A stretch of 39,601 bases of DNA from a virus: positions 1 to 39,601 of IMG/VR virus record IMGVR_UViG_3300031977_002119. The stretch is one strand, 5' to 3'. The number at the start of each line of letters is the position of its first letter. Positions within the stretch are counted from its first letter, which is position 1. The notes below the pieces were generated by a model. It worked only from the letters and a program-made list of their open reading frames with translations, was not told the origin of the DNA and did no database searches. This document shows, piece after piece, positions 1 to 39,601 of this stretch. The position numbers were made by a program, and so were the translations under genes.

Positions 1-220
1 TCAATCGCATCTTCAATGTACCGTCCCATAAAACAGCATATAATTGGAATGCCCCTGTAAAGATTGCACCAGCAATCAAGGGGAAAGACGGGTTAGCAAA
101 GTCCACGCATAAAGCAGCGGGCAATGCGATTAAGTGACACAATGCGATTAGTACTTCGTTTGGTTCGCTATCGCTATACCAAAACAGTTCCTTCATCTTC
201 GCTAATCCCTTATTTTTCAT
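1..220 (-). CDS. Small membrane protein, 3' part cut by window edge
   Basis: An ATG at 218-220 opens a frame that stays open for 73 codons to the window edge, so the C-terminus is missing. It begins MKNKGLAKMKELFWYSD and then shows two hydrophobic stretches (about residues 22-41 and 46-66), separated by a short polar turn, which suggests a small two-helix inner-membrane protein. It lies 28 bases after the stop of the giant internal protein, in the same direction, so it is probably the next gene of the late operon. No family recognised. A holin or spanin-like role would fit the position but nothing in the sequence proves it. Confidence 0.6.
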   Translation of the reverse strand, partial: MKNKGLAKMKELFWYSDSEPNEVLIALCHLIALPAALCVDFANPSFPLIAGAIFTGAFQLYAVLWDGTLKMRL

Positions 221-248
221 TATTACTTAATTTTTTTTTATTATAAAA

Positions 249-3200
249 TTATTTTCTATTAAGTGCATCTAATACAGCATCCGGGGGTGGTGGAGCCGTG
301 CCTTCATCCCCGCGGATAATGTCATTAGCAAAGTCTTCGCTTTTCTTAGCTTTGTTTTTGCGTCTAGTTTCTTTAGCCTTGAGAATACCTTCTTCTTTAC
401 GTTTCTTCTTGCCCGCTTCTTTGATAGCTTCGCCTTCTTCATCTCTAGCGCCAACATCCCAAGTTTTCCAACCTAACGCTAATGCTATACGCTGCCATGC
501 CGAATTTCGAGCATCCATAGCCTCACCTACAGAGTTCAACTCATCTATAACACGATCAAGCGGAACATTCAATGTACCAGACACAATGCTACCCGTGATC
601 GACCAGCCCGGTCCAAAGCTTGGACGACCATCGGTAACAACACCAAATGGGCGTGCCTCAAGCTCGTCTTTTTCAAACTTGTATGTTTGAATTGCAGAGT
701 ATATCTTTCTTAGCTTAGAGTTAATAGGAGGAGAGATACTTGTAGCGGCAATCACCGTGTAAGCATGATCTGCTAAGAATCCTTTTTCGTCTTGCTTTAT
801 AAACTCGTCAACAACATTTTTTATTGTAGATATTGCAGCTCCGTACAAACCGCTACCGCGTAATATTGTATCTAGCATGCTGTCCAATACCCTCACAATT
901 TTAGCCTCTTCCTTATCCGCATCTTTTTCTTCATCGTCATCATCAAATCCTGGAATTAATGCAAACAACGCCCCTTGCAATGCAGAGAATATGAAGTTCT
1001 GCACAAACCCATAATATGCAATTTTACTTACATTTGTTTTCCAATCTCCACGACCATTCTTTAGATCAAGTGCCGCTTTTTTCATTAAGCGAGTGTACTG
1101 CATTGGCGTGTTGGCAAATGCAAATACAAGACGACCTAAAACACTTCTCTGTTGCTGCGACACAAGAGCTGGGTCAGAAGACTGTTGAGCCTCATCTGAA
1201 AGCTTAGTGAAATCTAGCCATGCCTTTTCCTCGGCTTGCTTCTTGCTTAGCCCTTGTTTTAAATAACTATTTACTCTATTGCGATAGAACGTAGCACCAC
1301 CTGTAGCAATTGCAAAGCTATCAGCAATTTGCGTCGGCAAGAAACCTTGCTTTAGCAACCAGGCCAATACCGCACGAGGATCTCCCTTGCTTCTATTCGC
1401 CGCTTGTGCAAGCTCAGACTCACTAACGTCCGTTTTCAAACCAGAACGACGTTCCTTTAGTTTATCAGAATTAAATATCATCGCCCAGTCAGACCAATAT
1501 TGCTTTTGGTTAGCAAACGCCGCGCCTGCTTTTAAAGGGTTGTTATCTGACCAGTTAATAAAGTTTGTTGTAGAAAGCATCTGTAGCAACGCTGATCTGC
1601 GGTTAAAGAACATGATAGCACCGGTAGACCCGTTAATCCAATTGATAAACTTGTTAACAGTTGCATTAGTTCCGCTAACGCGGTTAGTGCCGTTCTTCAT
1701 AGAATACAAAGCGTCTTCAATAGCTTCGCGATGTGCCCTACCTTTGATAGCCTCTATTTTATTGAGATTATCTTCGGTGAATATAGCTTCCGCGTTTTCA
1801 ATAAACTCGGCCAAAAACTTTTTACGGCCGATTTTTTCCGTCATACCGTTTAGGTCAGACAACACAGTTTGAGCTTGCCAATATTCACCTGGTTCCATCC
1901 ATGCGTCTCTTCGAGCTACTACAAGTAGAGCATCGGCGAACGCAGCCAATTCCGGATTTTGCTTAATCGCATCTAATAATATTTTTTTATCTCTTTTAGA
2001 AATGCCTGGCACAGGCGTACCTTGTCTATCCCATAAGTAAACCCTTACGGCTTGATCATAAGTAAAACCCGAGTCGCCTATTTTTTTACCAAGCATTTGA
2101 TACTGGGGCTTAAACAGTTTTATGGTAGCTTTATAATCTCTTTTTATTTGCTGGCGCACTCTATTAATGGCTTCAATACCTTTAAAGTAAGGGTTCATCA
2201 GCTTCTCTTCTAGCCAAGCCATGTCTGCATTACCCTGTTTGCCTTTGCCTGCGAAAGCGTAATGTACTAAACCTCTAAAATCATCAGCTCCCGGAGGCAC
2301 AAAGAATTTAAACCTGCCTTTTTTAGCACCTCTGATTTCAGCCTGCACCTTTGAAAACACCTTGTAGGATTTAACACCTGTAGAGCCCTCAATAATGTTA
2401 TTAAACTCTTCGCTTAATGTTTGGCTCATTCTGGCGTTGGATACTTCAAGATCGTTGTAAAGCTTATTCAAAAAGCTTTGCGGCAGCTCTTCACCTAATT
2501 GCAGTTTGTTTGTATTAAGCTCGTAGAAGTTTTCACCAAACTCTTGTTTATATAGCTCAGCGCTTTCTTGCACTGCATCCCAAGTACGCTCTACAACAAA
2601 GTCAGGCAACGCTCTTTCAGCTCTAGCCTTATTTCTTGCAATAGCCTCGTCTTTCGATGTGTTCGCAAATACAATAGATACTTCATAGCCTGCTTCACGA
2701 AGAGCGTTAATCTTCTTCATGGTAGCGTTATAAGACGCACCGGTGCCGTCAACAACCATGCTTTCACGGTTGTTCATGTACTTTGACATTTTTTCTTCAG
2801 CAGCTTTTCTAGCTTTTGCACCCAGCTTAGCGCGCATTGAACGCTGTTCTTTAGTATATTGCTGCTCGTTTGCCGGCAATCCAGCCTCTTCTTTCATTGG
2901 CTCTAAAGCCAAATCTTGATTAATAACTTTAAACCCGCGACGACCTAATTTAAGACCTTTACCTACATTTGTTTTTCCAGCCCCCGGCCCTCCGACCATA
3001 AATACAGCCTTAGGGTTTGATTGTGACATTCTTGCAGAAGGTACTAGATCATCTTTAGCCTCTACGGCTTTTGCTTTATCAATGCTTTTATTAAAGTTTT
3101 CTTTGAGCTCTTTAACTTTTGCATGACTTTTTAAAAACTCAGAAGCCGGCACTCCGCTTACGTGGTATACGTCATTAAGCTGTGCTTTAGGCAAGGTTAA

Positions 3201-6200
3201 CAATCTTCCGATGCCTGACTGATTGTTTCTACCAAATGCATCAACAAAGTTTAAGGTTGATTTGTTTTCAATCCACTGGTCGTGCTCTTCAAAAACCTCG
3301 TCAAGCTTAGCGTCAATCTCAGCGTCGGTTAGGTTATCAAAAGGCATTTCAGCAAGCTTAAGCATTGTTGTAGAGTTATCTACAAGGTGCTCACCCTTAA
3401 TGTTGCCCAGGCTACCATCTTTAAACGTTAAAAACTGCAAACCCGTTAATGCTCTAAACCCGCCACTTAGTTGGGTTTGTGCTTGAAGCATTTGAAGGTA
3501 AGCGTCTCCGTCTAGGCTGCCGTCGCGCACCATCGAAATCAATGTTTTAGCAATATGTTTTGCTAACAATTTATTGTGGTGGCTTGCTTTTTCTATTTTG
3601 CCTGGCAACTCGCTATTATTGTATGCATCTAATTTAGCTTGCTTAGAATCAAGCTTGGCCGCACCTCTTTTTAGCGGGTTTAGTATTCTTGCAACCTCTT
3701 TGAATAAAGAGAAAGATTTATTCATTAATTGCACCTGGCTTAAGTCTAAGCCATCAGGAATACCTTCTGAAGGAGCAGTGTTGTTCTGTATTGCTTGCGC
3801 GTCTTTGTAATAAGCACCTGCTTCTTCTGGTTTGCCTTTTTTGCTTTTAGCAGGATCAAGAATACGATAATGAAAACCTAAGCCTTCGATGCCCCATACA
3901 GACATCACATCTTTACCTAGCGCTGCGCCTACGCGTCGCATGTTATCGCGATACTTATCAAGCTCTGCTTTAGTTGCATTTTTATTAGTAAGACCCTTTT
4001 TAATTTTAACGCCATCCGGTATAATATTAGATTCTTTTATACCTTTCATGAAGGTAATACCGTCAGCATTCATCAATAACCCAGCATCTTCAGCCTCTCT
4101 TACGAGCTCTACTATATCTTTAGCCCATTCATCTGTAAGCTTTAGCTTTTTAGCGTATTCTTCGTTTACAGTTCCGTCCTCGTCTATAACGCTGTTGACA
4201 CCACCCCTTGCTTTTGACGCGGCTCTAACCAGCTTGGCTAGCTCAGCTTGGAATTCTGCGGAGCGCATAGTTTCTTCGCTAACAGAATATTTAGCGTTGC
4301 CACGTTCAATGTCTCTAGCTACTTCTTGAGAGTAAGCTTCTGTTAACACAACGTTAAGTTCACCTTGACGCTGCTCAAATGCCTCTCTTATTTCACTATT
4401 TGGGTTTTTCAGTTCTTTGTTTATAATATCAAAAGAAATTTCTTCGGCCATTGCTTTAGCCAAAGATTCTTTTCTACCGCGTATTAAAGAACCGTCTTCG
4501 TTAAAGAAATTAGACAAGTAATCTGCATCAGATAATCTTGTAGACGCGTTAGGTAACCTGCGCACCAGTTCTGCACCAGATGTACGTCCAGCATTGTCGG
4601 TTGATACAGTTTCTCTGTCTATCTTTTTACCTTGCCAATTAGACGTCCACACACCGTCAACCTTTTTCTGCACAGCATTAGGCATAGCTGTCATTAAATA
4701 GGTTGTGGTCATGTTTTCTAAAATAGCGCGCTTATTATTTAATAAATATTTTCTAAGCTGCCCGTCTTTTAAACCGCCCATTGCTTTTTTAAGATCAATG
4801 TCAGCTTGTTTACCCATTGCTTTTTTAATTTCAGCAATATAAGGCTTAACAGTAACATTTTTTGAAACCGCTTTATCCATAGGTACCTTCATGGTACGCA
4901 CGGTTCTTTTAACCTTATCAGTAAGCGTTTTAACAGCTTCTGAAGGCAATACGTTTCTATCTAGTAGGTTTTTATAAGTTGGAGCTTCCGTGGCCGCAGC
5001 GGTCGTTTCTACAGCCTCTACGGCTATTTCTCTAACCTCTTTAGCGGACAACTCTTCAGCTACTGATTCTGTAAAATCTTCAACCCAAACAGGGTTTGAT
5101 TTAAATGCATCTTTGATTCTAAACGCAATGCGGCCGTTCAAGAAACCATACAGCTGACCTCTACCATCAAATTTAAATACATCACCTTCGGTATACATTC
5201 TAGCAACAACGTCGGCAACCGCCTCTTCCATGTCATTAATCTGTAAGCCTTTGTTTTTGTATTTAGACAGTTGAGCCCCAACCATGCCGTTAAGTATGTC
5301 GTAGAGCTGAGGTTCTGCGCCAGTAAATCCTTCTTCCTGTATTTCGTTTAGCGCCTGACGAGCTCTATCAGCTGAAACACTTTCTCTAGCTTGAGCTTGA
5401 TCTTCATCTTGCCCTGGTGTTATAGAGCGTATAAAGCTTGGAGATATATTTCTTTTTTTGCCAAAATGCGCTTTGTTATTGTAGTCGCGTATAAACAAAT
5501 ACGTGTCCGCATTATTCTTTAAGGAAAGCCCCTTTTTACCAAGCATCGAATTTATAAATACTCTAGCCTGCGTGATTAAGCCCGCGCTTGGTTTAGCACC
5601 GTCAGCAAGTGCGTCAGACAACGCATTCATTGCTTCTTCGTAGTATGCCTCATTTTTAACAAATTCACCATTAGCGTCTTTTACACGCTTACCGGCATTG
5701 TTACGTTCGGTATAGCTACGATCAATGCGCTCTTTAACTAAAACAAATAAATCTTTGTCATTTTGTTCAAGCCAGTTTAAAAGGTTTTCACCTGCAATCT
5801 GCGCATCTTTTTGCCCTAATTCATTTGCAACAATAGAGTGCAATACCTCGTGAGCATAAACGCCCGTGCGCTTGTTTTTAATTGCTGCCTCTTCGTTCAC
5901 TAATATAAAGTCAGCATTGTTTGGCCCTCTTTTTGCGTAGTTAACGCCTTCGAAAGAACCTTCGTTTACTTTTCGAGAAGCAATGTCAAACTCAGCCTGC
6001 GAAATAAAACCTTCTTCCCGCAGCTTATTTAATTCAAATAGAGCTGCCGCTTTGTCGTTAACGCTGATTATGTTTATTTCTTTGTTAGCTTCCTTGCTGT
6101 ATTTTTGTGCGTATTTTAAGGCGTTCTCCTTACCTCGCGCAATTCTTTCAGCGTATTTACTGTCTATAAATTTTTCTCTTGCTAAATCTTCTAACTGCTC

Positions 6201-9083
6201 TTCACTAAGTGCTTGACCAGCATTTTCAGCTGCAACTTCGTTTAATAATGCTTGACGCGCCTCTGGTGATAGCTTTGTAAATTCTTCAAGTATACCTCTA
6301 AGCGAACCATTAGCCACATCTGAAGAATATATTTGATAGCCTGTTGTTGCTTCAAAGTCAAAAGAATTTTCAGCTCCACTTATTTCTAATTCAGATAAGT
6401 AAGCGTTACGCTCATTAACTGCATTATTTATTTTTTCCTCAAAGCTTCTTTTTATAGCTTCCTTTTGGCTAGCGCTCATACCACCGGAAGCAAGCATCGA
6501 TGCGGTAAAATCTTTTTCAATAGCCCTGATATTGCGGTTAAGCTCGCCTATATTGTATAGTTGTTCAGGTGTGAACCTACCTGACGTATATCCATTTAAT
6601 ATTTCATTTTGGATAGCGCTAATTTCACCAGTAAGCTCTTGTACTCTAGCCTGCAAAGCCTTACCTCCCAACTGAGGGGTTAGAGATTCAGGCACGCGTA
6701 TATTAGGGAAATCAAGATCTAGGCCTTGCGTATTTGTAAGTTCTTCAAGCTCTTGTTGTATTTCTTGAAGTCTTTCTTGTTGTTCTTTTGTAGCAAGCTC
6801 TGCTGTAATACCGTTTGCAATAAGTCTTGGGGCAGCGGTTACGGTCATACCACCGCCTACAATACCGCCAGACACAAAAGCGTGGTCTACGTTTTCAAAA
6901 AGATTTTTATCTTCGCCTAGGTTATAAATATCAAATCCATTATTTGTAAGCTCTGTTAAACCTTCTGTACCGCCCTCTTGAAGAAAACCCTTACCGCCTT
7001 GATAAAGTATTGTTCCAGCCGCTCCTTTAAACGTTTTAGGCGGCACTAGCTTACCTACATTTCTAGTCCATTTTAATAATTCGAATGTACCAAATCTTTC
7101 AAACAAATATTCGGCAGCCGTAGCTCCGGCCATTGACAATAACTTTTCGCTTTCTGAAATATTTGCAATGCGCTCGAATTCTTTTATTTCTTCTTGTATC
7201 CTACTTTTTTCTGAGCTTGAAAGTTCCTCGCTTTGTAGGTATTCATTTAGCTCGATAATTTTTTGTGTGGCTTGTATACGCTGAGACGCGATGTCAACCC
7301 CCTTTTGTCCACCAGCTGCGATACTTATCCCCGCGAGCCCTGGTTTTTTCAAAACCGCTATAGCTGTAATAGATGGAGCGGCGTCGACAATAGAGTTAAG
7401 CGCAAAATTAGAAAAGTTATCCCACGAGTCAAACATCTCGCCAACCTTTACTTCTTTAATTTTACTTCTGCGTCCTTGAGCATCTTTTATAGGTTGAGTC
7501 CAACTTGCAAACCCTTGATCTAATGCTTCTTGGTCTACAGCACCAAGTGCAACATCAATTTCACCTATGGCGTATAATGCGCCAAAACCAAGCTGTTGAA
7601 ACCCGTTTGTAAACCTGTCCCAGCGAGTATAATCTTGCACCCAGCCGGAAACTTCGTTATTTATAATTTCTAAAGGCAATCTAGAGTCTGAGTATTTCTG
7701 CACCACAGGCATAACACTACCACGCTGTGCCTCGACGTCTTGTATTGCTAAAATAGCGTCAAGTCTGTCGTACGGGTCTTGGGTTTCTAAAAACTTTTCA
7801 ATTTTAGCATCCGCATTGTCTCTTGCAGCAAATAGATTTTCTTGTTCTTTTATTACAGCCTCTTCAACTCTAGATGATGTAATTCTTTTATATTCGTTAT
7901 CAGCCAATGCTGCTAATAAAAGCCTTGTGTATTCCTCATCGCCATAAACGCTTGATGCATTTTCGGCTAAGTTATCTATAGCCCTGTCAATGCCAATTTC
8001 TATTTGCGCATTTCGCTCCTCATTAGCAATTTCATTAATTATTTCAGCGCCTTCTTCGCTGTTTAAAAAGTCATTAATAGTATTTGTTGCTGTCCAATCT
8101 TCTTCCGCGAGTTTAGTTATAAGCTCAAGATACTCGTCTGTACCGTAAATTGGGCTTTTAACAGCTCTTTTAATTCTTTTTAAATAACCGCCTTTACGAT
8201 ATACTTCAATATCTTTTAATATTGCTTCTTCGGCCACCTTCCTCGCTGCTTCAAAATCAGCCTCTGGTATATTAACCTGAGCAAGCTCCATCATCTGGTT
8301 ATAAAGAGGACCTAGCCTGTTTTTTTGCTTTTGCAAATAATTAGGATCGCCATACTTTTCAACCGCCGCAACAATTTGAGCACCGGCTCCGGTTTCTAAA
8401 TCGTCGTTGTATGTATTTATTGTTGTTAAGGCAATATACCTATCGCTATTCCAAACAAAACCTTCATCGTCTGTGATGTCTCTATTCGGGTCTAAATATT
8501 GAATTTCTATAGCGTTAAACGTCATTCCATCTTTATTCTGAATGCCCGTTCTGCCTTCTCTTGCAACTAAGCCAAATTTTGCTAAGTTTTTGTTGAGAAT
8601 ATCAACAACCGTTTCTTCTTGCCATCCGCCTGCATCAATGTCACTAAGCCACGCCCATTCGTCGTTTAAAGCACCCGGTGCAACCCTCGTGGCTTCTCCC
8701 GTTTTAGAGTCTACTTCTATGCCTACTTGCATTAAATCCTCACCCGCGAAAGGATCGTTTATTGTATTTTGAAGATCCGCAGCCTTTGCATCTGCAGCAG
8801 ATTTTCTATTAGCTTTCGCTCTAGCAATAAGTGGATTCTCAGGCGCAATAGGCCCCTGAACCATGCTAGCTATATCAGCTAATATAGCTTCATCATCTCG
8901 TTCTGGTAACCCCAAAGAAGTATTGCCCGAACTGGAATCCCCAGCGGGCGGTGGAGGTGGACCTATCATTGGGGTTTGTTGTGACAGGTCCGTTTGCTTT
9001 CCCTCAAGTCCTTTAATGTCAATGCCTACTGATTGGAAGATTGTTAGATCATCGTCCTTTGGCTCATTAGTAAACTGGCTCAT
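249..9083 (-). CDS. Giant polyvalent internal virion protein (2944 aa)
   Basis: The largest protein of the window and probably an ejected or internal virion protein. Visible modules: a hydrophobic stretch at about 553-584 and another near 731-754; a zincin-type HEVLH motif at 1078-1082; a sigma-region-2-like helical stretch at about 1260-1325 (DMEEAVADV followed by KFDGRGQLYGFLN); a P-loop kinase of the zeta-toxin/polynucleotide-kinase type with Walker A GGPGAGKT at 2031-2038 and INQD and DGTG motifs downstream; a segment with FFVPPGADDF after 2221, of a type I recall from marine phage giant proteins; a hydrophobic helix near 2692-2712; and a basic C-terminus containing ALGWKTWDVG. Serine-bearing linkers (ARESVS 1232, AKYSVSEE 1597, ARMSQ 2017 and 2217) sit between modules. 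The ATG at 9083 follows the upstream gene by 15 bases. Family knowledge: phage polyvalent proteins carry several enzymatic domains delivered with the DNA. The function of each domain here is inferred. Confidence 0.85.
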   Translation of the reverse strand: MSQFTNEPKDDDLTIFQSVGIDIKGLEGKQTDLSQQTPMIGPPPPPAGDSSSGNTSLGLPERDDEAILADIASMVQGPIAPENPLIARAKANRKSAADAKAADLQNTINDPFAGEDLMQVGIEVDSKTGEATRVAPGALNDEWAWLSDIDAGGWQEETVVDILNKNLAKFGLVAREGRTGIQNKDGMTFNAIEIQYLDPNRDITDDEGFVWNSDRYIALTTINTYNDDLETGAGAQIVAAVEKYGDPNYLQKQKNRLGPLYNQMMELAQVNIPEADFEAARKVAEEAILKDIEVYRKGGYLKRIKRAVKSPIYGTDEYLELITKLAEEDWTATNTINDFLNSEEGAEIINEIANEERNAQIEIGIDRAIDNLAENASSVYGDEEYTRLLLAALADNEYKRITSSRVEEAVIKEQENLFAARDNADAKIEKFLETQDPYDRLDAILAIQDVEAQRGSVMPVVQKYSDSRLPLEIINNEVSGWVQDYTRWDRFTNGFQQLGFGALYAIGEIDVALGAVDQEALDQGFASWTQPIKDAQGRRSKIKEVKVGEMFDSWDNFSNFALNSIVDAAPSITAIAVLKKPGLAGISIAAGGQKGVDIASQRIQATQKIIELNEYLQSEELSSSEKSRIQEEIKEFERIANISESEKLLSMAGATAAEYLFERFGTFELLKWTRNVGKLVPPKTFKGAAGTILYQGGKGFLQEGGTEGLTELTNNGFDIYNLGEDKNLFENVDHAFVSGGIVGGGMTVTAAPRLIANGITAELATKEQQERLQEIQQELEELTNTQGLDLDFPNIRVPESLTPQLGGKALQARVQELTGEISAIQNEILNGYTSGRFTPEQLYNIGELNRNIRAIEKDFTASMLASGGMSASQKEAIKRSFEEKINNAVNERNAYLSELEISGAENSFDFEATTGYQIYSSDVANGSLRGILEEFTKLSPEARQALLNEVAAENAGQALSEEQLEDLAREKFIDSKYAERIARGKENALKYAQKYSKEANKEINIISVNDKAAALFELNKLREEGFISQAEFDIASRKVNEGSFEGVNYAKRGPNNADFILVNEEAAIKNKRTGVYAHEVLHSIVANELGQKDAQIAGENLLNWLEQNDKDLFVLVKERIDRSYTERNNAGKRVKDANGEFVKNEAYYEEAMNALSDALADGAKPSAGLITQARVFINSMLGKKGLSLKNNADTYLFIRDYNNKAHFGKKRNISPSFIRSITPGQDEDQAQARESVSADRARQALNEIQEEGFTGAEPQLYDILNGMVGAQLSKYKNKGLQINDMEEAVADVVARMYTEGDVFKFDGRGQLYGFLNGRIAFRIKDAFKSNPVWVEDFTESVAEELSAKEVREIAVEAVETTAAATEAPTYKNLLDRNVLPSEAVKTLTDKVKRTVRTMKVPMDKAVSKNVTVKPYIAEIKKAMGKQADIDLKKAMGGLKDGQLRKYLLNNKRAILENMTTTYLMTAMPNAVQKKVDGVWTSNWQGKKIDRETVSTDNAGRTSGAELVRRLPNASTRLSDADYLSNFFNEDGSLIRGRKESLAKAMAEEISFDIINKELKNPNSEIREAFEQRQGELNVVLTEAYSQEVARDIERGNAKYSVSEETMRSAEFQAELAKLVRAASKARGGVNSVIDEDGTVNEEYAKKLKLTDEWAKDIVELVREAEDAGLLMNADGITFMKGIKESNIIPDGVKIKKGLTNKNATKAELDKYRDNMRRVGAALGKDVMSVWGIEGLGFHYRILDPAKSKKGKPEEAGAYYKDAQAIQNNTAPSEGIPDGLDLSQVQLMNKSFSLFKEVARILNPLKRGAAKLDSKQAKLDAYNNSELPGKIEKASHHNKLLAKHIAKTLISMVRDGSLDGDAYLQMLQAQTQLSGGFRALTGLQFLTFKDGSLGNIKGEHLVDNSTTMLKLAEMPFDNLTDAEIDAKLDEVFEEHDQWIENKSTLNFVDAFGRNNQSGIGRLLTLPKAQLNDVYHVSGVPASEFLKSHAKVKELKENFNKSIDKAKAVEAKDDLVPSARMSQSNPKAVFMVGGPGAGKTNVGKGLKLGRRGFKVINQDLALEPMKEEAGLPANEQQYTKEQRSMRAKLGAKARKAAEEKMSKYMNNRESMVVDGTGASYNATMKKINALREAGYEVSIVFANTSKDEAIARNKARAERALPDFVVERTWDAVQESAELYKQEFGENFYELNTNKLQLGEELPQSFLNKLYNDLEVSNARMSQTLSEEFNNIIEGSTGVKSYKVFSKVQAEIRGAKKGRFKFFVPPGADDFRGLVHYAFAGKGKQGNADMAWLEEKLMNPYFKGIEAINRVRQQIKRDYKATIKLFKPQYQMLGKKIGDSGFTYDQAVRVYLWDRQGTPVPGISKRDKKILLDAIKQNPELAAFADALLVVARRDAWMEPGEYWQAQTVLSDLNGMTEKIGRKKFLAEFIENAEAIFTEDNLNKIEAIKGRAHREAIEDALYSMKNGTNRVSGTNATVNKFINWINGSTGAIMFFNRRSALLQMLSTTNFINWSDNNPLKAGAAFANQKQYWSDWAMIFNSDKLKERRSGLKTDVSESELAQAANRSKGDPRAVLAWLLKQGFLPTQIADSFAIATGGATFYRNRVNSYLKQGLSKKQAEEKAWLDFTKLSDEAQQSSDPALVSQQQRSVLGRLVFAFANTPMQYTRLMKKAALDLKNGRGDWKTNVSKIAYYGFVQNFIFSALQGALFALIPGFDDDDEEKDADKEEAKIVRVLDSMLDTILRGSGLYGAAISTIKNVVDEFIKQDEKGFLADHAYTVIAATSISPPINSKLRKIYSAIQTYKFEKDELEARPFGVVTDGRPSFGPGWSITGSIVSGTLNVPLDRVIDELNSVGEAMDARNSAWQRIALALGWKTWDVGARDEEGEAIKEAGKKKRKEEGILKAKETRRKNKAKKSEDFANDIIRGDEGTAPPPPDAVLDALNRK

Positions 9084-9098
9084 GCAATTTTATTTTAT

Positions 9099-10310
9099 TT
9101 AAATTTTGTTCATTAACTCTTTGTACGTAAGGGCTTGCTCTCGGCCGCCCACTGTGTATTTAAATACATATTTTTTAGTGAACCGACCTTCTATAGTATT
9201 GCCATCAGCGTCCACAGCAGGTTGCACAAATACATATGGGGTGTATTTAACGCCCTTTAGATTAAAAGGTGTCCCTATACCGTATTCATTGCCGCTTCCG
9301 TCCTTCTTTAGATTATTATCCGCAGTTACAATAGCATCGTCAATTCTTAATGTGTATTCGCTTTCAGTGGTTCCGCTACTGCCACCGCCACTGTTTCCGC
9401 CTCTTGGCTTAGACGCTGCTACTTTTTCGCGGTACCCCTTTTCAGCTACAGTTGTATATGCGTTCATAATCGCATTGATCGTAGCTTCGCGAGTACCGTC
9501 AATGTCATTAGGGTCGTATACCACGTCGATTTTAAGGCCGTCTAAATCAAAGTCAGTAGATAACAGCGACTGCAGTGTTTTGGGGTTCTGTAATGTAGCT
9601 TTAAGCTCGTTACGTACCATACTTGCGTTTATATCTGTTAGCTTTGCGCCTGTCGTGTACAGGGAGTTTGCTCTCTTCATAATCGCATCTGCCGTTGCAA
9701 AGTCCTTTAACAAAGGCCCATCATATTTGCTGTAATCTACAATGTTTCCGTTGCCAAGGTCAAATCCTAAGTTACCACCATCGGTAACCGTCATGCCGGT
9801 AGAGGCATCGCCAAAACCATAAATAGTACTAGCCGTTAACAAGTCATCGGCGGAATTGCCGCCTGAGAATTGTCCGGCTTCATGCATGTCTGCGTAATTA
9901 GTACGCGCTTCTTTGTATGCTTTAACTTGGCCTGCTAGGTTTTGAATTGAGTTGTTAACAGCGTTCATCTGGTCAACATACACTTGGTACTGTGGATCAG
10001 AGTAGTCGTTGATTCTTGCTGCAGCACTAGCTGCTTCTGAATATACAGCGCGCTGCTGTCGTAAATAACCCAACAATGCACCTTGCTCGTCATTACTCAG
10101 CCCCGTAAGATCACCGAGGTCTTTCATGTTTGCAATGCGCGCGTTTGTCTTAGATTGTATTTCTTGCTTTTTAGCCTCTTCTTTAGCGTAGGCTTCTTGC
10201 ATAACTGCCGCGGTGTTGGATTTCAGAGGAGTATAGGCACTGCCATAATCGTAAAAACCGCTTGTTTGCCCTACTAAAGTTTCACCTTTTATTAATGCTT
10301 CGTTCGCCAT
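9099..10310 (-). CDS. Probable internal/ejection virion protein (403 aa)
   Basis: Starts at the ATG at 10308-10310 (MANEALIKGETLVGQTSG). The frame could extend six codons upstream to a GTG at 10328, but that would overlap the preceding gene, while the ATG leaves a four-base gap. The N-terminal half is helical and rich in Ala, Gln and Glu, with an early coiled-coil-like stretch (about residues 30-60). A Gly/Ser-rich linker follows near residue 300-315, then a beta-rich C-terminal domain ending in REQALTYKELMNKI. It lies between a 210-aa Ala/Gln-rich protein and the giant protein, the position of internal or cargo proteins in podovirus-like modules. No named family recognised; the role rests on context. 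Confidence 0.7.
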   Translation of the reverse strand: MANEALIKGETLVGQTSGFYDYGSAYTPLKSNTAAVMQEAYAKEEAKKQEIQSKTNARIANMKDLGDLTGLSNDEQGALLGYLRQQRAVYSEAASAAARINDYSDPQYQVYVDQMNAVNNSIQNLAGQVKAYKEARTNYADMHEAGQFSGGNSADDLLTASTIYGFGDASTGMTVTDGGNLGFDLGNGNIVDYSKYDGPLLKDFATADAIMKRANSLYTTGAKLTDINASMVRNELKATLQNPKTLQSLLSTDFDLDGLKIDVVYDPNDIDGTREATINAIMNAYTTVAEKGYREKVAASKPRGGNSGGGSSGTTESEYTLRIDDAIVTADNNLKKDGSGNEYGIGTPFNLKGVKYTPYVFVQPAVDADGNTIEGRFTKKYVFKYTVGGREQALTYKELMNKI

Positions 10311-10314
10311 ATTG

Positions 10315-10947
10315 TTATCCTTTTGCACCTAAACCTCCGCGCCCTACGTTGCTAGGGTCCATAAGCCCAGGCGTGGTTGACACGTATGCTTCAGCTAGAT
10401 TTCCAACCCCATTAAATATAGCTTGGGTAGCCTGCTGACGAGCGAGATTAGCCGCACCTAGTCTTGCTTGCGACATTCCTAGTTCTGTGCCGTACTGCTC
10501 TTGTTTCATCTGACGCGACAATAAATCGCCTTTGCGCTCCATTGTTTGCAGCTTTCCTTCCATTTGTGCGGCCGCCGCTTGATTTGATGCTTCTTGCTTC
10601 GCAATATCAGCACTTGCCGCCTGAGCGTTTTGTGCTTGTTGACCAGCCAATGCTTGAGCCATTGCTGCGATTCCAGAACCACCAGCGGCACCTTTCATGG
10701 CGTTCATAGTGCTCGCCATACCTACAGCTTGTTGCTGCGCCATCATGTCTGCCGCTTGCGTGTTAACAGTAAAATCCTCGTATGGATTCTCCATGTTAGC
10801 ATATGGGTTAGACAGGTCTTGGTTCATAAAGCGAGCGCGGTTAGCATCGTACTCAGCTTGTGCTGCAGCTTGCTCCGCCTTGCGATCTTTATGTCCCTTG
10901 ATACCACTGTAAATGCTACCTAGACCTTGAATGACTTGACCTACCAT
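10315..10947 (-). CDS. Ala/Gln-rich internal virion protein (210 aa)
   Basis: Begins MVGQVIQGLGSIYSGIKG, a short glycine-rich amphipathic segment, then a long helical region extremely rich in Ala, Gln and Met (AAAQAEYDANRARF, MAQQQAVGMASTMNAMKG, GQQAQNAQAASADIAKQEA), and ends with a Gly-rich tail (NVGRGGLGAKG). This composition is typical of small internal/ejection proteins of podoviruses (compare T7 gp14- or P22 gp7-type proteins), but no sequence family can be named. It sits directly after the long tail stabilization-type gene and just before the 403-aa protein, so the three genes from 10.9 kb to 0.2 kb form a likely ejection set. Confidence 0.7.
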   Translation of the reverse strand: MVGQVIQGLGSIYSGIKGHKDRKAEQAAAQAEYDANRARFMNQDLSNPYANMENPYEDFTVNTQAADMMAQQQAVGMASTMNAMKGAAGGSGIAAMAQALAGQQAQNAQAASADIAKQEASNQAAAAQMEGKLQTMERKGDLLSRQMKQEQYGTELGMSQARLGAANLARQQATQAIFNGVGNLAEAYVSTTPGLMDPSNVGRGGLGAKG

Positions 10948-10978
10948 ATTAAATTAGTTTATAAGTTATTATCACGTA

Positions 10979-13900
10979 TTATTCGCTGCTGATAAACATT
11001 TCAGAGTTGACAGCGAACAGTTCTTTTTTGTCTGAACTTGTTGTTGAAAGTTTTACTTCACCATAGTATCCAATGATACCTGACGTGTTCTTTTCGCTAT
11101 CCTTAGCAAAGAATATAAAGTCACCAGCTACTGGCGGCGTAACGTTCGTTTGATTAGACACAGTAATCACATTTGTTCCTATATTAGAACAATTACCTAT
11201 CTTCACAATTTCATTTGCCGAAATGTCTTTGTAGTATACATCATCACCGACTTGTAGCGATACATTAATTTTACCGGGGATTTGAATGTCAATATCATTA
11301 CCTAATGCCACTGCATTCAACGATAGTACACCCAGTCCCTGTACTGAAAATTCTGATGTATCTAAAGACCCGCTTTGACTAGCGTTATCCCACGTAGTTT
11401 GCAGACCGTTGATATAGTTAAAGTAAAAGCCTTCTTTCTTTTTCCACGTTTTAACCTCGCCATCTTGCTGGTCTGTAATAACATCTGCAACCCAGCCAGC
11501 ATCACCTTCGTAAGACAATGTTTTAAAGTTCTTAATACTGTTTGGCGCATCGTTAAATATTGGTGTAACGGATGACTCGTATTGTGTACCGTAGAAGTTT
11601 GAACGTAGTGGGCTATTGTGTTCCCACAGCTCGCCTTCCTTAACTGTAAAGTACTTGTTATTCAAAGAAACAGCAAACTCAGGTACATACGATAACCTAG
11701 TTACCCAGCCGTCTACGCCCTCACTGAATGAGTAGCTGCTATTACCAATGGCTACATTGTAAGTCGATGTGTCTTCGTCATACCCGCCAACCATTTTGGT
11801 TTCGTTTTGCATTTCCTTCTGTAGGTAACGAGACATACCTTTAGCGGTAATCTCGGTTAGCCCGTCCATAGAAAGCCTTAGTATTGCTCCTCTTGCTTTG
11901 TCTGTAAAGTAAGATCTGAAACCGTGCGATGCAAACGATTCGGGGTTTTTGGATATACCGTAATCGCCCGCGAACGGGATCGCTTGACCAAGAACATTGT
12001 TAGTAGAAGTGATGTTGGTGTTTCCATCTGCGTTGTATAATGCGTCTTTATCCGCAAGTATTTTAAAACATTTATCTTCGCATAATGCTAATAAATCGCC
12101 GCGAACACCACCGCCTCTTGACGATAACTTTTGTATCGTGCCGTATATTGGGTTGAGGTCCTTCGTGATCTTTTCAGCCATAACAAACTGGTTGAGCTCG
12201 TTTACCCCTGAGGTAGAATTGAATATACCTGAATATATAAGCGAAGCTCCTTTGCGTTCTTGGCTGTACGGCTCTTCTAGTGTTGACGATGCTTTTGTAC
12301 CCTTGTCAATTGTAGGTGCATTAAAGTCGTCACGAATACGGTTTGATTCAACGCCGTTGCCGAAGCTATAGCAGTTGAAGTAATCTAGCGTAATCGTATT
12401 GCCATGCTGCGCAATAGGAATGCCATCAGTAGCCTCGTAGTATATATCAATATCTACAGACTCAGCTGGTTCTGTCTCAAATATAGCGGGTTTTTGTGAC
12501 GATAAGATAACACCGTCGTCAAGTATATCCGCCCAATCTGTCTTTTTATAATATAGCTTATAATCAAAATCAGTCCATAGAGACGTGTCACTTTGGAAAG
12601 GCTCTGTTAGTGTTACGGTTTTTTGAACACCATCAGTTCCTGTAACGTCGGTACCGCGACTATAAAGGTTGTGCGCTAATGAATCTATTTTGTAATAATG
12701 ATTAGTAGTGTCACTATTAAATCTTATAAATGTATTTGCTTTAACGTTATCAAAAAACGGGTTGCCTGTATTTTCAGGGTCCGAAATCGCCTGGCTTCCT
12801 GCAAAAACTAAAGTAAACTGATTACTGTTAAAATCAGGTACATCTGGCGTTTGATTATAATCAGCATACCCAACTTGCCCAATGCCAATTACCGGGAATC
12901 CGTCATTAGGATCATCTGGAATACTTAAATCAAATATGCTTGACTGACTGTATTGTACATAACTAGTGCTGTTTTGAACAAGCGAGTTAATTATGTATGT
13001 ATCAAACGCTGGCTCCCTGTTAATTTTAACAAAGAATTTACCTTGATATTCCGGCTTTGGAAAGCTTTTGTATCTATATAAAGAAACAGTAATGTCTCCA
13101 GTATGCGTTGTCATCCATTGAGCATCATCAGATTTAAGTCCGGTTATTAACGTTAACGAGTAGCTTTCTCTATCTTCGCCGGTAAAGCCACCTTCTTTAA
13201 CCTCGTAATAATCTGTAGCATCTGTAGCCGAAAACCTAACATAAAGTTTTTCGTTCCACGCCTGCTGAAACGCTATATTAGACACCTCGCCAGTTGGCAT
13301 TGGGTCCATAGCCGTATAAGGGCCTATAAAGTTAAATACCTTTTGACCAAGTGATATCGAACCAAATCCAGAGCATTTATGCGCCGCAACTTTTACACGC
13401 TTGTTAACTACATCGTCTGGTGCAGATTTGCTAATATCTAGTATTTTAAACTTAGCGTCTTCTAACACAGGCGTATCGTTATCGTGTTCTTTCTTAAGAA
13501 TCAGATAACCATCTTCCCTTACTTTGTTTATTTCAGCACTCGGAAAAGACATCCATACATTGCCGTCTTCCGCTTCGTAAAAGCGGTCTAACGCCACGTT
13601 ATAATACTCGTTAGAAATGTCTTTAACAAATATCTTAAAGTACTCAGCAAATGCAGGCGCATTACTTGATATAGTTGCCTTTAGAGTTGCCGCTTTATCT
13701 GCTGATCTTTTTGATAAGATTATACTACTATCTTCGCTTGTAAACACAGGCGTTTCGCGACCATAAGCATCGCCATAAACAACACCTAGTTGGTATGTGC
13801 GCATCGACTTGATTGACGGAAGTGGATCATTAACCGAAGTATGCGCCACTGCGCCTTTGCCCGCTGTAAGAACAGGGGTAATACCTTCCATATCAAGGTT

Positions 13901-15232
13901 TTGCAGGTAGTTGCCATACACAACCCTGTTGCCTACAATTTCTTGTGCAAGCGCCTTTACCGGCACGTTATCCCATGGACGCAATAGCTGACGACCTTCA
14001 ATACCGTATCCAATAATTTCGGATGTTATTTCGTAAGACGTGGTTGCCGCGGCAATATCATCAACCTTAAATATATTAGGCGAGTTTGTTTCTTTATATA
14101 GTATTTCAACTTTTTCTACGTCAGTAGGCGGGGTTTCAAAACCGCCAACCTCTAAAAATCGTAGATTGTTTGACATACCAATGTTGTGCGCTCTTGCAGA
14201 CTTATACCCAAAAGTATCACCAATAAAAGCTACTTCTGAAAATGGCGAGTATGCGGAATATTCCCCGTCAATATACTTCCATCTATAAGCAAACCTAGGA
14301 AACTTAAGTTCAAACATTGGGTCATCTTCCTCAAGCACTACTGTCCATACATAATTGTAATCGACAATGCTTGTAGAAATTGTTAGTATATCTCCAGTTA
14401 CTTGTCCGTTATTCACTGCTGTAACCTCTATCCTAACCTGGAATTCGTCTGTAAAGTTTTTGTCGTTTAGGCGGCTAGCTCTTAATGATATTGTATCGCC
14501 AATCGCCCAGTCTGGCACAGAAGGGAAGTTTAACGTAACGCTTTCACCCTCTTCCATTACACGCCAGTAAGGACCAGAGGGAACGGTAAAGTTGAACGTT
14601 GTTTCTAGCGTGTTAATTCCGCAGCCAATACCTGACCCGGTTTTACGCGTGGAGCGCATCGTTAAAGACGGCGCAATCTCCGGTTTCTTTTTAATGACCG
14701 TAATGTCACTTTCTACAAACGCACGGCCATATACACTAGAGTGTGTGCCAAAGTTCGGTGTGCCTTGTTTAAATCGCTCTATATTTACTTTTTTAGGCTC
14801 GCTATTATTGTCTGTAAACAATAACATGCCTTCAAGTACGTTTACACCCGTAATTAGGTATTTATCACTGAAGTTTAATACGTTAAAGCGATCTACTACT
14901 ACTGGCTCTACGTCGCCTGTTGATTCATCAAACTCTGCAATAACATCATAGTTGTCACTTGCGATAAACCAATATATTTTTTCGTTTTGAGTGTCTCTTG
15001 TTCCGCCAATACATATTGGATTAACTAACCCAAACTTATCAGCCCAAGCTACACCGTTGTTGGTAATCTGCTTAAAGTTACCAAGTATATTTTCTACAGC
15101 ACCTACATCTGAGCCTTCTGATGTGCTCACCTGTATATTCTGCGCATCTCTATACTGTCCATTGGGTACAATTCTCTCGTCGAGATCCTTGTTCATTTTA
15201 CCCTGGAGGAAGTTGTGCGTTAATTTAGGCAT
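10979..15232 (-). CDS. Long tail stabilization-type protein (1417 aa)
   Basis: The N-terminus reads LTHNFLQGKMNKDLDERI then VPNGQYRDAQNIQVSTSEG and DVGAVENILGN. I recognise this start from long tail proteins of crAss-like and marine Bacteroidetes podoviruses, usually annotated 'stabilization protein' and corresponding to the tail muzzle in the structurally studied member. The remainder is beta-rich with many short Tyr/Asn/Asp-containing strands, no membrane segment and no coiled coil. It follows the tubular/ring-like gene by three bases and precedes the internal proteins, matching the connector-muzzle-cargo order of those phages. Probable role: distal part of the short tail. The exact structural role is inferred from motif and position. 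Confidence 0.72.
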   Translation of the reverse strand: MPKLTHNFLQGKMNKDLDERIVPNGQYRDAQNIQVSTSEGSDVGAVENILGNFKQITNNGVAWADKFGLVNPICIGGTRDTQNEKIYWFIASDNYDVIAEFDESTGDVEPVVVDRFNVLNFSDKYLITGVNVLEGMLLFTDNNSEPKKVNIERFKQGTPNFGTHSSVYGRAFVESDITVIKKKPEIAPSLTMRSTRKTGSGIGCGINTLETTFNFTVPSGPYWRVMEEGESVTLNFPSVPDWAIGDTISLRASRLNDKNFTDEFQVRIEVTAVNNGQVTGDILTISTSIVDYNYVWTVVLEEDDPMFELKFPRFAYRWKYIDGEYSAYSPFSEVAFIGDTFGYKSARAHNIGMSNNLRFLEVGGFETPPTDVEKVEILYKETNSPNIFKVDDIAAATTSYEITSEIIGYGIEGRQLLRPWDNVPVKALAQEIVGNRVVYGNYLQNLDMEGITPVLTAGKGAVAHTSVNDPLPSIKSMRTYQLGVVYGDAYGRETPVFTSEDSSIILSKRSADKAATLKATISSNAPAFAEYFKIFVKDISNEYYNVALDRFYEAEDGNVWMSFPSAEINKVREDGYLILKKEHDNDTPVLEDAKFKILDISKSAPDDVVNKRVKVAAHKCSGFGSISLGQKVFNFIGPYTAMDPMPTGEVSNIAFQQAWNEKLYVRFSATDATDYYEVKEGGFTGEDRESYSLTLITGLKSDDAQWMTTHTGDITVSLYRYKSFPKPEYQGKFFVKINREPAFDTYIINSLVQNSTSYVQYSQSSIFDLSIPDDPNDGFPVIGIGQVGYADYNQTPDVPDFNSNQFTLVFAGSQAISDPENTGNPFFDNVKANTFIRFNSDTTNHYYKIDSLAHNLYSRGTDVTGTDGVQKTVTLTEPFQSDTSLWTDFDYKLYYKKTDWADILDDGVILSSQKPAIFETEPAESVDIDIYYEATDGIPIAQHGNTITLDYFNCYSFGNGVESNRIRDDFNAPTIDKGTKASSTLEEPYSQERKGASLIYSGIFNSTSGVNELNQFVMAEKITKDLNPIYGTIQKLSSRGGGVRGDLLALCEDKCFKILADKDALYNADGNTNITSTNNVLGQAIPFAGDYGISKNPESFASHGFRSYFTDKARGAILRLSMDGLTEITAKGMSRYLQKEMQNETKMVGGYDEDTSTYNVAIGNSSYSFSEGVDGWVTRLSYVPEFAVSLNNKYFTVKEGELWEHNSPLRSNFYGTQYESSVTPIFNDAPNSIKNFKTLSYEGDAGWVADVITDQQDGEVKTWKKKEGFYFNYINGLQTTWDNASQSGSLDTSEFSVQGLGVLSLNAVALGNDIDIQIPGKINVSLQVGDDVYYKDISANEIVKIGNCSNIGTNVITVSNQTNVTPPVAGDFIFFAKDSEKNTSGIIGYYGEVKLSTTSSDKKELFAVNSEMFISSE

Positions 15233-15235
15233 ATG

Positions 15236-16147
15236 TTAGTGTTTAATCCACTTAGACTGATTTCTCATTACTTGTGCAATCTCAGAGATTTTGAGATTAG
15301 ACATGCGCAACTTTGCGTTACGCTTAGCGGCAAATGCTTCTCTCTTGAAGCGTTGAATAATGTATTCAGGAATATTAATACGAGTCGCTAGAATAGCGTG
15401 CGCAATATATTTGTACATCGCCTCTTCAGCAAACTTATGTACTTGCATCTCCTCGTCTGTAGCTAAACCGTCACTGATGTACTTAAGTGTTACAATTTGA
15501 CCAGCTAGGTTTGAGCTAAATCGTACAACCCCTCTTTGTTGATCGATATAGAACACACCGTTAGCTTGCGCTTTCTCGGGCTCTAAACCATAGCGGCGTC
15601 CGTAACGGTACAGGTTGAATAATTCAGCTGTGCTGAGGTTTGCTGTATCGTGATCCAACGTTACTGATTGATCAGCGCTGAATCGCTTCAATGTTTCAGA
15701 ATCGTGTGCTTTAAGAATATTACCGTTAGCGTCGTACAAGTATTCGTACTTATCGTTCTGTAGATAAGCCGTAGGGTTGCTTGTGTCACGTGTCGGGTAG
15801 ATGATGCGTTCTACACCATCACCGTCGGTCCATGTCATGCGTACGTAGTTAACGTAGTCTTGAGGCAGGATAAACTGCAGCGCAGGACCCATTTCAATTT
15901 CAATAGCCTTTGTTGAAGGCAAAGTGTCAAAGCTAAACTCTTGCAATGCACGCTGCGCGTGGAATGCCACGTCTGTACGTTTTACTTTGCTAATGATCTT
16001 TCCTTCGCCTACATAAGCAATAATGAAGTTATTGATAATATCATTGATGCTTATGAACTGGTATCCACCGTAGTTTTCATCGTCACTATTCCAAGCTCCG
16101 TCGCCTGAAAGGTAGTACTGTTCGTTAGTTTGATTTATCAATCCCAT
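15236..16147 (-). CDS. Tail tubular / ring protein (303 aa)
   Basis: Begins MGLINQTNEQYYLSGD, then YQFISINDIINNFIIAYVG and a conserved stretch with KVKRTDVAFHAQRALQEF, FDTLPSTKAIEIEM and LPQDYVNYVRMTW. This layout is typical of the tubular/ring (P22 gp4- or T7 gp11-like) connector proteins annotated in crAss-like phages. The C-terminus is helical and basic (IIQRFKREAFAAKRNAKLRMSN), suitable for contacts within the connector. It lies between the 228-aa connector candidate and the 1417-aa tail protein with gaps of only three bases, supporting coordinated expression and assembly as a dodecameric ring below the portal. The family link comes from memory of conserved words, not from a search. Confidence 0.72.
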   Translation of the reverse strand: MGLINQTNEQYYLSGDGAWNSDDENYGGYQFISINDIINNFIIAYVGEGKIISKVKRTDVAFHAQRALQEFSFDTLPSTKAIEIEMGPALQFILPQDYVNYVRMTWTDGDGVERIIYPTRDTSNPTAYLQNDKYEYLYDANGNILKAHDSETLKRFSADQSVTLDHDTANLSTAELFNLYRYGRRYGLEPEKAQANGVFYIDQQRGVVRFSSNLAGQIVTLKYISDGLATDEEMQVHKFAEEAMYKYIAHAILATRINIPEYIIQRFKREAFAAKRNAKLRMSNLKISEIAQVMRNQSKWIKH

Positions 16148-16150
16148 CTA

Positions 16151-16837
16151 TTAAGCTTTTTCTTGTTGTGTATTCTGAGCCTCCATTTGCGCACCAACCT
16201 GGTACATGCTAATGTCTTTAATCAACAAACCTGCTAATTCTAAGATCTTAACGACAAGCTCTGTTTCTTCCGATGCGTGCAACTCAAAGTCTACAGTGTT
16301 TGTAACATCGTAGCTTGCTTGCCCTGCAATATCAAAGTATGCCCACTCTACTGTAGCGGGTCTTTTAATATAATTACAAGATACACCAGTAGTTAACTCA
16401 TTATTGCCATATACTTTATAACCGTCGGTGCTAGCTACAAATACAGGTCTGCTGTCGTTTGGCTTTGCTAGCGGCGATTGTGAAATATACAGGTATTCGT
16501 TTGCGTTAATACGTTCAACCTCGCGGTTGTTGTATAGCAAAGTTCCGATACGGTATAAATCCGCCGGTGATTGCCAGTGTGTACCGTTATAAACCATGTT
16601 AGCGTTCTTTTCGAAAATGTTTATTTTTTCGTTCAAAACGCTAAGCATATCAGAATACTCAGTATCGTTACCGTGCATGCGGCCGAACTGGTTAATATCG
16701 TAAAAGTACTGCTCAAACAAATCCATTTGAGCTTGATTAGCGAATAAGTTAAATTCTTGGGGTGTAAGATACCCTCGTTGTTCTTTGTTAAGGATAGCTA
16801 AAACCCTTTGGTAGACTGTATCAACGCTTACGCTCAT
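16151..16837 (-). CDS. Head-tail connector / ring protein candidate (228 aa)
   Basis: N-terminal helix pair with the words LNKEQRGYLTPQEFNLFANQ and AQMDLFEQYFYDINQFG, resembling the first helical part of phage head-completion and ring proteins in this group. The middle is beta-rich (YRIGTLLYNNREVERINANE, NYIKRPATVEWAYFD) and the C-terminus returns to helix (EETELVVKILELAGLLIKD) with a Gln-rich tail. The gene is preceded by a strong hairpin at 16857-16886 and followed after three bases by the tubular protein gene. Its place between capsid/auxiliary and tubular genes fits a connector component. No exact family name can be given. Confidence 0.62.
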   Translation of the reverse strand: MSVSVDTVYQRVLAILNKEQRGYLTPQEFNLFANQAQMDLFEQYFYDINQFGRMHGNDTEYSDMLSVLNEKINIFEKNANMVYNGTHWQSPADLYRIGTLLYNNREVERINANEYLYISQSPLAKPNDSRPVFVASTDGYKVYGNNELTTGVSCNYIKRPATVEWAYFDIAGQASYDVTNTVDFELHASEETELVVKILELAGLLIKDISMYQVGAQMEAQNTQQEKA

Positions 16838-16856
16838 AATAGTTTGTTGTATAATA

Positions 16857-16886
16857 AAATAGGCCAGCTTTTACACCGGCCTATTT
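16857..16886 (-). terminator. Hairpin after auxiliary protein gene
   Basis: On the minus strand an 11-bp stem (AAATAGGCCGG pairing with CTGGCCTATTT, one G-U pair) closes an 8-base loop and is followed by TATTATAC. It lies 10 bases after the stop of the 288-aa gene and 19 bases before the next ATG. The U-rich tail is weak, so it may act as a partial terminator or as an RNA stability/processing element rather than a full stop. Confidence 0.55.
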
Positions 16887-16896
16887 AGTTGTTTAT

Positions 16897-17763
16897 TTAT
16901 AGCCGTTTTTCAACCGCATTCAAAACTTCCATACCTTCATCTGTCTTGAAGAATGCTGCAAGTGCAGAATAAGGATGTTCATCAAACGGTACCGTCATTA
17001 GTTTTCGGTTACCATCACCATAAGTAAATGTTCTTTGGTCTCGTGACAACTGAATCAATCCAGCTTCAACAGCTTTAATCCCGATGTTGCGCAAATGTAC
17101 GTTATCGTCATTAGCGAGTTCTAAGAACAAAATAGGATTTTGGCGAGCAAATATAAGTAGATCGCGTTTGAGCTCCTTAGAAGAGAGGCTAGATACCCCA
17201 GAACCTTGTTCTGCGCGCAAGATTGCTTCCGCTTCATCAACATCAAGGTCTTTCGCAAGGTTTAGCGCCTCAAGTTCTAGTTCAATCCAGTCTACTTGAT
17301 TAGTTGCAATTCGTTCAGGGTTGTATTCTTTAATAAGCCCCTTGTGGGTATACGGGTGGTAGAGAGATAATAGTTGTTGCAATACAACATTTTCTTTTGG
17401 TACTCGTAACTCACCATCTCTGAATACAATACGACCTAGTGTTACAGATCCATTTTGCTCGTCAACAAAACAAGAGCGTTGGTTTGTACCGTAACGCAAT
17501 TCACGCTGGTAACCTACTTCTTGGTCAAAATAAAGCAGAGGTGACTTTTGCGTGTGTTGAGAAGGTACTGTAAATACTAAAGGACGTTTCCCTGTTTTTA
17601 ATTCGTATAAGCGATCTTTGTATTCCCACTTTGGTGCTGATTGTTGTGCTTTAACTTCCGCAGCTGGAATTGTAGCGATCACTTCAGGTTCTTGTTCTAC
17701 TGCAACCTGTACAGTTTGTTTTTTAGCAGCCGGTTTCGCCGGTGCTTTTTTAGCTTGTGCCAT
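16897..17763 (-). CDS. Capsid-associated auxiliary protein (288 aa), unknown family
   Basis: The N-terminus is a Lys/Ala/Pro-rich flexible tail (MAQAKKAPAKPAAKKQ) followed by an acidic linker and a compact domain starting near residue 46 with YKDRLYELKTGKRPLVFTVP. The middle carries NVVLQQLLSLYHPYTHKG and a helical part LNLAKDLDVDEAEAILRAEQ. No enzymatic motif, membrane segment or signal peptide is seen. The gene is isolated between two hairpins (17792-17819 upstream, 16857-16886 downstream), directly after the major capsid gene, so a head-decoration, head-completion or DNA-contacting role is plausible. I do not recognise a named family, and its function is inferred from neighbours only. Confidence 0.65.
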   Translation of the reverse strand: MAQAKKAPAKPAAKKQTVQVAVEQEPEVIATIPAAEVKAQQSAPKWEYKDRLYELKTGKRPLVFTVPSQHTQKSPLLYFDQEVGYQRELRYGTNQRSCFVDEQNGSVTLGRIVFRDGELRVPKENVVLQQLLSLYHPYTHKGLIKEYNPERIATNQVDWIELELEALNLAKDLDVDEAEAILRAEQGSGVSSLSSKELKRDLLIFARQNPILFLELANDDNVHLRNIGIKAVEAGLIQLSRDQRTFTYGDGNRKLMTVPFDEHPYSALAAFFKTDEGMEVLNAVEKRL

Positions 17764-17791
17764 AATATGATAAAATTAAATAAGTTAAATA

Positions 17792-17819
17792 ATCACCCCC
17801 AGCCGAAGCCGAGGGTGAT
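17792..17819 (-). terminator. Hairpin with TTCG tetraloop after major capsid gene
   Basis: On the minus strand a 12-bp stem (ATCACCCTCGGC with GCTGGGGGTGAT, two G-U pairs) is closed by a C(TTCG)G tetraloop, a very stable RNA hairpin. It begins 24 bases after the capsid stop. Downstream is TATTTAACTTATTTAATTTTATC, U-rich but without a clean run, so partial termination or 3'-end stabilisation of the capsid mRNA are both possible. Confidence 0.6.
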
Positions 17820-17843
17820 ATTATTTAGATCACTGCCCTGTTA

Positions 17844-19232
17844 TCAAGGAGTTTTCTTCAACAACACGAAGTTGTTAGCAGCTTGAACACAGATAGTACG
17901 CTCAGATAGCATGTGAACGTTCATCTCATCAGCGTCGCTGGTGTAGTTACCACCAACAGAACCAGTCACCCAAGACTTCATGCGACGATCGTCAGCTTCA
18001 GAAGCGCGGTAACGGATGTGCAAGAATGGACGAGAGATGTTCTTACCAAGAGTCTGATCGTATACTGTAGAAGTACCTGCAGGAACAAGAACACCTTCTA
18101 CATCACCGATAGATCCGCGAGTAGTTGAGTCGTTCAAGTATTTCCAGTCAGTCTTGTAGAAGTCGTAAGAACCACGACGGAAACCAGAGAAGCCTAGGTT
18201 CAATGCCATGTCTTCAGAGTTTTCGAATACACCGTAAGATGTACCGCCAGCTCCGTAAGAGTTTTGAGCAGCAAGCATGTTGTCAATGCTCAAAGAAGTA
18301 GCACGATCCAAGAACATCATGTTCTCTTCGATAGCACCTTGCTTGTCAAGTTCAGCCAAGATAGTGTCGAACTCACCAAGACCAGTACCAGCACCGAAGT
18401 CAGAGTCGTTGTAAACAAGACCACGCTCTTCCAATGCAGAGAACAAACCTTGAGTACCGCTCAACTCTTTACCGTCAGCAGCAGTGAACGCAGTAGCAGC
18501 TTTTTCAGCTTCAACCATGCTCATTTCCAAGTAGTCTTCGAAACGTAGACGAGCTTCGTGCTCAGACTTCAAGTACCACAAGTAACCGCCAGTACCAGCT
18601 TCAGTAGTAACTTCAACCCAACCGATCTGAGCAACGTCAGAACCGTTTACGTTGTACTTATCACGAAGGATAATTGGCTTGTTGCTGAAAGTATCGAAGC
18701 TAGAGTCGATAGAGTTTCCTGCGTTAGCAGAACCTTTACCGTACTCAGAACCGAATACAAACAAGTTTACACCAGTTTCGCCCTGCAAGTCAGCAGGTAG
18801 AGTAACAGCGGCACCGTAGCAACGAATTGCAACAGAAACACCATTAACACCGTGTACGTAAGCCTTAGCAGTAACATTACCTTTAGAGATAACAACTGTC
18901 ATACCAGCGCCCAACAAGTGGTTAGCAGGCATTGTAAGTGTATCACCAGCAGCATTTGTAGCTACGTTATCGTACGCGATGTGCAAACGACCTTGCTCAG
19001 ACCAAACAACTTGGTCAGAAGCCATAGGCATTTCAGCACCTACCATACGCAAGAAACCACCGATAGTACGGTTTCCGTAACGCTCTACTTCTTTTTCGTA
19101 TACCTCAGGCAAGAATTGCTGAGTAAAGTCCATGTCAGCCACAGACAAATAGTTATCACCGAACAAGCCCTTGATTGGACGTGGAGTCAAGTGATTCAAT
19201 TGGGCACCAGTGCCCGCAAAAGATCCAGCCAT
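17844..19232 (-). CDS. Major capsid protein (462 aa)
   Basis: Placed directly after the scaffold candidate and between portal and connector genes, the standard position of an HK97-fold major capsid protein. The sequence has YLSVADMDFTQQFLPEVYEK near the N-terminus, the word EARLRFEDYLEMSMVEAEKA in the middle (a conserved-looking segment in capsid proteins of this phage group) and a beta-rich C-terminus ending ERTICVQAANNFVLLKKTP. Codon use stands out: the Arg codons I checked are CGT or CGC, with many AAC, GAC and TTC codons, unlike the AGA-rich mix elsewhere, as expected for a very highly expressed gene. A stable hairpin follows the stop. No cleaved prohead domain can be defined by eye. Confidence 0.85.
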   Translation of the reverse strand: MAGSFAGTGAQLNHLTPRPIKGLFGDNYLSVADMDFTQQFLPEVYEKEVERYGNRTIGGFLRMVGAEMPMASDQVVWSEQGRLHIAYDNVATNAAGDTLTMPANHLLGAGMTVVISKGNVTAKAYVHGVNGVSVAIRCYGAAVTLPADLQGETGVNLFVFGSEYGKGSANAGNSIDSSFDTFSNKPIILRDKYNVNGSDVAQIGWVEVTTEAGTGGYLWYLKSEHEARLRFEDYLEMSMVEAEKAATAFTAADGKELSGTQGLFSALEERGLVYNDSDFGAGTGLGEFDTILAELDKQGAIEENMMFLDRATSLSIDNMLAAQNSYGAGGTSYGVFENSEDMALNLGFSGFRRGSYDFYKTDWKYLNDSTTRGSIGDVEGVLVPAGTSTVYDQTLGKNISRPFLHIRYRASEADDRRMKSWVTGSVGGNYTSDADEMNVHMLSERTICVQAANNFVLLKKTP

Positions 19233-19253
19233 TTTTAAATGATTTTAAATGGA

Positions 19254-20417
19254 TTATTTTCTAAATTTAACCTTGAGTTTAGAAGACGATTGACCGCCAT
19301 CAACCGCGCGAATAGTCCAGCCGTTTGAAGTCGTGACATTTTCATGAGTACCTCTCGCACCCATATCCACATTCTTCGTTCGTGCCATACTTTCTTTCAT
19401 TGCATCGGCTTTGCCTTGCTCATAAAAGTGTTGCGCTACTTGATCAGCGTTCATAGCTGTAAACAAAGATTTGTGATAACCCTTGGCGTCTGATATCTGT
19501 CCCTTATCGTTTAAGAACTTCTTAACAAAGTTATTGATATCGCCTTGAGTCTCGCGAACCTGTCCAGCATCCTTAACTTTAAAACGATAAGTTTTATCGC
19601 CGACCTTGTAATCAAAACCTTGAAAACTGTCACCGAAAACCTTATCAGTCTCTTTTTTAAAGACGTTGGTGTTTCTTTCAACTATTTTAGCGTTTTCCTC
19701 GCTCTCTTTATTATAACGATTGAAAAACTCAACCGCTTTTTGTTGATCAGGAGTCAATCGCGACCCCATCTTAACTTCTTCGTAATACTTAGACTTAAGA
19801 CCTTCTAAGTGGTTTTTTGCATTAGCAAGTGCTTGTTTGCGCTCTACTTTTTTGCGTCGTACCTCACGTTCGTCGTCAAGCTCTTCTTCAAAAGAAAACT
19901 TGTCTTCAAGCATGAAGTCGATGTCTTCTGCGTCTAAGTGCGGATTAGTAGCTTGGTAATATTCACGAAGCAATTGATCTTCGTTTAATTGGCTATAATC
20001 CGTATTAAGGCGAACATAGTCCTCTAATGTTCCCCCTGTTTCGCTCATAAAGTCTACAACTTTCTGAATATTTTCAGGAAGCTCTACACCTGTTTCTTTA
20101 GCTTCAGCAACAGCCTCTTCAACTTGATTAGTTAATTCTTCTGTCGCTTGCTCAACCTGTTCTTCAATTACTTCCTCGAGAACGGGTTCACTGGGTTGTA
20201 CGGGCTCACTATCCTCAACGGGTGTTTCCTGTACGGGTTCTTCTGTTTGTTCAACAGCTTCAGGCTGCTCAACAACTTCAGGCTCTTCAGTTTGTGGTTG
20301 GTTAAGTGCATTAAGGTCTACTTTAATAGTTCCGTCATCTGCAAGACCAACTGGACTGTTTTCTTCGGGAGTCTGTTTTACTTCCTCAGACACCTGGTCT
20401 GTGATTTCTTCACTCAT
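19254..20417 (-). CDS. Scaffolding protein candidate (387 aa)
   Basis: The first 130 residues are very acidic, rich in Glu, Pro, Val and Gln (repeated EEPVQETP-, EQPEAVEQTE-type words) and likely disordered. They are followed by helical, coiled-coil-prone segments (about 170-260) and a basic C-terminus ending SSSKLKVKFRK. Acidic/helical bodies with a basic C-terminal capsid-binding end are typical of phage scaffolding proteins such as that of P22. It sits between portal and major capsid genes, exactly where a scaffold is expected. A separate prohead protease is not seen nearby. The call rests on composition, charge layout and position rather than on a recognised signature. Confidence 0.72.
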   Translation of the reverse strand: MSEEITDQVSEEVKQTPEENSPVGLADDGTIKVDLNALNQPQTEEPEVVEQPEAVEQTEEPVQETPVEDSEPVQPSEPVLEEVIEEQVEQATEELTNQVEEAVAEAKETGVELPENIQKVVDFMSETGGTLEDYVRLNTDYSQLNEDQLLREYYQATNPHLDAEDIDFMLEDKFSFEEELDDEREVRRKKVERKQALANAKNHLEGLKSKYYEEVKMGSRLTPDQQKAVEFFNRYNKESEENAKIVERNTNVFKKETDKVFGDSFQGFDYKVGDKTYRFKVKDAGQVRETQGDINNFVKKFLNDKGQISDAKGYHKSLFTAMNADQVAQHFYEQGKADAMKESMARTKNVDMGARGTHENVTTSNGWTIRAVDGGQSSSKLKVKFRK

Positions 20418-20448
20418 GATAAGATATTATAAAATTATACAATTATTA

Positions 20449-22878
20449 TTACTTAGGTTCGAAGGTTCCTAAACCGAAACCACCGCCAAGTATGTCGTTA
20501 CCCCCTGATTCAAAACGTTTTGGAGGTGTTTGCTTTTGTCTTTGCTCAATAAGCTCGCTTTGTTGTGATGCTTGAAGCTTAGTTCTTTCGTCTTTACGAT
20601 CTTCAGTTTCTTTGATCTTAGACTTAGCTGCATCCACTTCAATGCCTTTGAGCTGCATGTTATATTCAAACTCTAGCTGCATTAACTGCATCTTAGCCTG
20701 CACCTCTTTATCCATGCGAGATTGCTCGAGCTGTGCTTTAATTTGTTCAAGCTGGGCTTTAGTTTGGAATGCCGCTTGATCTTTCTGCATTTCTGCTTGT
20801 GCTGCAACCTGCTGTGCCTGTGCATTTGCCTGCGCTTGAGCTTGCATATTTTGCTGCTGCATCATTTGATCGCGCTCTTGCTTTTTCTTACGGCGTAGCT
20901 TTAACAATTGGTTGGCTAGCTTAATATTTTTTACCTCGCGAATATCAATAGCATCTTCAAGGTCCACAAGACCGGCTGATAATGCTGTTTGGATATTGTT
21001 TTCGAGCATTGCTTTTTCTTCGTCATCTGGTGACAACTCAAGCACAATACCGAAGTCATGCAAGTGCAGGTCCTCTAAGTCTTCTAAAATACCAACGTTA
21101 TGCCCACCAATCTTCTGAATAAATGCAGACTTAGAAGGGTGGTACTCAATAATGTCGGAAATACGCAAAGACAAACATTCCGCTGTTTCAGCTGTTAAGA
21201 ACAAACCTGCGTCAAGGATGTGGCGTGTGGCTGTATTTGAATTTGCCGCGGCCATTTTCTGTACGCCAACTAATGCTCTTGCATCTGGTGTAGAACCGTC
21301 ACGTGCTTCGTTTAGACCCGTTACGTCACGAATCATTTGCAAGTAATAGTTGTACGTGCTAATAAGCTGTTGCAGTTTTTGTCCTCCCGCACCAGTTTGC
21401 AAAGGCTGAATAGGCACTTTGCCAGGATTCATATCGCCCTCGCTTGTAAATGAGCGTCCAATAACAGAACCCGTTTGGAAGAACATATTAAGCGCTTCCT
21501 GTGGATTATAGTTTGTACCGTTACCCAAATCGATTTCAGCCAAGCCGTCAGCATCAAGATAAACACCATCAGGCATCATTCTTGACATTACTTGCTGTAT
21601 CTTAAGGTGCGTGAGTTGGATCATATCAGCGAAGCCGGTACAACGACTTACAATAGACTCAATCTTACCTTTATACATGCGTGGGGCAACAATACTATAG
21701 TTCATTTTAACTTTAGTATAATCGCTCTTTGGACGCATCATGTTTTTAGCAATGCTCCATTTTAACATTTGCTGAGAACCCATTACCATTACGCCCTCGT
21801 ACAACACCTCTAAAGAACGAGACATTTTACCGTACATTCCTTCTAGCACTTCTACAGGTGGATCAAATTGATCGTCTCTTAAAATGATCTTAGAAGCGCC
21901 TGTAGCAGTTTCCTTAACCTTGTATACCTCGTTCATGTAGGTTTTATAGTTAAAGAACAACAGCTGTACGGAGTTAGAGTCGTACGTGTCGCGGTTAGAA
22001 AGTGTTTGGTCATATGCAGCGCCGCGGTTGTTAGATCCACTTTTCTGCATTTTTTTCAGGTCATCGTCTGTTAAACCAGGGAACATTTTCTTCACCTCGT
22101 TAATAGGCACATGCTTAACCTCACCTACGTAGTATATGTCTTCAAAGTATGGTGATTCAGTATAAGAGTAAACCAAATTAGCTGGGTCTACATATTCTAC
22201 CGTTACGCCATTAGATTCCGTAAAGTTATTTTTAACAGCGGCAATACCAATCGTGGTAATATCATAATACAATCTACGTTTAGTAAGATCATATTTATTG
22301 CCGTCTAACAAAGTATTAAGAGCAACTTCCTCTGCAATCTCAACGCCTTGCTTATATGTAAGCTGCATGTGCAACTCAAGCTCTTCCTTTGTTTCAGGCA
22401 AAAGCTCAGGTTGGTTTTCGTACAAGCTAATACCAAATTGCTCTTGAACAAACTCGTTAAGCTCTTTGGTTTGCATATCACGAATAATAGACTCCATATA
22501 CTTTGTACGTTTACCAACGCCATACGGATCCTGTGAATATGCTTTAATGTCAAAACTTCTATCAGCAATACCGTTAACAACAATGTCAACAAACTTAGAT
22601 AGAATCGGGACTGGCTTCCAGTCTAGGTTTAAATAAGATAAATCACCGTTAATTGACAATTCATCTTTGTATTTTTGTATGCTTTGCTCGCCGCGTGCAT
22701 ATAACCTTAGATTGTGGTATGTATTTTGGTTACTACGGAAACGGCTGTTACCTGCATTGCTAGAAAACCATTCTTTTTCAATGGCTCTACCAACCTGCAG
22801 ACCGTATTCCACTGACATTTTCTCCGCATCGCTAGCTACCTGGCTCGGGAAAAAACTATTTATAACTGACTCAGCCAT
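20449..22878 (-). CDS. Portal protein (809 aa)
   Basis: Large portal-type protein starting four bases after the terminase stop. The body has the alternating helix/strand layout of portals, with words such as DGLAEIDLGNGTNYNPQEA, MIRDVTGLNEARDGSTPDAR and VGVQKMAAANSNTATRHIL (stem and wing helices). The C-terminal 150 residues are Gln/Ala-rich helix (QQQNMQAQAQANAQAQQVAA), a probable long coiled coil or barrel, ending in a Gly-rich motif FESGGNDILGGGFGLGTF. Length is close to the large portals of crAss-like phages. Role: dodecameric vertex through which the terminase pumps DNA. Assignment rests on size, domain feel and its place between terminase and scaffold. Confidence 0.85.
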   Translation of the reverse strand: MAESVINSFFPSQVASDAEKMSVEYGLQVGRAIEKEWFSSNAGNSRFRSNQNTYHNLRLYARGEQSIQKYKDELSINGDLSYLNLDWKPVPILSKFVDIVVNGIADRSFDIKAYSQDPYGVGKRTKYMESIIRDMQTKELNEFVQEQFGISLYENQPELLPETKEELELHMQLTYKQGVEIAEEVALNTLLDGNKYDLTKRRLYYDITTIGIAAVKNNFTESNGVTVEYVDPANLVYSYTESPYFEDIYYVGEVKHVPINEVKKMFPGLTDDDLKKMQKSGSNNRGAAYDQTLSNRDTYDSNSVQLLFFNYKTYMNEVYKVKETATGASKIILRDDQFDPPVEVLEGMYGKMSRSLEVLYEGVMVMGSQQMLKWSIAKNMMRPKSDYTKVKMNYSIVAPRMYKGKIESIVSRCTGFADMIQLTHLKIQQVMSRMMPDGVYLDADGLAEIDLGNGTNYNPQEALNMFFQTGSVIGRSFTSEGDMNPGKVPIQPLQTGAGGQKLQQLISTYNYYLQMIRDVTGLNEARDGSTPDARALVGVQKMAAANSNTATRHILDAGLFLTAETAECLSLRISDIIEYHPSKSAFIQKIGGHNVGILEDLEDLHLHDFGIVLELSPDDEEKAMLENNIQTALSAGLVDLEDAIDIREVKNIKLANQLLKLRRKKKQERDQMMQQQNMQAQAQANAQAQQVAAQAEMQKDQAAFQTKAQLEQIKAQLEQSRMDKEVQAKMQLMQLEFEYNMQLKGIEVDAAKSKIKETEDRKDERTKLQASQQSELIEQRQKQTPPKRFESGGNDILGGGFGLGTFEPK

Positions 22879-22882
22879 ATTG

Positions 22883-25096
22883 TCATTTTATTATTTCTGA
22901 AGTGTAACCATCTTGATTGTATCTTGCAATCTTTAGGTTTAATTTTGCTCTTTCTAATTTAGCGTGTGGTCTATACAAATCTTTATTGCAAGCCATAATT
23001 GCTAACCCTGAACTGATCGCCGCATCAAACTTTGTACGGTTATTAATATTAAACTTAGACCAGTCATTAAGTGTATCGTTAAAGTACATATTACCGTACT
23101 CGCCCTCTGCTACAACCCCAACATATTTATCGATGTACATCTCGATCGCTGCTGCGTGCGCTTGCTTCATATCTTCACTAGAGTTTGGAATACCGCCAAT
23201 TTCTTTTTCAGTAACTGACAGCTTATTCCATACGCGATCAGGTCTATTCATTGAGTAGCCTCTGTAACCGCGACGTTTGAAGTGATAAAGCAAACGTGGT
23301 TTGTTATTTTCCGCTAGAATAGGCATGCCATAAAATACGCAAGCCATTAGTACATCTTCAAAAAAGATCTCCGCTGTTTGCGGTCTAGCTATATATTCTA
23401 AAAAGAATGTGCTTGGAGGTGCATCTTCGAGACTAAATTTGGTAAGTCCGTGCAACGCGCCTTTAGAACCCTTTCCATCGGTGGTTCCTGAAATGTCATA
23501 GCTATCGCAACCGAAAGCGCCGATATGTTCATTACCTGGGTATTTAACACCATTCTTTGTTATTTGCCGGTTTTGTAGATTTGTTCCTGGAACCCAAGAA
23601 ACTTTAAACCTACCCTGTGGCGATGGTATAAATTCAACTTTGCTGTCTTTAATGCCGTTCTGCCATTGGAAGTTACCGGTGGTTATAACATTAGTATTAC
23701 GCAGATCTTGGTTATAATCAATCTGTTCGTATATCTTAGCGAGATTAAATAGGCTATTTTTAGTTTCATCGCGGAAAGCATGATCTTCCGTGCGTGGAAA
23801 CTGTCGATAGTATTCGTTCAAAGCATCCTGGTCGCTTTTAAGACCATCAACCTCGTTCTCCCAATAATCTATAACCCCTTGTTCAATAACGTCGCCAAAC
23901 GGGTCCAAAACTTCTGTATCAGGATTATTAAATACGGGCTGCCCGTACTCATCAATAAATCCTTCGTAGTTCCACTCCATCGGGATAAATAACGAGTATA
24001 ATCCTGATTTTGTTTGTCCATTGGAATTTCGTTTAGTTACGTCTGAATCGTAATAAAGCTTTTTAAAGTTTTCTCCACCTTTGTCTAACGCATTAGATGT
24101 GGAACCCATCATACATTTACCGATGATTCTACTACCTAATCGCAAACAGGTTTTGGTTACACGCCAGTTGTTAAGAATGTTATCGGGTTTTTCCCATTTA
24201 CCACTCTCGTCGTGCACCAATAGCTTTAACTTTTCACCATCGTAAGAGTTATCGCCAGTATTTTTCCAGTCAATCGTTGTGTCAAGGCCTTCCATGTCTA
24301 TGGTCTGGTCTTTCGATTGAATTGACTTTCGTGTTAGTTTCGAAGCAGGAACCCTATATGCCAGTTCAGTCTTCGGTCTATCCATACCATCTTGAATAGG
24401 CTTGAAGAAAAACGGGTAGTTGATCGAAATGGGTACCACTTTGTCAGTGAACATCTTCTTTGCATCGGAACCTGTTTTTGACAAGATACCGAATCTAGCA
24501 TCACTCGAGATTGTAGCCATGTTGACTGTCTCTCCAGATGCCATGAATGAAAATCCACTCCGTCTGTTTTTAAGATAGCACATTCCGTAGCATCTTGTAT
24601 CAGCCTTGCAGGCTTCCCAAAATATAAAGAAGAGTCTGTTTGCCTCTCTGTAATCTGGATTCCCGACATCAATCTTGCTCCACTGCAAGTACATGTAGTG
24701 AGTCCCAGTAATATAAGTAGGCTTGTTTTGATTATAAAACCAATAACCGTTGTCGCGTCTGTTGAATTCTTCATCAATATAAGCTTCCCAGTTGCTCTTA
24801 AACTCGTCCGGATAGTTCTGCCAATCAAATATACTCTTAATATTTTTAAGCTCCTTAGGATAGTCCGAAATCGTCCACTTATTTTCGCCTTTTTCAAGGT
24901 TTTTAGGTGCAGGGGGCAACGCAATTGTCAAGCCCTGTATTTCTATGATCTCACCAATCTGGCCTGTCTTCGATATAACGACGACGCCGTGCTCTTTATT
25001 ATAACCGTACTTCCACTTCTTACCTTTGTTTAAACGATGTATCGTGGTAAGTTTTATAGGTTCAACGGTTTTTACTAGTGTTTGCTCGTACGTCAT
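22883..25096 (-). CDS. terL: Terminase large subunit (737 aa)
   Basis: ATP-driven DNA packaging motor with C-terminal nuclease. Visible motifs: a non-canonical Walker A, KNRRSGFSF at 176-184; Walker B LLVHDE at 292-297; coupling motif with GSTSN at 331-335; and nuclease acidic residues in GCDSYDI (D531) and ILAENN (E596). The Arg-rich Walker A without the classical GKT/S and the 737-aa length match the large terminases of crAss-like and marine Bacteroidetes phages, being longer than the usual 450-600 aa. The ATG at 25094-25096 overlaps the upstream gene by ATGA, so translation is probably coupled. The nuclease residues are assigned by eye and the third metal ligand is not fixed. Confidence 0.9.
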   Translation of the reverse strand: MTYEQTLVKTVEPIKLTTIHRLNKGKKWKYGYNKEHGVVVISKTGQIGEIIEIQGLTIALPPAPKNLEKGENKWTISDYPKELKNIKSIFDWQNYPDEFKSNWEAYIDEEFNRRDNGYWFYNQNKPTYITGTHYMYLQWSKIDVGNPDYREANRLFFIFWEACKADTRCYGMCYLKNRRSGFSFMASGETVNMATISSDARFGILSKTGSDAKKMFTDKVVPISINYPFFFKPIQDGMDRPKTELAYRVPASKLTRKSIQSKDQTIDMEGLDTTIDWKNTGDNSYDGEKLKLLVHDESGKWEKPDNILNNWRVTKTCLRLGSRIIGKCMMGSTSNALDKGGENFKKLYYDSDVTKRNSNGQTKSGLYSLFIPMEWNYEGFIDEYGQPVFNNPDTEVLDPFGDVIEQGVIDYWENEVDGLKSDQDALNEYYRQFPRTEDHAFRDETKNSLFNLAKIYEQIDYNQDLRNTNVITTGNFQWQNGIKDSKVEFIPSPQGRFKVSWVPGTNLQNRQITKNGVKYPGNEHIGAFGCDSYDISGTTDGKGSKGALHGLTKFSLEDAPPSTFFLEYIARPQTAEIFFEDVLMACVFYGMPILAENNKPRLLYHFKRRGYRGYSMNRPDRVWNKLSVTEKEIGGIPNSSEDMKQAHAAAIEMYIDKYVGVVAEGEYGNMYFNDTLNDWSKFNINNRTKFDAAISSGLAIMACNKDLYRPHAKLERAKLNLKIARYNQDGYTSEIIK

Positions 25097-25371
25097 CGTG
25101 AACGTTTTTCAGCGAACCCGGAGAATGTTTTCTTTTCTTCCTCTTTTGCTGGTTTGCCATCAAGCAATCGCTCTTCCTCTTCAATACGCGTTAATATTTC
25201 AAACGCGTCAAATATTGCCAGTTTTTTAGTTGCAGCGGCATTTTTTAAGCGGTCAGCAGATACATCATCTTCCGTGTTGGTAATGATTTTCTCCTCAGCG
25301 ACTTTTATAAGTTCCTCAACCGCCTTGCGACCAGCTTGGATTATACTCTTCTTCGTCTCCTTGGTACTCAT
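25093..25371 (-). CDS. Terminase small subunit candidate (92 aa)
   Basis: Short, highly charged helical protein: Lys-rich N-terminus (MSTKETKKSIIQAGRKAVEE), a central DDVSADRLKNAAATKKLAIFD segment, and an acidic then basic C-terminus. It immediately precedes and overlaps the large terminase gene (ATGA), the usual place of a small subunit, and its size and helical nature fit. It overlaps the upstream GroES-like gene by 56 bases, longer than other junctions here, but this is the only ATG in the frame. No helix-turn-helix can be assigned with certainty. It could alternatively be a small packaging accessory protein. Confidence 0.6.
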   Translation of the reverse strand: MSTKETKKSIIQAGRKAVEELIKVAEEKIITNTEDDVSADRLKNAAATKKLAIFDAFEILTRIEEEERLLDGKPAKEEEKKTFSGFAEKRSR

Positions 25372-25906
25372 ACGCGACTGTTATTTTATTTATAGGGATT
25401 CGATATAATCTTTCTCCCTCAATATTAAATTCATATTCCATTCCCGGTGTGTACCCAACTAAATCACCTACTTCAAAATTATCGCTAGCAATCTTTACTT
25501 TGCCTATTAGCGGTCTCTCGTGATTAAGAGAGAACATATCTTTTTCCACAAGTGGCTTAACGAATGTATAACCAGGAAGGGCATTCCAAGTATTGTTTCG
25601 CTTATAAGCGTATATCTGTTCAGGGAATACAAAAAACATATCGTCTTTATAATATGCTTTTCCATTTTTTTCTTTCCCACGTACGTCATAAAAACGTCTA
25701 AATATATTATGATGAACTATAACCTCATCACCTACCTCTAAACCAGTTTCACCGATTGCTGGTAGCGCTTTAACGATGCCTACTCGGTTTACGTATTGAT
25801 GGTTTTGAAGTTCTGTGTTTAAAAGCAATTTTCCGTCGCCTACTGCTTTTTCACTTACAGTCCTTCCACCTTTGGGTTCAACAATAACGTTGTATAAGCT
25901 ACGCAT
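25316..25906 (-). CDS. Tandem GroES-like domain protein (196 aa)
   Basis: The ATG at 25904-25906 (MRSLYNVIVEPKGG) is preferred; the frame can extend to a TTG at 25927 only by overlapping the upstream gene further. Two beta-barrel-like halves follow the cochaperonin pattern. Domain 1 (about 1-103) has NVIVEPK, a glycine-containing loop GDGKLLLN at 23-30, GIVKALP and LEVGDEVIV (VGD 58-60). Domain 2 (about 110-182) has GYTFVKPL, GKVKIA, FEVGDLVGY (VGD 146-148), MEYEFNIEGERLYRIP and ITVAYEYQG, which lines up with the GroES second half (VGD..., K-D-E-...-I...I-A-I-V). Chloroplast Cpn20 is a known tandem cochaperonin of similar size. Whether this one binds chaperonin is unknown; the tail EEEYNPSWSQGG is extra. 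It sits next to the terminase genes. Confidence 0.65.
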   Translation of the reverse strand: MRSLYNVIVEPKGGRTVSEKAVGDGKLLLNTELQNHQYVNRVGIVKALPAIGETGLEVGDEVIVHHNIFRRFYDVRGKEKNGKAYYKDDMFFVFPEQIYAYKRNNTWNALPGYTFVKPLVEKDMFSLNHERPLIGKVKIASDNFEVGDLVGYTPGMEYEFNIEGERLYRIPINKITVAYEYQGDEEEYNPSWSQGG

Positions 25907-26123
25907 CGTATTTAAGGTCGTATTCAATAGAAATAGCCATGTTCTTGTTAAAGTCTTTCCATGGCATTACATTGTCGCCCTTTTGTATATAGATAGAGTA
26001 CTTTGCTTCCTCTTCTAATATATGCACTATAGTATGACCGCCATACACTTCCTGTCCAACAGAATAGTGCATGGCGTCATTTTTATAGTCTTTTCCAATA
26101 CTGATCTTACGAATTACTTGCAT
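25899..26123 (-). CDS. Conserved-looking hypothetical protein (74 aa)
   Basis: Starts at the ATG at 26121-26123 (MQVIRKISIGKDYKN), 17 bases inside the end of the upstream gene; the longer frame from 26165 would overlap far more. The sequence has DAMHYSVGQEVYGGHTIVHI followed by short beta strands and FNKNMAISIEYDL, suggesting a small beta-rich domain. No enzymatic or membrane motif. It belongs to a tightly packed run of small genes leading into the terminase genes and overlaps the GroES-like gene by eight bases. No family recognised with confidence. Confidence 0.6.
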   Translation of the reverse strand: MQVIRKISIGKDYKNDAMHYSVGQEVYGGHTIVHILEEEAKYSIYIQKGDNVMPWKDFNKNMAISIEYDLKYDA

Positions 26124-26349
26124 TCTCAGTAATGGTTCCAGTTTGTAAGTCAATCTGTACATCACCGTATTCAGCTTCTAGTTCTTTTTGGAAGTCGTCC
26201 ATTGCTTTCTTTACTTCCGCGAACTGGTGTAGAAGCTCGTGCTTTTGTGCTTCAATACTGCCGATGCTTAACGCTACACGGTTAGATGTTGTAACAAAAC
26301 CTTGAAGTTGCTCTAGGTGTTCTTTCGTTACTTTTTTTGCTTTTGCCAT
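26107..26349 (-). CDS. Small coiled-coil protein (80 aa)
   Basis: Begins MAKAKKVTKEHLEQLQGFVT and continues as one long amphipathic helix (NRVALSIGSIEAQKHELLHQ, FAEVKKAMDDFQKELEAEYG) ending with a short beta-like tail VQIDLQTGTITENASNS. The heptad-like spacing predicts a coiled coil. Small proteins of this look are frequent next to packaging genes of marine phages, but no function is known to me. It follows a 48-base A/T-rich gap (26350-26397) with no clear hairpin. Confidence 0.6.
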   Translation of the reverse strand: MAKAKKVTKEHLEQLQGFVTTSNRVALSIGSIEAQKHELLHQFAEVKKAMDDFQKELEAEYGDVQIDLQTGTITENASNS

Positions 26350-26397
26350 TTGATTTAAATTTAATTGATTATACTTAATTTAATATTACTTAATTTG

Positions 26398-26625
26398 TTA
26401 CGCTTCTAATTCGTCTTCGAACCAATTTGCGCGTTCGTTTGTTTCTGGATCCCACAACCATGCGTTAATCGCAGATTTATGTCCAAAAATCTCTATATAT
26501 TCTTTACAGATGTATTCACCGTTAAGCTCAATAATACATTTTGCGCCATCTAATGAAAACTTAGCCGGCTGCGTAATTTGATCTTTGTGCTCGTCGTAAT
26601 GAGCCGCTGTTACTACGTAGTACAT
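26398..26625 (-). CDS. Hypothetical protein (75 aa)
   Basis: The start is the ATG at 26623-26625 (MYYVVTAAHYDEHKDQITQP), which forms a TAATG overlap with the stop of the LamG-like gene. The upstream extension of this frame runs inside that gene and is unlikely to be used. The product has beta strands followed by IELNGEYICKEYIEIFGHKS and an acidic C-terminus rich in Trp and Glu (WLWDPETNERANWFEDELEA). No family recognised; probably translationally coupled to the LamG-like protein. Confidence 0.55.
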   Translation of the reverse strand: MYYVVTAAHYDEHKDQITQPAKFSLDGAKCIIELNGEYICKEYIEIFGHKSAINAWLWDPETNERANWFEDELEA

Positions 26626-27452
26626 TATGGCTGAGGTGTTTGCGTACAATTCACAGCAGCACCTGTTGCAGTGGCTGTCCATAAATTGTTAACGTCGTTA
26701 ATATCTCCGCTTTGGAATTTCCAGGCTGTAGCCCAACCACCTATAGGGTTGCCTCCTAAACGACCCGCTGCGTGTATAGCAGTAAAGTCCGTTTGTGTCA
26801 AAGGCGCGGCGTAAGCGTAAATTTCGTCCATACAACCATATAGCGGCTGCTGAGGTACCGTGCCGGTGTGCCCGGAATCGCCTATAACAAGGTATTCAAC
26901 ATTACGGCTAAGCCCACCAAAGTTGTCAGCAACGTCTGCGCCTTGAACACTGGTTAGTTCAACACCGTTCCAAAAGAACTTAATTTGATCTGCGGCTGTT
27001 GCACCGCCAAAATCAAATGTAACGCCTAAGTGTACGTATCCGTAATTATCAGCGCCGCCCGTTCCAGCGATCCACCCTTGCGGGTATGTAATACCTGTGC
27101 TTGGATTATCATGCAGTGCGAAATGGCGGCGAGCGTAGTATCCATTGTTAGGATCCTCGATCATTATCAATATACGGTTTAAACTAGCATTATATACAAT
27201 ACGTATGCTAGTACCCACCATCAATCTAGGCGCTGCAGATTCAAACCACAACGCACTATTTTGCGCGGTCAATGCACTTTGCTTAACCCACATTGAATAG
27301 CTGAAATCCGCATCTTGGCCCCAACCTACCCAGTCTGTTAACCCTACATAGCTATAATCAACAAGATCATTAACCCCGTCAAAACAAATTGCACAGGGCT
27401 GAGGATTACCGAATATCTTATTCTTATATGTAGCTTCCCCTAAGTTGATCAT
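26625..27452 (-). CDS. LamG/concanavalin-like virion protein (275 aa)
   Basis: Beta-rich protein with the pattern of a LamG-like jelly-roll domain: an N-terminal ICFDGVNDLVDYS strand, the central FSYSMWVKQ strand, GYVHLGVTFDFG, IKFFWNGVEL, and the characteristic late segment YGCMDEIYAYAAPLTQTDFT with IHAAGR, matching the usual G-x-hDEhxhY-x-x-x-L-x-x-x-x-h pattern. Such domains bind glycans and often decorate phage heads or fibres. There is no secretion signal, consistent with an intracellularly assembled virion part. It lies between a 91-aa beta protein and a 75-aa unknown; the three may form one decoration unit. The carbohydrate target cannot be read from sequence. Confidence 0.72.
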   Translation of the reverse strand: MINLGEATYKNKIFGNPQPCAICFDGVNDLVDYSYVGLTDWVGWGQDADFSYSMWVKQSALTAQNSALWFESAAPRLMVGTSIRIVYNASLNRILIMIEDPNNGYYARRHFALHDNPSTGITYPQGWIAGTGGADNYGYVHLGVTFDFGGATAADQIKFFWNGVELTSVQGADVADNFGGLSRNVEYLVIGDSGHTGTVPQQPLYGCMDEIYAYAAPLTQTDFTAIHAAGRLGGNPIGGWATAWKFQSGDINDVNNLWTATATGAAVNCTQTPQP

Positions 27453-27453
27453 G

Positions 27454-27729
27454 TTACTTTACGGCTACTAGACCAGTCGCAGTTGTTCCTGCAGCTACAA
27501 CGTAGTCAATTACTACTGGAAGGAATGTTCCTCCTTTTACACCTTCAAAAGTAACTACTTGCTTATCTCTGTTAAGTACAACAGAAATGTCACCATCACC
27601 ACCGCACCATAAGATAGCGCCGTTCATTGGCGGGTAAGTTTCTTTATCAGTCCACGGAGTTGAAGAGGCCGTTGCTGTGAAAGGCACAATCTCCGTTGCA
27701 AATTCTGGTTGGTCAATAAATTTTCCCAT
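27454..27729 (-). CDS. Small beta-rich virion protein candidate (91 aa)
   Basis: Begins MGKFIDQPEFATEIVPFTAT and continues with a Gly-rich beta pattern (NGAILWCGGDGDISVVLNRD, VVTFEGVKGGTFLPVVIDYV) ending VVAAGTTATGLVAVK. The repeated short strands and glycine turns fit a small beta-sandwich. It precedes the LamG-like gene, with its stop one base upstream of that gene's ATG. The pattern is familiar from small proteins in marine phage virion modules, but no function is established that I can name. Head decoration is a guess from position. Confidence 0.62.
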   Translation of the reverse strand: MGKFIDQPEFATEIVPFTATASSTPWTDKETYPPMNGAILWCGGDGDISVVLNRDKQVVTFEGVKGGTFLPVVIDYVVAAGTTATGLVAVK

Positions 27730-27741
27730 TTCTTATTTTTA

Positions 27742-28095
27742 TTAGCAATTCCATCTACGACGAGCCGCACGACCGCGCTCGCTTGTCCAGCTCTTTGAGC
27801 GCGCACAAAATGATTTGCGACGCTTAGCTGCTTTACTATCAGGATCAAGCTTAGACGGTGGTGTTGTTACCGCAGTCTTAAGATTGCTTCCTGGATTATC
27901 TTTTTTGTATTTTTCTACACCTTTTTTAGACATACCACCTCCAGCAGCCGCTCCGGTGCCGCCGCCTTCTTTGACTTCGTTGTAGTTCCCTTCTGACTTC
28001 TTGCGAGACGGTGCATCACCTTTAGCCTTAGCTGGTGATGAGCATGCTTGACATCCGCACTTTTTAAAAGGCGAGTTGTGTTGTAAGTAAGCCAT
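27742..28095 (-). CDS. Small Cys/Arg-rich protein with SP-x-K motifs (117 aa)
   Basis: Begins MAYLQHNSPFKKCGCQACSS and carries two copies of the SP-[FA]-K motif (residues 8-12 and 20-24) with three cysteines between them. A low-complexity Gly/Lys middle follows, then a basic C-terminus KRRKSFCARSKSWTSERGRA with AARRRWNC. The terminal SFCARS...AARRxWxC block is a recurring signature in small marine phage proteins. Paired cysteines at both ends suggest metal binding, which is inference. It belongs to the cluster of SP-x-K proteins at 30.1-27.7 kb. Confidence 0.6.
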   Translation of the reverse strand: MAYLQHNSPFKKCGCQACSSPAKAKGDAPSRKKSEGNYNEVKEGGGTGAAAGGGMSKKGVEKYKKDNPGSNLKTAVTTPPSKLDPDSKAAKRRKSFCARSKSWTSERGRAARRRWNC

Positions 28096-28096
28096 A

Positions 28097-29719
28097 TTAT
28101 TTGTTTTTAAAGTATCCTTTCTTCAACGCCGACTTAGACTGCATACCCACGTTACGGCCAAACGTCATTTTAGCAGGCGTTGCAGCGTCACGAGCCTCTT
28201 CGTAGGCTGCGCGGTTTGCTTGGTCACGTGGAGATACTAAAGATTCACCCTCGGGCAGTTTACCTCGCTTTTGTTGGCGAGCTGTTTTTCTTTCGTATTT
28301 TCCACGCTGCTTGCGATCCTTTTTAACCTTGCGTTCCATTTGCTTGCCAGTCATATCTTGACCTTGGAACAATGGATCATTTTGCAAAGTAGCATCTTCC
28401 TCAGCTTGATTAAGAGCGTCAATTTCAGATATAGCGTTATTGTAATCCTTGTTCTTTTCAAGCTTGCGCGCGCTTTTCTCTATTTTCTTATTGTCTTTTT
28501 CAAATTCCTTCAAAGCTTTTCTGCCGCGCTTTTCTACACGTCTTTCAGCGCCAGGTGTAATAGCAGCTTCGTTACCGTCAAGAACAGCGCGTTCAGCGTT
28601 TTCTCTGTTCATTTGTCGACCCTCGCGTGCTTGTTTCGCGTTGTCAACAGTGGTCTGCAAACGATCGCGCCAAGTTTTTCTTTCCTTTGGCGTCTCGGCA
28701 GCTTCCGTTGTTTCAGGTTTTGTAGTTTTAGGCGTATCAGCTTTAGGCGGGATTGGAGTTAAATCACTTCCTTTTCCACCTTTTTTCTTATCGTTAGCAG
28801 GAGCATCTGCGCTAGCGCCGCCCATTGCACCAGCTCCCTGGCTAGCTGCCATTGCATCAGCTGCAAAATTTGCTGTTTCTCTACTTTTCTTACGGGCATC
28901 AATACCTGAATGCCAGTTTTGAGGTTCAGCTGCATCGCCTGCTTTAAATTCAGACTTTCCGCCTAGATTTTTTTCGTAATTTTCTAATTGAGTGCCGCCA
29001 GTTGTAGTGCCTGCTTTATCTAAAGTAAAGTCTTCTACTGTTTCAACATTTTCTCCGCGCGTGGCTAATCGTCTGTATGCGTTTTCAGCCGCTTGTGCTT
29101 CCTCTACCCCTTTCAAGCCGCGCTTAGTTTCGTACAGGTCTCTTTCGTAGTCTGATAAATTACCGCGACCGGTTTGAACATCACGCATTCCTTTAAAAGC
29201 ATCGCGTAGGCCAGCGCCCTCACGACGCAATGTTTTAAACTCCTCAACCCCAATCTTGCGTAGTTCACGACGAGCATCCTGGCGACCTTCGCGAACTTGC
29301 TGATCAGCAATACGGTCTGCCCAGCGGTTTTCCCACGGAGTTGTTTGCGTTTGTGTTCTTGTGTATTGTGGAGTGTACTCAGTACGCTTTGTTTCGCCTG
29401 GTGTCCCAGGGATAGTTTTTGTAACCGTTTCTTCTTTGTATTGGTAACCAGGATTATTTCCGCGCCACGCCTCAGCGGCGGCGTGAAACTCGTTGTAATC
29501 TTTATATTTTGACTGAACATTGTCATTATTAGCGTCCCATGCCGCTTGGTCTGAGCTATATAGATTTCTTTTTGTTCTGACAGTTTCGTCTACCTGTTGA
29601 TCAGGTGTACCGTCGGTGCTTTGGTCATTTACGATTGCTATGTTACCCGCAGCCTTGGTAGCCTGCTTAGCCGGGCTGTTAGGCGCGCTCTTTACTCTGT
29701 TTGTAATAGGTTTATTCAT
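28097..29719 (-). CDS. Charged, low-complexity SPAKQ protein (540 aa)
   Basis: Long, highly charged protein, mostly Arg, Lys, Glu, Ala and Gln, with probable coiled coils (about 150-215 and 370-470). The N-terminus MNKPITNRVKSAPNSPAKQA contains both a PIT[QN] word and SPAKQ (15-19); the C-terminus ends SALKKGYFKNK, a possible degenerate copy. The middle (about 295-345) is Gly, Pro and Thr-rich and probably disordered. No enzymatic motif. It is the largest of the SP-x-K proteins and may be an internal or linker virion protein; composition also allows a DNA-associated role. Family not recognised. Confidence 0.65.
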   Translation of the reverse strand: MNKPITNRVKSAPNSPAKQATKAAGNIAIVNDQSTDGTPDQQVDETVRTKRNLYSSDQAAWDANNDNVQSKYKDYNEFHAAAEAWRGNNPGYQYKEETVTKTIPGTPGETKRTEYTPQYTRTQTQTTPWENRWADRIADQQVREGRQDARRELRKIGVEEFKTLRREGAGLRDAFKGMRDVQTGRGNLSDYERDLYETKRGLKGVEEAQAAENAYRRLATRGENVETVEDFTLDKAGTTTGGTQLENYEKNLGGKSEFKAGDAAEPQNWHSGIDARKKSRETANFAADAMAASQGAGAMGGASADAPANDKKKGGKGSDLTPIPPKADTPKTTKPETTEAAETPKERKTWRDRLQTTVDNAKQAREGRQMNRENAERAVLDGNEAAITPGAERRVEKRGRKALKEFEKDNKKIEKSARKLEKNKDYNNAISEIDALNQAEEDATLQNDPLFQGQDMTGKQMERKVKKDRKQRGKYERKTARQQKRGKLPEGESLVSPRDQANRAAYEEARDAATPAKMTFGRNVGMQSKSALKKGYFKNK

Positions 29720-29724
29720 AATGC

Positions 29725-30060
29725 TTATGCTTCTACTTCTGTGTCCAATTTATCGACATTATCATCGTTCAAATTTTCAGCTCCAGCTTTCTTAGTTGGG
29801 TCGCTTTCCGGTGTAGTTTCATCCTCATCCGGCGGTTCAGGGTCGTTTTGCTTTTTTGCTTGTACGGGATTGTGACCCGCTCCTAGATCGTGAAACTGTT
29901 TAGCAGCAATACTTTCTCCCATTACGAGTGCTTCGTTAAGTTTTAGCGGAGAGCCCTTTGCTTTTTGAGTGATGGGGGTAGCGGCGGAATTTCCTTGTCG
30001 GGTAGCACCTTCTGCACGCTGATGTAACCCCCATTTTTCTTTATTCATTTTAAATGCCAT
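29725..30060 (-). CDS. Small SPLK-motif protein (111 aa)
   Basis: The ATG at 30058-30060 (MAFKMNKEKWGLHQRAEGAT) begins just after the stop of the upstream zincin-like gene; a longer frame to 30084 overlaps that gene. The N-terminal half contains TPITQKAKGSPLKLN (29-42), the fullest version of the shared motif, followed by a helix (NEALVMGESIAAKQFHDLGA). The C-terminal half is acidic and Pro/Thr/Glu-rich and probably disordered (DPEPPDEDETTPESDPTKKA). Function unknown; the layout is a motif-bearing anchor with an acidic tail. Confidence 0.6.
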   Translation of the reverse strand: MAFKMNKEKWGLHQRAEGATRQGNSAATPITQKAKGSPLKLNEALVMGESIAAKQFHDLGAGHNPVQAKKQNDPEPPDEDETTPESDPTKKAGAENLNDDNVDKLDTEVEA

Positions 30061-30061
30061 A

Positions 30062-30409
30062 TCAACTTTTTTTATACGCCTCATCTTCCCACTCTAAATT
30101 GTGTGCGCCTTCTTGCATTGTCAAACGAGAGTAAACACGTGATGGAGACTTAGTGTCTTTTTTCCAAATAACTTCGCCGTCGTTGTACTGTAAGCGACCT
30201 TGCTGCATTTGCTCAAGGTGTACTTTTTCGTGTTCAACAGCGTCTTTCTTTTGTAGTGGCGATAAACCTTTATTAACAAAAATAGTTCCGTCTCGATTAG
30301 CCTCAGCCATAATACCTGGATCTAAATCTTTTTCGAATACAGGCGTATCATGTGTTGAGGTCTCTTTATCGATACCGAACAAAGTTGTTTTGTCTTTAAG
30401 CCTAAACAT
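30062..30409 (-). CDS. Small zincin-like putative metallopeptidase (115 aa)
   Basis: Start chosen at the ATG at 30407-30409 (MFRLKDKTTLFGID), which makes a TAATG overlap with the 44-aa gene upstream; a GTG at 30415 is the only longer option. The sequence carries AVEHEKVHLEQM with HEKVH at 60-64, the HExxH zinc motif of gluzincin/metzincin-type peptidases, and a downstream WEDEAY whose glutamate could be a third ligand. The protein is short for an active peptidase but similar minimal zincins occur in phages. No signal peptide, so it would act in the cell or in the virion. It lies inside the SP-x-K gene cluster. Confidence 0.62.
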   Translation of the reverse strand: MFRLKDKTTLFGIDKETSTHDTPVFEKDLDPGIMAEANRDGTIFVNKGLSPLQKKDAVEHEKVHLEQMQQGRLQYNDGEVIWKKDTKSPSRVYSRLTMQEGAHNLEWEDEAYKKS

Positions 30410-30543
30410 TAGCACTTTATCTTTGCAGGCGCACTGAAGTCTACAGGCTTCTTGCCTTGCGCATCAATAGTCACCTCTTGATTAACAGGTGCTTTCGATG
30501 CATCAGCTTTAGCGCGCTGAGTGATTGGCATACATTTTTTCAT
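30409..30543 (-). CDS. Very small PITQ-motif protein (44 aa)
   Basis: A 44-codon frame starting at the ATG at 30541-30543, in ATGA overlap with the upstream gene and in TAATG overlap with the downstream gene. Both junctions and the exact fill of the gap make it a credible gene despite its size. It reads MKKCMPITQRAKADASKAPV and ends FSAPAKIKC. The PITQRAK word (6-12) repeats the PITQKAK of the 111-aa protein at 30060-29725. Two cysteines, at positions 4 and 44. Function unknown. Confidence 0.55.
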   Translation of the reverse strand: MKKCMPITQRAKADASKAPVNQEVTIDAQGKKPVDFSAPAKIKC

Positions 30544-30980
30544 CGCTCTTTGTCTTTAATCATATCGTCTATAGCTTTGTTATAGACTTTATCAGTATAA
30601 CTTTTGTTTTTGTAGAAAGCGCTTGTGCTTCCAATCGGGATATCTTCTTCGCCAAGCATGATCTTGTACATGCGCGTAATTAAACGCTGGGCTTTTAAAG
30701 AAGTCTTGAATATACTATATTTGATTGTAGTCCTATTGCGATGACGCCAGACGTCAATCCAGCCATCTCTTCGCAGGCGCTCCCACCGATCTTTATCCCA
30801 TGAGTAGGTGTATGTGCCTTCTATAAAATCATTACGTGTAAAATGTTTTTTGCAATCAAGATATATCAGTAGCTCGAGGTCTGCGTCTAATATATCGTAA
30901 GTTTTACAGGCCCATTTCCTAACGAGCCTGTAATACTTAAACAAATTCATTTCACGTAGATCTGAAGGAGTTAACCTCAT
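30540..30980 (-). CDS. Probable winged-helix protein (146 aa)
   Basis: Basic protein (MRLTPSDLREMNLFKYYRLV) with a helix-helix-helix-hairpin layout: LELLIYLDCKKHFTRNDFIE, then RWERLRRDGWIDVWRHRN and the strand pair RTTIKYSIFKTS, then a long C-terminal helix AQRLITRMYKIMLG. This resembles MarR-type winged helices, so DNA binding is likely but not shown. It overlaps the GroES stop by ATGA, so it is co-translated with the chaperonin genes. A late-gene regulator or a packaging accessory are both possible. Confidence 0.55.
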   Translation of the reverse strand: MRLTPSDLREMNLFKYYRLVRKWACKTYDILDADLELLIYLDCKKHFTRNDFIEGTYTYSWDKDRWERLRRDGWIDVWRHRNRTTIKYSIFKTSLKAQRLITRMYKIMLGEEDIPIGSTSAFYKNKSYTDKVYNKAIDDMIKDKER

Positions 30981-31234
30981 TCTACGATTACAACGTCACC
31001 AACAGTGATTACGTGGTAGAGTTCATCATTCCATTCGATACCGTGTCCTGCGTGTTTATCGTATCGGATTGTATCTCCGACCTCAACCCCGATTACTAGC
31101 GGCCCACAGCTGATTACCTCAGCTTTTAGGTATCTAACGTCACTGTCTTGTTTTTCGGTCAGCTCTAAGCCGGCTACTTTTTTCACCGGTTCTTTAAGCT
31201 TCTTTATTACGATATAATTATTTACTGCTTTCAT
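30977..31234 (-). CDS. groES: Phage co-chaperonin GroES (85 aa)
   Basis: Single GroES domain, slightly shorter than the about 97 aa of bacterial GroES. Visible signature: N-terminal NNYIVIKKL, a mobile loop region containing VAGLELTEK (20-28) in place of GGIVLT, KAEVISCGP, VEVGDTIRYDK (VGD 52-54), then ELYHVITVGDVVIVE at the C-terminus. GroES caps GroEL rings for ATP-dependent folding. The start overlaps the GroEL end by 17 bases and the stop overlaps the next gene by ATGA. The order GroEL then GroES is the reverse of the usual bacterial groES-groEL operon. The mobile-loop change suggests co-adaptation to its own GroEL, which is inference. Confidence 0.88.
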   Translation of the reverse strand: MKAVNNYIVIKKLKEPVKKVAGLELTEKQDSDVRYLKAEVISCGPLVIGVEVGDTIRYDKHAGHGIEWNDELYHVITVGDVVIVE

Positions 31235-32786
31235 ATACTCTCTGATTTGAAACTACGGCGTCCGCAGAAATAATTGTTGTCGCTACACTCACTGCATTCT
31301 TTAATGCTGTCTTTGTTACAAGCACTGGGTCAATAATACCGTTTTTGATCATATTAACCTTTTTGCCTGTTACCGCGTCGATCCCCCAGTTCTTTTTAGC
31401 GACTGGTTCTGTAAGCACAATATTAGCATTGCGCATAATAGTTGCGAACGGTTCGCGGATTGCTTTAAGCAAAGCCGTGTATCCAGCGTTCTTGCTTTTT
31501 GTTTTGTTTGATGCGTGAAGCAGCGCAACACCACCGCCAGGTACAATACCCTCTTTAAGTGCTGCTTGCGTTGCGTAGATTGCATCTTCAACACGGTCTT
31601 TCTTTTCTTTTAGCTCGACCTGCGAATCAGCCCCAACGTAAATCAAACCAACCTTACCGGTTAACATCGATAGGCGCTGTTCTAGCTTGCCCTTGACGTA
31701 TGGATTGGTTTCCGTAGAGATCCTTTCACGCACACTTTCGATACGCTCCGTGAGGAGATCGCGGTCGGCTTCAACCTGCATAACCGTGTTCTTCTGGTTC
31801 GTCACAGACTTAACTGCTTCACCCAAAACATCCGGACTAATTAAATCTAAATCATCGCCAAGCTCTTCGTTAATCACCTTCGCTCCGGTAAGTATTGCGA
31901 GGTCTTCGATAGTCTCTGTTTTCGTCGGCCCAAACCCTGGTAAATCTACGATGTTTACCTTGATATTCCCTTTTACTTTATTCGCTAAAAGCGTTTGGTA
32001 AGGTTGTTGCTCAACGTCTGCGATGATAAGCAGGCTTCTTTTGTTCTTTATAACGTGTTCTAGGACACTTTGTATCTTCCGAATATTAGGAATAGGGGAA
32101 GAGACAATAAGCACGTAAGGATTGTCTAAAACAGCTAATCCTTTGTCTTTATCGGTTAGGAGGTGCGGTGATTTAAGACCAGAGTCAAACTGGGTACCCT
32201 CAACAAATTCCACATACGTTTCATTCGTCTCGGATTCCTCCATTAAAACGACTCCGTCTTTTCCAACTCTTTCGAAAGCTTGGCCAATTTTTTCTCCAAG
32301 CTCTTTATCGTTGTTACAGCTAATGTAAGCAACTTGCTGTAGCATGTCACCCTCAACCGCCACACTGGTAGCATCAAGATAATGTACAATCTCTTTAGCA
32401 CAATCTTCAACGCCTTTTTTAATTTCTCTAATCGTGGATTCATCTACAATGTCGTTTAGTTCTTTTAATAAAGCGTGCGCGAGGACGGTAGCAGTAGTTG
32501 TACCGTCACCCGCTTCACGCACTGTATTCCGGGCAGCCTCTTTAACTAGAGTTGCACCGATATTTTCGACCGGGTCCATTAAGACTACGCTTTCCGCTAC
32601 GGTTACACCATCTTTTGTAATGACCGGCCGGCCCAGAGCGTCTTCGTAGATTACGCATTTACCTGAAGCACCCATAGTGGACTTCACTGCGTTCGCTAAC
32701 TTTTCGACGCCGGACATAATTTTAGTTCTTGCTTCATTGCCAAAGCTTAAATCCTTGACAATATCGCTCGGGTTATTAAATTCCAT
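31218..32786 (-). CDS. groEL: Phage chaperonin GroEL (522 aa)
   Basis: Group I chaperonin, full domain order present: equatorial (SFGNEARTKIMSGVEKLANA), intermediate and apical (VEGTQFDSGLKSP, PGFGPTKTETIEDLAILTGA), and the return equatorial part with GGGVALLHA. The catalytic/ATP residues match E. coli D52, D87 and D398: TKDG (D59), AGDGTTT (D94) and VEDA (D401). Apical-domain words differ from E. coli (LKSPHLL for YLSPYF). The protein ends soon after IISADAVVSNQRV and lacks the GGM-repeat tail. Phage chaperonins are known from some large phages and marine metagenomes and probably fold the phage's own capsid or tail proteins; the client here is not known. Confidence 0.93.
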   Translation of the reverse strand: MEFNNPSDIVKDLSFGNEARTKIMSGVEKLANAVKSTMGASGKCVIYEDALGRPVITKDGVTVAESVVLMDPVENIGATLVKEAARNTVREAGDGTTTATVLAHALLKELNDIVDESTIREIKKGVEDCAKEIVHYLDATSVAVEGDMLQQVAYISCNNDKELGEKIGQAFERVGKDGVVLMEESETNETYVEFVEGTQFDSGLKSPHLLTDKDKGLAVLDNPYVLIVSSPIPNIRKIQSVLEHVIKNKRSLLIIADVEQQPYQTLLANKVKGNIKVNIVDLPGFGPTKTETIEDLAILTGAKVINEELGDDLDLISPDVLGEAVKSVTNQKNTVMQVEADRDLLTERIESVRERISTETNPYVKGKLEQRLSMLTGKVGLIYVGADSQVELKEKKDRVEDAIYATQAALKEGIVPGGGVALLHASNKTKSKNAGYTALLKAIREPFATIMRNANIVLTEPVAKKNWGIDAVTGKKVNMIKNGIIDPVLVTKTALKNAVSVATTIISADAVVSNQRVYESSK

Positions 32787-32811
32787 TATATTAAATTAAA
32801 TTGTTGTGGTT

Positions 32812-33096
32812 TTATTCAAATGTCTTAACTACTTTCGGTCCTGTCGCGTATTCTAGCTTCTTCGTAAAATATTCAACTGAAGAATCAATTGCGCTTTCAG
32901 CACCTTCCATAGTTTCCCGGCGAGTGACATCATGCCATTGGTCTTCACCTAGGTTTAGTTCGGTTTGAAAGTAACCATTGGGTAATCGAACAATGCGCCA
33001 GTTTTTCTTTTCTGCCGCTCGCTTCCACCATGCGAGTTGTTCATTGCTTGGTTTTTGGCTTTCACCAAAGGTGGTTGATCGGTAATAAAACGTCAT
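32812..33096 (-). CDS. Hypothetical protein before groEL (94 aa)
   Basis: Begins MTFYYRSTTFGESQKPSNEQ, then a Trp-rich helix (AWWKRAAEKKNWRIVRLPNG), a short strand pair YFQTELNL, and a helix with SAIDSSVEYFTKKLEYATG. No catalytic motif or membrane segment. It is the first gene after a 62-base gap with an inverted repeat (33108-33140) and lies 25 bases before groEL, so it may share a transcript start with the chaperonin genes. Family unknown. Confidence 0.55.
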   Translation of the reverse strand: MTFYYRSTTFGESQKPSNEQLAWWKRAAEKKNWRIVRLPNGYFQTELNLGEDQWHDVTRRETMEGAESAIDSSVEYFTKKLEYATGPKVVKTFE

Positions 33097-33107
33097 TTGG
33101 TATAAAT

Positions 33108-33140
33108 GTTTTAGGTTATGTTATATATATTACCTAAAAC
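33108..33140. promoter_or_regulatory. 9-bp inverted repeat upstream of chaperonin cluster
   Basis: GTTTTAGGT and its perfect inverse ACCTAAAAC are separated by 15 A/T-rich bases, within the 62-base gap between the holin-like stop and the 94-aa gene. There is no U-run on either side, so an operator or promoter-linked site is more likely than a terminator. No clear Bacteroidetes -7 element was found. Confidence 0.35.
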
Positions 33141-33158
33141 GGGTGGTTTTTAACGCAT

Positions 33159-33569
33159 TTACTTGCGCATCAGCTTGGTTAAGTCCTTAGTTTTTCCTTC
33201 TGAACCCATGGACGAACCAAACCAGTATCCGTATACGTCACCGAGTGTTCTAAGAAAGAAACCGCTAAAGGTTGTAATCAATCCCTTTTGCACCTCAGTA
33301 AGCGTGGACCAATCAATAATGTCTGTGAAAATAGCCAGACCAAGCCCAATAGCAATAACAAGTGTAATATAAGTAAGTACATCAGGCGTAGACTTGTTTT
33401 GCCCAAGCTCACGAGCTTCTTTACGATCTTGTACTTCACTTGCATATGCTTCTTTAATAAACTCTTTTTTCTCTTCCGGTGTGTCAATAAACTTGTCGGC
33501 CACTTCAACTGCTTTGTCTAACAAAGGAATCGCAGATGCGCCAAAAAGCTTTTTTAAAGGATTAGCCAT
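33159..33569 (-). CDS. Holin-like membrane protein (136 aa)
   Basis: The ATG at 33567-33569 (MANPLKKLFGASAIPLLDKA) overlaps the upstream small gene by eight bases; the longer frame from 33623 would overlap more. After a charged helix (PEEKKEFIKEAYASEVQDRK) it has a clear transmembrane stretch (VLTYITLVIAIGLGLAIFTD) and a second amphipathic membrane segment (LITTFSGFFLRTLGDVYGYW) followed by WFGSS. This resembles three-helix holins of gene-transfer-agent and marine phage type. A holin opens the inner membrane for lysis, but no endolysin lies in this window, so the role is probable rather than shown. Confidence 0.6.
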   Translation of the reverse strand: MANPLKKLFGASAIPLLDKAVEVADKFIDTPEEKKEFIKEAYASEVQDRKEARELGQNKSTPDVLTYITLVIAIGLGLAIFTDIIDWSTLTEVQKGLITTFSGFFLRTLGDVYGYWFGSSMGSEGKTKDLTKLMRK

Positions 33570-33756
33570 TTGTTCTGTAGTATCTAGTGAATATTCTGTA
33601 TATACCTTCTTGAAGCTGGTCAATGTGTGTCACAGCATCGGCAGCTGAATCAAACTCTTCATTAAGGTTGCTTTCTATAAAAGGCGCCCAATTTCCGTTG
33701 TCTAGCAATACTGTGCCGTCTTCAACGTTTTCTATAAAGTACTTTACTGTTGTCAT
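33562..33756 (-). CDS. Hypothetical protein after tail fibre (64 aa)
   Basis: [20 protein letters not shown] starts by a TAATG overlap with the stop of the collagen-like fibre gene, a sign of translational coupling. It is a short mixed alpha/beta protein (FIESNLNEEFDSAADAVTHI) ending YRIFTRYYRTNG. A small fibre chaperone would suit this place, but there is no sequence signature for one. Confidence 0.55.
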   Translation of the reverse strand: MTTVKYFIENVEDGTVLLDNGNWAPFIESNLNEEFDSAADAVTHIDQLQEGIYRIFTRYYRTNG

Positions 33757-36077
33757 TATACAATTCTCATTACTGTCACAGCTCCACCATCACCGTTTGT
33801 TGAGGTTACACCGTGGTTAATAGCACCTGCGTGCAAGAAGGTTTCAAAAAACATGGTATCACCAGCATTTACAGTTACCGCAAAAGTAGATCCAGTTGTT
33901 GATTTATGCCCATATGTATGGTAACGGAAATACTGAATATTTGTACCACCCTGGATTGTACCCCCGTTTAGCTTTGCTGAAGCACCAAATGTTGAGCGGT
34001 TAGCATAATAGCTTTGCCAGTTAATGTTCCAAGATATGAGGTATGTACCAGCCTGGTTAAATATAATATTTGATTCGCCTGAAGGAGAAGTAGATGTAGA
34101 GCCGTTGATTTCTTGAGCTGCTAAAATAATAGGCTGTCTATTTGACTCGTAAACCACGCCTGTTTGGAAGTGGTATTTGTCAGGTCCATACATACTACCA
34201 TTCGTTCCGGCTGGACCCTGAGGCCCCTGCGGACCAGTAGACCCTGTACTTCCCGCCGGTCCTTGTGGACCAGTAGCCCCAGTATTACCCGCTGGACCTT
34301 GCGGCCCTGTATCTCCAACTGGCCCTTGTGGACCTTGTGCACCAGCACTTCCTGCTGGCCCTGCGGGACCCTGTGGACCCGTATCTCCAGTGTCACCTTT
34401 TGGCCCTTGCGGCCCTTGTGGCCCTTGTGGACCCACGGCTCCGGTTGCCCCGGTAGAACCTGCAGCCCCCGTTGCGCCGGTAGCACCTCGTATGTTACCT
34501 AAGTTGGTTTCGCCATATTGATCGTTAATAAGAACAAGGTCGTACCCTTCCATTCTTGCTTCAACAAAGCCAGCGCCATCACTTCCGTTGCTCCCGTTGC
34601 TGCCAGCGGGGCCCTGCGGACCGACATCTCCCGTGTCTCCTTTAGCCCCCGCGGGACCTGCGGGACCTTGAGGGCCTTGACTTCCGTTACTACCCGCTGG
34701 CCCTTGTGGTCCAATAAAATCAGGATAGTTATCAGGTGTGAACTCTTCGGGTCTTACATAACCTGCATCAGCGTGATTTCCCCAGCCGTATGCTGTATTC
34801 CAATTAGTAGAATTACCACCTGTTGTAGTAATTTCTCCTGTAACGCTTATACCTGTAGATGTTGTAGATAATTTTGAACCTGAATTATGGTACAATCTTG
34901 TCGCACCATTCTCATCACGCTGAAGTACCCAATCATTGTTCAGGTCATCGTAAAGACCAAGAGTGTTACCATCCCCCATTAAAGAGAAGATGATTTCGTT
35001 AGATGTATTAGAGATTTGTAGACCACCCCAAGTTGAAGTAGAACTCTTAATCATCAACAAGTCTGAACGGTCAGTAGACTCAGTTAATGTTGCGCCACTA
35101 CCTACTGCAATAGATGTTACTGATAATGCAGAAGGAATGCTTGTTAAATAGTTACCTGCATCCTGTTTAGCAGCAATGAGAGGTATGACCTCATCATCAA
35201 TTCTTTGATGTATAGAAGACTCTACTGTACCGAGTTCGGTGTCAGTTGTGTATGAGGATGGTATAGAAGTAAGGTAGCGACCATCAAGGTCTACTGAGTT
35301 ACCTCCGCTAATAGTTAAAACTCCATTAGTCCCATTCCAAGAAAGTGTTTGGCTATCAGTCTCAGATGTTAGGAAACCTTGGGAGTTAACCCAAGATTGT
35401 GTAGCATATCCTGCAGAACCGTGATTACCCCACCCATATGCAGTCTTAAAGTTTTGAATATTGGTTTTGGTAATTGCCTCACCATCCAATGTAAGTTGGT
35501 CACCTCTTAGATATGCAGTTTTTCTTGTAGACCATCCGCCTGACCAATTCCCTGTATGAGAATTAATCTCAAGACCTTGTTCTGCATTTAAGTAGATGTA
35601 TTCGTTAGTTTGTCCTGTGGCATAAGAGTGCGACTCACCTGCGTTAAGTACAAGTTGCTGGCCATTACCTTTAATATAAGCGTTAATGGTCAAAGCACCT
35701 GTTAATGTACCTCCGCTTAATGGTAGGTACGAGTGTGTGTGGGATGGTAGGCTTGTGAGGTATCCTGCTTCAGCGTGATTGCCCCATTCAAAAGCCTGTA
35801 CACCTTTTGCTGTATCGGCAGCAGTACCGTATGATGATGATAAGTTAGGGATTCTTGCAGCGTTAAGAGTCCCTGAAGTTATTTTACTTGCACTAAGATT
35901 CGGAATACGAGAAGCGCTAAACGAACCGCTATTTACTTTACCTGCATCAAGGTTAGGCATTCGTGAAGCGTTGATTGTACCGCTTGTGATTTTTGAAGCA
36001 TCTAGGTTTGGAATATCAGATGCAGCGATATTCATTGAGCCTTCTACATCAACCCCATTGAGAATTTTAATAGCCAT
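33756..36077 (-). CDS. Trimeric tail fibre with collagen-like repeats and C1q-like tip (773 aa)
   Basis: N-terminal region is built from repeats of the type [18 protein letters not shown] (about residues 23-75), then fibre repeats such as [12 protein letters not shown] and [18 protein letters not shown]. Two blocks of Gly-x-y collagen triplets follow (about residues 455-500 and 525-625, with many GPQGPAG units), separated by a non-collagen insert. The C-terminal 135 residues form a likely jelly-roll head: [17 protein letters not shown] and [20 protein letters not shown] resemble C1q/TNF-type trimeric tips. Collagen triplets need trimerisation, which the tip can seed. Role: receptor-binding fibre. 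A strong hairpin precedes the gene by 17 bases, and the 64-aa gene follows. Confidence 0.85.
34205..34497 (-). repeat. Collagen-like Gly-x-y repeat block
   Basis: The C-terminal of two collagen blocks in the fibre gene, roughly 33 consecutive Gly-x-y triplets rich in GPQ, GPA, GDT and GAT units. The smaller block is at about 34590-34712. Repeated codons make near-identical DNA units, so recombination and length variation are expected. Confidence 0.8.
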
Positions 36078-36093
36078 AAAATACTTTTTGATT

Positions 36094-36124
36094 AAAAAAG
36101 AGGGAGGAACCCCCTCCCCCCTCT
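36094..36124 (-). terminator. GC-rich hairpin with T-run between fibre genes
   Basis: On the minus strand GGGGGAGG pairs with CCTCCCTC around a five-base loop and is followed by TTTTTT, a good intrinsic terminator shape. It lies 16 bases after the stop of the 391-aa fibre gene (36141) and only 17 bases before the ATG of the collagen fibre, so readthrough or an internal promoter must supply the downstream gene. Confidence 0.72.
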
Positions 36125-36140
36125 GTTAAGAATTTACAAA

Positions 36141-37316
36141 TTATGCAGCACCAACGGCAGCACACATATAGTCTACGTCATTCTCCAAGAAGGCAAATGC
36201 TACGCCACTACCATCTTGAGTGATGTCGGTAAGAACAACTCCACCTGTGTTAGTGTCATAAATTTGAATATTAGCGAAACTGTTGATTCCCGAAGCAGTC
36301 AAATCAATTGGAGTGTTTGCACCCGCACCTGTAACCACTACCTGTGCAAATACAGGAATAGTTGGCTTGTTAGTCAGGTTGTTGTAGTTGCGGTAGTAAG
36401 CCGAAGACTGACCGTCCAATAAGTCTGCATCAAGACCTGAACCAGCACCGTCAACGGTTTTGATTTTAGCCAATACATCAGCAGCGGTGTATGCAGATGT
36501 GTTCAACTTGTTACCTAATGCAGTAGTGATTGTGGTAGCAAAGTTAGGGTCATCATTCAACGCAGCAGCAAGTTCATTCAATGTATCCAATGCAGCAGGG
36601 GCAGAAGATACAACACCTGCAACAGCAGTGTCTACATAAGAAGTAGAAGCAAGTCCTGCAAGGTCTTCTAAGTTTGCTTTTAAGTCAAGAATCTCAGGAA
36701 GTTGGTCAACCTCCGAGATGTCGTGAGTGTGAGCAGAAGGAGCAAAAGTACTTGGGATGCCTGTCAATGAAGAGTAAGCACCGTTGAAGTTAGAAGTACC
36801 TGCGCCAATTACTGTACGAACCTCAGCAGCGGTAATACCTGTTACAAGAGCAGGTGTGCCATTGTTATCACGAATAGCGGGAGCGTAAGTCGCAGTTGCA
36901 CCTGGCTCAACACTATTTAAGTGGTCAAGCAGTTCCTGAGTAAAGTTAATCTGAGTAAGTCCGCCATCACCAACACTGTAAGTAGTATCAGTAAATACAG
37001 CGTTAGCAGGCACATTAGTCAATACCTGAGAGTCGTCAACCTTACTGTTCAACGCTGTCTGCAACCCTGATACATTGCTAATTGCAATAGTACCAACGCT
37101 GACTACGCCTTCACTTTCAGTAATTGTTGTTCCATCAGCGGTTAATCCTACACGGACAAACCCTGTTCCATTGTGTACAAACACAGACCTTGCAGCTGTG
37201 TTATAGTAGATGTGTCCCGACCCGGCAGTTTCGGGGTTGGTTGCTAAGTTTTGGAGCGAGAAATTCTGTACTTCATTTCCGCCCAAATCTAAATCAACTA
37301 AATATTTTAGAGCCAT
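36141..37316 (-). CDS. Tail fibre protein (391 aa)
   Basis: Begins MALKYLVDLDLGGNEVQNFS, a common start of Bacteroidetes phage fibres, then a glycine/strand pattern (SGHIYYNTAARSVFVHNGTG). Fibre repeat words appear: SAHTHDISEVDQLPEILDLK, and near the end LLDGQSSAYYRNYNNLTNKP. A helical segment around 215-265 (ALDTLNELAAALNDDPNFAT) is typical of fibre shaft insertions. The C-terminus is a small beta domain (FAQVVVTGAGANTPIDLTAS). It is one of a series of fibre/receptor-binding genes and is followed by a hairpin terminator. Confidence 0.8.
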   Translation of the reverse strand: MALKYLVDLDLGGNEVQNFSLQNLATNPETAGSGHIYYNTAARSVFVHNGTGFVRVGLTADGTTITESEGVVSVGTIAISNVSGLQTALNSKVDDSQVLTNVPANAVFTDTTYSVGDGGLTQINFTQELLDHLNSVEPGATATYAPAIRDNNGTPALVTGITAAEVRTVIGAGTSNFNGAYSSLTGIPSTFAPSAHTHDISEVDQLPEILDLKANLEDLAGLASTSYVDTAVAGVVSSAPAALDTLNELAAALNDDPNFATTITTALGNKLNTSAYTAADVLAKIKTVDGAGSGLDADLLDGQSSAYYRNYNNLTNKPTIPVFAQVVVTGAGANTPIDLTASGINSFANIQIYDTNTGGVVLTDITQDGSGVAFAFLENDVDYMCAAVGAA

Positions 37317-37334
37317 TTTAGTTTTTTGTTTTTA

Positions 37335-38042
37335 TTAATTAAGAAAAGCTTTTCCCTTAAAAGGGTATTTGAATCGAACGAACAATTCGTTCACATTTAC
37401 GTAATCTACGTCGCCTGCAACCATTGTGCCTGCAGAATCCACGATAGTAACCGAAGGGTTTTTACCTAGATTATGTACAATGTGCCATTCAACGTCTGAA
37501 GTGGATTGGATATGAGTATAATTTAAATCGCCACCGACTACACTATATAGTGCAAAACCGATACCCTTCTCGTCTGATAACACGCCACTAGATGTAACAT
37601 GCGATAATTCAGCGACAAAGAAATCAGGTTCTGTCGGATGCGCTGTCCACGATGTAAGGTTGAATATACCAAAGTTATTCATTTGGTCCATTCTAGCCAA
37701 GATGATCTTGTTACCGACCATCTCTTCAATCAAAGGCGTCGTGTCACCACCTTTAACATTGTATCTGCTAAATACCAATTCGGTAACGTTGGAGAAGGAT
37801 GTTAAGTCCCCGCCGAAGTTTTGAAACGATACCGAGCCTAGGTCACGACCTGTGGTCGATTGCACAGCTTGGAACACGTAGTTAACCTGCCCGGCAATAC
37901 CAATATGACCTTCGTTACTCATCCAGTCAGCGATATTGCCTAGACGGAAATTTTTAGTAACAGCACCATTAGAGTCGGTACCTAGTACCTTATCGCCTCC
38001 AGTTATGGTATTGTCATTTTGATATGTATTTATACGGGCCAT
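37335..38042 (-). CDS. Fibre or spike protein with conserved C-terminal motif (235 aa)
   Basis: N-terminus MARINTYQNDNTITGGDKVLGT, then DSNGAVTKNFRLGNIADWM, a typical start of short fibre/adaptor proteins in this phage group. The C-terminal half carries the widespread phage fibre ending: WHIVHNLGKNPSVTIVDSAG followed by YVNVNELFVRFKYPFKGKAF and LN. That motif is found at the ends of many unrelated tail fibres and spikes and probably forms a trimeric beta tip. It sits upstream of the other two fibre genes, one base after the preceding gene. Confidence 0.78.
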   Translation of the reverse strand: MARINTYQNDNTITGGDKVLGTDSNGAVTKNFRLGNIADWMSNEGHIGIAGQVNYVFQAVQSTTGRDLGSVSFQNFGGDLTSFSNVTELVFSRYNVKGGDTTPLIEEMVGNKIILARMDQMNNFGIFNLTSWTAHPTEPDFFVAELSHVTSSGVLSDEKGIGFALYSVVGGDLNYTHIQSTSDVEWHIVHNLGKNPSVTIVDSAGTMVAGDVDYVNVNELFVRFKYPFKGKAFLN

Positions 38043-38043
38043 A

Positions 38044-38322
38044 TTATGCTACGTGGTAGTTTGCACCACCTTCTTTTTTCGTTCCTTTACCGTCGTTACC
38101 GCGGTTTGCAGCAACAGACTTAAATCTGCCGTCCTTGTGGTCGTAATCCTTGCCAGCTACATCTTGTCCGTTCTTTTCAGCTTTGCGACGTCTACGTTGA
38201 GAGTCAGCTTTCTTTGCACGACGTGCTGGAGTTTTAGCATATGCCAGGTCTCTCGCCGCTTTATCGCGACGGGCTTGTGCAGATAGCTTCTGCTTCAACG
38301 GAGAGTTTGGCATTTCAAACAT
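38044..38322 (-). CDS. Small basic SPLKQ protein (92 aa)
   Basis: MFEMPNSPLKQKLSAQARRD carries SPLKQ at 7-11 close to the N-terminus, followed by an Arg/Lys/Ala-rich helix (ARRAKKADSQRRRRKAEKNG) and the words GKDYDHKDGRFKSVAANRGN with a Gly/Lys tail. The DYDH-DGRF-NRG block recurs in small marine phage proteins. The strongly basic nature would suit DNA or capsid-wall binding; function unknown. An alternative ATG at 38313 would keep the motif. Confidence 0.6.
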   Translation of the reverse strand: MFEMPNSPLKQKLSAQARRDKAARDLAYAKTPARRAKKADSQRRRRKAEKNGQDVAGKDYDHKDGRFKSVAANRGNDGKGTKKEGGANYHVA

Positions 38323-38327
38323 GCTTA

Positions 38328-38705
38328 TTAACCGCGTAGTTTATTAGCCTTAGCTTCTAGCTTGTCGGCACGCTTTTCTTTGCGTGTTTGTTTTTTAGAC
38401 TTGGCCTCCGGCTTTGCCACAGGCTTTAAGTTATTAGCACCTTCAGGTGTTGGCACAGAGGGCTTTTTAGCCGGCAATTCAGTCATTGCATGCGGAATGC
38501 GTCGCACTTCAGTACGCGGCTGTGTTATCTGTCCAACAGCACTACCTATACCTGCTGCAGCTGAGCCTTGCCCGCGTCTGCCTGAGCCTGCTTGTCCTAT
38601 AAGCGCTCCTGCTCCCTCAGCCTTTGGGCCCCTACGTCCAATTCTTGTTTGCTTCAAAGGAGACTTAGCAGCTCCAAGGCCGTTTGGGCCGATTCCTTTT
38701 CTCAT
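38328..38705 (-). CDS. Small basic SPLKQ protein (125 aa)
   Basis: The start is the ATG at 38703-38705 (MRKGIGPNGLGAAKSPLKQT), one base after the stop of the upstream gene; a longer frame overlaps that gene by about 100 bases and is unlikely. SPLKQ is at 15-19. Low-complexity Gly/Ala/Arg/Pro/Lys sequence follows, ending in a basic helix KQTRKEKRADKLEAKANKLR. Its N-terminus resembles that of the upstream 138-aa protein (MKRKGVGPRALGSPFKQ), so the pair may be partial paralogues. Function unknown. Confidence 0.58.
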   Translation of the reverse strand: MRKGIGPNGLGAAKSPLKQTRIGRRGPKAEGAGALIGQAGSGRRGQGSAAAGIGSAVGQITQPRTEVRRIPHAMTELPAKKPSVPTPEGANNLKPVAKPEAKSKKQTRKEKRADKLEAKANKLRG

Positions 38706-38706
38706 T

Positions 38707-39123
38707 TTACTTTTTGTTTTTCTTATTGTTGTTAGATATTTCCTCAGCAGCGTATTGGGCACCTCCGATGACCGCGTCGTCACCAAACATGCCTCCAATT
38801 GTTGCAGCCGCACCTTTCCAGGCTGATGGCTTACTCTTCATTACGTTAAAAGCAGGCTTAGCACCTGCGGATATGCCTTTCAGCACTGCGCCCCCTATTA
38901 CAGATGTCTCAATAGTGTTGTCTACCTTTATAGCACCTGTAGCCTTATTGGCCATACGATCCTCAAAAGCACTTGCTTGGTCTGCATAGTGTGCGTCAGA
39001 ATACTTATTATAGTCGCTTTTAGCGGCCTCAGACTTCCACGCAGGGGGTAAATCAGGGTATTGCTTGTTTGTTTGCTTAAACGGGGACCCAAGCGCTCTA
39101 GGTCCTACACCTTTTCTCTTCAT
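38707..39123 (-). CDS. First late gene: SPFKQ protein (138 aa)
   Basis: MKRKGVGPRALGSPFKQTNK carries SPFKQ at 13-17. A helical Lys/Ser/Ala part follows (AAKSDYNKYSDAHYADQASA), then a glycine- and alanine-rich hydrophobic central to C-terminal part (VIGGAVLKGISAGAKPAFNV and WKGAAATIGGMFGDDAVIGG) that could associate with a membrane, and a Lys/Asn tail. It is the first gene after the 478-base leader. No enzymatic signature; probably a virion component. Confidence 0.6.
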   Translation of the reverse strand: MKRKGVGPRALGSPFKQTNKQYPDLPPAWKSEAAKSDYNKYSDAHYADQASAFEDRMANKATGAIKVDNTIETSVIGGAVLKGISAGAKPAFNVMKSKPSAWKGAAATIGGMFGDDAVIGGAQYAAEEISNNNKKNKK

Positions 39124-39137
39124 AATCGTGCGTTTGG

Positions 39138-39154
39138 ATCATACTTTGTATGAT
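39138..39154. promoter_or_regulatory. 7-bp inverted repeat just before first late gene
   Basis: ATCATAC-TTT-GTATGAT, perfect 7-bp arms around three bases, ending 15 bases upstream of the first late ATG (39123). Size and position fit a small operator or leader hairpin. The minus strand also has TATAAT at 39204-39199, a possible -10, without a matching -35. Confidence 0.3.
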
Positions 39155-39224
39155 TACGCGGTAAATATAGAACCTAAAAGCGACAATAGCATGTTATTAT
39201 TATAATATAATTGGCTACCGTCAC

Positions 39225-39244
39225 ATTCCGAAGGAATTTTTTTT
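39225..39244 (+). terminator. Short hairpin with T8 run (plus-strand)
   Basis: ATTCC-GAA-GGAAT followed by eight T. The stem is only five pairs, so it is a weak terminator candidate for plus-strand transcription; no plus-strand gene runs into it in this window. On the minus strand it leaves an A-tract before the leader. Confidence 0.3.
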
Positions 39245-39255
39245 GAAAATTTAGC

Positions 39256-39309
39256 TAATCGGCTCAAATTTTACCCTTTTTTGAGCCAATTAATCCCCGT
39301 AATCGGCTC
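39256..39309. promoter_or_regulatory. Three-armed inverted/direct repeat with alternative hairpins
   Basis: TAATCGGCTC occurs at 39256-39265 and 39300-39309, and the near-inverse GAGCCAATTA at 39283-39292. The middle arm can pair with the left arm (13 bp, including AAA/TTT, loop 11) or with the right arm (10 bp, loop 7), never both. It lies about 135-185 bases upstream of the first late gene. This geometry suggests a switch in the leader RNA or a triple protein-binding site. Confidence 0.45.
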
Positions 39310-39569
39310 GCGGAATAATTTTTGTTAGATATATAGAGGTAATGGGTTGCAATACCCCTTTTTCGTTATCCCCCAAATTGGGAAAGTCGATTCTTTTGAC
39401 CAGCCCCCGCCCCTGTTTCTGTTTCGGGTCCAGATGTTTGCCGTTTCCTGGTGCTGTTATCTGGCTGTTACAGCTGACTGTACAGGATTCTGACAGATGT
39501 TTTAGCTTTTTGCCTGGCTGTATGGCAGCGTGTATAGTATTATATGTATGTAACACCTGATTGATCTGT

Positions 39570-39600
39570 TCTGGTATCTGGTCTGGTCCTGTCATCTGGT
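39570..39600 (+). repeat. TCTGGT short repeats
   Basis: Four copies of TCTGGT (39570, 39577, 39582, 39595) in 31 bases, within a longer CTG-rich stretch from about 39450. The longer word ATCTGGTC repeats at 39576 and 39594. Possible iterons or a low-complexity edge; the window ends here. Confidence 0.4.
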
Positions 39601-39601
39601 C

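Follow-up and report, generated by a model that had tools for sequence, protein, structure and literature searches.

The motif SPxK, carried by small proteins of a marine podovirus, is probably part of a lineage-specific cargo signal, acting in docking, in processing or in both, on accessory proteins that would be destined for the virion interior. The motif is enriched over chance, is specific in its residues, lies at protein termini and module junctions, and is exchanged with other tags on conserved protein bodies. Moreover, in other phages, putative T4-type targeting and processing signals, recognized by their sequence, replace the tag on the same payload.

The window analyzed here, that is the whole stretch of DNA, is a 39.6-kb virus record. 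Its terminase and portal match homologues from Cellulophaga phi38:1/Calle phages (Pervagoviridae), Flavobacterium elemo phages, Maribacter phage Panino and a Manatee Spring podovirus, and its capsid protein has homologues in the same phages. When assayed for Crassvirales membership, the major capsid protein scored 15.5 bits against the Crass_capsid Pfam profile, below the cut-off of 27. There are many closer relatives that are known only as environmental contigs. A window-type terminase was present in all 28 module-bearing contigs tested, indicating that the tag is a feature of the lineage. In the cultured outgroups sampled, the SPxK count did not rise above expectation. Genes of the window were called with a hexamer-based program that had been trained on phages of this group, and those of the relatives, whose contigs are partial, with our own script.

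Table 1. Tags and associated features in the window (position 1 is its first nucleotide).
Feature	Protein (gene)	Position	Strand	Remark
SPFKQ, residues 13-17	138 aa (38707-39123)	39073..39087	-	
KGVGPRALG element	138 aa	39088..39114	-	immediately before SPFKQ
SPLKQ, residues 15-19	125 aa (38328-38705)	38649..38663	-	
KGIGPNGLG element	125 aa	38673..38699	-	before SPLKQ
SPLKQ, residues 7-11	92 aa (38044-38322)	38290..38304	-	
Start MPITQRAK, PIT tag only	40-aa ORF	30409..30531	-	absent from the sequence-only reading
Zincin-like protein (HExxH)	115 aa	30062..30409	-	
TPITQKAK, residues 28-35	111 aa (29725-30060)	29956..29979	-	
SPLKL, residues 37-41	111 aa	29938..29952	-	
NEALVMGES.. module	111 aa	29857..29937	-	resembles 409-aa N-terminus (BLAST)
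NKPITNRVK, residues 2-10	540 aa (28097-29719)	29690..29716	-	
SPAKQ, residues 15-19	540 aa	29663..29677	-	
SALKKGYFKNK, C-terminal	540 aa	28100..28132	-	
SPFKK, residues 8-12	117 aa, DUF6321 (27742-28095)	28060..28074	-	
SPAKA, residues 20-24	117 aa, DUF6321	28024..28038	-	
N-terminal segment	409 aa	10218..10304	-	counterpart of 111-aa module

The motif had been noticed in a sequence-only reading of this DNA, and all seven of its sites were found at the residues given there, in six proteins whose genes all score as coding. The description of these proteins as unrelated is correct for their bodies and has to be qualified for the 138-aa and 125-aa proteins, which also have the KG[IV]GPxxLG element in common. 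SPxK has two companions that did not figure in that reading, the motif PITx[KR] and a protein start of the form MAFK[ML]. The additional 40-aa ORF of Table 1 has counterparts in the same place in three relatives (G002, L161 and L185). In the 111-aa family alignment, SP-K is invariant. Direct relatives were sought for the 138-aa and 540-aa proteins and for the 155-aa protein of contig L018, and none was found.

Enrichment was assayed against shuffles that keep the composition of each protein (n = 2000 for the window). Five window proteins contain SP[LFA]K[QK], for 0.05 sites expected, and the wider form SP[LFAMISVT]K is present at 7 sites in 6 proteins for 0.89 expected; neither result was reached in any of the 2000 shuffles. 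PITx[KR] is found in three window proteins (540-aa, 111-aa and the 40-aa ORF) for 0.17 expected. To control for bias, loci were picked by terminase similarity alone, and families were defined by BLAST on motif-masked proteins. In these loci, SP[LFAMISVT]K was present in 18.9 of 144 families, compared with 2.9 expected and a maximum of 8 in 300 shuffles, SP[LFA]K[QK] in 8.5 families (0.2 expected) and PITx[KR] in 10 (0.3 expected). An untargeted count of 'ab.c' patterns in the same loci ranked rare-residue patterns at the top. Among patterns occurring in at least 9 families, AF.M (from MAFKM), IT.R (from PITxR) and SP.K were prominent, SP.K having an overall rank of 21. When the set was enlarged to all relatives by 77 loci that the 111-aa family had brought in, the motif was present in 27.8 families (5.5 expected) and 326 SPxK sites were counted for 20 expected. 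Two of the three checks named beforehand, enrichment over shuffled sequences and conservation in relatives, were thus passed, and the observation of the motif is confirmed and extended. Proteins of at least 650 aa displayed no enrichment (24 sites for 26.8 expected); therefore the earlier statement that the motif is absent from capsid, portal and giant proteins holds.

The residues required are S, P and K, with a small or hydrophobic x. Context counts gave A, F, L, S and M at x, and Q, K, M and I at the following position. TPxK, PSxK, APxK, K.PS and SPxR were at or near chance in the set of relatives, and SP[KRED]K, with a charged x, was depleted (5 vs 13). The DNA encoding the motif is diverse, with 149 different 12-mers over the 326 sites. 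Since the codons vary to this extent, selection acts mainly at the protein level, and a DNA-level recombination site was rejected on the same grounds. Alanine codons at the sites are biased towards GCT (0.77 vs 0.49).

SPxK is often accompanied by other short elements. PITx[KR] lies upstream of it, most commonly at a spacing of 2-3 or 30-35 residues, and MAFK[ML] starts were found in 7.7 families for 0.26 expected, including that of the 111-aa protein. A KG[IVC]GPxx[LI]G element followed by SPxK is present in the 138-aa and 125-aa proteins, as well as in a 109-aa protein of L018 and a 136-aa protein of L205. At the C-terminus the recurrent form is SPxKKxYFK; the 540-aa protein has SALKKGYFKNK there, and relatives end in SPMKKGYFKGK, SPMKKNYFK or SPLKKNYFKR.

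The bodies of the tagged proteins are also conserved without the tag. Untagged homologues of the 92-aa protein start with M[AG]QKLS, whereas the window copy reads ..SPLKQKLS, with SPLKQ running directly into QKLS, where the conserved body begins. This protein is the weakest case, N-terminal SPxK being present in the window copy only, among 8 homologues. The free-standing DUF6321 body starts with MAKTAAW, compared with SPAKKTAAW in the window clade. Orthologues of the zincin start with MAFKL, SPFKK or SPITQNAK, indicating that three tags interchange at the N-terminus; the zincin also occurs in relatives without SPxK. Within proteins, SPxK immediately precedes module starts and separates shuffled mini-modules. 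The order in L178 is [CWEGY]-SPAK-[IRKAL]-SPAK-[SYCARS]; compared with it, L184 differs in the last module, L171 in the middle one, and L180 has none. In the 111-aa protein, the core downstream of SPLK has a match at the N-terminal end of the 409-aa protein, with a BLAST E value of 4e-5 in the window and 1e-6 between relatives. The 409-aa protein, which starts with MANEALIKGE at 10310, is encoded next to the genes for a 210-aa virion protein and the giant protein. Its N-terminus is conserved and, in the model of a homologue, predicted to be disordered; a PDB fold search with this model gave no match.

The body of the 117-aa protein allows comparison with other phages. It belongs to DUF6321 (PF19846; 44.4 bits, cut-off 28.5), which is found in many marine phages. 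In T4, the first ten N-terminal residues are enough for packaging and gp21 cleaves after L/I-x-E; the internal proteins have been described as diverse defence proteins with the capsid-targeting sequence (CTS) as their sole common part (PMC9026906, PMC3012670). CTS were typed by pattern, as an N-terminal M-x-x-[FY]-x-x-[FY] with an acidic end. CTS-like N-termini (e.g. MKTFEQF and MITLKEFIVE) were detected in 17 of 76 DUF6321 ORFs of other viruses, for 0.4 in shuffles, and the M-x-x-[FY]-x-x-[FY] pattern in none of the 18 window-clade DUF6321 proteins. In all 17 CTS-like ORFs, [LIV]xE occurs within the 10 residues that precede the module (Fisher p 3e-14). The S77 T4-type prohead protease was present in all four CTS-type contigs longer than 75 kb; among the 13 window-clade contigs, all of them fragments, neither it nor an S78 protease was detected. 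The exchange is visible between two proteins that are 58% identical, L018, which reads MAYKQEPKSPVLK-RCWEGY...GSCAK-SPAKK-TAAW, and L318, which reads MKSFKTYITE-RCWPGY...GSCVK-EEEQIDEV-AAW. No L/I-x-E site was found between tag and payload in the window clade, and in this alignment SPAK occupies its place, opposite QIDE. Isolated T4-like cyanophages with DUF6321 displayed no clear CTS, and [LIVAM]xE[AGS] was without significant excess in four of five. The T4 comparison therefore relies on environmental contigs and MH319741. On the simplest reading, SPxK, PIT and MAFK would serve the window lineage as CTS and LxE serve the T4-like phages.

Annotation links some of these families to the virion. 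In phi38:1 and the Calle phages, the 92-aa protein has homologues labelled 'structural' in GenBank, the phi38:1 copy being without SPxK; such labels are of uncertain origin, their notes naming a phage and a gene number. The 210-aa family can be aligned to phi38:1 gp99 and to proteins of the elemo phages and Panino that GenBank labels virion structural. In seven other lineages, most of which lack the module, members of this family have an N-terminal SPx[KRN], in the forms SPAK, SPLK (twice), SPLR, SPFN, SPNK and SPTK; the 210-aa protein of the motif-rich clade itself bears no tag. The pooled alignment of the family is too divergent for a scan of the collection. No consistent SPxK was detected at the C-termini of portal and scaffold. 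At their N-termini, major capsid proteins display P-x-[KQ] (LTPRPIKG in the window). Mimicry of the capsid N-arm is kept as a lead only, since P-x-[KQ] is strongest (PxKQT) in relatives that do not have the accessory motif.

Other explanations of SPxK were weighed against a cargo signal. It might be a proteolytic site only, cut after K and equivalent to T4 [LI]xE, so that MAFK and PIT would do the targeting and cleavage would set mini-proteins free. The place of SPAK, exactly where T4-like phages carry QIDE, and of SPxK, between modules and just upstream of native module starts, agrees with this. However, the window clade lacks an S77 or S78 prohead protease, although other protease types are possible, and the zincin is also present where SPxK is missing; we consider cleavage as the sole role unlikely. 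The same junction position, together with the GCT bias, could reflect an inert linker, a remnant of module shuffling that nothing recognizes. Such a linker would hardly account for the strict preference for S, P and K, the depletion of charged x or the tags at N- and C-termini with no joined module, and the variety of 12-mers argues against a joint at the DNA level. This explanation is thus quite improbable.

SPKK/SPXX is a minor-groove DNA-binding motif that occurs in histone H1 and sperm histones. SPxK resembles it in having Ser-Pro followed by Lys and in being carried by basic proteins, and fits the loose SPXX form, so that tagged proteins might bind phage or host DNA. Yet charged x is depleted, with no preference for a basic x, and neither T for S nor R for K is enriched, whereas an electrostatic SPKK motif should show the reverse; DNA binding is in our opinion very improbable. 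Finally, the compositional bias of the proteins could suggest chance or low complexity. This is refuted by the composition-keeping shuffles, both in the window (0.05 sites, 5 proteins observed) and in terminase-picked relatives (2.9 families, 18.9 observed), and we give it practically no credence.

The sequence-only reading had proposed that the motif acts as a signal for packaging, as a tag for the capsid interior or as a site of processing. That the tagged proteins occur in virions has indirect support, from homologues annotated as structural, from the module held in common with the neighbor of a virion protein, and from the putative T4-type signals that replace the tag on the same payload in other phages. 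Together with enrichment and conservation, these observations give partial support to this group of functions, and do not distinguish docking from processing: the junction evidence favors cutting, and the missing protease and the tags standing alone at N-termini favor docking. As with the CTS of T4 IPI-III (PMC9026906, PMC3012670), a short conserved peptide is borne by variable payloads, with an N-terminal targeting part and a junction signal, and the constant tag is found on diverse, exchangeable payloads (18.9 families; module shuffling). DUF6321 is itself such a payload, and in marine phages of T4-like type it has CTS-like starts and LxE. The tags differ, however, being SPxK/PIT/MAFK in the window and M..F..F plus LxE in T4, and that of the window clade, known from sequence alone, is often present in several copies and also lies internally and at C-termini. 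Most likely, the system works like the T4 CTS, yet stands outside the CTS family, whose tag sequence, cleavage site and protease were not found in the window-clade contigs. The tagged N-terminus of DUF6321 is specific to the window clade, the copies of HTVC010P, HTVC028P and S-CRES3 being without the SPxK tag. Crassvirales phage phi-crAss001, one of the distantly related Bacteroidota podoviruses, likewise has virion space for ejected cargo, in capsid and tail; this cargo consists of few large proteins, gp45-gp50, and the part of the article considered here describes no common short tag (PMC10172136).

With SPxK as a cargo signal, SPxK, PITx[KR] and MAFK[ML] would load accessory proteins into the virion of a marine podovirus, probably into the head interior. 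They would work as the T4 CTS does, as short recognized peptides on exchangeable payload modules that are small and mostly basic. SPxK would be recognized by a component of the prohead, whether scaffold, portal, internal complex or shell, tagged proteins would enter virions, and the cargo would be delivered together with the DNA and may act early in infection. More tentatively, marine phages may all draw their small payload modules from one pool, each lineage having its own loading peptide code. Payloads would then pass between unrelated phages with only the tag and junction swapped, the codes being CTS plus LxE in T4-likes, SPxK/PIT/MAFK in the window lineage and possibly the RGxGRA or MRRYFQKG types.

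A search of a set of open-access papers gave nothing relevant on the motif strings or DUF6321. If the cargo signal is real, it would provide a new candidate tag for protein loading into podovirus heads, and a sequence rule by which virion cargo, that is candidate anti-defence proteins and effectors for injection, could be predicted in an abundant group of uncultured phages. It would also suggest a likely role, as head-internal payloads, for DUF6321 and its neighbors, which are frequent in marine viruses and have no assigned function.

DUF6321, the domain forming the body of the window's 117-aa SPxK-tagged protein, was also found in other viruses. N-terminal pattern typing of the T4-like marine phage proteins revealed a start resembling the T4 capsid-targeting sequence (CTS) at 17 loci (L233, L242-L246, L249, L253, L259, L273, L276, L281, L283, L285, L308, L316 and L318), L276 being a weak pattern match. 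In the same 17 loci, an [LIV]xE site lies immediately upstream of the DUF6321 module. Because of this arrangement, DUF6321 looks like a head-internal payload.

In the window itself, a zeta-toxin-like kinase domain (PF06414, E 7e-15) was recognised in the 2944-aa protein, which also has an HExxH stretch; this protein resembles a polyvalent protein that is delivered together with the DNA. The 210-aa virion-protein family carries SPx[KRN] at the N-terminus in seven lineages (G009, G012, G013, G015, G017, G018 and G020); this N-terminal motif was not found on family members from the motif-rich clade. The capsid protein displays LTPRPIKG at its N-terminus, and relatives have PxK or PxKQT at the matching place, which faintly resembles SPxKQ. 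The phage also encodes its own GroEL and GroES, a second GroES-like protein whose gene adjoins the terminase, and a 773-aa protein with collagen-like Gly-x-y repeats (PF01391), probably a tail fibre.

Positions in the window of the proteins described
Feature	Position
2944-aa protein	249-9083
210-aa virion-protein family member	10315-10947
Capsid protein	17844-19232
Second GroES-like protein	25316-25906
GroEL and GroES	30977-32786
773-aa protein	33756-36077

Further types of recurrent N-terminal tags were observed on DUF6321 proteins from other virus groups: RGxGRA/RGxG (L264, L265, L268, L270, L289, L309 and L312), MRRYFQKGS (L258, L291, L303 and L306) and MRxxYxxGGxVKKS (L260, L261 and L302). 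These starts may represent other lineage-specific cargo codes.
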